DNA of 53,321 nt from an uncultured Paenibacillus sp. (GTDB lineage: Bacteria > Bacillota > Bacilli > Paenibacillales > Paenibacillaceae): contig CAKMKL010000016.1 of assembly GCA_927443375.1 (NCBI GenBank), positions 1 through 53,321 of the forward strand. The letters run 5' to 3'. The notes under the pieces are model-generated. The model had not been told where the DNA came from and did not search any database. It saw only the letters and a list, made by a program, of their open reading frames with translations. Positions 1 to 53,321 of this stretch are shown one piece after another; the first letter of the stretch is position 1, and every line of letters begins with the position of its first letter. The position numbers and the translations under genes were made by a program.

Positions 1-123
1 GACCTCTTTTATATATAAGCCGCAGCCTTCTCCTGGAAAAATCGTTTACCACTCGGCATTATCTCTGTTGGTCTCAATGACTTCGAGGAGACCTATCATT
101 TTCTGGATGCACTGCAGGATATC

Positions 124-2193
124 GTGACGCTGGAATTGGGCGATGAGTATTTGTGGACCAGCAGTAATCCACCGGCGCTGCCGCATGAAGAGGATATTCC
201 CGTTGCCCGGATGAATGACCCCTTAGAAGATGCTTATAGGGAGAAGCTGGCCAGAAAGTATGGCAAAAAGAAGCAGCTGCTTAGCGGAATCCACATTAAT
301 TTTTCGTTCGATGAGAGTTTTCTGCAAAGGCTATTTACAGCTTCACAAATTCAAGGCGGCTTTAAGCCATTCAAAGACGGAGTTTATTTAAAAGTCGCAC
401 GGAATATTCTCAAATACCGCTGGTTACTGATTTATCTGACAGGCGCCAGTCCTGTGTTCAATAAATCCTATGTAGAACAATGTGTTTCCTTAAGCAATCA
501 GCTGGATGACGAGAGTCACTTCTTCCCCAATATGAGTTCACTTCGCAATAGTGTGTGCGGTTATCGAAATGATAAGCCTTTGTATGTTTCATTTCATTCT
601 ATAGATGAATATGTGCGGGATTTGAGGAATTTAGTTCTTTCTGAGGAATTGCTGAGTGCAAAAGAGTTTTATAGCCCCATCCGGTTGAAACCGGCGATAG
701 GAGTTCATCCGCTTCAAGAGCTTCAGGATCAAGGTGTAGCATACATAGAACTTCGTATGTTTGATATAAATCCGCTTTATAAGAACGGAATCGGTCTACA
801 GACCTTGCAGTTTGTACATTTATTCCTGGTCTACCTGCTGCTGAAGCAGGATGAACCCTTTAATCAACAAGAACAGCAGCAAGCGGATTTAAATGTAGAC
901 ATCCTTCTGATGACCGGGCTCAAGGGGGAACTGCTGGATAAGGGCTTGTCCATCCTTGATGAAATGCAAAAAATGATAAAAGCACTGCGGCCTGACGACC
1001 AGGGGATGGTCCAGTATCTGGAAGAACAAAAAAATATTCTAATGAACCCGGAGCTTAGTTACGCCTCTATCATTAAAGCAGAAATTCAGTCTTCATCCTA
1101 TTTGGATTATCACCTGGACAGAGCAAAGCAATATGCAGAGGAAAGCTCCAAGGCCGGATACAAGTTCGCAGGCTACGAAGATTTAGAATTGTCGACTCAG
1201 CTTTTATTAAAAGCTGCTGTTAAGCGCGGAATACGTTTTGAGCTCATCGATCGTGAGGATAACTTTGTTGTCCTTACAAAGGGAGACCATCAGGAATACG
1301 TTAAACAGGCAACCAAAACTGCCTTAGATTCCTATAGCACGGTTCTTATCATGGAAAATAAGATTGTTACCAAGGAAGTTCTGAAGCAGCATGGAATTCG
1401 GGTTCCAGCCGGAAAGGCTTATCGAAGCCCACAGGAGGCTATGCTGGATTATGAACTTTACCGGGACAGTAAAATTGTAATTAAACCGAAATCAACAAAT
1501 TTTGGACTGGGAATCACCATATTCACCCGCAGCTTTACAGAAGAAGATTATCAGCAAGCGGTTGAAATGGCCTTTGCACATGACCGGACGATTTTACTTG
1601 AGGAGTTTATAGCCGGAAAGGAATACCGGTTCCTGGTGATGGGGGATGAGGTTGTCGGAATCCTGCATCGTGTGCCCGCCAATGTTGTTGGAGATGGCAT
1701 TCATACGATTGAACAATTGATTGCCCGGAAAAATAGAGATCCGCTCCGAGGCAAAGGATACAGAACCCCGCTTGAACGGATTCAATTAGGCGAAGCCGAG
1801 AAGCTGTTTTTGAAAAATCAGTTCCTGAACGCCTCCGATATCCCGGGAGCAGGTGAAGTCATTTACTTAAGAGAAAACTCAAACATCAGCACGGGCGGGG
1901 ACAGTATCGATTATACAGACGATATTCCTGAGAGCTATAACCAACTGGCAATCCGTGCGGCCAAAGCGGCAGGAGCCACCTTTTGTGGAGTCGACATGAT
2001 GATCGGGCACATTCAAGAGGAAGCAAATAACGGAAATTATAGTATTATCGAAATCAATTTTAATCCGGCGATTCATATTCATTGTTATCCTTATCAGGGA
2101 ATGAATCGAAGAGCAGACGATAAAATTCTGGATTTATTATTCGGTCCACTCCTGGAAACACAGGCATTGGAATCTGTTCATCTTCCCGTGTGA
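124..2193 (+). CDS. gshF: Bifunctional glutamate-cysteine ligase/glutathione synthetase (GshF/GshAB), 5' end missing
   Basis: Makes glutathione in two steps: gamma-glutamylcysteine by the N-terminal ligase, then glycine addition by the C-terminal ATP-grasp domain. The start of the frame carries the GshF signatures DEYLW, SNPPALP, EEDIP and KYGKKKQLLSGIHINFSF of the ligase half. The C-terminal half (about residues 440-680) is a cyanophycin-synthetase-like ATP-grasp with KPKSTNFGLGI, LLEEFIAGKEYRFLV and EINFNPAIH. GshF proteins are usually about 750 residues, so roughly 60-80 N-terminal residues are absent. The same frame runs upstream through NDFEETYHFLDALQDIV to an in-frame TAA at 16-18, with no ATG and no ribosome site. 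The GTG at 124 lies inside conserved sequence and is unlikely to be the true start. The gene is therefore truncated or frameshifted just outside the window and may be a pseudogene. Confidence 0.85.
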   Translation: MTLELGDEYLWTSSNPPALPHEEDIPVARMNDPLEDAYREKLARKYGKKKQLLSGIHINFSFDESFLQRLFTASQIQGGFKPFKDGVYLKVARNILKYRWLLIYLTGASPVFNKSYVEQCVSLSNQLDDESHFFPNMSSLRNSVCGYRNDKPLYVSFHSIDEYVRDLRNLVLSEELLSAKEFYSPIRLKPAIGVHPLQELQDQGVAYIELRMFDINPLYKNGIGLQTLQFVHLFLVYLLLKQDEPFNQQEQQQADLNVDILLMTGLKGELLDKGLSILDEMQKMIKALRPDDQGMVQYLEEQKNILMNPELSYASIIKAEIQSSSYLDYHLDRAKQYAEESSKAGYKFAGYEDLELSTQLLLKAAVKRGIRFELIDREDNFVVLTKGDHQEYVKQATKTALDSYSTVLIMENKIVTKEVLKQHGIRVPAGKAYRSPQEAMLDYELYRDSKIVIKPKSTNFGLGITIFTRSFTEEDYQQAVEMAFAHDRTILLEEFIAGKEYRFLVMGDEVVGILHRVPANVVGDGIHTIEQLIARKNRDPLRGKGYRTPLERIQLGEAEKLFLKNQFLNASDIPGAGEVIYLRENSNISTGGDSIDYTDDIPESYNQLAIRAAKAAGATFCGVDMMIGHIQEEANNGNYSIIEINFNPAIHIHCYPYQGMNRRADDKILDLLFGPLLETQALESVHLPV

Positions 2194-2506
2194 ATAGCCT
2201 TATCAGCAGCAAGTTCAATTGCTGCACCCAGTGAATTGACTTTATCTCTCTTTTGCTTGCGATATTGCGATGGATTTACTCCGAAGTAACTGGTAAAGCG
2301 GCGTGTGAAATAATCAGGAGAATGAAAGCCGACCTCGAGCGCAATCTCAGTAACCGGACGCATCGTGTACTTAAGAAGCTTCTCGGCCTGGTTCAATCTA
2401 ATTTTGATGATCGTTTCGATAATGGAGTCGCCTACCTGCTCCTTGAATAAATGGGAAAGGCGAGAGGGGGATAAGCACACCTGCTGACTGAGAAGATTCC
2501 TCTTGG
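2178..2506 (-). pseudogene. C-terminal remnant of an AraC-family transcriptional regulator
   Basis: On the minus strand the translation gives the double helix-turn-helix end of an AraC/XylS regulator: CLSPSRLSHLFKEQVG (first HTH) and VTEIALEVGFHSPDYFTRRF then YFGVNPSQYRK (second HTH). No N-terminal sensor domain is present. The open frame continues to 2561, but beyond about 2506 it is antisense to the neighbouring GH2 remnant and no longer looks like AraC. The end overlaps the gshF stop by 16 bases. I read it as a 3' fragment left by a deletion that also removed the 5' end of the divergent glycosidase gene. Confidence 0.75.
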
Positions 2507-2519
2507 TGCAGGTATTCCC

Positions 2520-3227
2520 TTGGGGCAATTGACATCTGGTGCACTGAAACTTATACGACAAAGTAGACGGTTAACGGTATCGCTTGAAATGGAAGGAACC
2601 GGAATCCGTAACGAATGGCCGATCTGGGTGTACGCACTTACAGAGGAGCAGCAGGCTGTGCAGCCGGAAATTTCAGTGACCCATACGTTGGACGATGAGT
2701 TGTTGGGCAAGCTGGAAGAAGGAGAACGTGTTCTTTTCCTCGCCCATGACAGTGATCTGGAATGCTCTGCTCCCGGTAAGTTTCATCCTGTCTTTTGGAG
2801 TCCTGTACACTTTGCTACTGAGAATCCATGCGGTATTATCGTGAACTGTATGCATCCGGCGCTAAGAGATTTCCCGACAAAGGAGTATGCAGAGTATCAA
2901 TGGAAAGATCTGCTCGATTCTTCCGTATCGCTCTTCGTCAAGGACGATCTGCCCTTCGACCCGATTGTTCAGGTAATTCCTAACTTTTATCATAACCGGA
3001 AACTGACGAATCTTACGGAATATAACGTCGGTCATGGCAAGTTAGTTATTTGCTGCATGGATATCGAAAGTAATCTGGAAGTTAGACCAGCTGCAGCACA
3101 GCTTCGTAAAAGTCTAATCGATTATATGTCCAGTGCGGCATTCGCGCCTAAAATGACCCTAAAGACCGCTGCACTATGTGAGTTATTGAAGAAGAGAGAG
3201 CCCAATTCTGTTTCAGTACAAACGTAA
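2520..3227 (+). pseudogene. C-terminal remnant of a GH2-type glycoside hydrolase
   Basis: The translation matches the C-terminal end of Paenibacillus-type GH2 sugar-binding/beta-galactosidase-like enzymes: GTGIRNEWPIWVY, then VFWSPVHF, HPALRDFPTKEYAEYQWKDL, VIPNFYHNRKLTNL and GKLVICCMDI, ending in an accessory tail. Homology begins near 2545. No catalytic (beta/alpha)8 barrel is present, so the fragment cannot hydrolyse glycosides. Full-length relatives are roughly 900-1000 residues and this is 235. It faces away from the AraC remnant, the normal arrangement for a sugar regulator and its glycosidase, with both 5' ends missing. The last 15 bases overlap the WYL regulator gene. Confidence 0.7.
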
Positions 3228-4157
3228 TCTCTGTTGTAAACCTGCAAAGAGTTCTTCCGGCATTTCTCTAACCTTAATGTCCTCGCCCAGGAAAAGCAGC
3301 CAGCTGGTTATCTCAGTCAATTCATCCGGTTTATTAACATGGATAAAAGTCTTTAGAATCGCTGTTGTCTGGTATGGATTCGTATAGGATAGTGAAACTT
3401 TTAAAGGATGATATTTCTTAAACTGGGCAATGGCTTTTGGACCAAGCTCCAGAATAAGATTGATTGCTTCTTCCTGCTTACTTAGTTTCTCTAAAATCTT
3501 TTTTTTGCTTATTCTTTTTTTCTCCGGGTAGGGAATGACATTAGTAAGATGGTCAACTGGATAGATCTCTTTCTTTTCATCCTTCAGGTTAAAGGCTTCA
3601 ATCAGCCAGAGGCTTTTTTCACGGTAAAGGTGCAGGAGATAAATAGGATAAGTTTCTTCCTTGATGCTAATCAATAAATAGCTGTCCAATAGAAGGATCT
3701 GGATCAGTTTTTCCAGCATGGGATGGGGCAGATCCGAAAGATCCAGCAGGTCAGGATTATTCGGATTGGTCCCTTCAAATAGCAGGATCTGATTTAAAAG
3801 AAACAGGTCTTCCTGCTGATTTTCTGAAATGAGGCCCAGTAATTTTTCAGTTAAAGACTGGCGGCTCTGAAGATAGGGAAGCTGTAAATTTCTTGTGGCC
3901 ATAAAGGCAATAAATAGAGCTTTGACCTCATTGCCGGTAAAGCGGACCACGGGGAGGACAGAGTTGCGCATGACCGAGTATCCTCCATCTCTTCCGACTT
4001 CTGCGACAAGCGGCATGCCCAAGGCCTCAATTTCCCTGATATCCCTAATCGCGGTCGAACGGGAGATGTTAAATTCACGCATGATTTCAGAAATTGTAAA
4101 GTGGGCACGGTTGTTGATATACCGCATGATGATATTAATCCGCTCAACTTTTTTCAT
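3213..4157 (-). CDS. WYL-domain transcriptional regulator (HTH_11, YafY/DeoR-like)
   Basis: A 314-residue cytoplasmic DNA-binding regulator. Residues 1-60 form a winged HTH (HTH_11) with FTISEIMREFNISRSTAIRD and the characteristic GRDGGY wing. The middle and C-terminal region (about 140-314) fits the WYL ligand-sensing domain, including the YPIYLLHLYREKSLWLIEAF strand region. The ATG at 4157 follows an AGGAG site. It is divergent from the GyrI-like gene at 4256 across a 98-bp gap holding that gene's promoter. WYL regulators next to GyrI-like ligand-binding proteins are a common pairing, so control of the divergent unit is likely, but that is inferred from position. Confidence 0.85.
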   Translation of the reverse strand: MKKVERINIIMRYINNRAHFTISEIMREFNISRSTAIRDIREIEALGMPLVAEVGRDGGYSVMRNSVLPVVRFTGNEVKALFIAFMATRNLQLPYLQSRQSLTEKLLGLISENQQEDLFLLNQILLFEGTNPNNPDLLDLSDLPHPMLEKLIQILLLDSYLLISIKEETYPIYLLHLYREKSLWLIEAFNLKDEKKEIYPVDHLTNVIPYPEKKRISKKKILEKLSKQEEAINLILELGPKAIAQFKKYHPLKVSLSYTNPYQTTAILKTFIHVNKPDELTEITSWLLFLGEDIKVREMPEELFAGLQQRLRLY

Positions 4158-4182
4158 GGGCGCTCCTAAACAGTATCATTAA

Positions 4183-4210
4183 TTGACATGATTTAAAGCT
4201 ATCATATAAC
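4183..4210 (+). promoter_or_regulatory. Predicted sigma-A promoter for the GyrI-like gene
   Basis: TTGACA at 4183-4188 and TATAAC at 4205-4210 are separated by 16 bp, with the ATG at 4256. This lies in the divergent gap shared with the WYL regulator gene, so a WYL operator would be expected here. I see no clear palindrome. Confidence 0.5.
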
Positions 4211-4255
4211 TATCAAGTGATGAAGACAAATCCAAAAGAAAAGGAAGGATTGAAC

Positions 4256-4735
4256 ATGACTCCATTTACCCTGGAAGAAAAAGAAGGCTTTACTGTCGTA
4301 GGTTTAGGAACTGAGCTTAAGAGCGATTACACAGACTATGCGGGTATTAACAAGGAAAAGACCGACTTTTGGGAGGCCGTCAGCCAAGATGGAAGACTTG
4401 ATTATTTAAAAGGCATTGCCGTGAATGACTATATTTTTGCCGTAAATGAAGCAGTGAACAACAAGATGATGCATTATGCAGGCGTTATGACGGAGGCAGC
4501 GGCACCTGAAGAAGCCAGAGTGATCCAATTTCCCAAGGGGCCTTATCTCGTGGTAAAAGGGGAAGCGAAGACGGCTGATGAATTGAATAATAAGCTGGCC
4601 GGGGTTGCCTTTGGTCAAGCCTTGCCAGAAGCTAAGGATTTCGCCTATGTAGGGGGGCCTAACACAACAGCCCTGATGGGAGAGCGAGACGGCTTCGTTT
4701 ACGGTGAAATGTGGATTCCTGTTGTAAAGAAATAA
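4256..4735 (+). CDS. GyrI-like/AraC effector-binding domain protein
   Basis: A 159-residue single-domain protein of the GyrI-like small-molecule-binding (SHS2/effector-binding) family. It has the N-terminal VVGLGTELKSDYTD strand, a central DYIFAVNEAVNN segment and the late FVYGEMWIPV strand typical of this fold. Such proteins bind hydrophobic or cationic compounds either as stand-alone domains or as sensors fused to HTH domains. An ATG at 4256 preceded by AAGGAAGG is a better start than the upstream in-frame ATG at 4217, which has no ribosome site. It is followed 21 bp later by an unknown gene in the same direction and probably shares its transcript. Confidence 0.8.
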   Translation: MTPFTLEEKEGFTVVGLGTELKSDYTDYAGINKEKTDFWEAVSQDGRLDYLKGIAVNDYIFAVNEAVNNKMMHYAGVMTEAAAPEEARVIQFPKGPYLVVKGEAKTADELNNKLAGVAFGQALPEAKDFAYVGGPNTTALMGERDGFVYGEMWIPVVKK

Positions 4736-4756
4736 GGAGCTGAGAGGAGGCAGGGT

Positions 4757-5221
4757 ATGTCCTACATTGTTGATTATAAAAATGTGTCAACGGCCGGTTT
4801 AGAGTCTTCACCGGTAGCAGAAGCGCTTGCGGGTTTACGTGCGAATGAAGCCCGGTACTTTATGAACAAATACAAGCATGAATTTACGGTTGTCCCCGCC
4901 AGCGAAAGCCAGGAAACCCTTGATTATGTGAACCGGATTCTGAAAATAGAACGTGATCTTGTGTTTGCGGCCAAGCCTTTAGAAACGTCGCGCTTTCATG
5001 TGGAGAACATCCGGTTTGCCTATGTTTTTTACGAGGATGGTCTTGCGATTAATGTTATGTATACGGTGGATGACCCCAAGAAGCGGGCGGTTGGTTTTAA
5101 GCTTTCCGAGGGGATGGAGATTCCAAAGGAGTTAGAAGCAAAGTTTAAGTTCGCCCGGCAAAAGTCTAAACTGGCTGGAACAATCCGGGGCTCGTTTTTT
5201 GTAATTAAAGGGGAGTATTAA
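4757..5221 (+). CDS. Conserved protein of unknown function
   Basis: A 154-residue soluble protein with no signal peptide or membrane segment. It begins MSYIVDYKNVSTAGLE after a strong GGAGG site. It is rich in charged residues and looks like an alpha/beta fold (ENIRFAYVFYEDGLAINVMY, ending GSFFVIKGEY). I do not assign it to a named family. It lies 21 bp after the GyrI-like gene and is probably co-transcribed with it, so a shared stress or ligand-response role is possible but unproven. Confidence 0.7.
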   Translation: MSYIVDYKNVSTAGLESSPVAEALAGLRANEARYFMNKYKHEFTVVPASESQETLDYVNRILKIERDLVFAAKPLETSRFHVENIRFAYVFYEDGLAINVMYTVDDPKKRAVGFKLSEGMEIPKELEAKFKFARQKSKLAGTIRGSFFVIKGEY

Positions 5222-5226
5222 TATAA

Positions 5227-5598
5227 GCAAAACCGCATTTCGAAAAGTCCTATATCGCTTACCGCTATCGTGAAGAGGGAAGTACAAGCTTTTCGGTGAA
5301 GCAGGCCACTTATGGCACAGAGGGCTGGACACCGCAAACGGTCTATAATGCTGCTCCGACGAATGCGGCCATTGACGTGACCTGGACAGGAAATACGGCA
5401 AGAATCTATTATGTAAAAAGCAGCGGCAGTGACCGTGCGTTCATGGCAGTAAATACAGGCGGAGCCTGGACCGAAACCTCACTTGCGCCGGGTATTCCGA
5501 TTGAGCGGCTTGCCGTGGACCGCAGTCCCAAAGGTGTTGATATTCTATATCTGGTGGATGTGACGAATCTGAAGCTATATTACGGCCGTAACGAATAA
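5227..5598 (+). pseudogene. Start-less C-terminal fragment resembling a beta-propeller lectin
   Basis: The frame opens directly after a TAA at 5224 and has no ATG or ribosome site. It encodes two or three repeated beta-propeller-like blades: SYIAYRYREEGS, then TARIYYVKSSGSDRAFMAVN with GGAWTETSLAPG, then VDILYLVDVTNLKLYYGRNE. The pattern of a IYYV strand followed by GGAW recalls fucose-specific (AAL-type) propeller lectins, but the match is by eye only. Whatever the parent gene was, only its 3' end remains here. A GTG at 5296 could be called as a start but lies inside the repeat. Confidence 0.45.
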
Positions 5599-5630
5599 AC
5601 CTTCTTTTGGAAGAACAGAAAGAAGGGATG

Positions 5631-5691
5631 TCAGAACACACAGCCTTATAGGATTTTATAGGATTTTATAGGATTTGACTGTGTGTTCTGA
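5631..5691. terminator. Hairpin with a tandem repeat in its loop (bidirectional terminator candidate)
   Basis: A perfect 13-bp inverted repeat, TCAGAACACACAG (5631-5643) and CTGTGTGTTCTGA (5679-5691), encloses a 35-nt loop. The loop holds three exact tandem copies of TTATAGGATT (5646-5675). It sits between the lectin-like remnant and the convergent neopullulanase gene. There is no long T tract on either side, so terminator function is uncertain. Confidence 0.45.
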
Positions 5692-5706
5692 CGTGTTTGT
5701 TAGCAT

Positions 5707-7494
5707 TTATATTTTTAGTAGGATTTTATAGCTGAGTGGCTCCAGCTGAATCTTGATGCTGCCCTCGGCCGAACTAACAGGTTTGTTGTCCAGGGTATCC
5801 TGCCAGCTGCCCTCTAGTGGAAGAGACAGGGTAACAGGCTGTTCGGAAGCATTCATCCAGACAGTCACATGGATATTACTATCCTTTCGTTCATAGACAA
5901 AGTAGCGTTCCTGCGGCTCCGCTTGCAGAAATCTGAAATCTCCGGTGCGCAGTGCCGGATATTGCTTACGAAGCCCAATGAGTGCCTTGTAGCAATTGAA
6001 CAAGTCCCGATCCTGCCGTTCTTCTTCCCAGATCATACATTTCCGGCAATCCGGATCACCCTCACCCTCAAGACCGATCTCGTCCCCATAATAAATGCAA
6101 GGTGTACCGGTAAAGGTAAGCAGAAAAGCGATAGCCATCTTCAGCTTCCTTTTGTCGCCGTGCAGCTGGGTAAGCACACGCGGGGTGTCATGACTGGCCA
6201 TCAGATTGAAAAGAACTTCATTGGCTTGCTGCGGATAGCGCATCAGCAGGCCGCTTATGTGGGAAGCGAAGGTTTCAGCATCCATCTCATCCGAGTTTAG
6301 ATATTCGAGCAAGCGGTCGGACAACGGATAGTTCATCACGGAATCAAACTGGTCGCCTTGCATCCAGCGCAGGGAATCATTCCATACTTCTCCGATAATA
6401 AAGGCTTCCGGATTAATCGCTTTGACCCGCCCGCGGAATTCCCTCCAGAAGACATGATCAATCTCACTGGCCACATCCAGACGCCATCCGTCTATGCCGA
6501 CCTCCTTGAGCCAGTATTCTGCAATATCAAGTAAATATTCGCGGGTATCCGGATTGGCGGTATTCAGTTTCGGCATTTGTTCGAAAAATCCGAAGGTATC
6601 ATAGTTCGGGTTTCCTTCCCGTACTTTGACCGGAAACTCGTTAATATGGAACCAGTTCACATATTCCGATTGCTCTCCGTGCTCAATTACATCCTTGAAT
6701 TGGAGAGAATTAGCGCTCATATGGTTGAATACGGCATCAAGAACGATTCGGATCCCCTTGGAGTGTGCGTTCTCCACCAATTTTTTCAATAAATCTAAAT
6801 CTCCGAAATGCGGATCGACTTGTTTATAATCCATCGTATCGTATTTATGATTGGTGGGGGCTTCAAAGATAGGAGTAAGATAAATGGCCGTAATCCCCAA
6901 GTCCTCCAAATAATCCAGATGATCGATAATCCCTTGCAGATCCCCGCCAAAAAAGCTCTCTCTTGTGGGAGTATCCCCCCAAGGTGATATATTCTCGGGA
7001 TCATTACCGGGATCACCGTTTGCAAAACGGTCCGGCATGATTTGATAGAATACAGCTGACTTCGCCCATTCAGGTCCTTGGAACAAATCAACCTCATGAA
7101 TATACGGTCGGTCATAGAAACCTGTTGGAGCCTCCGGCTCTTCGGATAAAATGTCATTTTCCGTCATCCAGACCGTTTCTTCCCCGCTGTGAAAACGGAA
7201 CCCGTAAGAGAAGCGCCGATGCTCCGGCCGCACCGCCGTCTGCCAATAATCAAAGAAACGGTCGGACGACACCTTTTTCATTTCGTGTTCTTCGTGATAG
7301 GTTTCCCAGTCATATTTGTCCCCCGTAAGAGCAAAGACCCGATCTACATTCTGCTTCTTGGTCCGGACACGAAGATGGAAGGTATCCTTATCATACAGGT
7401 ACGCCCAGTTGCTGTGTGGTACATGGTGCAGGCAATCCAGCTGGATGTTTGTTTGAAGTCCTGCAGAGTTAATAGCTTGTTCGTTTGAGATCAT
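5707..7494 (-). CDS. Neopullulanase/maltogenic amylase-type alpha-glycosidase (GH13, subfamily 20-like)
   Basis: A 595-residue cytoplasmic-type enzyme expected to hydrolyse alpha-1,4 (and some alpha-1,6) bonds in maltodextrins, pullulan or cyclodextrins. Residues 1-125 form the N-terminal CBM34-like domain of this subfamily. The (beta/alpha)8 barrel follows with YQIMPDRFANGD, region I DAVFNH (near 250), region II GWRLDVASE with the nucleophile Asp (near 335), region III GEVW (acid Glu, near 365) and region IV MASHDT (near 431). A C-terminal beta domain closes the protein. All three catalytic acids are present and the length is normal. The ATG follows GGAGGG at good spacing. There is no signal peptide, so it probably acts on imported oligosaccharides. 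It appears monocistronic. Confidence 0.93.
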   Translation of the reverse strand: MISNEQAINSAGLQTNIQLDCLHHVPHSNWAYLYDKDTFHLRVRTKKQNVDRVFALTGDKYDWETYHEEHEMKKVSSDRFFDYWQTAVRPEHRRFSYGFRFHSGEETVWMTENDILSEEPEAPTGFYDRPYIHEVDLFQGPEWAKSAVFYQIMPDRFANGDPGNDPENISPWGDTPTRESFFGGDLQGIIDHLDYLEDLGITAIYLTPIFEAPTNHKYDTMDYKQVDPHFGDLDLLKKLVENAHSKGIRIVLDAVFNHMSANSLQFKDVIEHGEQSEYVNWFHINEFPVKVREGNPNYDTFGFFEQMPKLNTANPDTREYLLDIAEYWLKEVGIDGWRLDVASEIDHVFWREFRGRVKAINPEAFIIGEVWNDSLRWMQGDQFDSVMNYPLSDRLLEYLNSDEMDAETFASHISGLLMRYPQQANEVLFNLMASHDTPRVLTQLHGDKRKLKMAIAFLLTFTGTPCIYYGDEIGLEGEGDPDCRKCMIWEEERQDRDLFNCYKALIGLRKQYPALRTGDFRFLQAEPQERYFVYERKDSNIHVTVWMNASEQPVTLSLPLEGSWQDTLDNKPVSSAEGSIKIQLEPLSYKILLKI

Positions 7495-7578
7495 GTGTGT
7501 CCCTCCAAAGCGGCTGGTATTGGTAGCTTTATTCGCTATTCATAAATATTAACAATTATTTGTACACCTGCTTTATAA

Positions 7579-7806
7579 AAAATAAACATTTTGAATACAT
7601 TCCTCCAGACGTTTCGTAAAAGGGAGGCTCCTGAGAAATATAGGGATGCATTTAAAGCGCGCTTGCGGGGAGCCATTGAGGATAAGATGGAAGGAAAGGA
7701 AATACATGAGACGGATAAAGACAGCAAACCCGACGCGCAGCAAGCCGCACGAAACGCACTGGAGCTTAATGTTCATAGAAAATTATATACTCCAAATCTT
7801 CCCTAA
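7579..7806 (+). pseudogene. Possible C-terminal remnant of a bacterial Ku protein
   Basis: A start-less frame (TAA at 7576-7578) encodes APEKYRDAFKARLRGAIEDK followed by MEGKEI. This resembles the C-terminal helix of bacterial Ku, where a PEKYxDxYRExLxxxIExKxxGKEI pattern precedes a variable tail. The remaining 30 residues do not resemble anything I recognise. No ribosome site or ATG is present and no LigD lies nearby. If the reading is right it is a 3' scrap of a non-homologous end-joining gene; a chance match over about 25 residues is the alternative. Confidence 0.35.
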
Positions 7807-8143
7807 AAATTAGGTTAGGAGAGATTTGGAGTTCTTGTATACATCATTTTTTACATACGTTCAGAAATTCGTCCTGCAGACCTGGACTGTGCTCATTCGG
7901 CATCTCCGGCATAACAGGGTCCGGGAGACTATATACATAATTCCCTATCCAAGCTGGTTATTATAGAAATACAAAAGAACATCCTCCTTGTATATCTGGT
8001 GTGAGTTTTTCCACTATAGTTTCCTCTGCAGCAGGAAGGATTATGCACTTTCTTTAGGGCACCATTTTTAAACTGATTGAATAAATACAGCCTTAAGAAC
8101 CACAATAAGCAAGGGTAGCAATAAAGAAGAAGGTGGTTCATCG
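7807..8143. other. Gap of 337 nt with a short minus-strand open segment and a shared leader sequence
   Basis: No intact gene is visible. On the minus strand, about 7850-7960, a start-less frame of about 38 codons reads SLPDPVMPEMPNEHSPGLQD and ends LNVCKK; I do not recognise it. Positions 8087-8116 match the leader of the gene at 25.15 kb (see the repeat entry). The MFS ribosome site lies at the right edge. Confidence 0.3.
8087..8116 (+). repeat. 30-nt leader repeat, copy 1 of 2
   Basis: Positions 8087-8116 match 25096-25125 at 27 of 30 positions, including an exact 19-nt core TAAGAACCACAATAAGCAA. Both copies lie immediately upstream of membrane-protein genes (an MFS exporter here, an LTA-synthase-like protein there). 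Weak resemblance continues downstream, so this copy may be the decayed 5' end of a paralogous gene. Confidence 0.6.
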
Positions 8144-9424
8144 ATGAGAGGTAATAAAGGGGCATTAATCGCACTTGCTTCGATTCCGTTAATTATGACA
8201 CTAGGCAATTCCATGTTATTACCTATACTGCCTCAAATATCAAAAGAGCTGGGTATTAGTGCTTTTAAAGTCAGTATGATCATCACGGTTTATGGCCTAA
8301 TTGCCATTCTGATGATTCCAATTGCCGGATATTTATCGGACCGCTTCGGGCGGAAAATCGTCATATTACCCAGTCTCATCTTAGCAGCCTTAGGGGGCGC
8401 AGTCTGTGTTGCGGCTGCCTGGTTTTTCACAGGAGTAACGGCTTATTGGGTCATCCTTGGGGGACGTTTTCTCCAGGGGATTGGGGCAGCAGGTGCCTTT
8501 CCGATCGTTCTTCCTTTCGTAGGGGATCTGTTCAAGGATGAAAAAGAGGTCAGTAAAGGATTAGGAATCATTGAGACCTCTAATACCTTCGGTAAAGTGC
8601 TAAGTCCGATTCTTGGCGCTTATTTAGGTATCGTGCTGTGGTATGCACCGTTTATTGCCATTCCGATCTTGTGCCTTATTTCATTTACGCTGGTTGTGTT
8701 TCTGGTAAAGAAACCAGAGTCAGAGGAGAAGACTGAAGTTAAAAGCATCGGGCAATTTTTAACCGGCATTAAAGAAATCCTGCATGAAAAGGGCCGGTGG
8801 CTGTATGCGATCTTTGCGATTGGCGGAATATGTATGTTCGCAACCTTCGGAGTGTTGTTCTATTTATCGGAGACCTTGGAATCAGAGTATAACCTGCATG
8901 GAGCTTCTAAAGGATATGTGCTGGCCATCCCCCTTGCATTGTTGTGTCTGGCTTCTTACGGAAGCGGGAAGATCATCGGGAAAAATAAGCTGTTAATGAA
9001 ATGGCTTGGCTTCGGGGGAATGGTGCTGCTAACTTCGGCAATGCTCATTACAGTCTTTAGTCAGAATATATTTTTCATGGTAGGATTCTTAAGTGTAGTC
9101 GGTATCGGAATTGGTGTGGTACTGCCATGTATGGATGCGCTGATTACAGAGGGGATTGAGAAAGAGAACCGGGGTACGATCACCTCATTATACAGCAGCA
9201 TGAGGTTTATCGGGGTTGCGCTGGGACCACCGGTCGTGTCGCTCCTGATGAACCGGGGGCATTGGGTATTGTTCGGCACTATGGCTGCCGTTGGGGCAGT
9301 TGGAGGACTGCTGTCCTTATTCGCCGTAACACCGAGCAAGGAGGAGAATGAAGACGGAGACAATCCAAGGAAAAACAGCTTTGGACAAAAGAAAGGGTCT
9401 CTGTTCCGTCAGCGGGCACGGTAG
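8144..9424 (+). CDS. MFS multidrug/siderophore-type exporter (TetA/YmfD-like, 12 TM)
   Basis: A 426-residue proton-driven exporter in the cytoplasmic membrane. It has twelve hydrophobic segments, the motif A loop GYLSDRFGRK after TM2, and the antiporter-type TM5 region with GLGIIETSNTFGKVLSPILG. The N-terminal ALASIPLIMTLGNSMLLPIL resembles Bacillus YmfD-type (bacillibactin exporter) and Tet-like proteins, so export of a drug or siderophore is plausible; the substrate cannot be read from sequence. A basic C-terminal tail follows TM12. The ATG follows AGAAGGTGG. It is a single gene closed by a strong terminator. Confidence 0.85.
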   Translation: MRGNKGALIALASIPLIMTLGNSMLLPILPQISKELGISAFKVSMIITVYGLIAILMIPIAGYLSDRFGRKIVILPSLILAALGGAVCVAAAWFFTGVTAYWVILGGRFLQGIGAAGAFPIVLPFVGDLFKDEKEVSKGLGIIETSNTFGKVLSPILGAYLGIVLWYAPFIAIPILCLISFTLVVFLVKKPESEEKTEVKSIGQFLTGIKEILHEKGRWLYAIFAIGGICMFATFGVLFYLSETLESEYNLHGASKGYVLAIPLALLCLASYGSGKIIGKNKLLMKWLGFGGMVLLTSAMLITVFSQNIFFMVGFLSVVGIGIGVVLPCMDALITEGIEKENRGTITSLYSSMRFIGVALGPPVVSLLMNRGHWVLFGTMAAVGAVGGLLSLFAVTPSKEENEDGDNPRKNSFGQKKGSLFRQRAR

Positions 9425-9462
9425 GTGGCTTTATGTGCAACAAATTTGATATCTGAAGTCAA

Positions 9463-9513
9463 AAAAAGGGATGTCCTATTGGCCTTAAAATGGCTGTTTG
9501 GACATCCCTTTTT
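9463..9513 (+). terminator. Rho-independent terminator of the MFS gene
   Basis: A perfect 14-bp stem: AAAAAGGGATGTCC at 9463-9476 pairs with GGACATCCCTTTTT at 9500-9513. The T-rich 3' arm makes it work in the plus direction and the A-rich 5' arm also in the minus direction. Confidence 0.8.
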
Positions 9514-9873
9514 AATTGTGCTGCCCAGTTACAGCGATAAAGCCTTATTAGCAGTTGTAACGTCATTGAATGTGCCTCGCAAAAAAGTCGATTCTAGGTC
9601 TAAAATGCGTTTTTTTGCGAAGAATTGACTACCATTATTTGATACACTTGTGCATATTTGGTGCCGGGCTATAACCGAACGATTCTCTGAGAATCGTATA
9701 GGAGAAGCCTGCTCAATATGAAGGACTCTATGAAAGGGGTGAACCTCTCCATAAGAAGCTGAGAACTTTTTAAATACTAGAAGGATTCGAGCTGCGTTAT
9801 TTTGCTGGTTTCATGATCAGAGTTTCCCCTGATTTCTAAATTGAATTTTAGATACAAAGGAGGAGTTAAGTAC
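9514..9873. other. 360-nt leader before the pectinolytic giant, with two hairpins
   Basis: No gene is seen. A 10-bp inverted repeat TCGCAAAAAA (9577-9586)/TTTTTTGCGA (9611-9620) and a perfect 9-bp hairpin ACGATTCTC-T-GAGAATCGT (9679-9697) stand out. The leader between the second hairpin and the ATG at 9874 is long, which would allow RNA-level control, but I could not match it to a known riboswitch consensus. Confidence 0.4.
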
Positions 9874-12800
9874 ATGGGTAAAAAAGCTGTTTCCATCAAG
9901 AAACCGGTTCTTGCATTCATGATGTCATTTCTAATGGTTATTTCGCTTGTGGTTCCCCAAACTCCGGGATATGCAGAAACAGCGGAGCGTCAGCCCGGCC
10001 GTCAGGCAGAGTATCTTAACCGCGGATTGGTTGCAGTCCTGCAAGGCAACGGCGTATTCCTCAGCTGGCGGTACTTGAATACGGACTCAGATGAAATCGC
10101 TTTCAATGTATATAAAAACGGATATAAAGTCAATGCGGCGCCGATCAGCGAAGCTACGAATTACGTAGATACGACAGGCGCAGACAGCTCGCAGTATCAG
10201 ATTTCCACCGTTGTTGACGGTAAGGAAGAAATGCAGCCGGAAGTCGTATCGGTGCTGCATAACAATTATTTGCCTATTCCGCTGGATAAACCGGCCGATG
10301 GCCGCACGAAAGACGGCGGCACGTATTCCTATTATGCCGGCGATGCCTCCGTCGGAGATTTGGATGGCGACGGCGATTATGAAATCGTTTTCTTATGGAG
10401 CCCAAGCAACTCGAAAGACAATTCTCAGGCCGGCTATACCGGTAATGTCTATATCGACGCTATTGAACTTGACGGGACTAGGCTCTGGAGAATTGACCTC
10501 GGTGTCAACATTCGCGCCGGAGCCCATTATACCCAGCTGATGGTGTATGATCTGGACGGAAACGGCAAAGCCGAAGTTGTCGTCAAGACGGCTGACGGCA
10601 CGAAGGACGGCCAAGGCAAGGTAATTGGTGACGGCACCAAGGATTACCGCAACGAAGGCGGGTACATCCTGACAGGTCCGGAATATCTCACCCTGTTCGA
10701 CGGACAAACGGGAGCGGCCGTTTCCTCTGTGGAATATGTACCGCCAAGAGGTGACGTTAGCGCATGGGGTGACGGATACGGTAACCGTGTAGACCGTTTC
10801 CTGGGCGGCATTGCCTACTTGGATGGCGTGAAGCCAAGCGTGATCATGGCCCGCGGCTATTATACACGCACCGTTCTGGCGGCTTTCGATTATAGTGGCG
10901 GCCAACTTGTGCAGCGTTGGACCTTCGACACTAACGAAGCCGGAGATCAGTATCAGGCACAAGGTAATCATAATTTAAGCGTGCTCGATGTCGACTCCGA
11001 CGGCAAAGATGAAATCATGTACGGTGCACTAGCGATTAACGACGACGGAAGCCTGATGTACAGCACCGGACTCGGCCACGGCGACGCGATGCACGCCGGC
11101 AAGCTCGACCCGAACCGGGACGGCTACCAGATTGTCAGTGTGCATGAGCATACTAATGCCGAATACGGGCTGGAGATGCGCGATGCCGCTACAGGAGAAA
11201 TTATCTGGGGACAATACACGGGGAAAGATACCGGACGGGGAATGTCGGCGGATATCGATCCGAATTATCCGGGATATGAATCCTGGGCGTCCAACATTGT
11301 GAATGGGCAAATGGACCCCATAACCCGGGGATATGCCGCGAATGGGGAAGTCATTTACGAACAGAACGAGGTGCCGAAGACCGCCAATTTTGCGATCTGG
11401 TGGGATGGGGATCTCCAGCGGGAGCTGTTCGACCATGAATGGAACAGCACCACAGCCAAAGGCATTCCGCTCGTTTACAAGTGGGATTACGAGAATAAGC
11501 AGCTGAAGGAAATATTCCGGGCAACGGGAGCCTTGACGAATAACCACACCAAAGGTAATCCGGCGCTTCAGGCCGATATCCTGGGCGATTGGCGTGAGGA
11601 GCTTCTGCTCCGCAGCGAAGACAGCACCGAATATAGACTCTATACAACAACAATACCGACAAGCTACCGTATTCCTGCACTAATGCAGGATCCGGTATAC
11701 CGGCTGGGCATAGCCTGGCAAAATGTCGGTTACAACCAGCTGCCGCACACCGGATTTTATCTCGGGACGGAAGCAACAGTATTTCCTAAAGCGAACTTGG
11801 CTCTTACCGGCGGGCAAGAAGAACCGGAGCAGGTTTATCACTTTGACTTCGGTACTGAGACGTCCGCAGGGACAACCGCTGTGCAGGACAACGTCTATAC
11901 CCAAGAGACCGGTTACGGCTTCGAGAATAGAAGCGGAATTACGGTGGGCACCACTAATGTTACCCTGCCGGAAAACGCCAAATTCGCTGTTAACCTGCCC
12001 AATGCTAATTACAAGGTAACGCTCAAATTGGGTGATGATTTCCGAAGCTCAAACGTGGGCGTCAAATCTGAATTTGTTCAGAAACTGGCTGTGACCAGCG
12101 TGAATGCGGGAGCACCTCTCGAATATTCCTATGATGTTGCGCTGGTAGACGGCCAACTGGAGTTCATCTTCTCCGGCACAGCCATAGATGTGCAGGAACT
12201 TACCATTGCGAAATACCCGGAGAAAACGCCAGGAACCGGGACAACGATTTATATGGCCGGCGATTCGACCATGCAGTCATACAGCAGTATGCAGGCTCCG
12301 CAAGAAGGCTGGGGCCAGCAATTCGGGCGGTATTTTGATAGTGGTGTAGTGGTCCAGAATGATGCAATCGGCGGCAGAAGCAGCAAATCGTTTATGGTTG
12401 ACGGACGTCTGGACACGATCCTGCAGCAGATCAAGCCGGGTGATTATTTCTTTATTTCGTTCGGTCATAATGATGCCAGCATCGGCATTCCAGACCGGTA
12501 TGCGTCACCGGCGGAATATAAAATGTATTTGACCCGTTATGTGAACGGATCCAAACAGCGCGGCGCGACACCTGTGCTGCTCACTCCGGTAGGGCGCAGA
12601 GATTTCAACACGATTACCCAGGAGTTTAACGTTAGCTTTCCGGAATACGTGAAGGCCGCCAAAGAAGTGGCAGAAGAGCAGGGTGTGGCACTGGTTGATT
12701 TGAGCCAGTTAAGCATTGCGTATTACGATAAGATCGGCCTAAGTGCTACGGAAAAAATTTTCCTGTACGCTAATCCCGGTGAGTATCCGAAGTACCCGAA

Positions 12801-15800
12801 CGGTATCAGTGATAATACGCATTTCAGCAGCTATGGTGCGCAGGTCATTGCAGCATTGGTTGCGGGAGCGGTAAAAGACATGAACTTAAGCATTTCTCCG
12901 TCTGTCATCGATCCGGACATCTCGGAACCGGAGCCAGAGCCGGAGATCCAGGTTTATGAGGAAAACTTTGAGGGGGATCCTGCTGCCGCAGAGTATTCCA
13001 TGGTGAATGCCACGGGTATCGCCGGTCAAATGACGGGAACGATCGTAGATCAGAGCGGAAACAAGGTATTGTCCGTTGCCGGGTCCGGATCCGGTAACCG
13101 TGCGAAGGTATTCCGGTTGTTTGATGCGGTCAACGGCGACATAGTCAATGTCAATTTTGACTGGCATTCCGGAAATGTAAGCGCATCCCCGTCGGAAGGA
13201 CATCTGACGCTGCAGGATGCGAACGAGAATATCATTCTCACTCTGTTAACAAAGACCGGCACTACCGATCCATACACGAAAATCCATTATTTTGTTGGCC
13301 CTTATACCCCAGATTACGGAACCGGCACTACAGCTGTTCCAAATGGCGGAATCGCCACGAACATCCTCAAAAATCAGTGGGTGAATGTAGATGCAACGAT
13401 CAACTTCGCCGAGAAAACAATCGATTTGACCTTGACGAGTCTTGCGGATTCCAGTATCAAACAGACGATTCAGGATATACCGATGAGTCCCGGCGTCTAC
13501 GCCAATAACGTAAGGGGAATCCGGAACCTGGGAACCCGAAAGGGCGGCGGCGGCACAATGAGCTGGACCACCCAGATCGACAACGTAAAGCTTGAAGGTA
13601 GGAAGCTGCCGCCGGTAGCAGGCGATCAGACGGCCTTGATTACGCTTCGTGACGAGGTGAAGGCCTTGGATCTGTCAGCCTATACCGAAGCCTCTGTAAC
13701 GGTGCTGAACAGAGCTTTGGCCGCTGCTGAGGCGGTGATCGGTACAGAAGCGACGCAGGCCCAGGTCGACCATGCTTTGAACATGCTGACGGTCGCAAGG
13801 GATTCGCTGACGAGCGAACCCGTTGGCGTAATTAGTGACTACAAGTTTGATTTTGGCTCAGGTAACGCTGCTGAAGGATACACTAAAGTGGACGCCAAGC
13901 GGGCATACGTGGAAGGTAACGGCTATGGCTTTGCCGATACTGCCCTGCTCAAGGATGAGAACCGGGAAACCGGAGATAACCTTAAGGAAGATTTCACACG
14001 TGTGTACGGCACCTCCTTCCGGGTGGAAATGGAGCCTGCCAATTACCGCGTAACGATGAGCATCGGCGATGCGCAGGAATCGACCAACACAGGCGTTGTC
14101 GTAGAACAAATGCCGAAGCTGCCGGTTACAACCATACCGGCAGGCCAGTATACCGAAGTAACGTACGACATTGCCCTGATTGACGGCATCTTTGATTTTG
14201 CCTTCTCAGGCAGCACACCGAAGATCAATGCACTGAAGATAGAACGTCTGCCAGGCAACGGTGCTGGCGATAAGCCAGTCCTTTATCTGGCGAGCGATTC
14301 TACGGTTGCCAACTATGCCGAAAGCTATCGTCCGCAGACCGGATGGGGTGAAACGCTGGGCGGTTATTTCGATCTGGATCAGATCAGCATCGATAACCGG
14401 GCAGTCAGCGGATTAAGCAGCAAAACCTTCCTTGTTGGCGGATATCTCAACGACATTCTGCTAGACATACACGAAGGGGATTATCTGTTCATGCAGTGGT
14501 CGCACAATGATTCCACGCCTTCCCGTCCGGAGCGGTACCTTACACCGGAGCAATTTAAGGTCTATCTGAAAGATTACATTAACGGAACCGTACAAAGGGG
14601 GGCAACTCCGGTACTGGTTACGCCGGTGAACAGACGCGATTTTACCGGAGAAGTACTCAATAAGAGCTTCCCGGAGTATGTGCAGGCGATGAAGGAAACG
14701 GCACAAGAAACCGGAACCCTGCTGATTGATCTGAATCAGGCCAGCTGGGAAGTTTTCCAGGAGCTCGGTCCTGAAGGTACGAAATCCATTTTCATGTGGG
14801 TAGGTACAACTGAGGACAATACCCATCTCCAGATGAACGGTGCGGTCAAGGTATCCGAGTTGGTGGCACGGCTTGTGCAGGAGCTGGATATCCCGCTCTC
14901 TGACCTGGTCACCCTGGAAGAGGAACCGTCCGATCAGAATACACCGCATACAACAGCTGCAGTAAAGGGAGAGTTGCAGAATGGCTGGTATACTTCAGCA
15001 GCAGATGTGACGTTCACCGCGACCGATGAAGACTCCGGAGTGGAGTCGACGTTCTTCCAGGTCGATGGCGGTGAGGTCGTGAGCGGTACGCATCTGACCC
15101 TGAGCGATGAGGGCAAACACACCGTGACCTATTGGAGTGTCGATCTGGATGGCAACAAAGAGGCTGCACAGACGCTTTCGGTGCCAATTGATCTCGCGCC
15201 TCCGGCCATCGACATTCAAGGTCAGACGGAATACACGATTGATCAACACGTAGACATTACTTACACCGCATCCGATACGGTATCCGGTGTCGCTGAACCT
15301 AGCGGTGTACTGGTGAATGCACCAGCCTACACGCTGGATCCCGGCTTGAATGTAGTAACTGCTGCTGTCTATGACCTTGCTGGCCGGGAACAGACGGTAG
15401 ACTATAGCTTCGGGGTCAGCGCTACCTTCGCAAGCCTGGCTGAACTTACGCGCACCTTTGCAGGCGGCTCGCAAGACCCGGGCGCAGGCGCGGTCGCCGA
15501 GAAGCTTGCCGGTATTCTGCAGCAGGCTGAACTCGCGGCGAATGCACATGAAGGAGCTAAGGCTCGCCAGCTGCTTACGGCCTACAGCAATGAGGTTAAT
15601 GCAGGCAGAAGTACGGTATTTACGGTTGAACAGGCTGATGCTCTGCTAAAGTGGGCTGCATGGCTCAGCCAGGCGACGCCGCTGGCAAGCAGCGCTCCAG
15701 GTACTCCTGTATTGTCCGATAATAACGGCCACGACACAGGTCTGAGAGACGGAGACTACACCATTACCATGAATCTGTGGTGGGGCAATAACGGTAACCG

Positions 15801-16269
15801 ATTTAAGCTGTATGAGAACGGTGAACTGATCAGAGAAGTAACCCTGGTTGACCAGTCTCCGTCCGCCCAATCCGTGCAAATCGACGTGGCTGGCAAGAAG
15901 AACGGTACCTATGTGTATACCGGCGAATTAATCAATTCACTGGGTACGACCAAGAGCGCGCCGCTCACGGTGACCGTTACAGATGCCTCTCCGGGGCAAG
16001 CGGTGTTATCGAATGACAACTGGGACCGGGACGGAAGCTTTAACGTCAGTATGAATCTGTGGTGGGGAACGAACGCTACCGGATACAAGCTGTACGAGAA
16101 TGGAATTCTGGTAGACACACAAACGCTGCAGGCTCATACTCCTGATGCCCAATCGGCAGTAACGGCCATATCTGGCAAAGCTCCCGGAACCTATGAATAC
16201 GAAGCTGTATTAAGCAATTCTGCGGGTGAAACCAGAACGGCTAAGATGATCATAACCGTACGAAAGTAA
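9874..16269 (+). CDS. Secreted PL11 rhamnogalacturonan lyase fused to two CE12-type SGNH esterases
   Basis: A 2131-residue exported enzyme for pectin rhamnogalacturonan I. The ATG at 9874 follows AAAGGAGGAG and is preferred to the upstream in-frame TTG. Order: signal peptide (1-35); PL11 lyase of YesW/YesX type (about 45-630) with Ca-binding DLDGDGDYEIV, DLDGNGKAEVVVK and DVDSDGKDEIMYG loops; YesT-like beta domain (about 653-782); SGNH esterase 1 (about 790-1000) with GDST Ser798, GHND and DNTH; LamG-like domain (about 1027-1242); FIVAR helices (about 1249-1313); second YesT-like domain (about 1323-1462); SGNH esterase 2 (about 1468-1675) with SDST Ser1476, SHND and DNTH; Ig-like domains (about 1690-1850); FIMAH domain (about 1850-1929); two C-terminal Ig repeats sharing NLWWG and KLYENG. 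Expected activities are backbone cleavage plus O-acetyl removal. No cell-wall anchor is seen. Confidence 0.92.
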   Translation: MGKKAVSIKKPVLAFMMSFLMVISLVVPQTPGYAETAERQPGRQAEYLNRGLVAVLQGNGVFLSWRYLNTDSDEIAFNVYKNGYKVNAAPISEATNYVDTTGADSSQYQISTVVDGKEEMQPEVVSVLHNNYLPIPLDKPADGRTKDGGTYSYYAGDASVGDLDGDGDYEIVFLWSPSNSKDNSQAGYTGNVYIDAIELDGTRLWRIDLGVNIRAGAHYTQLMVYDLDGNGKAEVVVKTADGTKDGQGKVIGDGTKDYRNEGGYILTGPEYLTLFDGQTGAAVSSVEYVPPRGDVSAWGDGYGNRVDRFLGGIAYLDGVKPSVIMARGYYTRTVLAAFDYSGGQLVQRWTFDTNEAGDQYQAQGNHNLSVLDVDSDGKDEIMYGALAINDDGSLMYSTGLGHGDAMHAGKLDPNRDGYQIVSVHEHTNAEYGLEMRDAATGEIIWGQYTGKDTGRGMSADIDPNYPGYESWASNIVNGQMDPITRGYAANGEVIYEQNEVPKTANFAIWWDGDLQRELFDHEWNSTTAKGIPLVYKWDYENKQLKEIFRATGALTNNHTKGNPALQADILGDWREELLLRSEDSTEYRLYTTTIPTSYRIPALMQDPVYRLGIAWQNVGYNQLPHTGFYLGTEATVFPKANLALTGGQEEPEQVYHFDFGTETSAGTTAVQDNVYTQETGYGFENRSGITVGTTNVTLPENAKFAVNLPNANYKVTLKLGDDFRSSNVGVKSEFVQKLAVTSVNAGAPLEYSYDVALVDGQLEFIFSGTAIDVQELTIAKYPEKTPGTGTTIYMAGDSTMQSYSSMQAPQEGWGQQFGRYFDSGVVVQNDAIGGRSSKSFMVDGRLDTILQQIKPGDYFFISFGHNDASIGIPDRYASPAEYKMYLTRYVNGSKQRGATPVLLTPVGRRDFNTITQEFNVSFPEYVKAAKEVAEEQGVALVDLSQLSIAYYDKIGLSATEKIFLYANPGEYPKYPNGISDNTHFSSYGAQVIAALVAGAVKDMNLSISPSVIDPDISEPEPEPEIQVYEENFEGDPAAAEYSMVNATGIAGQMTGTIVDQSGNKVLSVAGSGSGNRAKVFRLFDAVNGDIVNVNFDWHSGNVSASPSEGHLTLQDANENIILTLLTKTGTTDPYTKIHYFVGPYTPDYGTGTTAVPNGGIATNILKNQWVNVDATINFAEKTIDLTLTSLADSSIKQTIQDIPMSPGVYANNVRGIRNLGTRKGGGGTMSWTTQIDNVKLEGRKLPPVAGDQTALITLRDEVKALDLSAYTEASVTVLNRALAAAEAVIGTEATQAQVDHALNMLTVARDSLTSEPVGVISDYKFDFGSGNAAEGYTKVDAKRAYVEGNGYGFADTALLKDENRETGDNLKEDFTRVYGTSFRVEMEPANYRVTMSIGDAQESTNTGVVVEQMPKLPVTTIPAGQYTEVTYDIALIDGIFDFAFSGSTPKINALKIERLPGNGAGDKPVLYLASDSTVANYAESYRPQTGWGETLGGYFDLDQISIDNRAVSGLSSKTFLVGGYLNDILLDIHEGDYLFMQWSHNDSTPSRPERYLTPEQFKVYLKDYINGTVQRGATPVLVTPVNRRDFTGEVLNKSFPEYVQAMKETAQETGTLLIDLNQASWEVFQELGPEGTKSIFMWVGTTEDNTHLQMNGAVKVSELVARLVQELDIPLSDLVTLEEEPSDQNTPHTTAAVKGELQNGWYTSAADVTFTATDEDSGVESTFFQVDGGEVVSGTHLTLSDEGKHTVTYWSVDLDGNKEAAQTLSVPIDLAPPAIDIQGQTEYTIDQHVDITYTASDTVSGVAEPSGVLVNAPAYTLDPGLNVVTAAVYDLAGREQTVDYSFGVSATFASLAELTRTFAGGSQDPGAGAVAEKLAGILQQAELAANAHEGAKARQLLTAYSNEVNAGRSTVFTVEQADALLKWAAWLSQATPLASSAPGTPVLSDNNGHDTGLRDGDYTITMNLWWGNNGNRFKLYENGELIREVTLVDQSPSAQSVQIDVAGKKNGTYVYTGELINSLGTTKSAPLTVTVTDASPGQAVLSNDNWDRDGSFNVSMNLWWGTNATGYKLYENGILVDTQTLQAHTPDAQSAVTAISGKAPGTYEYEAVLSNSAGETRTAKMIITVRK

Positions 16270-16319
16270 CCACAGTAGTACAGCATATCCAGAGATGAAC
16301 GGAAGAACTTAACGCATTC

Positions 16320-16359
16320 AAAAGCCCAATGGAACGGCTCAGCCGGTACTTGGGCTTTT
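16320..16359 (+). terminator. Rho-independent terminator of the lyase-esterase gene
   Basis: AAAAGCCCAA (16320-16329) pairs perfectly with TTGGGCTTTT (16350-16359) around a 20-nt loop that contains a smaller GGCT/AGCC stem, and it is followed by another T. Confidence 0.8.
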
Positions 16360-16403
16360 TGAGGTGTCATGGGTGGGAACATTTTCCTGGATGATTCGTA
16401 TGA

Positions 16404-17310
16404 ATCCCTGATCCCAAGGATCATGAAGTGTTAATCGAAGTCCATGCGGCTTCGGTGAACTCCTGGGATTGGGACCTTCTGCATGGGAAACCGTTCATAA
16501 ACCGGCTTGGAGCGTTCCGCACCCCACGTTACCGGATCCTCGGTGCAGATATTGCCGGGAAGGTCATTGCGGTTGGAGCGGCTGCTACACGATTTAAACC
16601 TGGGGACGAGGTTTTTGGTGATCTTTCCGGCTGCGGATGGGGCGGATTTGCCGAGTATGTATGTGCTGCCGAGGTAGCATTGACACCAAAGCCTGCTGGA
16701 ATTAGCTTTATAGAAGCAGCATCTATTCCTCAAGCAGCCGTACTTGCCTTGCAAGGCCTGCGTGATAAGGGGGACTTACAAAGAGGGCAGCGTGTTCTTA
16801 TTAATGGGGCAGGCGGCGGAGTCGGGACCTTTGCAATCCAGTACGCCAAATTGCACGGGGCAGAAGTGACCGGAGTTGATAACACCGGGAAGCTGGATAT
16901 ACTACGTGCTATAGGGGCGGATCATGTACTCGATTATACGCAAGAAGACTTCACGGTAAAACGTGTAAAATATGATTTGATACGATGTAGTCGGAAACAA
17001 ATCCATTTTCAGCTTGAAGCGCGCACTAAGCAAGGGTGGCGCCTATGTTATGATCGGAGGACCCATGTCAAGGATTATCATGAATCTGTTGTGGGCTCCG
17101 GTAGTTTCTCTGCTTGAATGGAAGAAGATAAAGGTGCTCGTCCATAAACCAAATCACGGAGATCAGCAGATTTGGAAAGATCTCGTCGAATCAGGCCAAG
17201 TCACCCCCGTCATTGACCGGCAGTATCCGTTACATCAAGCAGCCCAGGCAATTCAGGATCTTGGAAATGGTTCTGTAAAAGGAAAAGCGGTCGTCTGCCT
17301 GAAGTTTTAG
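16404..17310 (+). pseudogene. Broken NAD(P)-dependent medium-chain dehydrogenase/quinone oxidoreductase
   Basis: The frame from 16404 (no start codon, TGA just before) reads IPDPKDHEVLIEVHAASVNS, then GADIAGKVIAVG, GDEVFGDLSGCGWGGFAEYV and the nucleotide-binding GAGGGVGTFAIQYAKLHGAE. Near 16982 the frame breaks: after YDLI the continuation DVVGNKSIFSLKRALSKGGA is found one frame over and runs to the normal C-terminus at 17310. One extra base or two lost bases explain the shift. About 25 N-terminal residues, including the start codon, are also missing. With a 5' truncation plus a frameshift the gene cannot make a working enzyme. The family is the zinc-free quinone-reductase-like MDR group. Confidence 0.85.
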
Positions 17311-17338
17311 ACACATTCGTAAATGTTGGGTTTCTCTT

Positions 17339-17488
17339 TTTACGGCACGCGCGGTAATCTACCGTATACAAAATGGTTTTGACCATCATCAAGTTTCTTA
17401 TCTGTTATGGTCCAAAGGATGTTTCCCGCAGGCCTCAGGAATTGTATTTACCGCTGATCCGCTTATATCCAGTTTAACATTTCAGTTT
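17339..17488 (+). pseudogene. Fragment of a PEP synthase/PPDK-type ATP-grasp gene (rifampicin phosphotransferase-like)
   Basis: A start-less stretch reads RAVIYRIQNGFDHHQVS, and after a short frame slip, FPQASGIVFTADP. In phosphoenolpyruvate synthase and rifampicin phosphotransferase the ATP-grasp domain has RIQNGFDHxxVxLSVVVQRM followed by VFPxASGIxFTADP. The intervening bases read SLSVMVQRM in an adjacent frame, so at least two small indels have occurred. Homology stops at about 17463. The fragment is about 5% of a normal 860-residue protein and cannot function. It lies between the broken MDR gene and the convergent esterase gene. Confidence 0.6.
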
Positions 17489-17503
17489 GCTTATTAGTGA
17501 GTA

Positions 17504-18259
17504 CTATAATATTTTTTCCAGGTCGTGGTCAATCTCCTTAAATTTCCTGTACTCATGCAGGATATTCAACGAATCCAAATATAAATGTAAAATTTCATTA
17601 TCACAAAATAATATGTCAGCTGTGCCGATATGAATATCAATTTTTAGTTTACCGCGAATTTTTTCCGCATTTTGCCGTACCAGGCATAAAATATTGTTTT
17701 CCTCCAAATACCATTCTTCTCTCATCATATCTTCGTATAACTCGATGACTTTTTCCGGTTCTACCCCCACAGTACGGAATTCTTTGAGATAGAGATGGTG
17801 ATAGGTTCCTGCGTAAGGGGTTACGGAACCAAACAGCTCGGGGTGCTTAACTGCATAATAAAACGCCATGTTGCCACCCATCGAAAACCCTGACAGCATT
17901 CTGTTCTCACGGGTTGTGTCTGTTCTGTACTGACCGTCGATATGGGGAATCAGTTCCTGAATAAGGATGGATTCAATTTGCAATAAGGCATCGAAATAAT
18001 TGTCTTCCGACGAAATGGCGTTGACAAAAACAGTAATGGCTCGTCTGTTTTTATAGACCTTTTCCAGCGGCCATATCTCGGAGGATTCGTTGCCCGTCCA
18101 TCCGTGAATGTGGTACGCAACCGGATATTTTTCGACGCAGTCTTTGTACCCAGACGGAAGATAGATATTATAGCCTACTTCGTGATTTAATACTTGGCTG
18201 TAAAATGTTTTATGAGTAACATGTTGAGGCGATTCTGCTGGTGGGTTTACAAAGTTCAT
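17504..18259 (-). CDS. Esterase D/PF00756-type alpha/beta-hydrolase
   Basis: A 251-residue cytoplasmic hydrolase. It has the esterase layout GYNIYLPSGYKD, PVAYHIHGWTGN (oxyanion region), a nucleophile elbow GFSMGGNMA with Ser in GxSxGG, and a late His in EIDHDL. The family includes S-formylglutathione hydrolases, mycolyltransferases and siderophore or feruloyl esterases, so the substrate is open. There is no signal peptide, hence intracellular action. The ATG follows GGAGGGG. It is a single gene on the minus strand, and no promoter is obvious beyond the AT-rich upstream region. Confidence 0.8.
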   Translation of the reverse strand: MNFVNPPAESPQHVTHKTFYSQVLNHEVGYNIYLPSGYKDCVEKYPVAYHIHGWTGNESSEIWPLEKVYKNRRAITVFVNAISSEDNYFDALLQIESILIQELIPHIDGQYRTDTTRENRMLSGFSMGGNMAFYYAVKHPELFGSVTPYAGTYHHLYLKEFRTVGVEPEKVIELYEDMMREEWYLEENNILCLVRQNAEKIRGKLKIDIHIGTADILFCDNEILHLYLDSLNILHEYRKFKEIDHDLEKIL

Positions 18260-18385
18260 TCAACACCCCTCCGATGCCGACTTATATAAGTTAATAACAT
18301 GACCTTAAGGGAACTATATTACTAGGCAGACAGTTATTCAAGTGCACGATTTGATACCTTAGATTTATCTAGGGAATCAATTCAG

Positions 18386-18440
18386 CTTCATAACTTCTTC
18401 ATAAGCTGCAAATTTGTTCTTCATAACTCTTTTATATAGT
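18386..18440 (+). promoter_or_regulatory. Promoter with phased CTTCATAA direct repeats (OmpR-type site)
   Basis: CTTCATAA occurs at 18386-18393, 18397-18404 and 18419-18426, that is 11 and 22 bp apart, on the same DNA face. A -10 candidate TATAGT (18435-18440) with a weak TTTGTT -35 (18413-18418) overlaps the last copy. Phased direct repeats are the usual form of OmpR/PhoP-family sites. The two-component genes just downstream make self-regulation likely. Confidence 0.5.
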
Positions 18441-18463
18441 GTATCTATAAGGAGGAGATACAA

Positions 18464-18727
18464 ATGAAGAAATTGTGGATTGGTTTATCAGCATTGGTAC
18501 TGGTGTTGGGAGTTGGAACCGCTGGCGCGTACGCCGCAACAGCAAACAATGATAATAACGACAGCGGCTTTTTCGAGAAAATGCTGCCCTTCGCCAAACA
18601 AATGCACCCCAACCTGTCAGAGGAACAAATCAAGAAAATGCATGACAATTGCAGTACTTCATCCGGAACGGGAATGTCAGGAATGATGCAAAATTCTCAA
18701 TATGGCGGGAGTATGATGAACTTCTAA
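18464..18727 (+). CDS. Small exported protein of unknown function, linked to a two-component system
   Basis: An 87-residue protein with a clear signal peptide (KKLWIGLSALVLVLGVGTAG, cleavage near AYA-A). The mature part is a short acidic helix region, FEKMLPFAKQMHPNLSEEQI, and a Met/Ser/Gly-rich tail with one Cys. The ATG follows AAGGAGGAG. It is the first gene of a cluster encoding a response regulator, sensor kinase, SHOCT protein and exporter, and it carries its own promoter with phased repeats. By position it could be a secreted stress or metal effector or an accessory ligand of the kinase; nothing in the sequence settles this. Confidence 0.75.
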   Translation: MKKLWIGLSALVLVLGVGTAGAYAATANNDNNDSGFFEKMLPFAKQMHPNLSEEQIKKMHDNCSTSSGTGMSGMMQNSQYGGSMMNF

Positions 18728-18745
18728 TCCGATCATGATAAGATA

Positions 18746-18799
18746 AGACCTCATAGAAATGAGATAGATCTCAAAGAAATGAGGTCTATCTCATTTTTT
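18746..18799 (+). terminator. Terminator with a competing antiterminator-like pairing
   Basis: ATGAGATAGATCTCA (18759-18773) pairs with TGAGGTCTATCTCAT (18780-18794; one G-U) and is followed by TTTTTT. The upstream segment AGACCTCAT (18746-18754) is exactly complementary to ATGAGGTCT (18779-18787) in the 3' arm, so an alternative hairpin could prevent terminator formation. It may set the ratio between the small exported protein and the downstream regulator genes. Confidence 0.65.
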
Positions 18800-18823
18800 A
18801 CAAACAAAGTAGGTGATGAGTCC

Positions 18824-19522
18824 GTGAAAATTCTAGTGGTTGATGATGAAGAAAATATCCTGCAGGTCATTAAGGCTTATTTGGAAAAAAATAAATATAT
18901 AGTGTATGAAGCCGATACAGGAAAAGGCGCGATCCATCTTTTTGAGACCTTAAAGCCCGATCTGATCGTGCTGGATCTGATGCTTCCAGATATGACTGGA
19001 GAGGAAGTATGCAGAATGGTCCGCAAATCATCGAACGTTCCCATTCTCATGCTGACTGCAAAAAGCAGTGAAGATGATATGGTGAACGGGCTAATGATCG
19101 GAGCCGATGATTATATTACCAAACCATTCAGCCCAAGAGAGCTGCTCGCTCGGGTAATTACTCTATTAAGAAGAACCAACGCACAGCAACCAGGGAATGT
19201 ATCACGGTTATCCTTTGCCCAAGGCTCTTTGACAATGGATTTAGAGCGTTATGAGGTGTGGCTGAATAAGGAGGCCGTATCCCTTACCCTTATGGAATTT
19301 AAGCTGCTGGAAATCTTAGCGAAGCATCCCAAGAGAGTGTTCTCACGACTTGAACTGGTCAACCTCACCCAGGGTGATTCTTATGAAGGATTTGAGCGAA
19401 CTATCGATGTTCATATTAAGAATATTAGGCAAAAAATTGGCGATGACCCTAAGCACCCTCTTTTTATCGGTACCGTATTTGGCGTAGGGTATAAATTCTT
19501 GGTGAATTCTGATGCTAAATAG
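18824..19522 (+). CDS. OmpR/PhoB-family response regulator
   Basis: A 232-residue regulator. The receiver domain (1-115) has the acidic pair VVDDEE, phospho-acceptor Asp51 in IVLDLMLPD, Thr in MLTAK and Lys in YITKPF. The C-terminal winged helix (about 135-228) has LTLMEFKLLEIL, the recognition region FERTIDVHIKNIRQKIGDD and GVGYKF. The GTG at 18824 is the correct start: it directly precedes the receiver and follows an AGGTGATG site, whereas the longer frame begins inside the terminator. The end overlaps the kinase gene by 11 bases, so the two are translationally coupled. Confidence 0.92.
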   Translation: MKILVVDDEENILQVIKAYLEKNKYIVYEADTGKGAIHLFETLKPDLIVLDLMLPDMTGEEVCRMVRKSSNVPILMLTAKSSEDDMVNGLMIGADDYITKPFSPRELLARVITLLRRTNAQQPGNVSRLSFAQGSLTMDLERYEVWLNKEAVSLTLMEFKLLEILAKHPKRVFSRLELVNLTQGDSYEGFERTIDVHIKNIRQKIGDDPKHPLFIGTVFGVGYKFLVNSDAK

Positions 19523-20855
19523 AGGCGGATTGAGCAGAAAGCTACTTATATCCCACGCCGGTGTGGCTCTTGCTGCGCTTCTGTCCATTGTCCTGCTCGT
19601 CAATATCGTAATGAACATCTCATTCAACCAATATCAGAAAAACCAGGAACAGGCGGAAATACAAAGTTTACTGGAAGACCTAAAAGACGCTTATCATGAG
19701 TCTGCCGGCCAATGGAATCCAAACGTATGGATGATCATTTCGCACCAGGCGATGGTCAATGAATATATCGTTCGTGTCTATGACATAGACCGCCAATTGA
19801 TTTGGGACACTAGCCAAATGGGGATGCATAATTCTCAGTCTAAGCAAGACACCATTATAAAAACAATAGTTAAAGGCAATCAGCAGGTGGGGACATTAGA
19901 ATTTCAATCCTTGGACAAAACATCCCAGAGTCTGAATCAGCAGTTTCTGCGCATGTTTAATATATTGTTATGGGCCGCAATGTTTCTTGTTATAGCCGGT
20001 ACGTATCTGTTTAGCCGCTATATGGCCAAAAGCATAAGCCAGCCTCTTTTAGAGATTAAAGATATTGCTTCGCGGATGAGGCAGGGAGATCTCACTTCCC
20101 GGGTTGAAGTGATGAATCATAATACGGAGATCGATGATGTGGGGCTTGCACTCAATCATTTGGCAGAAGGACTTGAAAAGCAAGAGCAGTTTCGGAAATC
20201 ACTGACCGCCGACGTGGCACATGAGCTTCGGACACCCTTAGCAACGATACAAAGTCATTTGGAAGCCTTTCAGGATGGCATTTGGGAACCGACGCCGGAG
20301 AAGCTTCAAGTGTGCCATGACCAGGCTCTGCGGCTAGTCCGCCTTATCAGTGATTTGGAGAATCTGGCTAATGCAGAGAATCCTATGATTCAGTTGAAGA
20401 CTGAGGTCGTATCACTTAACGAGCTTGTAGAAGAGTCGTTAAATACTGTATCCAGCCAATTTTGGCAGAACGGGCTTTCAGCAGACCTGATAAGTTTACA
20501 TGACATTTGGATCACCGGGGACCGTTCGAGGCTGGTTCAGGTTTTCATAAATCTAATAAGTAATGCATTCAAATATACGAGTTCCGGACGGATTCAAATT
20601 GAAGTGTCCAAAGAGAAAACAGAGGCCGTTGTTATTGTAACCGATACGGGGATGGGGATTCCTGAAGATGAACTTCCCTATATCTTCGAACGTTTTTACC
20701 GCGGGGAGAAATCACGGAACCGGAAGACTGGCGGAGCCGGAATAGGCCTTGCCGTTGTAAAAGCAATTGTGGATGCTCATGCCGGAGCTATCTATATTGA
20801 AAGTGAGATCCATAAGGGGACTACAGTCCATGTTCGTCTCCCAATCGTTCGGTGA
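19512..20855 (+). CDS. Sensor histidine kinase (HAMP-HisKA-HATPase)
   Basis: A 447-residue membrane kinase. TM1 lies near residues 12-35 and TM2 near 150-172, enclosing an extracytoplasmic sensor of about 115 residues. HAMP follows (about 173-225), then the dimerisation box DVAHELRTPLATIQ with phospho-acceptor His237, then the ATPase with N box INLISNAFKYT, G1 DTGMGIPEDELPYIFERFYRG and GGAGIGLAVVKAIVDAHAG. All catalytic motifs are intact. It pairs with the overlapping OmpR-type regulator. The extracytoplasmic domain gives no clue to the signal, although the neighbouring exporters suggest envelope or antimicrobial stress. Confidence 0.92.
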   Translation: MLNRGGLSRKLLISHAGVALAALLSIVLLVNIVMNISFNQYQKNQEQAEIQSLLEDLKDAYHESAGQWNPNVWMIISHQAMVNEYIVRVYDIDRQLIWDTSQMGMHNSQSKQDTIIKTIVKGNQQVGTLEFQSLDKTSQSLNQQFLRMFNILLWAAMFLVIAGTYLFSRYMAKSISQPLLEIKDIASRMRQGDLTSRVEVMNHNTEIDDVGLALNHLAEGLEKQEQFRKSLTADVAHELRTPLATIQSHLEAFQDGIWEPTPEKLQVCHDQALRLVRLISDLENLANAENPMIQLKTEVVSLNELVEESLNTVSSQFWQNGLSADLISLHDIWITGDRSRLVQVFINLISNAFKYTSSGRIQIEVSKEKTEAVVIVTDTGMGIPEDELPYIFERFYRGEKSRNRKTGGAGIGLAVVKAIVDAHAGAIYIESEIHKGTTVHVRLPIVR

Positions 20856-20869
20856 ATGGAGGAAACCCT

Positions 20870-21088
20870 ATGATGATGGGTTATGGTTTTGGGTTCGGTA
20901 TGTTTGGATTGGTCATCAATTTTCTGTTGATACTAGGTATAGTTTATTGGGTAATAAAATGGGTTAGGGGGGGAGGAGAATCACGTATTAGTGACAATAC
21001 GCCTGAGAGAATCTTAAATGAACGATTTGCAAGGGGTGAAATCACGGAAGAAGAATATCTGCGGATGAAGAGCATCCTCCGGGACTGA
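20870..21088 (+). CDS. SHOCT-domain small membrane protein
   Basis: A 72-residue protein with one N-terminal membrane helix (MFGLVINFLLILGIVYWVIKWV) and a C-terminal SHOCT motif, ILNERFARGEITEEEYLRMK. SHOCT is a short two-helix motif often found at the end of membrane or stress proteins, and a companion of two-component cassettes in Bacillota. The ATG at 20870 is chosen because GGAGG lies 7 bp upstream; the in-frame ATG at 20852 overlaps the kinase stop and lacks a site. It is the last gene of the regulator-kinase operon before the DHA2 exporter. Confidence 0.8.
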   Translation: MMMGYGFGFGMFGLVINFLLILGIVYWVIKWVRGGGESRISDNTPERILNERFARGEITEEEYLRMKSILRD

Positions 21089-21141
21089 TTCACATTACAC
21101 CTGTACGATCGTAACTTGTGCATAGGAGTGAGACGGGAATA

Positions 21142-22575
21142 ATGAAAAAATACAATACGAGGGCTATCATGGCGTCACTGCTGATCTGCGGGTTCGTCGG
21201 CATGTTCAGCGAAACAGCCCTTAATATTGCGATAAGTAATTTAATGGATGTGTTTCAAATATCCGCGGCGACCGCTCAGTGGCTGACGACAGGATTCTTG
21301 CTAACGCTCGGTATACTGATGCCAATGACAGGGTGGTTGCTGCAGAGGTTCACGACCAGACAGCTGTTTATCGCTTCGCTTGCCAGCTCAATCATGGGTA
21401 CTTTCATTGCTGCACTCGCATTTAATTTCGAAATGCTGATGTTAGCCCGCGTCTTACAGGCGGTGGGTATGGGGCTGTTGATACCGCTGATGTTCAACAC
21501 GATTCTTATTGTATATCCGCCGGAGCAGCGCGGAGCGGCAATGGGCTTCGTGGGACTTGTTATCATGTTCGCGCCGGCAACAGGTCCTTCAGTAGCAGGT
21601 CTGTTAATCGAATATTTCACTTGGCATTATATATTTTGGCTGTCACTTCCGTTTTTGATCGTAGGTTTATTGGTGGGACTGAAGTATTTGGATAATGTAA
21701 CCGAGGTCACGAAGTCCCGTATCGATATATTGTCTGTCATACTGTCTACAATCGGGTTCGGCGGGGTAGTGTTTGGCTTCAGTAAAGCAGGGGAAGGCGA
21801 AGGGGGCTGGACTAGTGCAATCGTGATGTCTTCCATTATCATTGGGCTGATTGCGCTCGTATTATTTTCCTTGCGTCAAAATGTGATGCGTGAACCGATG
21901 ATGAACCTGCGCGTATTCAAATATCCTATGTATATCGTTGGTTTGGTGCTGGTGCTGGCATGTATGATGATCATCTTGTCTAGTATGATTATTCTGCCGT
22001 TGTTCCTGCAGAACGGTATGGGACTAACTGCATTCGCCGCCGGCCTCATGCTGCTTCCGGGCAGTGCGCTGAACGGTATTTTATCGCCGCGGATGGGGCG
22101 TTTGTTCGACAAATATGGTCCGAGAGGTCTTGTCATATCAGGCCTCATTATTGTTGTAGCGGCGTTATGGTTCTTCTCCAGTATATCCGTTGTATCTTCG
22201 GTGGCTTTCCTGGTGACGCTGCATGTCGGACTTATGGTTGGGATCTCTATGGTATGGATGCCGGCGCAAACGAATGGCCTAAACCAGCTGCCGCCTGAGC
22301 TGTACCCACACGGTACGGCAATAATGAATACCCTGCAGCAAGTCGCTGGGGCGATCGGCACAGCCGTAGCGATCAGTATTCTTACAGGCGGCATGCAGAC
22401 TTACTTGCATAGTTCCTCCGCACCGACAGAACAGGCCGAATTAGCAAAAGCACTGACCTTCGGCTCCCAGAATGTGTTCATATTCGCGATGATCGTCACA
22501 TTAATCGGCCTCTGTACCGGATTCTTCATTCGCCGCGTAATCGTTAAGCACGCGATGATGAACGCTCCACATTAA
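21142..22575 (+). CDS. DHA2-family MFS drug exporter (EmrB/QacA-like, 14 TM)
   Basis: A 477-residue exporter with about fourteen hydrophobic segments. N-terminal ETALNIAISNLMDVF and TAQWLTTGFLLTLGILMP are the DHA2 signatures, with LARVLQAVGMGLLIPLMFN and the motif C-like GFVGLVIMFAPATGPSVAGL. The ATG at 21142 has AGGAGTGAG upstream, while the GTG at 21118 does not. It lies 53 bp after the SHOCT gene and could be read from the same transcript, which would make it an output of the two-component system. A strong terminator follows. Confidence 0.88.
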   Translation: MKKYNTRAIMASLLICGFVGMFSETALNIAISNLMDVFQISAATAQWLTTGFLLTLGILMPMTGWLLQRFTTRQLFIASLASSIMGTFIAALAFNFEMLMLARVLQAVGMGLLIPLMFNTILIVYPPEQRGAAMGFVGLVIMFAPATGPSVAGLLIEYFTWHYIFWLSLPFLIVGLLVGLKYLDNVTEVTKSRIDILSVILSTIGFGGVVFGFSKAGEGEGGWTSAIVMSSIIIGLIALVLFSLRQNVMREPMMNLRVFKYPMYIVGLVLVLACMMIILSSMIILPLFLQNGMGLTAFAAGLMLLPGSALNGILSPRMGRLFDKYGPRGLVISGLIIVVAALWFFSSISVVSSVAFLVTLHVGLMVGISMVWMPAQTNGLNQLPPELYPHGTAIMNTLQQVAGAIGTAVAISILTGGMQTYLHSSSAPTEQAELAKALTFGSQNVFIFAMIVTLIGLCTGFFIRRVIVKHAMMNAPH

Positions 22576-22613
22576 CAATTCCCGGGAGCTTCACCCTGGC
22601 TCAACTCAAACAG

Positions 22614-22658
22614 CAGCGGCAGACCATGACTTAATGTCTTGGTCTGCCGCTGTTTTTT
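22614..22658 (+). terminator. Rho-independent terminator of the DHA2 exporter gene
   Basis: CAGCGGCAGACCA (22614-22626) pairs perfectly with TGGTCTGCCGCTG (22640-22652) and is followed by TTTTTT. Confidence 0.9.
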
Positions 22659-22679
22659 GTATTAACGAGGAGCAAGGGG

Positions 22680-22762
22680 ATATCCTAACGGTACCTGTAA
22701 AAAGTTATTGATTTTTCTAACAGGTACCGTTATAATCTAATCAACAGGTACCGTTAGGATAT
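22680..22762 (+). promoter_or_regulatory. Sigma-A promoter with three GGTACC-centred operators
   Basis: TTGATT (22708-22713) and TATAAT (22731-22736) are 17 bp apart. Copies of AACAGGTACCGTTA lie upstream of the -35 (22680-22698, inverted), within the spacer (22719-22732) and downstream of the -10 (22743-22762). Copies 1 and 3 form a perfect 19-bp inverted repeat. The arrangement is a textbook repressor site for the MarR protein encoded immediately downstream. Confidence 0.8.
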
Positions 22763-22797
22763 TTGATTAATCCAAATTAGGAGGCTCCATTAGGAAC

Positions 22798-23451
22798 ATG
22801 AATACTGAATTGTACGAAAAACTTGCTAAACTGCAATGGCTGTTGCAGAGGAAGCATTTTAAAACCCACATCGCTGTTGGCCCAATGGCTGATACGTCCC
22901 GCGGGCAAGGCCGGATACTGGCCTTTCTCCGGATGAAGGACGGGATCAGCACTAAAGATTTATCCTATATGCTGGACATCCGTGTATCATCCCTGAATGA
23001 GTTACTGGCAAAATTGGAGAAAGCCGAATACATTACCCGCAAACCCTCAGATACAGATAAACGCATCATGCTGATTTATCTGACACCCAAAGGACAAGCA
23101 GAAGAAGAACATGAAATAGACAGCAGCGACATCTTTTCATGCTTATCTCCGGAAGAACAGGTTACCTTCGGGGAATATCTCGTACGCGTGACTACAGTTT
23201 TGGAGGAGGAACTTGGAACAGATGTAGAACGTGATGAAATGGCGAGCTGGCTGGAGGCTGCTAAGGAGCGTATTGGTGCTGAGGAATTAGATAAGCTAAT
23301 GTCTATGCGCGGACAAATGCACAGAATGTGGGCAAATTCCGGAGACGAACGCTTGAACAGAAGATTCGGGGAAGGATTCGGCAGCGGTATGCAGGGATTT
23401 GGCTGGCCCTCCAGGGATGGGAGAAATTCGCCGGACCCGGAGGATAAGTAA
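22798..23451 (+). CDS. MarR-family transcriptional regulator with a Gly/Met-rich tail
   Basis: A 217-residue winged-helix repressor. Residues 30-105 carry the MarR fold: GQGRILAFLRMKDGISTKDL, the recognition helix VSSLNELLAKLEKAEYI and the wing KPSDTDKRIMLIYLTPKG. The C-terminal 50 residues are an unusual Gly/Arg/Met-rich extension (RFGEGFGSGMQGFGWPSRDG), with no counterpart in ordinary 140-160-residue MarR proteins. The three-site promoter upstream points to autorepression. The MATE exporter 218 bp downstream is the probable co-regulated target. An AGGAGG lies 13 bp from the ATG, with a weaker AGGA nearer. Confidence 0.85.
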   Translation: MNTELYEKLAKLQWLLQRKHFKTHIAVGPMADTSRGQGRILAFLRMKDGISTKDLSYMLDIRVSSLNELLAKLEKAEYITRKPSDTDKRIMLIYLTPKGQAEEEHEIDSSDIFSCLSPEEQVTFGEYLVRVTTVLEEELGTDVERDEMASWLEAAKERIGAEELDKLMSMRGQMHRMWANSGDERLNRRFGEGFGSGMQGFGWPSRDGRNSPDPEDK

Positions 23452-23473
23452 GCAGAATAATATAATAAGCAGC

Positions 23474-23516
23474 AGGGCGCTGCCGTACTGAAAGCCATTA
23501 GGCGGTGCCCTTGTTT
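23474..23516 (+). terminator. Weak terminator after the MarR gene
   Basis: An 11-bp stem with two wobble pairs joins AGGGCGCTGCC (23474-23484) to GGCGGTGCCCT (23501-23511), followed by the imperfect T run TTGTTT. Read-through to the MATE gene is possible. Confidence 0.5.
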
Positions 23517-23606
23517 AATTGCGCCTATTTAACTGAAAAATGAATAGCATCGATGTTGTCGTTTCGGCTCAGTGGGTTATTGGCAGAATGAACCCTCGGA
23601 TAATAG

Positions 23607-23630
23607 TTAGAATTCTAAGTGTTAGAATAT
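23607..23630 (+). promoter_or_regulatory. Palindrome TTAGAATTCTAA and a half-site upstream of the MATE gene
   Basis: A perfect 12-bp palindrome at 23607-23618 is followed by a second TTAGAAT half-site at 23622-23628, 40 bp before the MATE ATG. It does not match the GGTACC operators of the MarR gene, so a different regulator may act here. Confidence 0.4.
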
Positions 23631-23669
23631 CAAAACGAATGATAATAAATTAGGAAAGTGGTGACCCTC

Positions 23670-25022
23670 ATGGATACAGAAAATCTCCATTACTTTGAAA
23701 AAGCACCGGTCGCAAAGGCTGTAGCTCATTTCGCTTTACCGATGATGCTAGGCACGTCAATGAGCGTGATCTATTCCATCTTAAACGCCTTCTTCATTGG
23801 TACCCTTAATAACACTGCCATGTTAACCGCACTCGCACTAACCTTGCCCTTATTCTCGGTTATTATGGCGCTGGGCAACTTGATTGGCGTCGGCAGCAGT
23901 GCATTCATCTCCCGTCTGCTGGGAGAGCAAAGATATACAGATGTCAAGCATGTTTCTTCCTTCGCTTTTTACAGCAGTTTAGTTATCGGACTTATCGCCA
24001 TGGCTCTTGGTCTTCCGCTGATCAATTCCATCGTTCATGGCCTGGGGGCAACGCCTGACTCCTTCGGGTTTACCAAGGACTATGTCACAATTATGCTTAT
24101 AGGTTCACCATTCGTCGTATTATTCTTCACGCTGGAGAATATCGTACGCTCGGAGGGTGCGGCAATTACATCCATGATTGGTATGCTTCTTAGCATTGTC
24201 GTGAATATTATTCTTGATGCACTGGTCATTTTCGTCTTCCATTGGGATGTGATTGGTGTCGCGTCTGCTACGGTCATTTCTAACTTGGTTGCAAGTGCTT
24301 ATTATACCTACAATATAGGCTATAAGAGCAGGTTTTTAACGATCTCAATCAAACATTTCAAGCCTTCCAAGGAAATTCTGAGTAATATCTTCAAAATTGG
24401 AGTCCCCGTCTTTATTATGAGTTTGTTCCTGGGTGCAATGTCACTCATCTTTAACCGTTATCTTGTCCAGTATGGGGAGCAGGCCATAGCGGGGTTCGGA
24501 ATATCATCGCGTCTACTGCAATTTCCAGAGTTAATTCTGATGGGCTTAAGCGAAGGAGTCGTGCCGCTCATTGCCTTCTCTTTTGCAGCAAACCGATTGC
24601 GCATGAAGCATACCATTCAATTCACGATTAAAACGATTGTCGCCTTAGCCGTTGTGTTCGGGGTGATTGTCTATCTGATCTCGGACCACTTAATTGGTTT
24701 ATTTACGAATGACCCGCAATTAATTGAAATGGGCAGCTACATTCTGCATGTGACGTTCCTGTCCTTGTTCATTACAGGAATGACGTCGTTATTTACCGGG
24801 ATCTTTCAGGCCACAGCACAAGGGACCGCCGCGTTTATAATGTCAGTCATTCAAGGAATTACTCTGATTCCGGTGCTCTATATCGCCAACCGAATGAACG
24901 GTTTCCATGGAGTGGTGTGGTCGCTCGTCATTTCGGATATCGTAGCGTTCCTTGTCGGCGCCAGTATGCTCTATATGCTGCGTACGAAATTGGAGCCGGA
25001 TATAGAACATTTAGCCCAATAG
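23670..25022 (+). CDS. MATE-family multidrug efflux transporter
   Basis: A 450-residue cation-coupled exporter in the cytoplasmic membrane, with about twelve hydrophobic segments in two MatE halves. It begins with HFALPMMLGTSMSVIYSILN and GTLNNTAMLTALALTLP; conserved GNLIGVGSSAFISRLLGE and the second-half GISSRLLQFPELILMGLSEG follow. Length and topology are normal. The ATG at 23670 lies behind AGGAAAGTGGTGA; an in-frame GTG at 23658 is less likely. It follows the MarR gene and has its own palindrome upstream. Confidence 0.9.
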   Translation: MDTENLHYFEKAPVAKAVAHFALPMMLGTSMSVIYSILNAFFIGTLNNTAMLTALALTLPLFSVIMALGNLIGVGSSAFISRLLGEQRYTDVKHVSSFAFYSSLVIGLIAMALGLPLINSIVHGLGATPDSFGFTKDYVTIMLIGSPFVVLFFTLENIVRSEGAAITSMIGMLLSIVVNIILDALVIFVFHWDVIGVASATVISNLVASAYYTYNIGYKSRFLTISIKHFKPSKEILSNIFKIGVPVFIMSLFLGAMSLIFNRYLVQYGEQAIAGFGISSRLLQFPELILMGLSEGVVPLIAFSFAANRLRMKHTIQFTIKTIVALAVVFGVIVYLISDHLIGLFTNDPQLIEMGSYILHVTFLSLFITGMTSLFTGIFQATAQGTAAFIMSVIQGITLIPVLYIANRMNGFHGVVWSLVISDIVAFLVGASMLYMLRTKLEPDIEHLAQ

Positions 25023-25095
25023 GACAGGGTGGGATGATTGCCTTTCAATTAATGAAGCAGGATCCGTTCGTTTCTTACTCCAAAGCTGCATAATT

Positions 25096-25125
25096 ACAGC
25101 TGTAAGAACCACAATAAGCAAAGGA
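25096..25125 (+). repeat. 30-nt leader repeat, copy 2 of 2
   Basis: Matches 8087-8116 at 27 of 30 positions with an exact 19-nt core. Here the repeat ends in AAAGGAG, close to the LTA-synthase-like gene. Confidence 0.6.
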
Positions 25126-25151
25126 GCATGAAGCAAAAGAAAGGGAATCAA

Positions 25152-26489
25152 ATGCCACGTAAATTAAACTTCCGGATAACGGCTATACTGCTGATGGTGT
25201 TTCTCTTCAGTATGGCTGATCTTAAATTCAAAACTTTAAGCGGCCCGCTTCCAATCAAAATGTTTGAATATAAGAATGTCAGTCAAAAGGCATATTTCGG
25301 CGCAGGTAACGGATATAACCTGATCGTAGTACAGCTTGAATCATTTCAGAATTTTCTTGTGAATCTATCGGTCCAAGGGCAGGAAGTCACTCCAAATTTA
25401 AATAAGCTGTCGGCCACAAGCATCTATTTCCCTAATGTTTTTTCACAAATAGGGCGGGGGAATACCTCAGATGCCGAATTTACGAGCAACACTTCTATTT
25501 ACCCTGTTGGTGATCCAGCCATGTCGTCCAAGTACGCTGACCGGGACCTTCCCAGCCTAGCAAAGCTACTGCACGCCAAGGGGTATATTGCTAACACTTT
25601 CCATGTTAATGAGGTAAGCTTTTGGGACCGGAACCGGTTGTATCCGGCGTTAGGCTTCGATAAGTATTATGATAAACCCTATTTTAAGCAAGAAATCTTC
25701 AACCGTTATGGAGCCTCCGATGAAGAATTGTATACTGTGGCTATGGAAAAGCTGACAACGCTGCATAGAAACAACAAGCTGTTTTATGCACAACTGGTTA
25801 CTGTATCCAGTCACTCTCCCTTTAATATACCTAAGGCCAGCAGGAGATTGAAGTTAAATCCGGACCTAAACGGAAAACTACTGGGTAATTATCTTACGGC
25901 TGTTAACTATGCAGACTATGCGCTTGGCACCTTTATTGAGAAGCTTAAACATGCTGGGCTTTGGAACCAGAGTGTCCTGGTCGTATATGGGGATCATTTC
26001 GGATTAAGCAAAAAGAAATTTAACCCCGAGAAGATCAGCCAGACCTTTGGCATCCGTTATCATAAGCAGATCAGCACACTAAACATTCCGCTCCTTATTC
26101 ATCTGCCGGGGAAACACTCTGGACATAGAGTTGATGTTACGGGGGGGCAAACGGATATCCTCCCTACAGTTGCAAATATAATGGGAATTGATTTGAAAAG
26201 CTTAGGATTTACAACATTCGGTCAAGATTTGCTCAATGTACAGCACAATACAATAGGGATCCGGTATTATTTGCCGACTGGATCATTCTTAAATGATGAA
26301 ATCCTCTTTATACCCGGTAAAAAAGGGTTTGAGGACGGAACCGCGACCTCCCTAAAAAGCTTCAAAAAAATAAAAAACACTGCGCCTTACAGATCTGAAT
26401 ACGAGAAAATTATAGAACGTATGAAGCAATCTGACGAATATGTAAAAAAACTTCCTGTTCAGGAGGGGTCAAAAATTCCGCATTTGTGA
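25152..26489 (+). CDS. LTA-synthase-like membrane sulfatase-fold phosphotransferase, N-terminally short
   Basis: Likely transfers glycerol phosphate or a related group outside the membrane. The 445-residue protein has only one N-terminal membrane helix (about residues 7-24), where LtaS proteins have five. The extracellular domain is intact: VVQLESFQNF (metal-binding Glu), nucleophile Thr105 in GNTSDAEF, FYAQLVTVSSHSPF, VYGDHFG (metal-binding Asp-His) and GGQTDILPTVANIMGI. The in-frame ATG at 25152 follows AAGGGA with normal spacing, whereas the ATG at 25128 sits one base from AAGGAG, too close. The reduced membrane part suggests an accessory LTA primase/YqgS-type or phosphoglycerol transferase role. 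Confidence 0.8.
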   Translation: MPRKLNFRITAILLMVFLFSMADLKFKTLSGPLPIKMFEYKNVSQKAYFGAGNGYNLIVVQLESFQNFLVNLSVQGQEVTPNLNKLSATSIYFPNVFSQIGRGNTSDAEFTSNTSIYPVGDPAMSSKYADRDLPSLAKLLHAKGYIANTFHVNEVSFWDRNRLYPALGFDKYYDKPYFKQEIFNRYGASDEELYTVAMEKLTTLHRNNKLFYAQLVTVSSHSPFNIPKASRRLKLNPDLNGKLLGNYLTAVNYADYALGTFIEKLKHAGLWNQSVLVVYGDHFGLSKKKFNPEKISQTFGIRYHKQISTLNIPLLIHLPGKHSGHRVDVTGGQTDILPTVANIMGIDLKSLGFTTFGQDLLNVQHNTIGIRYYLPTGSFLNDEILFIPGKKGFEDGTATSLKSFKKIKNTAPYRSEYEKIIERMKQSDEYVKKLPVQEGSKIPHL

Positions 26490-26576
26490 ATTTCTTGCAT
26501 AAGCTCCGCGTTTTAATGGAAAACTTCTGTAGTGCGAATCAACGCATTGATTCGATATCTTAGGAGGTTAAACAAT

Positions 26577-26765
26577 ATGACAACCCAGGATCCGCAAGAG
26601 CTGCTTAAGCTTAAGCATGAACAGGATGAAGAAAAAAGGGAGTTCACCAACTTTGCCCGGTCTGTCTCCGGCCACGGTGAAGTCGAAGCAGGTCAGGAAA
26701 ACAGTAATGACCGGCTGCCCGACGATCAAAATCGTATGAAGTCAGTGGAGAACAGACAAAATTAA
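26577..26765 (+). CDS. Small hydrophilic protein of unknown function
   Basis: A 62-residue very polar, acidic protein beginning TTQDPQELLKLKHEQDEEKR. It has no signal peptide or Cys, and its composition suggests an unstructured or helical stress protein. The ATG has an excellent AGGAGG at 7 bp, and a terminator follows directly, so it looks like a real small gene. I do not recognise a family. Confidence 0.65.
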   Translation: MTTQDPQELLKLKHEQDEEKREFTNFARSVSGHGEVEAGQENSNDRLPDDQNRMKSVENRQN

Positions 26766-26777
26766 GGAATTAAATGA

Positions 26778-26804
26778 AGCCGATCCCACAAAGGATCGGC
26801 TCTT
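26778..26804 (+). terminator. Rho-independent terminator after the small hydrophilic protein gene
   Basis: AGCCGATCC (26778-26786) pairs with GGATCGGCT (26793-26801) around a 6-nt loop, followed by CTTT. Confidence 0.7.
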
Positions 26805-26809
26805 TAAGT

Positions 26810-26929
26810 CGAACTTCACAAAAGGAGAAAGAGCAATTTGCGGAGGAATTATTAACTGATGTTAGTAATTCAGAACTTACTGTGTTAAGGAAAGTATTAG
26901 TTCAGTTAAATAGAAATGTGGAAAAATGA
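26810..26929 (+). pseudogene. C-terminal remnant of a MarR-like regulator
   Basis: A start-less frame reads EQFAEELLTDVSNSELTVLR and then KVLVQLNRNVEK before a TGA at 26927-26929. This fits the final dimerisation helices of MarR proteins (a SEEELxxLxxLLxxLxxNLE pattern). The DNA-binding part is absent. It borders the decayed oxidoreductase copy that follows. Confidence 0.5.
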
Positions 26930-27016
26930 AAGAAAACGTTTTATTATATAATATCTTATTGAAATAACGAGAAGAAAAAGCGATAATAAAGCCTTTAACT
27001 GGCCTACCTATCGCTA

Positions 27017-27228
27017 TAAGCCATAAGGATATAACAGTGAGGATATGTTTCGTTATTGGCCGATGACAGGCAATCCATCATACATTCCTCTATAAAAAGC
27101 ACCTAAATAGTATTCCGGTATGGCCTTTACAAACGGTGTCGGCCATTACAATTTACCACTTTGCTGCGACTCAATGAGTAACATTCGTAAAGCATAAATA
27201 ACAGCACTGGTTCAAAATCGAAGGAGAT
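27017..27228 (-). pseudogene. Decayed second copy of the FAD oxidoreductase gene (both ends kept, middle deleted)
   Basis: Positions 27017-27126 align with 35615-35723 (C-terminal part of the intact oxidoreductase) with about 90% identity by eye and a one-base indel. Positions 27127-27164 align with its N-terminal codons near 36663-36703. Positions 27158-27228 align with its upstream region at 36752-36819. About 940 bp of coding sequence are missing between the first two blocks. A second deletion joins two CACTTTGC copies that lie about 57 bp apart in the intact locus. The copy is clearly non-functional. Confidence 0.85.
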
Positions 27229-27312
27229 TTAAAAGGAGATATTACGATGGAAAACATATATAATGATGGGTGGGACTGAATGATAAATGATCCATAATAA
27301 AGGAGCATATAG

Positions 27313-28137
27313 ATGACGACTTTAAAAGATGTGTGTGAACGTATTTGCTTACCGGATCCAATGGAAAGAAAAGTACTTGAATTTGCAGGTGAAATCGATG
27401 AGAGAATAACAGAGTCATTTTCTGCTGCCCTCTATGATCCATCTTCCTGGGAAAATGGAGTAAAAGAAATAGCCGGCGTACTTGGAGAGGATCCGGATGG
27501 GACCAAAGTGCTCACTTTTATGCTTCTGTGTGCAGTAGATTCCCATAAGGAGTACGAAAAAAGAGGAATCAGCGAGCGGATTTTTACAGATACGATGAAG
27601 TTTTGTACCCGATTCATTGAGGAACATTACAAGCTGTACGGGACATATGCATTCACATGGGCTTGGTGGTTTCCTAGACAGATTTCACTTCGCGAATTCC
27701 GGATTGGTGCACTTGAATATGAAATGATCGAGCAGGAAGAGAAGAAATATATAAATATACATATCCCCGCTGATGCGGATTTGGGGCGGGAGAGTTTGCG
27801 GAAATCCTATGAGGAAGCCCGGGAATTTTTCGCCGAATATTATCCGGATTTTGGTCAGTCCGATATGGTGTGTGATTCTTGGCTGCTTTCCCCTGTTCTA
27901 ACTAAGTTATTACCTGAGAACTCCAACATTCTGGGCTTTCAAAAGGTTTTCGAATTAACACATGTAGATCATTCTAACGACAGCTCTATAAGATGGGTTT
28001 ATGGAAGAACTGATATTCCAATGCAAGAACTTCCAGAGCAAACATCCTTACAGATGAAAATCAAGGCGTATCTGCTGGAAGGCGGTAGCATTGGCGCAGC
28101 CAAAGGAAGACTGAAGGAAGACCCCTGGAAGAGTTAA
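27313..28137 (+). CDS. Acyltransferase-domain protein (NAT_N/GNAT_C type)
   Basis: A 274-residue soluble protein. The N-terminal part (about 1-120) is helical and matches the NAT-like N-terminal domain; the C-terminal part (about 121-270) contains the typical FTWAWWFPRQISLREFRIGA with EYEM of the GNAT_C domain, and later LLSPVLTKLLPENSNILGFQ. Members are annotated only as acyltransferase-domain proteins and the substrate is unknown. The ATG follows AAAGGAG. In the duplicated locus at 36.8 kb the equivalent gene has been deleted down to its last codons, so this is the only copy left. Ancestrally it was divergent from the FAD oxidoreductase. Confidence 0.75.
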   Translation: MTTLKDVCERICLPDPMERKVLEFAGEIDERITESFSAALYDPSSWENGVKEIAGVLGEDPDGTKVLTFMLLCAVDSHKEYEKRGISERIFTDTMKFCTRFIEEHYKLYGTYAFTWAWWFPRQISLREFRIGALEYEMIEQEEKKYINIHIPADADLGRESLRKSYEEAREFFAEYYPDFGQSDMVCDSWLLSPVLTKLLPENSNILGFQKVFELTHVDHSNDSSIRWVYGRTDIPMQELPEQTSLQMKIKAYLLEGGSIGAAKGRLKEDPWKS

Positions 28138-28219
28138 TCCGTAAGGATAAAGTTTTTTTGTGTAATAGTCTAATGAATGAATTTGTTCCTAGGCGGTACC
28201 CAATAGCAGCCCGAGTAAT

Positions 28220-28699
28220 TTATAGCTGATTTCCAGATAAGTTCTGCAGCAACAGATTATTATACTTTGCTGCATGCTTCTGCTCATCGAGAATAATGCC
28301 ATACAAAGTATCCTTATAAACGCCATAAGGAAGACCGAACCAGATCTTTCGATACTTTTCCACAGCAGACAATTCACCTTGGAAGGCTTTTTGCAACCCG
28401 GCAATATACGAATGCACATGTTCAGGAACTTCGTTGCTAACCCCTGTCACTTCATGTCCAGTTAATTCTTTGTACATTTGCCGGAACATTTGATTATGCC
28501 CTCGTTCATCATTCCGGATAGAGGTAATCACTTCAGCCTGTTTCTGGTTAGGAGCAAGATGAATGAGCTGGTCATAAAAAAGTTCATCATTTCGTTCCCC
28601 TTGAACTGAGGTTTTCATTAACTCAAGCGCGTCTTGCGTTGATGTTGCCCAAACAGGAACGAATTGTGATCTGAACCAATACGGGTAAATCATATTCAT
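28220..28699 (-). CDS. Ferritin-like (rubrerythrin-fold) diiron protein
   Basis: A 159-residue four-helix protein with a complete diiron ligand set: Glu35 in QGERND, Glu65-x-x-His68 in RNDERGH, Glu109 in FQGELSAVEKY and Glu139-x-x-His142 in LDEQKHAAKY. This E/ExxH/E/ExxH order is that of ferritin-like and rubrerythrin-like proteins, which handle peroxide or iron. No rubredoxin domain is attached. The ATG follows GGAGGG. It lies beside the sulfane-sulfur island, consistent with a redox-stress role, but it has its own transcription signals. Confidence 0.82.
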   Translation of the reverse strand: MNMIYPYWFRSQFVPVWATSTQDALELMKTSVQGERNDELFYDQLIHLAPNQKQAEVITSIRNDERGHNQMFRQMYKELTGHEVTGVSNEVPEHVHSYIAGLQKAFQGELSAVEKYRKIWFGLPYGVYKDTLYGIILDEQKHAAKYNNLLLQNLSGNQL

Positions 28700-28890
28700 G
28701 AGCGTAGCCCTCCGATAATGTAAATAATGTCACTTTCAATTATATGCACATGAGCCTAGTGTGTGATTAATTCTAAGTATCGGTTGATTTTATACAAAGG
28801 TTGCGTACAAGGGGCTACAGGGTGCCAGGTTGTACTAAATCAGATTGGATCCATTCAGTGGATTATTTATCTTTTAATGAATATCACAAA

Positions 28891-28924
28891 GAAAGAATCT
28901 GCTACAGATGTAGCAGATTCTTTC
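28891..28924. terminator. Bidirectional terminator between the CoA-disulfide reductase and ferritin-like genes
   Basis: A perfect 14-bp stem, GAAAGAATCTGCTA (28891-28904)/TAGCAGATTCTTTC (28911-28924), with a 6-nt loop. Its main use is probably for the minus-strand reductase gene that ends at 28979. Confidence 0.75.
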
Positions 28925-28978
28925 TTGATCATTTTTTAAGTCGACTGCTAGGAATTACTTATGCCTCTCATCATTGAT

Positions 28979-30904
28979 TTATCCTTTGCGCAGGTAAGCC
29001 TCGATAGTGCCGTCGGCAAGCTTCGTCAACTGAACAAGACTGTTGCGGGACAGCTTTGCCCATGACTTGATATCTTCAAAAAATCCTTGGTCAGAGGCCG
29101 TTACCTTTAAGAGCTGTCCGTCTTGCAGCCGGTCGATACTCTTTTTTACTTGAATGATCGGACCTGGACAGCAGAGACCACAGGCGTCAATGACTTCATC
29201 AGGCTTCAAATGAACAGTTGCAGACAATTGTTCATTTGAAGCTGTATTTTTGTTTTGTGGGACATATTTACTGATCTGATACGTTTTATAACCACCTGTC
29301 AGATTCTTCACATTGAACCCTTTTTGGGTTAAGATCCGGGAAGCAGTGTAGCCTCTCAAGCCAACCTGGCAATAGACCCAAATTTCCTTGCTGGGGTCAA
29401 GGTCCTCCAGACGATCACGCAGTTCGTCGACAGGAAGGTTTATAGAACCCTCAATATGCCCATTCGCATGCTCAAGTTCGCTTCGAACATCCACCAACAT
29501 GGTGCTGTCCAAATTCCGGCCGGCCAAATCCCCGGGTACAAAAACTTCAGTCATTCCGTTAATTACATTCTCAGCTGTGTATCCGGCCATGTTCACCGGA
29601 TCTTTGGCTGAGGAATATGGAGGAGCATAGGAGAGCTCCAGTTCTGTTAAATCCGTAACGGATCCCTTAAAACGGATTACTGTAGCAATATCGTCAATTC
29701 GTTTGTCCACCCCGTCATAACCGACAGCTTGTGCACCCAAAACCCTGCCATCCTCGTTAAAAAGAAGTTTTAAGGATAGCGGAGTAGCTCCAGGATAATA
29801 GGAAGCATGGGAGTTCGGATGTACATAGACAACACGATACGGGATGCCGAGCCGCTGCAACGTTTTCTCGTTATTCCCGGTGGATGCACCAGTCAGGCCG
29901 AAGACCTTAATAATGGATGTGCCTTGGGTCCCTTTGTAAGTGGTACCTAATCCGCAGACATTGTCTGCAGCAATGCGTCCTTGCTTATTGGCAGGTCCCG
30001 CCAAAGGGACGGCTGCCTTATGTCCGTTCACAAAATCCACGATCTCAACAGCATCGCCTACTGCGTAAACATCATCTAGATTCGTTTCCATTCTTTCGTT
30101 AACCAGGATATGCCCTCTGGGTCCGAATTCAAGGCCGCTATCTTTCAGGAAGGCTGTATCCGGTGAAACGCCGATGGCCAGCAGGACGATCTCGCTTCGT
30201 AGAACAGTACCGCTGGCAAGATGGACCTGAATTTGCTCTCCAGTCTCCTCAAAGCTCTGCACCATGTCGGAGAAAATAAGGTTTACTCCATGATCTTCCA
30301 GCTCTTTGGATAATACGGCAGACATCTCGGAATCGAAGGGAGCCAGTAGTTGAGGGCCTGCTTCAATCAGCGTGACTTCCAGCCCGGCTTCCTTCAGATT
30401 TTCTGCCATTTCCACTCCGATAAATCCGCCGCCGATAACTACCGCAGAACGTGTACCTTCTTCACTCACCTTTGTTTTGATTTTGTCTGTATCCGGAATG
30501 TTCCGTAGTGTGTGAATTTTGGAACTCTCTATTCCAGGCAGAGAAGGACGGATTGGTTTTGCACCTGGCGAGAGAATCAGAGCATCATAGTTCTCCTCAT
30601 ACGAGCCTAGTTCCTTACTTTGCACAACAACCTTTTTCCCAACCGGGTCAATAGAGATCACTTCACTTTGGATGCGAACATCAATATTGAAGCGCTTATG
30701 CATGGCTTCCGGCGTTTGTACAAGCAATTTTGAACGATCCTGTATGGACCCCCCAATATAATAGGGAAGACCGCAATTAGCAAAAGAAATATACGGATCC
30801 CGCTCAAACATCACAATATGTGCTTCTTCATCCAATCTGCGCAAACGAGCTGCCGCTGAGGCGCCTCCTGCAACTCCACCGACAATCAATACTTTTTTAT
30901 TCAT
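28979..30904 (-). CDS. CoA-disulfide reductase-rhodanese-TusA fusion (CoADR-RHD)
   Basis: A 641-residue flavoprotein that reduces CoA persulfide/disulfide or polysulfide with NAD(P)H. FAD-binding VGGVAGGASAAARLRR starts at residue 7, followed by active-site Cys44 in SFANCGLPYY. A second Rossmann motif GGGFIGVEMAENL and the FAD motif VYAVGDAVE follow. The rhodanese domain (about 465-550) has Cys in YCQVGLRGY. A TusA-like sulfur-carrier domain (about 565-641) has DACGLCCPGPIIQVKKSI. All reactive cysteines are present. Its start overlaps the ArsR stop by 4 bases (ATGA), so the pair is one operon under ArsR control. It likely feeds or clears cytoplasmic sulfane sulfur. Confidence 0.93.
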   Translation of the reverse strand: MNKKVLIVGGVAGGASAAARLRRLDEEAHIVMFERDPYISFANCGLPYYIGGSIQDRSKLLVQTPEAMHKRFNIDVRIQSEVISIDPVGKKVVVQSKELGSYEENYDALILSPGAKPIRPSLPGIESSKIHTLRNIPDTDKIKTKVSEEGTRSAVVIGGGFIGVEMAENLKEAGLEVTLIEAGPQLLAPFDSEMSAVLSKELEDHGVNLIFSDMVQSFEETGEQIQVHLASGTVLRSEIVLLAIGVSPDTAFLKDSGLEFGPRGHILVNERMETNLDDVYAVGDAVEIVDFVNGHKAAVPLAGPANKQGRIAADNVCGLGTTYKGTQGTSIIKVFGLTGASTGNNEKTLQRLGIPYRVVYVHPNSHASYYPGATPLSLKLLFNEDGRVLGAQAVGYDGVDKRIDDIATVIRFKGSVTDLTELELSYAPPYSSAKDPVNMAGYTAENVINGMTEVFVPGDLAGRNLDSTMLVDVRSELEHANGHIEGSINLPVDELRDRLEDLDPSKEIWVYCQVGLRGYTASRILTQKGFNVKNLTGGYKTYQISKYVPQNKNTASNEQLSATVHLKPDEVIDACGLCCPGPIIQVKKSIDRLQDGQLLKVTASDQGFFEDIKSWAKLSRNSLVQLTKLADGTIEAYLRKG

Positions 30905-31188
30905 GTTCGATCCTCCCCTAAGATTTGTATCAGATGTTTGATCCTTTCGTCTTTAACGGAATAAATGATCTTGAGGCCATTTTTTTCAGTCTTCACAATA
31001 CCTAAAGATCTAAGCTTCTGGAGATGTTGGGAAACCGTTGATTGTGGAAGTTCCAGACATTCCTGCATGTAGGTCACATTGCAACTTCCATTATCGATGA
31101 TTCCTTTTACAATACATAATCTTACCGGATGGGCTAAAGCCTTTAATAATTCAGCAGCCTGAGCATAGGTTTCAAATGGTTTGTCCAT
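30901..31188 (-). CDS. ArsR/SmtB-family repressor, candidate persulfide sensor
   Basis: A 95-residue winged-helix repressor: LKALAHPVRLCIVKGI, then ECLELPQSTVSQHLQKLR as recognition region and IYSVKDERI as wing. It has three cysteines (in RLC, GSC and QEC). Two are placed around helices 2-3, as in thiol-based sensors such as SqrR/BigR; metal-site residues of ArsR proper are absent. The ATG at 31188 is preferred to the GTG at 31203 because of AGGTGA upstream. It is the first gene of the operon with the CoA-disulfide reductase. A near-perfect palindrome lies 33 bp upstream. Confidence 0.82.
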   Translation of the reverse strand: MDKPFETYAQAAELLKALAHPVRLCIVKGIIDNGSCNVTYMQECLELPQSTVSQHLQKLRSLGIVKTEKNGLKIIYSVKDERIKHLIQILGEDRT

Positions 31189-31220
31189 TGACTGAGAAAT
31201 CACCTCGATCCATTAAAACG

Positions 31221-31244
31221 TTATATCGTAATATTATGATATAA
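31221..31244 (-). promoter_or_regulatory. Palindromic operator upstream of the ArsR-reductase operon
   Basis: TTATATCGTAAT joined to ATTATGATATAA forms a 24-nt palindrome with a single mismatched symmetric pair. It lies between the ArsR start and the rhodanese promoter and is the most probable ArsR site. Confidence 0.6.
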
Positions 31245-31341
31245 AGATATGAAATGCAATCCATCCATTGTGTCGATAATATGGCGGGTTGGGTGCATAC
31301 TACTTTGCTTTATCCAAAAAATTAGTTGGTTGCAAACACTA

Positions 31342-31398
31342 TTGACAAACGGGTTCAACACATTTATGATTTATCCATGATAATACCCATACGGGTAT
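31342..31398 (+). promoter_or_regulatory. Strong promoter with a CsoR/CstR-type operator
   Basis: TTGACA (31342-31347) and TATGAT (31365-31370) are 17 bp apart. Just after the start point lies ATACCCATACGGGTAT (31383-31398), the GC-tract inverted repeat recognised by CsoR-family repressors, among which CstR responds to persulfides. It controls the rhodanese gene at 31450. No CsoR or CstR gene is present in the window. Confidence 0.7.
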
Positions 31399-31449
31399 AC
31401 GTAACAGTTTGTTTTAGCGTCCAGATAAAATACTTCAAGGAGAGATTAA

Positions 31450-31767
31450 ATGGCATTTAAAAATTTAAAAGAAATTACACCCCAGAAGGTAGCAGCACAG
31501 CTCAAGAAAGGGGAGGCTCTTCATTTGCTCGATGTTCGTGAACCTGGAGAATGGGCTGAGGGACACATCGCCGGTGCCAAGCATATTCCGCTTGGACAGC
31601 TGGTGGAGCGGCAACAGGAGCTCGATCCAGCACAAGAAACCATTGTCATCTGTCGGAGCGGAAGCAGGAGCGGTCTGGCTTGCGAACTGCTGGGAGAAAA
31701 AGGATTTAACGTTGTGAACATGACCGGTGGTCTTAGTGCCTGGACGGATAAATTGGTTCGTGATTAA
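31450..31767 (+). CDS. Single-domain rhodanese sulfurtransferase
   Basis: A 105-residue cytoplasmic rhodanese that carries sulfane sulfur on Cys68 in the loop ICRSGSRSG. The CH2A motif region HLLDVREPGEWAEGHIAGA and the final MTGGLSAW are normal for this family. The loop CRSGSRS is that of PspE/GlpE- or CstA-like single-domain enzymes. It is first in a plus-strand row of three rhodaneses and is preceded by a CsoR/CstR-type operator, which argues for induction by persulfide or sulfide stress. The start ATG follows CAAGGAGAG. Confidence 0.93.
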   Translation: MAFKNLKEITPQKVAAQLKKGEALHLLDVREPGEWAEGHIAGAKHIPLGQLVERQQELDPAQETIVICRSGSRSGLACELLGEKGFNVVNMTGGLSAWTDKLVRD

Positions 31768-31841
31768 AGACTTACAGAACCCTACGGCAGTAACTGGAGG
31801 CATAATCAGCTGCTGAAAGCTATTGAAAGGACTGGATCAAC

Positions 31842-32264
31842 ATGATAACACTTTTGTACTTCTTGACTGGGGCTGTGGTCATATGGTTCTTGCGCCAGTT
31901 GTGGCCTGTTCGTTCACTTTCCTATATGGATGTTCACAACTGGGTCCAAGCTAAGGAAAGTTTAAATTTGAAAATGCTCGATGTCAGGGATGCTTCGGAT
32001 TATTTGGAAGGACATATTTCCGGCTCGATAAATATATCTTTAGGGCGTCTTCCTTATGTATGGCAGCACGATCTATTTCCTGATGATAATGTACTAATTC
32101 TGTCCAACAATTGGTACCAAAGCAATAAAGCAGCAAGAATCCTCCTTAAGCATGGATTCCGCAGTTTGTTCACAATACACGGTAATGTATGGTCGGCACA
32201 ATCATGTTATCAAAACGTACCAGCAAAAGGAGGCAGACATTGTGGACACAGGTTCAATCATTAA
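31842..32264 (+). CDS. Membrane-tethered rhodanese-like protein lacking the active-site cysteine
   Basis: A 140-residue protein with an N-terminal membrane helix (LLYFLTGAVVIWFLRQL) and a rhodanese fold (MLDVRDASDYLEGHISGSIN, KAARILLKHGFRSL). Aligned on KAARILL with its neighbour, the catalytic cysteine corresponds to Ser88 and the active-site loop reads ILSNNWYQSN, so sulfurtransferase activity is not expected. The last 23 bases overlap the next gene, which may have eroded the C-terminus. It could bind a partner or signal, or be on its way to loss. Confidence 0.75.
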   Translation: MITLLYFLTGAVVIWFLRQLWPVRSLSYMDVHNWVQAKESLNLKMLDVRDASDYLEGHISGSINISLGRLPYVWQHDLFPDDNVLILSNNWYQSNKAARILLKHGFRSLFTIHGNVWSAQSCYQNVPAKGGRHCGHRFNH

Positions 32265-32628
32265 CATTGCAGTGATTGTATTATTGCTCTGGTTTGTTTA
32301 TTCCCGCATAAGACCGGCTAAAGGATTAAAGGCGCTCAGCGCTGAAGAATTCCAAAATGTGATGGAGGGCAGTGAGAAACGGATGCTCATAGATGTACGG
32401 GAGCCAGGAGAGTATAAGACAGGATATATCAACGGTGCGAAGAACATCCCCTTATCCCAACTGTCTGGCCGTTTAGGGGAAATACCTAAGGAGAAAGCTG
32501 TTTTTCTATACTGCCGCAGTGGTATGCGAAGCAAGAATGCGGCAAGAATTCTGCTGAAAAACGGTCATACAGGGCTTGTTCACCTGCAAGGTGGCTTGAG
32601 CGCTTGGAGCGGTAAGCTGAAACGTTGA
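32242..32628 (+). CDS. Membrane-tethered rhodanese sulfurtransferase
   Basis: A 128-residue protein. One N-terminal membrane helix (IINIAVIVLLLWFVY) is followed by a complete rhodanese domain with LIDVREPGEYKTGYINGA, catalytic Cys91 in LYCRSGMRSKNAARIL and LQGGLSAWSGK. The GTG at 32242 follows AAAGGAGG and is preferred over the longer frame that begins inside the previous gene. It shares the unusual tethered layout with its inactive neighbour, which suggests gene duplication. It is probably in one transcript with the two upstream rhodaneses. Confidence 0.88.
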   Translation: MDTGSIINIAVIVLLLWFVYSRIRPAKGLKALSAEEFQNVMEGSEKRMLIDVREPGEYKTGYINGAKNIPLSQLSGRLGEIPKEKAVFLYCRSGMRSKNAARILLKNGHTGLVHLQGGLSAWSGKLKR

Positions 32629-32696
32629 TAAGGATTCAGACCTTTAAGACCTCGCTATGTTCTGATATAAAAATGACAAGAGAAGGATAAAGTATC

Positions 32697-32815
32697 TTGT
32701 TCCATTATACTGTTGAAACACCAAGTCACCTGAACAAGCGATCTTAGCACTTACAGAAAACCTGAAGGCAGCAAATTTCGGTGTTCTTTGGCAGAAGAAT
32801 ATGGATACTCGAAAG
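32697..32815 (+). pseudogene. N-terminal remnant of a DUF302-domain protein
   Basis: TTG at 32697 (after AAGGATAA) starts LFHYTVETP. A single missing A in what was probably CCAAAGTCA shifts the frame, after which SPEQAILALTENLKAANFGV continues with LWQ. This is the start of DUF302 proteins (FHYTVETPKSPEQAI...). The remaining two-thirds of the domain is absent and the fragment runs straight into a terminator hairpin. DUF302 genes often accompany rhodanese clusters, so this was probably the last gene of the rhodanese operon. Confidence 0.65.
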
Positions 32816-32854
32816 AAAAGAACCAATCCCGGGAGACCGGTGATTGGTTCTTTT
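32816..32854 (+). terminator. Terminator of the rhodanese operon
   Basis: AAAAGAACCAATC (32816-32828) pairs perfectly with GATTGGTTCTTTT (32842-32854). The loop contains a second small stem, CCGG-GAGA-CCGG, with a GNRA tetraloop. Confidence 0.85.
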
Positions 32855-32982
32855 GAAGTTTGGTTACGTTGAAAACACTTGCAGAAGTCAGCCTCTGAGA
32901 TCGTATAGAAGGTTTTCTCATAATAACAGCCTTCATTATTTGTTACAGTTTGATATGGGGAAAAGGGGGGGATGTGTATTCT

Positions 32983-33279
32983 TTATTCAATCACTTCTTT
33001 GAGCTGTATTTGCGGAAATAAGACGCTAAGTAGCTCCGTGGCCTGTTGATCCTTGATTTGGTAAATAACTTCCAGGCCTTTTCTGGACCCTTCAATAATA
33101 CCGGCACTACGCAGCTTTTGTAAGTGCATAGACAGGGTTGATTGAGGAAGCTCCAAGCAGTTTTGCATTTCGGTTACATTACAGCTATTTTTCTCTATCA
33201 ACCCTTGAATAATACAAAGTCGAACAGGGTGCGCGATAACTTTAAGCCATTCCGCTTTTCTAATATAGTGTTCTTCCAT
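32983..33279 (-). CDS. ArsR/SmtB-family repressor, paralogue of the one at 31.0 kb
   Basis: A 98-residue repressor closely similar to the other ArsR in this island: LKVIAHPVRLCIIQGLIEKN, then NCLELPQSTLSMHLQKLR and VIYQIKDQQ. The same three cysteine positions are kept (RLC, NSC, QNC), which supports a shared thiol or persulfide signal. The ATG at 33279 lies behind AAGGAA at usable spacing; the GTG at 33288 does not. It is monocistronic on the minus strand, divergent from the lgt remnant, whose loss may have left it without its original target. Confidence 0.82.
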   Translation of the reverse strand: MEEHYIRKAEWLKVIAHPVRLCIIQGLIEKNSCNVTEMQNCLELPQSTLSMHLQKLRSAGIIEGSRKGLEVIYQIKDQQATELLSVLFPQIQLKEVIE

Positions 33280-33311
33280 AGAGTTCACTTCCTTATAGGT
33301 TTCGTCTTACA

Positions 33312-33338
33312 TTATAGCACCATGATATTGAGATATAA
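33312..33338 (-). promoter_or_regulatory. Possible ArsR operator, related to the site at 31.2 kb
   Basis: TTATAGC at the left and GATATAA at the right resemble the outer arms of the palindrome at 31221-31244 but with a longer centre. It lies 33 bp upstream of the second ArsR gene. Confidence 0.35.
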
Positions 33339-33384
33339 ATAATACCCAATATTACAATGGTTATTCTCTACAGGCGGGTGCTGA

Positions 33385-33750
33385 ATGTGCTTCAGAAAAG
33401 TGATCACACCTGAGCAATGGAATGTGCGAAACATCTTCAGGAACAGGATGGTTAGCCCCATCACATTTTCGCTTGGAGCCTTGACAGTTCAGTGGTATGG
33501 AATCATTATCGGTATAGGCGCTTTACTTGGACTTCTAATTGCCATCCATGATTTATTCATGGAATTGTTTTTGATAGGACTTCACTATGCATTGGTGGGT
33601 GCCCGTATCTATTTTGTAGTTTTTCAATGGTATGATTACAAAAACAATCCACTTGAGATCATCAAGATATGGCATGGAGGCATTGCAATCTATGGGGTAT
33701 TAATTGGTGCCTTACTTGCTTGCTGGTTCTACTCCCGCCATAAAGGATAA
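33385..33750 (+). pseudogene. lgt: Truncated prolipoprotein diacylglyceryl transferase (lgt) remnant
   Basis: Encodes the N-terminal part of Lgt: SPITFSLGALTVQWYGIIIG, then VGARIYFVVFQWYDYKNNP and IWHGGIAIYGVLIGALLACW. Lgt is normally about 270 residues; this frame stops at 121, before the catalytic Arg/His region of the second half. About ten residues of the loop after TM1 also seem to be missing (IHDLFMELFLIG replaces the usual REAKRRG segment). It cannot modify lipoproteins. Accessory lgt copies occur beside sulfur or thioredoxin-like genes in some Bacillota, so this was probably an accessory copy rather than the housekeeping gene. Confidence 0.75.
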
Positions 33751-33838
33751 GGATTTTTACGCATTGTTGGTAACATTATGACTTAATCATAAGTCCATTC
33801 TCATATTTGATTAATACTCAAAGGGGAAATAATCACAA

Positions 33839-35296
33839 ATGCATTCAAAAAAATTCTTTACGTACAGTCCTTCTGAAAGTCTTACCAGCCGGAAGGGTTA
33901 CCATTGGCTGGTTGTCTTTACGGTGTGCATAGGTGCCTTTATGGCCGCTCTTGATGCAAGTATTATCAATCTTGCACTACCCACATTGGTTCGGCAATTT
34001 GGTATAAGCATGTCTGAGGCAGAATGGATTAGTCTGGTTTACTTACTGACCCTTGCATCGCTTGTTATTCCATTTGGAAGACTCGCGGATATGTTTGGCC
34101 GCCGCTGGATGTATGCAGCAGGCTTTGGTGTTTTTTTGTTCAGTTCCTTATTATGTGGATTATCGACTAATTTAACTATGCTGTTACTTTCAAGGGCGTT
34201 ACAAGCCATTGGAGCCGCTATGTTACAAGCCAATAGTGTGTCCATTATTACTGCTTCTACCCCGCTGAAGCATCGGGGAAAAGCCATTGGCATTCAGGCG
34301 AGTGCACAAGGGGTTGGACTGAGCCTGGGTCCAGTCATTGGTGGAGCTTTTCTTTCGATAGGCGATTGGCGCTGGCTGTTTTTTGTCAATATTCCAATTG
34401 GTATTATAGGTACAATCATGGCAATATTTTTACTTCCGAAAGATATACTGGGCAAGAATCGAGAATCATTCGACTATTGGGGTGGTATATTTCTTATTCC
34501 GGCTTTAGTCCTGATCGTATATGTATTGAACCAAGGAGAGAGTACTGGATGGACATCACCCATTATAACATTATGCTTATTCGCAGGTTTACTCGCACTA
34601 ACTTCGTTTATCAGAGAAGAACGCCGTTCTAATTCTCCATTACTTGATTTAAAATTGTTTAAAAATAGTATCTTTTTGACAGGTAATATAGCAAGCTTCC
34701 TTTCTTTTTCAGCGATGTATGGGGTGTTGCTTCTCAGTCCGTTTTTAATCGAAAGTGAATTTCACACGACCATTGCTATGACCGGATTTTATTTATCATT
34801 TGTTCCGATCGGCATGACTGTTTTCACACCCATTTCCGGTTATATATCGGATCGGTTTGGGATTCGCTTCCCCGCAATTATGGGGATGAGCGCAGTCTTT
34901 GGAGGGTGCGTTTTACTGGCTTTCATCCAAAAAGAGAACGATATTCCGCTTCTTCTTTCGGGTCTATTGTTAGTTGGTATTGGTATGGGGATCTTTACCC
35001 CTCCCAATAACAGTCATGTCATGGGAAGTGTGCCTAAAGAGCGACTAGGAGTTGCAGGTGCAACATTAAATATGAGTCGAACGATTGGTATGGGGATGGG
35101 GGTTACATTAAGTGGGATGTTATACCAAATGGCACTTAGGATAATGCCAGCTACAAGTAAACCATCAAATATTTCGGCTTTTAGAATCTCTTTTGTGCTT
35201 ATAGGGTTATTGAGCGCTGCTGCACTATTTATAGCACTTTTTCAGAAGAAAACTGGGCATAAGTACAGCGAGGAGTTCATCGAATACTATATTTAA
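33839..35296 (+). CDS. DHA2-family MFS exporter (14 TM)
   Basis: A 485-residue exporter of the EmrB/QacA type with fourteen predicted membrane segments. Family marks are FMAALDASIINLALPTLVRQ with the TM1 Asp, MSEAEWISLVYLLTLAS, the motif A loop GRLADMFGRRW and motif C region GLSLGPVIGGAF. The protein is intact and of normal length. The ATG sits 11-13 bp after AAAGGGGA. It is a single gene with a terminator 66 bp downstream; no regulator is adjacent. The substrate cannot be inferred. Confidence 0.88.
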   Translation: MHSKKFFTYSPSESLTSRKGYHWLVVFTVCIGAFMAALDASIINLALPTLVRQFGISMSEAEWISLVYLLTLASLVIPFGRLADMFGRRWMYAAGFGVFLFSSLLCGLSTNLTMLLLSRALQAIGAAMLQANSVSIITASTPLKHRGKAIGIQASAQGVGLSLGPVIGGAFLSIGDWRWLFFVNIPIGIIGTIMAIFLLPKDILGKNRESFDYWGGIFLIPALVLIVYVLNQGESTGWTSPIITLCLFAGLLALTSFIREERRSNSPLLDLKLFKNSIFLTGNIASFLSFSAMYGVLLLSPFLIESEFHTTIAMTGFYLSFVPIGMTVFTPISGYISDRFGIRFPAIMGMSAVFGGCVLLAFIQKENDIPLLLSGLLLVGIGMGIFTPPNNSHVMGSVPKERLGVAGATLNMSRTIGMGMGVTLSGMLYQMALRIMPATSKPSNISAFRISFVLIGLLSAAALFIALFQKKTGHKYSEEFIEYYI

Positions 35297-35361
35297 AAGC
35301 TAATCATTTCAATCGCCAAAAGAAGAACGGTAAGTAGACACCTTGGAAGGGTTAACCGGTA

Positions 35362-35393
35362 AAAACGGGAGTTGCAAAGGCATCTCCCGTTTT
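35362..35393 (+). terminator. Rho-independent terminator of the DHA2 gene
   Basis: AAAACGGGAG (35362-35371) pairs perfectly with CTCCCGTTTT (35384-35393) around a 12-nt loop. Confidence 0.85.
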
Positions 35394-35493
35394 CAGTTAG
35401 CGAAAGTAGTTCTGTATATGCGGATACCACCAACGTAAGTGTTATGGTCGATAAACAATCGCGGACTAACTTCCGATACAACATAAATACATC

Positions 35494-36711
35494 TTACGGG
35501 GTAACAAGAGGTCTGCTTTGGAGGTAGATTTTCATATCCGGGCTGGATCCAGATAGAATCTGGTCCGAAACAACTTTGGCTAAGACCCCGTTATATACGG
35601 TTCCGTTATCTCCGTAAGCCATAAGGATATAACAATGAGGATATGTCTCGTATTGGCCGATGACAGGCAATCCATCATGCGTTCCTCCATAAAAAGCACC
35701 TAAATAGTATTCCGGTATGGCCTGAATGTCCGGGAATAAATTGTTAAACGCCCCAATAAGTTTGTCCTTGCTTGAAAGGATTCTAGAATCCCTTGTTTCA
35801 GCGTAGGATGTATCCTTATCCATACCACCAATAATAACCCGGTTGTCAGGGGTCGTACGCATGTATACATAGGGGCGTGCTGTTTCCCATATTAATGTTC
35901 TTTTATGCCAGCTTGAAAAATCGGCGATCGGTTTCGTGATGACGGCATAGGAGCTTGCCAGTGTAGCATTTTTTTCGGTTTTGAAGTCGCTGTCTTCATA
36001 ACCGGCCGCAATGATGACATGTCTGGCCCGAATTTCTCGTTTTTCTTTGGTGTAAAACAGGGCATAATCCTGTTCAAAACGCCTGCCTGTTATTTCCGTA
36101 TTTTCATAAATCAATCCACCCTGTGACTTTACTTTTTCAAGAAGCCCATATACAAATTTAAGCGGGTTCATCTCGGCATCATCGTGATAGTACAGTGCTG
36201 CCTGTTTTTGAAAAGGATAATGCCCCGATATCCGCTGGGCATCCCAAAGATCTACTTTAAACCCGTATTTCTTAAGAAGAACGTGTTCTTCGGTTAATTC
36301 AGAAATATCCTCCTTGGAGCTTGCGTAATACAGGCTGTCTCGTCTTATAAAATCGGGATCAATGGGTAATTGACGGCTTACCCGCTCAATGTCGGTAATA
36401 GACTGCTCACATAGTTTAAGATGACGCGCAGCCACTTGTTCACCAAAAGAGTGGCTCAGCGATACAAAACTTTTCTCTCCGGCATATTGAATCAAAGCGG
36501 TATTGCTGCTGGTACTGCCTTCTCCGGCTTTTCTTTTGTCTACTACAACGACGGACATCCCTTGTTCACAAAGGATATTTGCACACTGGGCGCCGGAGCT
36601 GCCCGCACCAATAATGAGTACATCACAGGATATGTCCTCTTCTAGCCTAGGATAAGAAGGAGGATTAACAACCGTTGTCGGCCAGTACAATTTACCACTT
36701 TGCAGATCCAT
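35494..36711 (-). CDS. FAD-dependent amino-acid oxidase-like oxidoreductase (DAO family)
   Basis: A 405-residue flavoprotein of the D-amino-acid/glycine oxidase (DAO) family. The dinucleotide-binding motif CDVLIIGAGSSGAQCANIL is at about residues 29-47, followed by VDKRKAGEGSTSSNTALIQY, where the flavin usually packs. HVIIAAGYE and the C-terminal PVIGQYETYPHCYILMAYGD with GDNG complete the FAD site. No signal peptide or Rieske domain is attached; the family acts on amines or amino acids and the substrate is unknown. The ATG follows AAGGGAGA. A decayed duplicate lies at 27017-27228. Confidence 0.87.
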   Translation of the reverse strand: MDLQSGKLYWPTTVVNPPSYPRLEEDISCDVLIIGAGSSGAQCANILCEQGMSVVVVDKRKAGEGSTSSNTALIQYAGEKSFVSLSHSFGEQVAARHLKLCEQSITDIERVSRQLPIDPDFIRRDSLYYASSKEDISELTEEHVLLKKYGFKVDLWDAQRISGHYPFQKQAALYYHDDAEMNPLKFVYGLLEKVKSQGGLIYENTEITGRRFEQDYALFYTKEKREIRARHVIIAAGYEDSDFKTEKNATLASSYAVITKPIADFSSWHKRTLIWETARPYVYMRTTPDNRVIIGGMDKDTSYAETRDSRILSSKDKLIGAFNNLFPDIQAIPEYYLGAFYGGTHDGLPVIGQYETYPHCYILMAYGDNGTVYNGVLAKVVSDQILSGSSPDMKIYLQSRPLVTP

Positions 36712-36799
36712 ATCAAGTCTCCCTTATTCATATTTCGATACTTAGTATGGACACTTTGCTGCGACTCGATGCAAATTTATGGAGCATTAATACAACAAT

Positions 36800-36853
36800 G
36801 GTTCAAAATCGAAGGAGATGATCGATAGGAAGACCCCTGAAGGGTTAATCTGT
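36800..36853 (+). pseudogene. Deletion scar of the acyltransferase-like gene (second copy)
   Basis: GGTTCAAAATCGAAGGAGAT at 36800-36819 matches 27209-27228, and AGGAAGACCCCTG at 36827-36839, with following bases to 36853, matches the last codons and stop region of the acyltransferase-like gene at 28115-28140. Only 7 bases separate the blocks here, against about 886 in the intact copy. The gene has therefore been removed, leaving its leader joined to its 3' end. Confidence 0.75.
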
Positions 36854-36882
36854 CGGTGGACAAGATCATAGTCATATCAGAT

Positions 36883-36904
36883 CCCGCGCCTAGCGCGGGT
36901 TTTC
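36883..36904 (+). terminator. Terminator hairpin after the deletion scar
   Basis: CCCGCGC (36883-36889) pairs with GCGCGGG (36893-36899) and is followed by TTTTC. It probably once terminated the lost acyltransferase-like gene. Confidence 0.7.
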
Positions 36905-37197
36905 TGTTTTATTAGATGGAGTTATGCTGATATCGGAACTGAAATTCACACCAGCTTCGGTCTGTAGAGGAGAATACAGATACGCTTGACTCTTATCGTC
37001 AAAGTATATCAGCATCGTATACAACATTTCTCATTTACCATATTATATATACTATGGTATTTTCTTGCTTTAATTTATACTGTGTAAAGCCACTACTGAA
37101 GCACTTTGGTTATTTACCTGGCAGCACTGCGAATCGGGCTTAGAAAAGAAGATTCGATGAAGAGAGAACGTTATTTTCTATAAGGGGAGGGTGTTAA
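36905..37197. other. 293-nt gap before a broken two-component system
   Basis: No intact gene is seen. A 10-bp inverted repeat ATGCTGATAT (36924-36933)/ATATCAGCAT (37006-37015) brackets about 70 bp. An AT-rich stretch near 37040-37065 could hold a promoter. A good AGGGGAGGG site precedes the broken regulator at 37198. Confidence 0.3.
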
Positions 37198-37816
37198 TTG
37201 AACAGAAACGTATTATTTATTGAAGATAATGAGAAAATTGGCAGCTGCTTAAAAGAAGAATTGGAACAGCGGGGATTTTCAGTTCAGTGGCTGCTTTCTG
37301 GTGAAGGAGCTGAAAAAGAAGTGAATCAGCATAAAATCGTTATTTTGGATATCATATTACCCGGTTTAGACGGATTTACGGTGGGAAAACGGTTAAAAAA
37401 GGCAGCTCCTGCTGTTCCTATTTTAGTGTTATCTGCTCGAACATCGATAGGTGATAAGGTAGAGGGTTTACAGTTTGCTGAAGATTATCTAACGAAACCA
37501 TTCCATACAGATGAGTTAGTTGCAAGATTAGAAGTATTAATCCGTCGAAGTGGAGTAATACATTCCGAACGCATATCATTAGGAAATCATATTGACAGGG
37601 AAACAACATAAAATTTTAATGTACTTTCTAAGCCACCCTAATCAAGTTTTACCAAAAGAACAAATTTATGAAGCCATTTGGGAAGAACCCTATATAACTG
37701 GTGATAAAACAGTACTGGTACATATCCATCGACTGCGTCAAAAGTTGGAACGACATCCGGATTCCCCAGAGATTATTGAAACGTTGAAGGGAATAGGCTA
37801 TCGGGTGAAGCTATGA
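37198..37816 (+). pseudogene. Frameshifted OmpR-family response regulator
   Basis: The TTG at 37198 starts a receiver: VLFIEDNEKIGSCLKEEL, phospho-acceptor Asp in VILDIILPGLDGF, and YLTKPFHTDELVARL. One residue of the usual GADDYL motif is lost (FAEDYL). The frame ends early at 37611. The winged-helix continues in another frame from about 37592 with LTGKQHKILMYFL, TVLVHIHRLRQKLERHPDSP and GIGYRVKL. About 15-20 linker residues are also missing between the halves. It therefore carries a deletion with a frame change and is not functional as a transcription factor. Confidence 0.85.
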
Positions 37817-37926
37817 AACAAACCCGGTCATTATTCCGCCGTTTTCTAAAAGTGCATTTTCTATTTATCTTTTTTCCTCCAATAGTGTTAATATTCTACT
37901 CTGCGTCTTTGTATGAAGCTGGCTAA
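37813..37926 (+). pseudogene. N-terminal stub of the partner histidine kinase
   Basis: An ATG at 37813 overlaps the regulator stop by 4 bases, the usual regulator-kinase junction. It encodes only 37 residues: KQTRSLFRRFLKVHFLFIFF and the rest of a first membrane helix, then a stop. The sensor, dimerisation and ATPase domains are gone. Confidence 0.7.
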
Positions 37927-37995
37927 TACCTGCATAGCACCAACGAAAACGTTCAATCTTGCAGGCATACAAACGTCGAGTATTATCGTGCCAAA

Positions 37996-38047
37996 ACGGC
38001 GGTGCAGGGACAAACTCCCTAGCTCCGCCGTCTCTTTAATTTAGGCA
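37996..38047 (+). terminator. Terminator after the broken two-component system
   Basis: ACGGCGG (37996-38002) pairs with CCGCCGT (38035-38041), with an inner AGGGA/TCCCT stem, followed by a T-rich CTCTTT. Confidence 0.6.
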
Positions 38048-38082
38048 CCTTTAACAAGATTCGAGGGTTAGCCTGTTTTTAT

Positions 38083-38631
38083 CTAAAGACTTCTATCTAA
38101 CAATATCCCTACTTGCTTAGCCATAACTTGTGGCGGATAAGGCATTCCATTTCGGATCCACCATTCAATGATTCCAACATAAGCGTTCCCTGCATATTGC
38201 ACCATAATATCTTCAGTTAAATCCATATTTTTATCGCTTTCTTTGTCAATCTCCCCCTTGAATCCTTCTATAAAGGAAGCGAGGAGCCGTGTTCTGAAGG
38301 AGGAGGGAGTGTCCTTACTGGCTAACATCGTTGAAAAGAATAAATAATGTTTCTCGAAATATTCGAAATAAGGGACAAGAGCATCTATCCAATCCAGCTT
38401 ACATGCCCACTCATCCATTTCCTCTAATTCAGCAAGATGCATTTCAATGAGTTTATCCAATAAATCGAACTTGTCCTGGTAATGCAAATAGAGTGTTCCG
38501 CGGTTCACATTTGCACGGTCTGCAATATCTTGGATGGTAATCTCATCGAATTTTTTTTCATTCATCAACTCGATGACAGCTGTTTTCAAAGATTCCTGCG
38601 TTTTAAGAATTCTCCGGTCGATTTTTGCCAT
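38083..38631 (-). CDS. TetR-family transcriptional repressor
   Basis: A 182-residue repressor. The N-terminal HTH spans residues 8-55 with ITIQDIADRANVNRGTLYLH followed by YQDKFDLLDKLIE, and the C-terminal ligand domain is of the TetR_C type (FFSTMLASKDTPSSF, YVGIIEWWIRNGMPYPPQVM). The start MAKIDRRILKTQESL at 38631 is typical of this subgroup; the longer frame adds 14 residues with no ribosome site. It is divergent from the Bcr/CflA exporter and dehydrogenase, which it probably represses. I saw no convincing palindrome in the gap. Confidence 0.85.
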   Translation of the reverse strand: MAKIDRRILKTQESLKTAVIELMNEKKFDEITIQDIADRANVNRGTLYLHYQDKFDLLDKLIEMHLAELEEMDEWACKLDWIDALVPYFEYFEKHYLFFSTMLASKDTPSSFRTRLLASFIEGFKGEIDKESDKNMDLTEDIMVQYAGNAYVGIIEWWIRNGMPYPPQVMAKQVGILLDRSL

Positions 38632-38714
38632 TCGGATATTCACCAATCCTTTTATTATAATAAACAGATTCATTAGTTATGTTGAGTTATGAACAAATAC
38701 CGTTCTTTTAACTA

Positions 38715-38742
38715 TTGAACATGAAGCTCTAACTTATATAAT
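38715..38742 (+). promoter_or_regulatory. Predicted promoter for the Bcr/CflA-dehydrogenase operon
   Basis: TTGAAC (38715-38720) and TATAAT (38737-38742) are 16 bp apart in the TetR/exporter divergent gap, about 110 bp before the first gene. Confidence 0.45.
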
Positions 38743-38851
38743 AATAGACACGAGTTGAATATACAATTCTTTTCGTTTACTAAAATTTAGCGGAAAACGG
38801 AAGTGAGGCGAGCGGTTTTTTAAGGACAATAAGAAGGTTTAAGGAGTATTT

Positions 38852-40081
38852 TTGGATATGAATACGAAGATTGTAAATTATTCTATCGGATTTGCCCTTT
38901 TGTTAGCTGCTTTTTCAGCCTTGGGGCCATTTACGGTAGATATGTACCTCTCGTCACTGCCAAAAATCATGGTTTTTTTCGGAACCAACACCTCCATGAT
39001 TCAAGCGAGTCTTACAGCCAGCCTATTAGGATTAGGCTTAGGGCAACTGTTAATGGGACCCTTAAGCGATAGCTATGGAAGACGCATGCCTTTGCTGATT
39101 TCCATGATCTTGTACATTCTCACCTCGTTTGGATGTGCGTTTGCACCGAATGTTGAATGGTTTATCACATTGAGATTTTTTCAGGGTGTTGCTGCTTCCG
39201 CCGGGCTCGTTATTTCACGTGCTATCGTTCGCGACTGGTTTAATGGCGTTGAAATGACTAAATTTATTGCACTGCTTACAATGATAAGTAATGTGGCTCC
39301 ATTAATTTCGCCTACGGCCGGAAGTGCAGTTGTTTCCTTCACCTCATGGATAGGCGTGTTTATTGTCCTGGGGTTGTTAGGTCTGTTATTAACGGGGATG
39401 ACAATCTGGGGTGTAAAAGAAAGTCTGCCCGCCGAGCAACGTGTACCAAGCAATCTCCGATCGTTAATGAGAAACTATACGGGCTTGTTGCGGGACCGGT
39501 CGTTTATGGGGTATGCCCTTGTGAATGGCTTATTGTTCGCCGGTGTATTTGCTTATGTTGCAGCTACTCCATTCATTTACCAAAACATATACGGTGTATC
39601 ACCTCAAGTATTTTCGATTCTCTTTGCATTAAATGGCCTTGCCATTATTTTTGGCTCTCAGTGCGTGAAATGGCTAGCAGGCCGATGGACAGAGCATCGT
39701 ATTTTTGGGATCGGACTAATGATGGCTTTTATTGCTACAGCTGCAATTCTTTTAATAGTGCTTATCCATGGCCCTCTATTCAGCTTGTTTATTTCAATTT
39801 TCTTGTTCGCAGCTTCCATTGGGATCATTGGACCTATTTCTTTTACACTGGCGATGGAATCGCAAGGGCATATTGCCGGTAGTGCATCTGCAGTACTCGG
39901 TACACTTCAATTTTCCCTTGGTGCCGTTACGTCCCCGCTGGTGGGGATCTCAGGTGAGAAATCGGCGGCGGCTTTTGGAATCACTATTTTTGCGACCAGT
40001 CTATTATCCATCATTTTTTATTTCTTACTCATTCAAAAGGCAAAAAACATAAGATTACAGGAGGATTTGAACTATGATTAA
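38852..40081 (+). CDS. Bcr/CflA-family MFS drug exporter (12 TM)
   Basis: A 409-residue exporter. The family signatures are [18 protein letters not shown] in TM1, [20 protein letters not shown] (motif A), [21 protein letters not shown] and [15 protein letters not shown] (motif C-like). TTG at 38852 has AAGGAG at 5 bp; an in-frame ATG at 38858 is the alternative and changes only two residues. It overlaps the alcohol dehydrogenase gene by 8 bases and is divergent from a TetR repressor, so the three form one regulated unit. Confidence 0.9.
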
Positions 40082-41123
40082 TGTTAATGCTCGCGCTGTA
40101 TTCAGCCCGGAAGGCTCATTCAAACTGACCAGCATAAAGCGCCGGGATTTGCAGCCGCACGATATCCTCATTGAGATCAAATACTCTGGTATTTGTCATT
40201 CTGACATCCATGCCGCCCGCGGTGAATGGGGGCCAACCCAATATCCTTTCGTACCAGGGCATGAGATCGCGGGCATTGTAGCCCGGATTGGTCCGGAAGT
40301 CACTAAATATGCTGTTGGCGACCGGGTAGGGGTAGGGTGTATGGTTGATTCGTGCCGGGAGTGCGACAGCTGCCGCAAGGGGGAGGAACAATACTGCCAT
40401 AACGGACATACGGGTACCTATGGATCGGTCGATAAGTACGGTCAGTTTACCCAGGGCGGTTATTCCACACATATCGTGGTGACTGAAGACTTCGTAGTCC
40501 GGATTCCTGATGAAATTGGGCTTGACGTTGCAGCTCCGCTCTTGTGTGCAGGCATAACAACCTACTCGCCACTGCGTCATTGGGGGGCTGCACCTGGCAA
40601 AAAAGTAGCGATAGTCGGACTAGGCGGGCTCGGACATATGGCGGTAAAGCTTGCTCACGCAATGGGGGCAAAGGTTACTGTTCTATCTCAAACACTGAAG
40701 AAAAAAGAAGACGGTCTCCAGCTTGGTGCGGATGAATATTACGCTACGGGCGATCCGGAAACGTTCCGTAAGCTGGCCAATTCATTTGACCTGATCATCA
40801 ACACAGTTAGCGCAGCAATTGATCTGAATGCCTACTTATCCTTGCTTGCAGTAGACGGTACCTTGGTAAATGTCGGTGCGCCGGCGGAACCTTTGCCTAT
40901 TCAAGTATTCTCTCTTATCCCTCAGCGTAAATCGTTTGCCGGCTCGGCAATCGGCGGTATCCGCGAAACACAAGAAATGCTCGATTTCTGCGCTGAACAT
41001 CATATTACTCCAGAGATTGAGATTATTTCTGCCAGCCGGATTGATGAGGCTTGGGCACGGGTGCTTGCTTCAGATGTACGCTACCGGTTTGTAATCGACA
41101 TTAGCACGATGAATAACGAATAA
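40074..41123 (+). CDS. Zinc-dependent NAD(P) alcohol dehydrogenase (cinnamyl/YahK-like)
   Basis: A 349-residue MDR dehydrogenase reducing aldehydes to alcohols. Catalytic zinc ligands lie in [15 protein letters not shown] and PGHEIAGIV; the structural zinc loop has four cysteines in [20 protein letters not shown] (three in CRECDSC plus the final C). The coenzyme motif is [19 protein letters not shown]. Length and ligands are intact. It is translationally coupled to the Bcr/CflA exporter (8-bp overlap, AGGAGG upstream), suggesting joint detoxification of a reactive aldehyde or aromatic compound. An aldo/keto reductase remnant follows immediately, so the operon once had a third gene. Confidence 0.92.
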
Positions 41124-41271
41124 TTGATTCAATTTTGCCAAAAGAATGACATCCTGGTAGAGGCCTATTCGCCAATTGCACATGGCGCTATTCTGGATCA
41201 TGCCGGGGGTTACAGAAATTGCGAAAACATATGGTGCATCTGTGGCTCAGCTTAGCGGCAAATCACCATAG
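41124..41271 (+). pseudogene. Aldo/keto reductase remnant
   Basis: Directly after the dehydrogenase stop the frame reads LIQFCQKNDILVEAYSPIAH then GAILDHAG. After a run of five G (one extra) the match continues one frame over as VTEIAKTYGASVAQLS. In aldo/keto reductases these segments (Q..C....I...AYSPL.HG, and IA..YG.S.AQ..IRW) lie about 170-220 residues into the protein. Both ends are missing, so it is an internal fragment with a homopolymer frameshift. Confidence 0.75.
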
Positions 41272-41346
41272 GAATATTTGAGGCTGTCCGCTTCATTGCA
41301 TATAATGAAGGTACCCCCTTCGGGGAGATCGTTAAGGGAGGCCGCG

Positions 41347-42303
41347 ATGAATCAGACCGCATTCGATGAATCATTATTTGCAAGCTTGAAGCCGGGCTTA
41401 ACCTCGTTCTGTTACCGAATGCTAGGCTCCATGGACGATGCTGACGATGCCGTTCAGGAGACGAGTATTCGGGTCTGGCAGAGCTGGAGCACATTCAGAA
41501 AGGATTCCTCGTTCAAAACTTGGGTCTATCGGATTGCCTCCAACCTGTGCTTGGACAAGCTTAGACAATCCAAACGCCGTGCGCTTCCCGTTGACCTGTT
41601 CGACCCGGCCATCGCCATCGTCGAGCCCCGCGACACGTTGCCGGACTCTGCCTGGATCTGGCCGTCTCCCGACTTTGGGGGCAATCCGGAGGATCGGCTC
41701 GTCCGCAAAGATACCCTTCAACTGTGCTTCATTGCTCTCCTGCAGACCTTGCCTCCGCGGCAGCGCGCAGTACTCATTTTGAAGGATGTATTTGAATGGT
41801 CCTCCAAGCAGATCGGGAATACGTTGGCGATGTCGCCGGCAGCGGTGAACAGCGCCTTGCAAAGAGCCCGCGAGACGATGGACCGGGCCCAGCTACGCTC
41901 GGATGAGCTCAGCAGCATGGACGTTCAACCGGAGCAGCAACTGCTATCCCGGTATGTGGAGGCCTTCGAGAAATTCGATATTGCTGCGCTCGTCGCGTTG
42001 TTCCACGAGGAAGGCTGCATGTCAATGCCGCCCTTCAAGATGTGGATCCGCGGCAAGGAAGATTTGTCCGCCTTCTATTCGCTTACTCGCTGGCATTGCG
42101 AAGGTTCGCGATTGGTGCCCATTACGGTGAATGGCGGTTATCCGGCGTTAGCCCAGTATATGCCGGCTAAAGAGGGCTCTGGCCTGGTACCCTGGGGCAT
42201 CCATGTCATCGAAACCAAAGAAAATCAAATCCTGCACGTTCAAAACTTCATCCACACGCCATTATTTACGCGATTTGGGCTGCCTGAGCGAATTGACCAA
42301 TGA
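41347..42303 (+). CDS. ECF-type sigma-70 factor with a SnoaL-like C-terminal domain
   Basis: A 318-residue sigma factor. Sigma region 2 (about 10-75) has FCYRMLGSMDDADDAVQETS and SSFKTWVYRIASNLCLDKLR; region 4 (about 130-180) has LPPRQRAVLILKDVFEWSSK and MSPAAVNSALQRAR. A C-terminal SnoaL/NTF2-like domain (about 205-318) with YVEAFEKFDIAALVALFHEE is attached, as in the SigJ/SigG-like ECF groups, where it gates activity in place of an anti-sigma factor. The ATG at 41347 follows GGGAGG. No anti-sigma gene is adjacent. An SRPBCC gene follows 75 bp downstream. Confidence 0.87.
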   Translation: MNQTAFDESLFASLKPGLTSFCYRMLGSMDDADDAVQETSIRVWQSWSTFRKDSSFKTWVYRIASNLCLDKLRQSKRRALPVDLFDPAIAIVEPRDTLPDSAWIWPSPDFGGNPEDRLVRKDTLQLCFIALLQTLPPRQRAVLILKDVFEWSSKQIGNTLAMSPAAVNSALQRARETMDRAQLRSDELSSMDVQPEQQLLSRYVEAFEKFDIAALVALFHEEGCMSMPPFKMWIRGKEDLSAFYSLTRWHCEGSRLVPITVNGGYPALAQYMPAKEGSGLVPWGIHVIETKENQILHVQNFIHTPLFTRFGLPERIDQ

Positions 42304-42378
42304 ATTTCGTTATTGGCTTACGTCTATATTATTGAGAATAACCAAACGACGAATATCATGAGAGAGGTGTCTATTAAA

Positions 42379-42804
42379 ATGGAAAAGAGTCAACCGACGA
42401 AATTAACTGTGCAAACCGTGATACAAGCCCCTGTCGAGAAGGTATGGCGCTATTGGACCGAGCCGGATCACATCACGAAATGGAATCAAGCATCCGAGGA
42501 CTGGCATGCGCCGAGAGCCGAAAACGATCTGCGGGTCGGCGGCAAGTTTCTAACACGGATGGAAGCGAAGGATGGCAGCATGGGCTTTGATTTTGGCGGC
42601 GTCTACGATGTCGTGAATCAGTATGAGGCGATCGGCTACGCCATGGAAGACGGGAGAAGAGTGGATATTGCCTTCGTCGATCAAGGGAATGAGACGAAGG
42701 TCGTTGAAACGTTCGACGCGGAAAGCTCCAATCCTGTCGAGTTACAGCAAGCAGGCTGGCAAGCGATCATGGACAATTTCAAAGCCTATACCGAACATAA
42801 CTAA
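42379..42804 (+). CDS. SRPBCC/AHSA1-family protein
   Basis: A 141-residue protein of the START-like hydrophobic-ligand fold: VQTVIQAPVEKVWRYWTEPD, then WNQASEDWHAPRAENDLRVG, KFLTRMEAKDGSMGFDFGGV and a C-terminal helix ELQQAGWQAIMDNFKAYTE. Family members are of the AHSA1/YdjM type and their ligands are mostly unknown. The ATG at 42379 has GAGAGGTG upstream and is preferred to the upstream start. It is transcribed with the ECF sigma gene and closed by a strong terminator. Linked ECF-SRPBCC-VOC gene sets are frequent in Bacillota and suggest stress-related small-molecule handling. Confidence 0.85.
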   Translation: MEKSQPTKLTVQTVIQAPVEKVWRYWTEPDHITKWNQASEDWHAPRAENDLRVGGKFLTRMEAKDGSMGFDFGGVYDVVNQYEAIGYAMEDGRRVDIAFVDQGNETKVVETFDAESSNPVELQQAGWQAIMDNFKAYTEHN

Positions 42805-42814
42805 TCATTGCGAA

Positions 42815-42850
42815 AAAGACGCCGGGGAAGATGCCGGCGTCTTTATTTTT
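42815..42850 (+). terminator. Terminator of the sigma-SRPBCC unit
   Basis: AAAGACGCCGG (42815-42825) pairs perfectly with CCGGCGTCTTT (42834-42844), followed by ATTTTT. Confidence 0.9.
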
Positions 42851-42874
42851 GAACCCTAGTACGCTCCGTTAGCC

Positions 42875-43291
42875 TTAACTTTGTGCGGCATCCATGTTCA
42901 TGTAGTTAATAGCCCATAGATGGCCGTCCAAGTCCACGAATCCCCAATGATACATGAACTCATGATCTTCAGGTTCAGCGTGCAATTTCCCGCCCAAGGA
43001 GAGCGCGTTATTCACGATTTCATCGACTTTTTCCCGGCTCTCGAAGGCCAATGCGATCGTCATCTGCGCATACTTGCTCGTATCGACTGCTCCCTTCTCC
43101 GTGAGCGTATTAAAGAATGCTTGATTGATCAGCATGACCTGCAGGTTGTCACCAATCACGATGGCTACCGAATTCTCATTATCGGGGAATTGCGGGTTGA
43201 GCTCGAATCCGAGTCCGAAGAAGAACGCTTTCGATTGTTCTACGTTTTTTACAGGCAGGTTGAAGCTCGTGAATACGGATGTTAATGCCAT
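42875..43291 (-). CDS. VOC/glyoxalase-fold protein
   Basis: A 138-residue vicinal-oxygen-chelate protein: TSFNLPVKNVEQSKAFFFGL, IVIGDNLQVMLINQAFF, then DHEFMYHWGFVDLDGHLWAI. The layout is that of the extradiol/PhnB-like single-domain group (lactoylglutathione lyase-like), with metal ligands likely including the His in GHLW and the Glu/Asp in DLDGH. Substrate unknown. The ATG at 43291 lies behind GAGGTG and is preferred to the TTG at 43297. It is convergent with the sigma-SRPBCC unit. Confidence 0.85.
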   Translation of the reverse strand: MALTSVFTSFNLPVKNVEQSKAFFFGLGFELNPQFPDNENSVAIVIGDNLQVMLINQAFFNTLTEKGAVDTSKYAQMTIALAFESREKVDEIVNNALSLGGKLHAEPEDHEFMYHWGFVDLDGHLWAINYMNMDAAQS

Positions 43292-43318
43292 TTTCAAAAC
43301 ACCTCTTCGTCAAATTAG

Positions 43319-43556
43319 TTTGAGTTCATTTATGCCTTCGTTTATATAGACGACAGCCGACCCGGGGATTCATCGGTTTCATGGATTCGGAAGACTGAAT
43401 TTTGTAAAATAACTTGGTATTGCATCTTTGTGCCTGAAGAAAGATTGGAGTATCACCGTACTTTGAAGCATGATTTGGAAATTTATAAGGTATGGGTTGA
43501 CTTCTTAGCCCCTTATGGGAGTATAAACACCCGGTCACGAAACCAAGATTCATTTA
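43319..43556 (+). other. Start-less open frame of 79 codons in a 363-nt gap, unrecognised
   Basis: After a TAG at 43316-43318 the plus strand stays open to 43556, reading FIYAFVYIDDSRPGDSSVSW and VPEERLEYHRTLKHDLEIYK. The composition is protein-like and there is no start codon or ribosome site, so it may be the 3' end of a lost gene. No family assigned. The rest of the gap holds the DUF326 ribosome site. Confidence 0.3.
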
Positions 43557-43660
43557 TGTTGTTATAGGGATGGGTCTCATTACGTACATATTTTTTCCTC
43601 TTGCTTTAGATAATAAGCAATGATCAGACAATATTCAAACTACGAAAGGAAAATGAATAA

Positions 43661-44011
43661 ATGTTACTTGCCAGCTCCGTTACTCCCAAGCACTACACGC
43701 ATTGTATTGAGGCCTGCCTGAAATGTGCGCAGGCTTGCGAAGAATGTTTTGCAGCATGCCTAAGAGAGACTGATGTTCAAGCCAGAACCTCAATGATCAA
43801 GATGCTGAACGATTGCGCAGAAGTCTGCTTGCAGGCAGCTCAATTTATGAGCAGAGATAGTATGTTTGCGAAAGCAAGTTGCGAGCTGTGTGCTCTGGTT
43901 TGCGAAGCATGTGCCAAAGACTGTGAAGCGTTTAAAGATGCCCATTGTCAAGAATGCGCAAAATTCTGCCGCGAATGTGCAGAAGTTTGCCGGCAGATGG
44001 CAAGTGCATAA
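43661..44011 (+). CDS. Cys-rich four-helix-bundle protein (DUF326, Csp3-like copper storage)
   Basis: A 116-residue soluble protein with about eighteen cysteines in CxxxCxxC and CxxxC spacing along four helices (HCIEACLKCAQACEECFAAC, CAEVCLQAAQF, CELCALVCEACAKDC, CQECAKFCRECAEVC). This matches the DUF326/Csp3 family that binds Cu(I) inside the bundle. No signal peptide is present, so the protein would be cytosolic. The ATG follows AAAGGAAAA. No copper operator is visible in the 100 bp upstream. The nearby YdhK remnant belongs to another family often seen with copper or stress genes. Confidence 0.9.
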   Translation: MLLASSVTPKHYTHCIEACLKCAQACEECFAACLRETDVQARTSMIKMLNDCAEVCLQAAQFMSRDSMFAKASCELCALVCEACAKDCEAFKDAHCQECAKFCRECAEVCRQMASA

Positions 44012-44029
44012 CGGGTAAAATGAACCATC

Positions 44030-44072
44030 AAGCAGGAGTATCTCTAATTCAAGGGATGCCCCTGCTTTTTTA
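44030..44072 (+). terminator. Terminator of the DUF326 gene
   Basis: AAGCAGG (44030-44036) pairs with CCTGCTT (44061-44067), followed by TTTT. A GTATCTC/GGGATGC region extends the hairpin imperfectly. Confidence 0.6.
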
Positions 44073-44162
44073 GGTTACGTGTCTTGAAGTGCATCGGATT
44101 TTTAAGCAGCTGGAGGGTATTTTCTCCCTTATGAGCAAAATCACACACAAAGCTCAAATATA

Positions 44163-44455
44163 GAACACCACTAATGTCTACGCGGTATCGTATACCGATT
44201 ACGGGAGGAGATCCGGTTACCAATCATAAATGGGTTATTCAGCAAGAATTAAAAGATGCGGGAGACCAGCTTTATGTGTCTGGCACCGAAGTGGTGCTTA
44301 ACGCGGATCATATGGCCGGTATGAAGGGGGCTACCGCAACCGTAGATACAGGTGAGCAAACAACCGTATACATGGTTGACTATACACCGACAACAGGCGG
44401 AGAACCCGTAAGAAATCATAAATGGGTGACAGGGGATGAGTTAAAAGCGAAGTAA
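44163..44455 (+). pseudogene. C-terminal remnant of a YdhK/DUF1541 lipoprotein gene, frameshifted
   Basis: The remnant reads NTTNVYAVSYT from 44163. One base (an A in TATACACCG) is then lost, and the match continues in the next frame as ITGGDPVTNHKWVIQQEL, AGMKGATATVDTGEQTTVYM and VDYTPTTGGEPVRNHKWV. This is the duplicated DUF1541 motif of YdhK. The N-terminal signal peptide and lipobox are missing, and the ATG at 44174 has no ribosome site. A terminator follows, so the 3' end is original. Confidence 0.75.
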
Positions 44456-44467
44456 ACGAAGATGAAA

Positions 44468-44500
44468 GAAAGCAGCCCTTGACGGCTGTTTTCTTTTTTC
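44468..44500 (+). terminator. Terminator after the YdhK remnant
   Basis: GAAAGCAGCC (44468-44477) pairs with GGCTGTTTTC (44484-44493; one G-U) and is followed by TTTTTT. Confidence 0.85.
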
Positions 44501-44933
44501 TATAAATAGAGGCATCTTGCAATAATTTACGTAAATCCTACCTATAGTAGTTTGGAAAAGAATCAACAGAGATTATACAAACCATTACATACACAATACA
44601 CTGGCATCACTCCAAACTTTCCGATCCCGGCTATCGATAATCTCCAGTTACTCTGTGTGGAAAAGGAAGGGCTTTTACTCCCCATCCCTGACGAAGATAC
44701 AGCCCTCATCTTTAAACAAGGTGTGGGCTGTTTAATGTTTACTTTTTTTCACAGCTTGTATTCCAGGCTTCAAGTACTTAGTGCTTAAGCACGATATTCG
44801 AAATGCCTAAATAACTGTAAAATTGAAGGGATTATCCGGCGAAGTACCCATTACATATTCCTTAACGTATACATATGAGAGAGTAAGGATCTTATGAAAT
44901 GCCGGAAAGATTTCAATGAACTGGGGGTTCCTA
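44501..44933. other. 433-nt gap before the subtilisin gene
   Basis: No gene is convincing; an open frame at 44552-44788 lacks a ribosome site and recognisable motifs. A perfect palindrome ATTTACGTAAAT lies at 44525-44536. A second inverted repeat, ACAGCCC (44699-44705)/GGGCTGT (44725-44731), could be a weak terminator. Confidence 0.35.
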
Positions 44934-47900
44934 ATGTCAAAAAATAATTACCGCAGGATCGGCGCAGGCGCTGCCAGCCTTACTTTGGCCGCTGCGCTGC
45001 TGCTCCCGGCTGGAGCTGCGTCATCAGCGCCATTCTTGCCTCCGCTTCCTGGTGGATTTGCGGAAGCTCCGGGCGTAACTCCGAAATGGGGAGGTGATGC
45101 TGGAGATCTCGGAGCGGCCTTCAAGGCGATGATCGCTGAAATGCCTGCACCCAAAAATCATGTTCCGCACACCGACTCTTTATCTCCGATCAAGGTTATC
45201 GTCGAGCTGAGAAGCGAACCTGCAAGGGTTGTGGAGCAAAGTACGGGGAAGTCCTTCTCACCGTCGCTCCAACGAAACAAGCTCCGCGCCGAGCATGCCG
45301 CTTTTAAACAGGCGGCCACCCTCCTGGGTGCTGCGGCAGGCAACGAATTTACCGAGGTGTTTAACGGGTATGCGCTGACGCTGCCGGGGAATCAGGTGGA
45401 CAAGCTGGTTGATCTGCCCGGCGTCAAGGCGGTGTATCCGGACGAGGCCGTACAGGCAGCGCCGATAAGTGCGGAACCGCTGGCCGGTCCCCGCCCTGTT
45501 ATTGCAAGCGGAGACTTGATCGGTGCGGACATCCTGATTGATGAGGGAATTACAGGGGAGGGAGTAAGGGTAGCTGTTCTCGACACGGGGATCGACTATA
45601 ACCATCCGCTTTTAAAGGACCGTTATGCCGGGGGATATGATCTGGTCGATGAGGATGATGACCCATATGAAACGGACAACCCGGATCAAATCCCTCCGTA
45701 TGCCGACGGCACTCCTTATGAAACCGCGCACGGTACACACGTGGCGGGCATTGTAGCCGGTGTGGCTCCCGGTGCGGAGATTTATGCGTACCGCGTACTC
45801 GGCCCCTACGGCAACGGATCTACGGAGCAGACGCTGGCGGGAATCGAAAGGGCGGCTGCAGACGGCGCCGATGTCATTAACATGTCGCTCGGATCGGGCT
45901 TTAACCAGTCGTACGCCCCAGACGCCATCGCAGCTGACAATGCGGTGAAGGCAGGCATTACCGTCGTCATCGCGGCCGGGAATACCGGAGAAGACGGCTC
46001 TTATACGCTTACTACTCCCGGCGGTGCACATCGCGCAATCACAGTAGGAGCCTCGACCAAACCCGTCGTGACTCCTGTCATTCATATAGGAGACGCTGAA
46101 CCCGTTTACGGGCTGCGGGCCTCTTTGTCTCCTGAGCTTACGGAAGAAGAATCAGACGTGCGGGTAGTCTATGCAGGAGCAGGATCCGCAGCGGATTTTG
46201 ACAAAGTAAATGTTCAGGGAGACTTCGTGCTGGTGGACCGCGGGGGCGGACTGGATTTTTCGACCAAGTCTTTGAACGCCAAAAAAGCCGGCGCAGCTGC
46301 ACTGCTTATCGCCAACAACGAGACCGAACCTGTGCGCCCTTCCTTAAGCCGGGCCGGGGATTATGTTCCGACCTACGGAATTACATTGGCCGAAGGGAAG
46401 GAATTGAAGCAGGAGCTTGTGAACGGTGAAGGTACGCTGAGCTACGAGTTGATTGAAGAACCGGAGCGACTGGCAGACTTCAGCTCGAAGGGACCGGGCC
46501 TGCCCGACTTCATCATTAAACCCGAGATTATTGCGCCAGGCGTTGACATTTTATCTTCCGTCCCTCTGTGGGCTGGTATGGACGGTACCTACGATACGGC
46601 CTATGCTGAAGAGGAAGGGACAAGCATGGCTGCGCCTCACATAGCTGGTGCCGCCGCGCTGCTGCTGCAGGCAGGAGAGGACATGCTCCAGGAAGCACTG
46701 GATCCGGACCAGATCAAATCCATGCTCATGAACAGTGCAGAGCCGTTGACCGACCGCAAAGGGTATGAGTATGGGTACTTCGAACAAGGCGCAGGTCTTC
46801 CGCATCTGGATCGTGTAATACAAAGTCCGGTTATAGCCAAGGTGTTCGAACAGCTGGATCTTGGAATTTCCGGCTTGGAGCCGGATCCTTATTATACAGG
46901 GTCCTTGTCGTACGGAATCCAGAACCGGAACAGCACGGTGACCAAAACCGTCTACCTGGATAATTTGTCTGGAGCTCCGCTTGATTACCAGACGGAAATT
47001 GAATGGTACACTAAACATGCAGGACTTAACGCGTATGCAAGTGCCGAAACACTTGACGTTCCGGCTGAAGGTGCCTTTTTTGAAGTTACCTTGTCGATTG
47101 GCGATGACGCCAGGGACGGGTTCTATGAGGGAGCGGTCAAGCTGACAGGAACGGAGGGTCAAACGCTGTTTCTTCCTTTGGCCGCAATATTAGGGGATAA
47201 ACTGAAAACTGATGCCATTGATTCAGCGAATGTTTATGATCTGGTCTTTTCGCCGAACGGCGACGGCTTGTCGGACATGAACAGACTGTATTTCTCTGTG
47301 AATGAAAGGGTAACGGATCTGAATTTTGAGGTCTCGCGCTTTGACTTCAACACGGGAGAAGGAGTGGTTGTCGGGGACATATATGCGCATGGTGGCGATT
47401 ATGCTAAAGGCCGGTATGAAGCCGACTGGGACGGCTGGGTCTATGACAGCGGGACCGGACTGCTTGAACCGCTTGAGGACGGTTTCTACATCGTTACACC
47501 GGTATACGGGGAAGACCTGATCCGGCTCGGCGAGCAACGGTTCAGCTTTGCCGTTGACACCGGTGCGCCCCTTCTTACTTCCGTTATGCTGGATGAAGTG
47601 GAGCCCCGTGACGGAGAGCGGCAGGCGGTGCTGTATGGAGATATTGTGGACGACCTGATGCTTGAGCTGATTTACGGAACCGACGGGTATGAGATGGAGG
47701 ATCTGATTGGGATCAGCGCCGTATTCGAAGCGGAGGACGGGGCTACACATCAGGCGGACGGCATCCTATATCCGGACGGTTATTTTGAAATCGGGATCCC
47801 GCTCCGCGAAGGGATGAACGATTTCTATATTTACGCCTACGATATCGCCGGGAATGGCGCGGCAGACGAAGACTATGCCCAGCTCCTGAAGTACAACACC

Positions 47901-49484
47901 GGTGCCGGTGCCATTACGGTAACGCCAGCTCTGAGCGCAGCAAGCGTGATGACCGGACAGCCGGTAACCGTGGAAGTCCGGTTCACAGCGGCCGAATCCG
48001 TCTACGGCGCGATGATGAGTCTCGCTTATGACGGCAGACTGCAGACTCCTGTCATACAGCCGAGCGTCCAGTTGGCTACTTATCAGGAGGAGCGTGACCC
48101 GGGGGTACCGCTAGCGGAATACACTGATTCGTTCGGCATTTCAGACGGACGACAGGTGGTGCGGTACGGTGTGCAGCTGACGAACAGCGTCTATTCCGGT
48201 GAAGGCAGCGTTGCTTCCTTTACCTTTGTTCCTGCCGAGGCGGGAAGCTATACGTTTGAGCTGGGAGACCTGTTGTTCTGGAACGAGGGGCGGACCTTTA
48301 CCGCTGCAGCCGGACTTGCAAGAGCCCAGTTAACGGTAACGGATCCTGCTAAGCCGGAACCACAGCAACCCGAACAGCCAGGCAGTCAGCCTAATCCAGC
48401 GCCTGTAACGGCAGCACCTGTGACGGGGAATACTTCCACAGTGCTTTCAGGAATACTTACGGCGAATGCAACCGGTGCTTCCACTCTTCCGTCAGCCGTT
48501 CTTGCCGTATCTGACACGGCGCTGAACCAGGCAGTGCTGCAGGCACAGTCGGAATATGCGGTGCTTTCGTTAAGCGATGTGCTCTTCGCAAATTATTCGT
48601 TCGTCCGGTTGTCGCTGACCTCTGCACAGGCGGATAAGCTGAAATCTTCTGGTATGGGCCTTATGCTGGAAGGCCGTGAATTCGCTTTATCTATCCCGGC
48701 AGATGCCTTGGCAGACTTTACCGGGACGCAGGGGCTGAGTGTAGAGCTCTCGCTGAATCACAATCATGGCTTCCTGACGACAAAAAGCACGGCCGCTGTA
48801 TCGAGCGCTCCCGTAGTCAGCGTGAAGAACGGGTGGACATCCGGTACACCTGTCATTCTCCGCCTTCCGTTAAACGCCAATACCGGTGATGACCGTAAAA
48901 TCGGTGCCTATAAGAAAGCAGCGGACGGTTCATGGACCTACCTGCAGTCCGGCAAGCTGGTTAAAGACGGCAACCTGGAGCTTGAAGTGAAGAGTGACGG
49001 AACGTATACCGCTGCAGCCGGGACCGGAACGTTCAGCGATCTGGCGGGGCACTGGGCCAAGGACGGCATCGAAGTGCTGGCCGCTCATCAGCTGGTGGCG
49101 GGAAAAGGCGCAGCAGGCATGTTCAGTCCGAATGACAAGGTTAACCGTGCGGAGCTGCTGACTCTGCTGGACCGGCTGCAGGGCAAAGGGGATACTTGGC
49201 TGACGCATGTTCGCGAACAGGATGCCCGCCGCCCGCTTACCCGCCAGGAGACGGCGGCGCTGGCAGCTACTGCACTGAAGAATGGAGATGACGGGTCTAA
49301 TGTCAACTTGCCTTTTGCTGACAGCCATTCGATTGCCCCGGATAACAGAGCTGCAGTAGCTTATATGTTCGAACAAGGATATATGAGAGGGGAAGGCTTG
49401 CTCTTTAACCCGGCCGGCACCTTGACCCGGGCACAAGCTGCTGTCATACTCAGCCGGATTTTACAGGATTTGCGCACCCCATAA
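44934..49484 (+). CDS. Cell-surface subtilisin-family protease with cohesin-like and SLH domains
   Basis: A 1516-residue exported serine protease of the Vpr/minor extracellular protease type. Order: signal peptide (1-32, AASLTLAAALLLPAGAAS); I9 propeptide (about 80-170); S8 catalytic domain with Asp217 in AVLDTGIDYNHP, His266 in AHGTHVAGI and Ser564 in GTSMAAPH, interrupted by a PA insert (about 385-490); Vpr-like beta domains (from about 640); FlgD-like segment with FSPNGDGLSDMNR; cohesin-like domain (about 1000-1135); Pro/Gln linker (EPQQPEQPGSQPNPAP); three S-layer homology repeats (from about 1365), starting FSDLAGHWAKDGIEVL, of which the second is degenerate. All catalytic residues are intact. 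The SLH repeats should tether it to pyruvylated wall polymer. An upstream ATG at 44916 with GGAAAG is an alternative start. Confidence 0.92.
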   Translation: MSKNNYRRIGAGAASLTLAAALLLPAGAASSAPFLPPLPGGFAEAPGVTPKWGGDAGDLGAAFKAMIAEMPAPKNHVPHTDSLSPIKVIVELRSEPARVVEQSTGKSFSPSLQRNKLRAEHAAFKQAATLLGAAAGNEFTEVFNGYALTLPGNQVDKLVDLPGVKAVYPDEAVQAAPISAEPLAGPRPVIASGDLIGADILIDEGITGEGVRVAVLDTGIDYNHPLLKDRYAGGYDLVDEDDDPYETDNPDQIPPYADGTPYETAHGTHVAGIVAGVAPGAEIYAYRVLGPYGNGSTEQTLAGIERAAADGADVINMSLGSGFNQSYAPDAIAADNAVKAGITVVIAAGNTGEDGSYTLTTPGGAHRAITVGASTKPVVTPVIHIGDAEPVYGLRASLSPELTEEESDVRVVYAGAGSAADFDKVNVQGDFVLVDRGGGLDFSTKSLNAKKAGAAALLIANNETEPVRPSLSRAGDYVPTYGITLAEGKELKQELVNGEGTLSYELIEEPERLADFSSKGPGLPDFIIKPEIIAPGVDILSSVPLWAGMDGTYDTAYAEEEGTSMAAPHIAGAAALLLQAGEDMLQEALDPDQIKSMLMNSAEPLTDRKGYEYGYFEQGAGLPHLDRVIQSPVIAKVFEQLDLGISGLEPDPYYTGSLSYGIQNRNSTVTKTVYLDNLSGAPLDYQTEIEWYTKHAGLNAYASAETLDVPAEGAFFEVTLSIGDDARDGFYEGAVKLTGTEGQTLFLPLAAILGDKLKTDAIDSANVYDLVFSPNGDGLSDMNRLYFSVNERVTDLNFEVSRFDFNTGEGVVVGDIYAHGGDYAKGRYEADWDGWVYDSGTGLLEPLEDGFYIVTPVYGEDLIRLGEQRFSFAVDTGAPLLTSVMLDEVEPRDGERQAVLYGDIVDDLMLELIYGTDGYEMEDLIGISAVFEAEDGATHQADGILYPDGYFEIGIPLREGMNDFYIYAYDIAGNGAADEDYAQLLKYNTGAGAITVTPALSAASVMTGQPVTVEVRFTAAESVYGAMMSLAYDGRLQTPVIQPSVQLATYQEERDPGVPLAEYTDSFGISDGRQVVRYGVQLTNSVYSGEGSVASFTFVPAEAGSYTFELGDLLFWNEGRTFTAAAGLARAQLTVTDPAKPEPQQPEQPGSQPNPAPVTAAPVTGNTSTVLSGILTANATGASTLPSAVLAVSDTALNQAVLQAQSEYAVLSLSDVLFANYSFVRLSLTSAQADKLKSSGMGLMLEGREFALSIPADALADFTGTQGLSVELSLNHNHGFLTTKSTAAVSSAPVVSVKNGWTSGTPVILRLPLNANTGDDRKIGAYKKAADGSWTYLQSGKLVKDGNLELEVKSDGTYTAAAGTGTFSDLAGHWAKDGIEVLAAHQLVAGKGAAGMFSPNDKVNRAELLTLLDRLQGKGDTWLTHVREQDARRPLTRQETAALAATALKNGDDGSNVNLPFADSHSIAPDNRAAVAYMFEQGYMRGEGLLFNPAGTLTRAQAAVILSRILQDLRTP

Positions 49485-49542
49485 GTCTTAGTAAGCAGGA
49501 GATAAACTGTTTGACCATTATGATGCTGAATAGTGGAACTTG

Positions 49543-49570
49543 AAAGGCTGCCTCCGGGTAGCCTTTTTTT
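49543..49570 (+). terminator. Terminator of the subtilisin gene
   Basis: AAAGGCT (49543-49549) pairs with AGCCTTT (49560-49566), followed by TTTT. The loop GCCTCCGGGT is partly self-paired. Confidence 0.8.
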
Positions 49571-50085
49571 CTGTCTAAACAGAAGTTGTGATTAAATGAA
49601 ACGGATCTTAATCAGTGTACATATTTAGTACATTAGTATACTCTCTTGATGTTGACGTAAGTGCTAGACAGTTCTAAATATAAAAGAGTATTAACAAACC
49701 CGTCAGGCTTATGCTTGCAAAATCACGGGATTAGAATATCCGCTTTTATGTGGAATAAAATGGTTGATTTTACCTTATCATGCAATGTACAATTTGTAAT
49801 GAGACTGATGATCATTATGACAATCTTTAATTTAACTAATAAAAACCGATCGTCAACTTTCAGCGCAGTTTCTACGGCATCATCTTACCTATTTGACTGG
49901 CCACCAAGGAACACTGGACTGCTAAAGGTCATTTTTGCTTTCGTACCTGCTTTCTTGCACTGCTTAGACATAAAAGCGCAGTTGATCGTTCAGTGCATTG
50001 CTGAGATTAAGCAGATAGAACATGGATAGGGACAATTAACGAGCTAAATTACATAAATCTAAATATATACTTGTGAGGTTTGCCT
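49571..50085. other. 515-nt AT-rich gap upstream of the PBP gene
   Basis: An open frame at 49661-50029 (122 codons) has no ribosome site, an odd composition and no motif I recognise, so I do not call it a gene. No RNA gene or clear hairpin is seen. It may be decayed coding DNA. Confidence 0.35.
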
Positions 50086-52323
50086 ATGGTAAAGAGAATA
50101 AAACTTCGGTCGCTGTTTATAGGAGGGTGTATTACCCTCTTTTTTCTTGTTTTAGTTGGCAGGGTATTCTGGATTCAGGTGCTGGAAAGGGAGTTTTGGC
50201 AATCCATGGCCTTAGAGCAAAGGGCCCATACTTCGGTGATTAAAGCGGTGCGTGGCACGATCGAGGACCGCAACGGTAAGGTGCTCGCAAGTGATATACC
50301 AGCCTATACAGTAGTGGTTAATCCAAAAGCGATTGCCGCGCTCGGCATAGGGGAAGAAGTTATCACCGGCCTGCATGAGCTGCTCGGCAAACCTGAGGAT
50401 GAGCTTAAGGGAATCGTGGAAGCCAAAGATAAAAACGGAAAGTACCTGAAGAACCGGGAGATCCGCAATGAAGGCTGGAAGATAGACCAGGAAATGCGCG
50501 ACAATGTCAATGAGTTCATAAAGAAACTGAAGGATGAACATGACACTCTGGAGACGGGCATCGGCCTGATCAGGGAGCAGAAGCGCTATTATCCTCAACA
50601 AACTCTGGCTGCACATATTTTGGGTTATACGGACCGCGACGGCAATGCGGTATTGGGGCTCGAAAAATATTTTGACAATCAGCTTAACGGTGCAAATGGA
50701 GAGCTAATCTACCAGAGTGACGGCAAAGGCATCAAGCTGCCTGACTCAAAGGATACATATAAGCCGGTTGTTAATGGAAGTGATTTCAAGCTTACAATTG
50801 ATAGCACAATCCAGTATTATATCGAACAGGCAATGAAAAAGGCATATGAAGAATACAAACCTAAGAATATTACGGTAATTGCTGCGGACCCAAGCACCAT
50901 GGAAATATTGGGTTTGGCAAATATGCCGACCTTTAACCCGAATGAGTTCTGGAACTATGCCTCCGATCCTGGAGTATTCTTCAACCATGCGATCAAAACG
51001 AAATTTGAGCCAGGCTCCACGTTCAAAATAGTAACGCTTGCAGGAGCGGTGCAGGAGAAACTATTCGATCCAGACGCAACCTTTATGTCTGGTTCTATCC
51101 GCATTAAGGGGTACGGCAAGCTGTTGTATGATCAAAAGAGAAGCGGGTATGGCGAGATTTCCTATCTTGAAGGCGTGAAGCGTTCAAGTAACGTGGCCTT
51201 TATCAAACTCGGTTATGAGATGCTCGGTACGGAAAGGCTATTACAATACGTGAATGCCTTCGGATTTAACGACCCTACCGGTATTGACCTGCCGGGCGAA
51301 ATCAGCGGACTAGTTAATCCGACACCAAACAATGCTTCAGAGAACGCGACAATCGCATTCGGACACGGTAAAGTACAGGTGACTCCTATTCAGCAGCTAA
51401 CCGCTATGGCGGTCATCGCTAATGGCGGTAAGTTGATGGTACCACATGTCGTTAAGGAAATTACCGACCCGAATACTGGAAAGATAACCATGACCCAGCC
51501 AGAAGTGGTACGTCAGGTCATTTCTGAAGAGAGTGCTCGGGAAACTGGAAGTTATCTGGAGCAGGTAGTTGCGGATCAGGTCGTTGGTACTGGACGTCAT
51601 GCTTATATTGAAGGATACAGGGTAGCGGGCAAAACCGGTACGGCGATTAAACCTGATGGTAAGGGCGGATATGACCGCGACAAAGTACACGCGTCCTTTC
51701 TAGGATACGCACCCGCTAATAATCCGAAGATTGTGGTCTATGTCGGCATTGACGAACCCGCTGATGCTGCTGGCGGTGGTGCGGCAGCGGGACCGGTATT
51801 TAAAGATATCGTATCCAAGGTATTGCCGTATATGGGTGTACCTAAAGTTACAACGAGCGATGGAGGCAGTCCTTCCATATCTCTCAAGCATACACCCGCT
51901 ACTCAGCGCTCCGCACCCGATCTAACCCAAAAATCGGTACAGGCGGCCAGAAACTTGCTCATTGATCAGGGCATTGATTTTAAAACGGTCGGAGGCGGAA
52001 ACAACGTGGTCAGCCAGTATCCGGAGGCGGGCACCCTACTTGCTTCGGGACAACGGATCTATTTGTTAAGTCAACAGATTGACAAGGCATCTATACCTGA
52101 CCTACGGGGACAGTCACTACGTGATGCTCTGGAGGTGCTCAATCTGCTGAAGGTCAAGATTTCCGTCGAAGGCGAAGGCTATATCATCGAGCAGACGGAA
52201 TCAACCCAGAATGGAAAAAGGCTAGTACATCTGAAGCTTAAAGCGCGCAATGCATACGGCGAAGATATTTCGGTATCTACGGCGAAAGAGGAAGCTGTGG
52301 GTACCGGGGATAATGGAGGTTAG
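50086..52323 (+). CDS. Class B penicillin-binding protein (SpoVD/PbpB-like transpeptidase) with PASTA repeats
   Basis: A 745-residue peptidoglycan transpeptidase with one N-terminal membrane helix (LFIGGCITLFFLVLVGRVFW), a dimerisation domain with RGTIEDRNGKVLA, and a catalytic domain with Ser311 in GSTFKIV (SxxK), SSN in VKRSSNVAF, and KTGTA. Two C-terminal PASTA domains follow (APDLTQKSVQAARNLLIDQG and IPDLRGQSLRDALEVLNLLK). It matches SpoVD (spore cortex) or PbpB (division). The ATG at 50086 lies behind GTGAGG; a TTG at 50080 is weaker. The usual neighbours (ftsL, murE, mraY) are absent, so this is a copy outside the division cluster, and a sporulation or auxiliary role is likely. Confidence 0.92.
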   Translation: MVKRIKLRSLFIGGCITLFFLVLVGRVFWIQVLEREFWQSMALEQRAHTSVIKAVRGTIEDRNGKVLASDIPAYTVVVNPKAIAALGIGEEVITGLHELLGKPEDELKGIVEAKDKNGKYLKNREIRNEGWKIDQEMRDNVNEFIKKLKDEHDTLETGIGLIREQKRYYPQQTLAAHILGYTDRDGNAVLGLEKYFDNQLNGANGELIYQSDGKGIKLPDSKDTYKPVVNGSDFKLTIDSTIQYYIEQAMKKAYEEYKPKNITVIAADPSTMEILGLANMPTFNPNEFWNYASDPGVFFNHAIKTKFEPGSTFKIVTLAGAVQEKLFDPDATFMSGSIRIKGYGKLLYDQKRSGYGEISYLEGVKRSSNVAFIKLGYEMLGTERLLQYVNAFGFNDPTGIDLPGEISGLVNPTPNNASENATIAFGHGKVQVTPIQQLTAMAVIANGGKLMVPHVVKEITDPNTGKITMTQPEVVRQVISEESARETGSYLEQVVADQVVGTGRHAYIEGYRVAGKTGTAIKPDGKGGYDRDKVHASFLGYAPANNPKIVVYVGIDEPADAAGGGAAAGPVFKDIVSKVLPYMGVPKVTTSDGGSPSISLKHTPATQRSAPDLTQKSVQAARNLLIDQGIDFKTVGGGNNVVSQYPEAGTLLASGQRIYLLSQQIDKASIPDLRGQSLRDALEVLNLLKVKISVEGEGYIIEQTESTQNGKRLVHLKLKARNAYGEDISVSTAKEEAVGTGDNGG

Positions 52324-52662
52324 CCGGCTGCTAAGCTAATTAACGAAGTGAGCAAATGTCTAAGAATTATACTCTAAGCATCTTCAATTGAATAGACCTC
52401 AAAGGTAGTATGTGACGTATAGAGCAATAGGTAGCCTGCTCAAATTATTTTGCTAACATGGCTGCATATACAAATTCCTGAACATTGAGAGCAGGAATTT
52501 GTAATAGCTGCACGTTCCAAAAGTGTATTCCTGATAACCGCGCTGGCGCGGTTTTTTTGATTGCTCGTGTTGCAAAAATTGTGTTAGTCTTTTGAAGTTC
52601 ATCTTATGATGAGTGACATTTTAATACAACGAACAGCAAATGATAATCTTGGAATTCAGTTA
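52324..52662. other. 339-nt gap with two hairpins
   Basis: An 11-bp hairpin, ACAAATTCCTG (52470-52480)/CAGGAATTTGT (52492-52502), precedes the terminator at 52536-52560. No coding sequence is recognised. Confidence 0.4.
52536..52560 (+). terminator. Terminator downstream of the PBP gene
   Basis: AACCGCG (52536-52542) pairs with CGCGGTT (52547-52553) around a CTGG loop, followed by TTTTT. Confidence 0.8.
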
Positions 52663-52956
52663 TTATTCAATAACTGATCCTATAGATAATAAATTGGGTA
52701 TTCTCTGTATGAATCCTGAAACTATATTATTCAATAAATTAGCTTTTCTTTTATGAATCTGTATTTCGTTAACTTTAACAATTGCAGCTTCAAGTGAATG
52801 GTGAGCGAAAGCTAGACTTTCATAGTATTTGTTAAGGATATACTCTGCTACGTCAAGACAATCATACTTATTTGTAGCCATGTTTACTGGATCGTATGTT
52901 AAGCTTCTAAGAACATACTCACTATACGGAGAGTTTATTGATTTTTCACTCTCCAT
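52663..52956 (-). CDS. Hypothetical AT-rich small protein
   Basis: A 97-residue frame on the minus strand starting MESEKSINSPYSEYVLRSLT. It has a predicted helical middle (AEYILNKYYESLAFAHHSLE) and no membrane segment. The region is much richer in A+T than the rest of the window, which suggests recent arrival. No ribosome site precedes the ATG, so the true start or the gene itself is uncertain. I do not recognise a family. Confidence 0.35.
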   Translation of the reverse strand: MESEKSINSPYSEYVLRSLTYDPVNMATNKYDCLDVAEYILNKYYESLAFAHHSLEAAIVKVNEIQIHKRKANLLNNIVSGFIQRIPNLLSIGSVIE

Positions 52957-53203
52957 CAGAGTAACTGGTTGTTGTTATGTTCATTGTAGAATCTGGTACA
53001 GACAGTTTTTAATGCTTTCCTCTAATGCTCGCAATTCAATGGATTTGAATCTCCTCTTTTTCCCGGATGATTTTAGCTCAGTTGGTTTGTGGGAGTTGTT
53101 GCTTATAGAGAATCTTAGAACTATATAGATTGAACTTGAAAATACACATTTATGGAAAGTGGCGGAAGGGAATTTTGGAACTGTAGGAGCGTAGCGTCCG
53201 CCT

Positions 53204-53259
53204 TTGTCTGCAGATTTCCACTGTGAACAGCGGTATAGAATCAAGAAATCTGCAGACAA
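53204..53259. repeat. REP-like hairpin element
   Basis: A perfect 15-bp inverted repeat, TTGTCTGCAGATTTC (53204-53218)/GAAATCTGCAGACAA (53245-53259), with a 26-nt loop, is flanked by GGAGCGTAGCGTCCGCC (53187-53203) and AGCGGCC on the right. No coding function is visible. The composition is that of dispersed intergenic repeats in Paenibacillus-like genomes, but only this copy is in the window. Confidence 0.5.
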
Positions 53260-53321
53260 CAGCGGCCGAAAGTCCAAATATTCTCTGTAGTCACGGCCAA
53301 TCCCAAAACAGAAAAATCACA

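What the first reader, a model, noticed from the sequence alone, without database searches (positions are those of the whole stretch)
27017..28137. Two copies of an oxidoreductase/acyltransferase-like pair, each missing the other gene
The 27 kb locus keeps an intact acyltransferase-like gene next to a shredded FAD oxidoreductase gene. The 35.5-36.9 kb locus keeps the intact oxidoreductase next to a scar of the acyltransferase-like gene. Matching blocks are 27017-27126 with 35615-35723, 27127-27164 with 36663-36703, 27209-27228 with 36800-36819 and 28115-28140 with 36827-36853. This implies a duplicated divergent pair followed by complementary loss, so that one working copy of each gene remains at a separate site. 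It suggests both functions are needed but linkage is not, and it links two families not usually discussed together.
Basis: partly seen in the sequence, partly recalled or inferred. Interest (0 to 1): 0.72.

Follow-up and report, generated by a model that had tools for sequence, protein, structure and literature searches.

The report
Shuffled gene order after tandem duplication
A stretch of this Paenibacillus chromosome appears to have been copied side by side, after which different genes were lost from each copy, so that the surviving genes stand once each in a new, interleaved order with broken scraps left behind.

Summary
The matching blocks exist, are collinear and are not chance. Four related Paenibacillus genomes carry the divergent pair, an FAD oxidoreductase (DAO) and a NAT_N/GNAT_C acyltransferase (NAT), about 120-195 bp apart at one site. 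The event is larger than two genes. In P. auburnensis the blocks run DAO-NAT-X-Rub-Z-W-V; in the window NAT-Rub-W, then DAO-X-Z-V, none inverted. This perfect interleave (2-4-6/1-3-5-7) is the signature of tandem duplication and complementary loss, known from mitochondria (TDRL) and proposed for bacteria (SNAP). A third NAT 3'-end scar beside the surviving DAO suggests at least two nested duplications. Both survivors are under purifying selection (dN/dS against P. auburnensis: DAO 0.07, NAT 0.21). Neither is widespread in the genus and the adjacency is clade-limited, so "both needed" is not shown. Sister species P. ihuae and G119 appear to share another duplication here, resolved differently. 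Open: timing, selection versus drift, whether Rub-W-MFS came as one insertion, and read-level proof that this 72%-complete draft contig is not chimeric.

The parts
26939..27015 (.). left flank and terminator downstream of the lost DAO of copy 1
   Evidence: 85.7% to G083 3404582-3404657, left of the intact DAO there; 26976-27015 is 90% to aub 919725-919764
27009..27126 (-). remnant of the 3' part of DAO, copy 1 (pseudogene piece, two TAA stops)
   Evidence: 92.4% to 35607-35723; 60% aa to residues 323-357, 2 TAA
27126..27164 (-). remnant of the 5' end of DAO, copy 1; about 940 bp missing between the two pieces
   Evidence: 89.7% to 36665-36703; aub 920038 and 920980 are adjacent here
27157..27228 (.). 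divergent intergenic region, copy 1; joined to the previous piece by a deletion between two 8-bp CACTTTGC direct repeats still seen in copy 2
   Evidence: 80.6% to 36752-36819; sequences
27313..28137 (+). surviving NAT gene (NAT_N + GNAT_C, 274 aa), copy 1
   Evidence: PF18164 8.4e-42, PF18082 1.7e-21; 90% aa to aub; dN/dS 0.21 against aub
28220..28699 (-). surviving rubrerythrin-family gene (Rub), copy 1; between X and Z in aub
   Evidence: PF02915 1.7e-9; w28226-28830 = aub 929789-930392
28831..33350 (.). block W on the copy-1 side: CoA-disulfide-reductase-like gene with rhodanese and TusA domains (28979-30904 -), ArsR-type regulator, rhodaneses; right of Z in relatives
   Evidence: w28908-33350 in three pieces = aub 940372-948970, w28932-33357 = G083 3435860-3444657; 28831-31298 = G119 3165737-3168210; Pfam
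33839..35296 (+). EmrB-type MFS efflux gene, right end of the copy-1 side
   Evidence: TIGR00711 249.5 bits, cutoff 230.2; collinear with W in ihu 2607399-2608924; not found in aub or G083 stretches
35315..35362 (+). third trace of the NAT 3' end, directly left of the surviving DAO (NAT-tail/DAO junction)
   Evidence: local score 38 against NAT tails of aub and G083; of 5979 background windows only 3 reached 38, all of them NAT ends or the known scar; highest other score 28
35364..35398 (.). terminator-like sequence downstream of DAO, copy 2
   Evidence: 88.6% to aub 919775-919809
35494..36711 (-). surviving DAO gene (FAD amine oxidase, 405 aa), copy 2
   Evidence: PF01266 9.6e-51; 97% aa to aub; dN/dS 0.07 against aub
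36752..36819 (.). divergent intergenic region, copy 2
36828..36854 (+). scar of the NAT 3' end, copy 2; the rest of NAT is deleted
   Evidence: 89.3% to 28115-28142; aligned
36829..41256 (.). block X on the copy-2 side: TetR regulator, MFS gene, zinc alcohol dehydrogenase; contains a response-regulator piece at 37188-37910 that is elsewhere in ihu
   Evidence: pieces of aub 922013-925896, 88.7% for the first 221 bp and 94.8-96.9% for the rest; Pfam
41265..49569 (.). block Z on the copy-2 side: sigma-70-family factor, AHSA1 gene, 1522-aa subtilase-like protein
   Evidence: pieces of aub 930969-939836, 94.4-95.6% for the long ones
49601..52499 (.). block V (spoVD-like penicillin-binding protein), right of W in aub; may lie outside the duplicated unit
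   Evidence: aub 950130-953126; the next aub stretch, 953.4-957.3k, is on contig C264 of the same draft

Best explanation
A chromosomal segment running from the 3' side of DAO to the MFS gene right of block W was tandemly duplicated in the lineage of this Paenibacillus, at or around its split from P. auburnensis. Deletions then removed genes from either copy. Copy 1 (left) kept NAT, Rub, W and MFS and lost DAO and Z. Copy 2 (right) kept DAO, X and Z and lost NAT, Rub and W. The net effect is not a gain of genes but a new gene order: the formerly divergent neighbours DAO and NAT now have 7.4 kb between them, each probably behind its own half of the old shared promoter region. A NAT tail lying directly left of the surviving DAO implies an additional nested duplication of the pair (NAT-tail joined to DAO). 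Shown: homology of both sites to one site in relatives, broken remnants of both genes, interleaved order, no second whole copy of the aub-shared blocks in the draft, purifying selection on the survivors. Inferred: the tandem (rather than dispersed) nature and size of the duplication, its mechanism, the order of events, and whether selection drove it.
Against: Only DAO and NAT left scars; no remnants of Rub, Z or W were found in the other copy. X may never have been in copy 1: the flank after NAT of copy 1 is ihu-like, that of copy 2 aub-like, and G119 has no X between NAT and Rub. The Rub tree is unresolved. The remnant blocks do not settle timing: DAO pieces favour the two window copies as sisters, intergenic and NAT-end pieces favour copy 2 with aub, and neither is rejected (AU p 0.15-0.89); only copy 1 with aub is disfavoured (AU p 0.04-0.06). 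The third NAT tail is not predicted by a single duplication. Three stretches inside the unit that aub shares with one other relative, and one left of DAO shared by all four, are missing from both copies. The draft is 71.7% complete in 421 contigs.
Confidence: 0.7

Rival explanations
1. Only the DAO/NAT pair (about 2.3 kb) was tandemly duplicated. Later a ready-made Rub-W-MFS segment (about 28.15-35.31 kb) was inserted between NAT of copy 1 and DAO of copy 2, for example by re-integration of an excised circle through the NAT tail, and the original Rub and W were lost from their old places.
For: A NAT 3' end lies on both sides of the Rub-W-MFS segment (28.1 and 35.3 kb), and the right one directly abuts DAO, as expected of a NAT-tail/DAO junction. 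The W region does move between species: about 37 kb around it are 99.3-99.9% identical between ihu and G119, against 87-97% in the other stretches compared. NAT and Rub are adjacent in G119 as in copy 1.
Against: It needs separate losses of Rub and W exactly where they are missing in copy 2. In the four relatives mapped no Rub-W-MFS segment free of other genes was seen. W of the window groups with aub, so it is not a recent import from the other species sampled.
Confidence: 0.17
2. The two sites are alleles of different origin (xenologous merodiploidy): a resident ihu-like DAO-NAT-Rub site and an aub-like DAO-NAT-X site brought in by recombination, each then losing one gene.
For: The NAT 3' flank and intergenic sequence of copy 1 are ihu-like, those of copy 2 aub-like. 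BLAST identity to aub is 95-97% for most of X and 94-96% for Z, but 89% for the NAT and Rub stretches and 93% for the left flank.
Against: Block trees split window plus aub from the rest for NAT, W, DAO and Z alike. NAT and DAO have similar dS to aub, and the NAT coding part alone is 92.0%. Two substitutions in the DAO remnant are shared only by the two window copies among the five species of the clade, one of them also seen in the more distant G030.
Confidence: 0.08
3. The contig is a chimera of two strains, one carrying the NAT version and the other the DAO version, joined by the assembler near 35.3 kb.
For: The genome is a fragmented, incomplete draft; no reads were available.
Against: The decayed copies carry real substitutions and deletions. 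Estimated contamination is 0.28%. The join would need complementary losses in two strains and a misjoin without evident shared sequence. No overlapping second version of the aub-shared blocks was found in the draft.
Confidence: 0.05

Closest known systems
Tandem duplication-random loss (TDRL) of animal mitochondrial genomes
   Same: two ascending runs of blocks, single-copy retention, no inversions, leftovers of duplicated genes (model features recalled; the papers were seen only as listings)
   Different: here a bacterial chromosome, a unit of about 30 kb measured in aub, a possible nested duplication, and several stretches lost from both copies
SNAP model of bacterial gene-order change (Brandis and Hughes 2020, PMC7055797)
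   Same: segmental duplication, inactivation of different genes in the two copies, fixation as a rearranged order; the paper names pseudogenes with matching active copies as a possible trace
   Different: positive selection on the duplication is the core of SNAP and cannot be tested here; in natural isolates the paper reports only the first two steps
Gene interleaving and reciprocal gene loss after whole-genome duplication in yeast
   Same: interleaved single-copy retention relative to an unduplicated relative (recalled; one title seen in a listing)
   Different: local segment, not a whole genome
Glycopeptide N-acyltransferases Dbv8/Tcp24 and glycine oxidase
   Same: nearest solved relatives of NAT (Dbv8 2.7e-16, tcp24 3.5e-16) and DAO (1e-6); that Dbv8/Tcp24 acylate glycopeptides is recalled
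   Different: NAT matches over residues 81-266 of 274 only and reaches no NCBIfam model; DAO is below the cutoff of each of the 25 NCBIfam rows shown of 38, so substrates are unknown

Membership tests
Tandem duplication-random loss | both copies trace to one ancestral site that is unduplicated in relatives | tested here: met
   aub, G083, G119 and ihu carry one DAO-NAT site
Tandem duplication-random loss | derived order consists of two ascending runs without inversion | tested here: met
   NAT-Rub-W / DAO-X-Z-V against DAO-NAT-X-Rub-Z-W-V; 120 of 5040 orders have one descent
Tandem duplication-random loss | each ancestral block kept in one copy only | tested here: met
   0 of 7 blocks kept whole twice in the draft (draft 71.7% complete); three partly conserved stretches inside the unit are kept in neither, with only weak matches elsewhere (C393 71%, C50 76%); the MFS gene was not searched for a second copy
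Tandem duplication-random loss | remnants of lost genes at the expected places | tested here: inconclusive
   met for DAO and NAT; none found for Rub, Z and W
Tandem duplication-random loss | duplication junction (right end of unit joined to left end) | tested here: inconclusive
   MFS stop at 35296 followed by a NAT tail and then the DAO flank at 35364: a junction is there, but with an extra NAT tail
SNAP | functionally important genes lost from different copies, preventing collapse | tested here: inconclusive
   purifying selection on DAO and NAT, but most of the 100 genus genomes searched lack close orthologs of one or both
SNAP | positive selection for the duplication | not testable with these tools
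   no population or fitness data

The most novel reading that the evidence does not exclude
This region is a recurrent reshuffling site. Tandem duplications with complementary loss struck it independently in at least two lineages of one Paenibacillus clade: once in the window's lineage, and at least once in the ancestor of ihu and G119, where sister species resolved the same duplication in opposite ways. The window would then be a natural, scar-bearing example of gene order being rewritten by duplication and complementary decay (SNAP/TDRL) in a bacterium.
Probability: 0.45. Interest if true: 0.75.

Novelty: new member of a known kind. Interest (0 to 1): 0.58.

Why it matters
How bacterial gene order changes is an open question. 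[quoted passage not shown] This window shows such a trace, readable against unduplicated relatives: three NAT 3' ends, one broken and one whole DAO, and a perfect interleave of seven blocks. It makes the model testable by comparative genomics in one genus. A later study by Cao et al. (2022), whose title reports irreversible rearrangement of gene order under positive selection, is known to me here only by its reference entry.

Tried and rejected
A functional DAO/NAT system as the main story was set aside: the adjacency is limited to one clade. Among 17 loci examined, DAO (tblastn E <= 1e-3) turned up only in loci of aub, ihu and G099 (the part of G036 that holds its DAO was not in that set, and the DMB5 locus L052 ends short of the DAO that G099, the same genome, has 8.3 kb from NAT). 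Solved-structure and family searches give only broad hints of function.

A distant horizontal donor for either copy was rejected by the block trees, within the five species sampled.

Dating by the remnants was tried and is inconclusive. The Rub tree (565 bp) is unresolved, so whether the window's Rub corresponds to Rub1 or Rub2 of ihu/G119 is open. One left-flank gene tree is unresolved too; V had three sequences and no tree.

The break in ihu's DAO reported by the search is a run of N in the record, so I do not count it as a pseudogene. In G036 DAO is split over two frames with a TGA; error or decay is unresolved.

The ihu/G119 second-copy tree does not resolve orthology (support 60). The shared right flank is what points to one shared duplication.

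The third NAT trace was noticed first and tested afterwards, so its background comparison is post hoc. The plain 12-base pattern search is weak on its own: 2 matches with up to one mismatch, 5 of 100 shuffles reach that.

Rfam (gathering threshold) and tRNA scans of the window found nothing. Literature searches listed no natural bacterial case of this kind, in titles and abstract openings only: 8 of 8 papers, 20 of 155, 7 of 7, 6 of 6, 15 of 1,728, none found. That is a statement about those listings only.

Full report
What was checked. The window is contig C16 of a Paenibacillus-genus draft genome (4.68 Mb, 421 contigs, 71.7% complete, 0.28% contamination; genus from its kinship with named relatives). 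The first three reach E 2e-7 or better in the whole window, the last 3.8e-4 in the two-site comparison only. 27313-28137 is a whole NAT_N/GNAT_C gene and 35494-36711 (-) a whole DAO gene. The DAO pieces at 27 kb carry two stops.

Relatives. The genus search (400 asked, 100 held) found NAT orthologs (E <= 1e-50) in 10 of 100 genomes. DAO matches at E <= 1e-140 occur in 22 of 100, of which 14 are at least 84% identical. Seven genomes have both, the window's included. In four of these (G011 = P. auburnensis, 'aub'; G009 = P. ihuae, 'ihu'; G083; G119) the genes are divergent neighbours about 120-195 bp apart. In G036 and G099 they are 8-9 kb apart. In the window they are separated and reversed in order. 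A co-occurrence test on these counts gives p = 2e-5, but the genomes are related, so this is not independent evidence. In the other NAT loci examined, no DAO lies within the stretch held.

The rearrangement. Mapped on aub, the left flank (w17.0-26.8) ends before the pair. Then come DAO (w35.5-36.8), NAT (w27.2-28.1), X (w36.8-41.26), Rub (w28.2-28.8), Z (w41.27-49.57), W (w28.9-33.35) and V (w49.6-52.5). The next aub stretch is found on contig C264 of the same draft; that C264 follows C16 is inferred from order, not shown. The window therefore reads left flank, [broken DAO, NAT, Rub, W, MFS], [NAT tail, DAO, NAT scar, X, Z, V]. The seven blocks form the order 2-4-6-1-3-5-7, all on the same strand. 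Of 5040 orders, 120 have one descent and 2 of those keep no adjacency. G083 has the same DAO-NAT-Rub-Z-W order, and ihu and G119 have it apart from extra copies, so it is taken as ancestral. Searches with aub 920-960k, NAT and DAO found no second whole copy in the draft; the MFS gene, which aub lacks, was not searched that way. Three stretches that aub shares with one other relative inside the unit (926-928.9k with G083, 933.3-934.4k with G119, 943-946.8k with G083), and one left of DAO (915.6-919.6k, in all four relatives), are missing from the window. In the whole draft the first and third have only weak partial matches (C393 71%, C50 76%), and the last only two weak short ones.

Anatomy of decay. 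Relative to aub, copy 1 DAO was reduced by deletions of about 164, 942 and 56 bp. The last lies between two 8-bp CACTTTGC repeats still visible in copy 2. Copy 2 NAT lost all but its last codons. A third NAT 3' end, with 33 of 41 aligned columns equal to aub, lies at 35315-35362 directly left of the surviving DAO. Its score is 38. Of 5979 random windows from the five genomes' stretches, 3 reached that, all of them NAT ends or the known scar, and the highest other score was 28. The test was made after the trace was noticed. Its 12-base core occurs once exactly in the window; the only one-mismatch match is the real NAT end, and 5 of 100 shuffles reach two matches. This NAT-tail/DAO joint implies a head-to-tail duplication of the pair in addition to, or before, the larger event.

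Origin and age. Unrooted trees of four or five species split the window and aub from the others for NAT (97), W (100, 100), DAO (100), Z (99, 97) and two of three left-flank pieces (100, 96); the third left-flank gene and Rub are unresolved and V had too few sequences. Synonymous distance to aub is 0.236 for NAT and 0.215 for DAO; dN/dS is 0.21 and 0.07. NAT is the faster gene in the window's lineage (branch 0.056 against 0.032 in aub). So both survivors belong with the window's own lineage and are constrained. The small remnants conflict on timing: DAO pieces prefer the two window copies as sisters, while intergenic and NAT-end pieces prefer copy 2 with aub; neither is rejected, and only copy 1 with aub is disfavoured (AU p 0.04, 0.05, 0.06). 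The flank after NAT in copy 1 is ihu-like and in copy 2 aub-like, so X may have entered copy 2 only.

A second case nearby. In ihu a shredded second copy of X and Z pieces lies at 2511.8-2512.8k. In G119 the sigma-factor gene of Z stands at 3003.1-3004.1k, while the next conserved stretch (w42805-43410) stands at 3009.8-3010.5k, with 88 bp present at both (92%). The second copies of both species share the same right flank, so one duplication appears to have been resolved differently in two sister species; the tree of the copies does not settle this (support 60). ihu and G119 also share a second Rub and an MFS 3' remnant beside it; in G119 that remnant is fused to a W start, and in ihu the join lies in a run of N. 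About 37 kb around it are 99.3-99.9% identical between them, against 87-97% in the other stretches compared apart from a further 6.4 kb at 100%, so that part was exchanged recently or one record is contaminated.

How it most likely works. Inference: a tandem duplication (or amplification) of the segment; deletions, at least one of them between short repeats, removing now redundant genes from either copy; and, once different useful genes are lost from the two copies, no return to the single-copy state without loss. Whether the duplication was once selected (SNAP) or drifted (random loss) cannot be told from sequence.

Comparison with what is known. A search of the paper library for tandem duplication-random loss with bacteria gave 8 papers; by title and opening of abstract all concern mitochondrial genomes. 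The SNAP paper (abstract and sections 7, 9 and 10 read) describes the same sequence of steps for bacteria, and states that direct empirical evidence in modern species was lacking in 2020. A 2021 study invokes SNAP for operon-cluster changes (passages read). This case is filed as a new member of a known kind.

Function of the pair. NAT resembles the proteins Dbv8 and Tcp24 over residues 81-266 (2.7e-16), which I recall as glycopeptide N-acyltransferases. DAO resembles glycine oxidase (1e-6) and, below cutoff, L-pipecolate oxidase. A shared pathway is possible but untested.

Noticed in passing
L124-L126 (ihu 2565.6-2603.4k) against L131-L133 (G119 3150.6-3188.4k); also ihu 2628.6-2635.0k against G119 3047.8-3054.2k: about 37 kb at 99.3-99.9% plus a further 6.4 kb at 100% identity between two species whose other compared stretches are 87-97% identical: recent exchange, or contamination of one record
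   Followed up: partly
window 37188-37910: response-regulator gene disrupted relative to ihu 2507727-2508507 (about 59 bp missing at the break) and sitting inside block X, whereas in ihu it follows block V
   Followed up: partly
L061 2290-3611 (aub 922.3-923.6k): in aub the MFS and alcohol dehydrogenase genes of block X are reduced by internal deletions while the window keeps them whole
   Followed up: partly
window 44773-49570 and L052 11102-15900: the 1522-aa subtilase-like gene is 92% identical in Paenibacillus sp. DMB5 although other stretches shared there are only 72-84% identical: likely transferred
   Followed up: no
window 8078-8120 and 25087-25128: a dispersed 43-bp repeat, 86% identical; related copies also in the aub, G083 and G119 stretches
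   Followed up: no
window 28889-28926 and 22607-22659: inverted repeats of 38 bp (94.7%) and 53 bp (83%), terminator-like
   Followed up: no
window 15769-15821 and 16051-16103: 53-bp direct repeat (81%) inside the 2142-codon ORF at 9841-16269
   Followed up: no
G119 3003096-3010450 (L095) and ihu 2501202-2512768 (L063): the same duplication of block Z appears resolved in opposite ways in two sister species
   Followed up: partly
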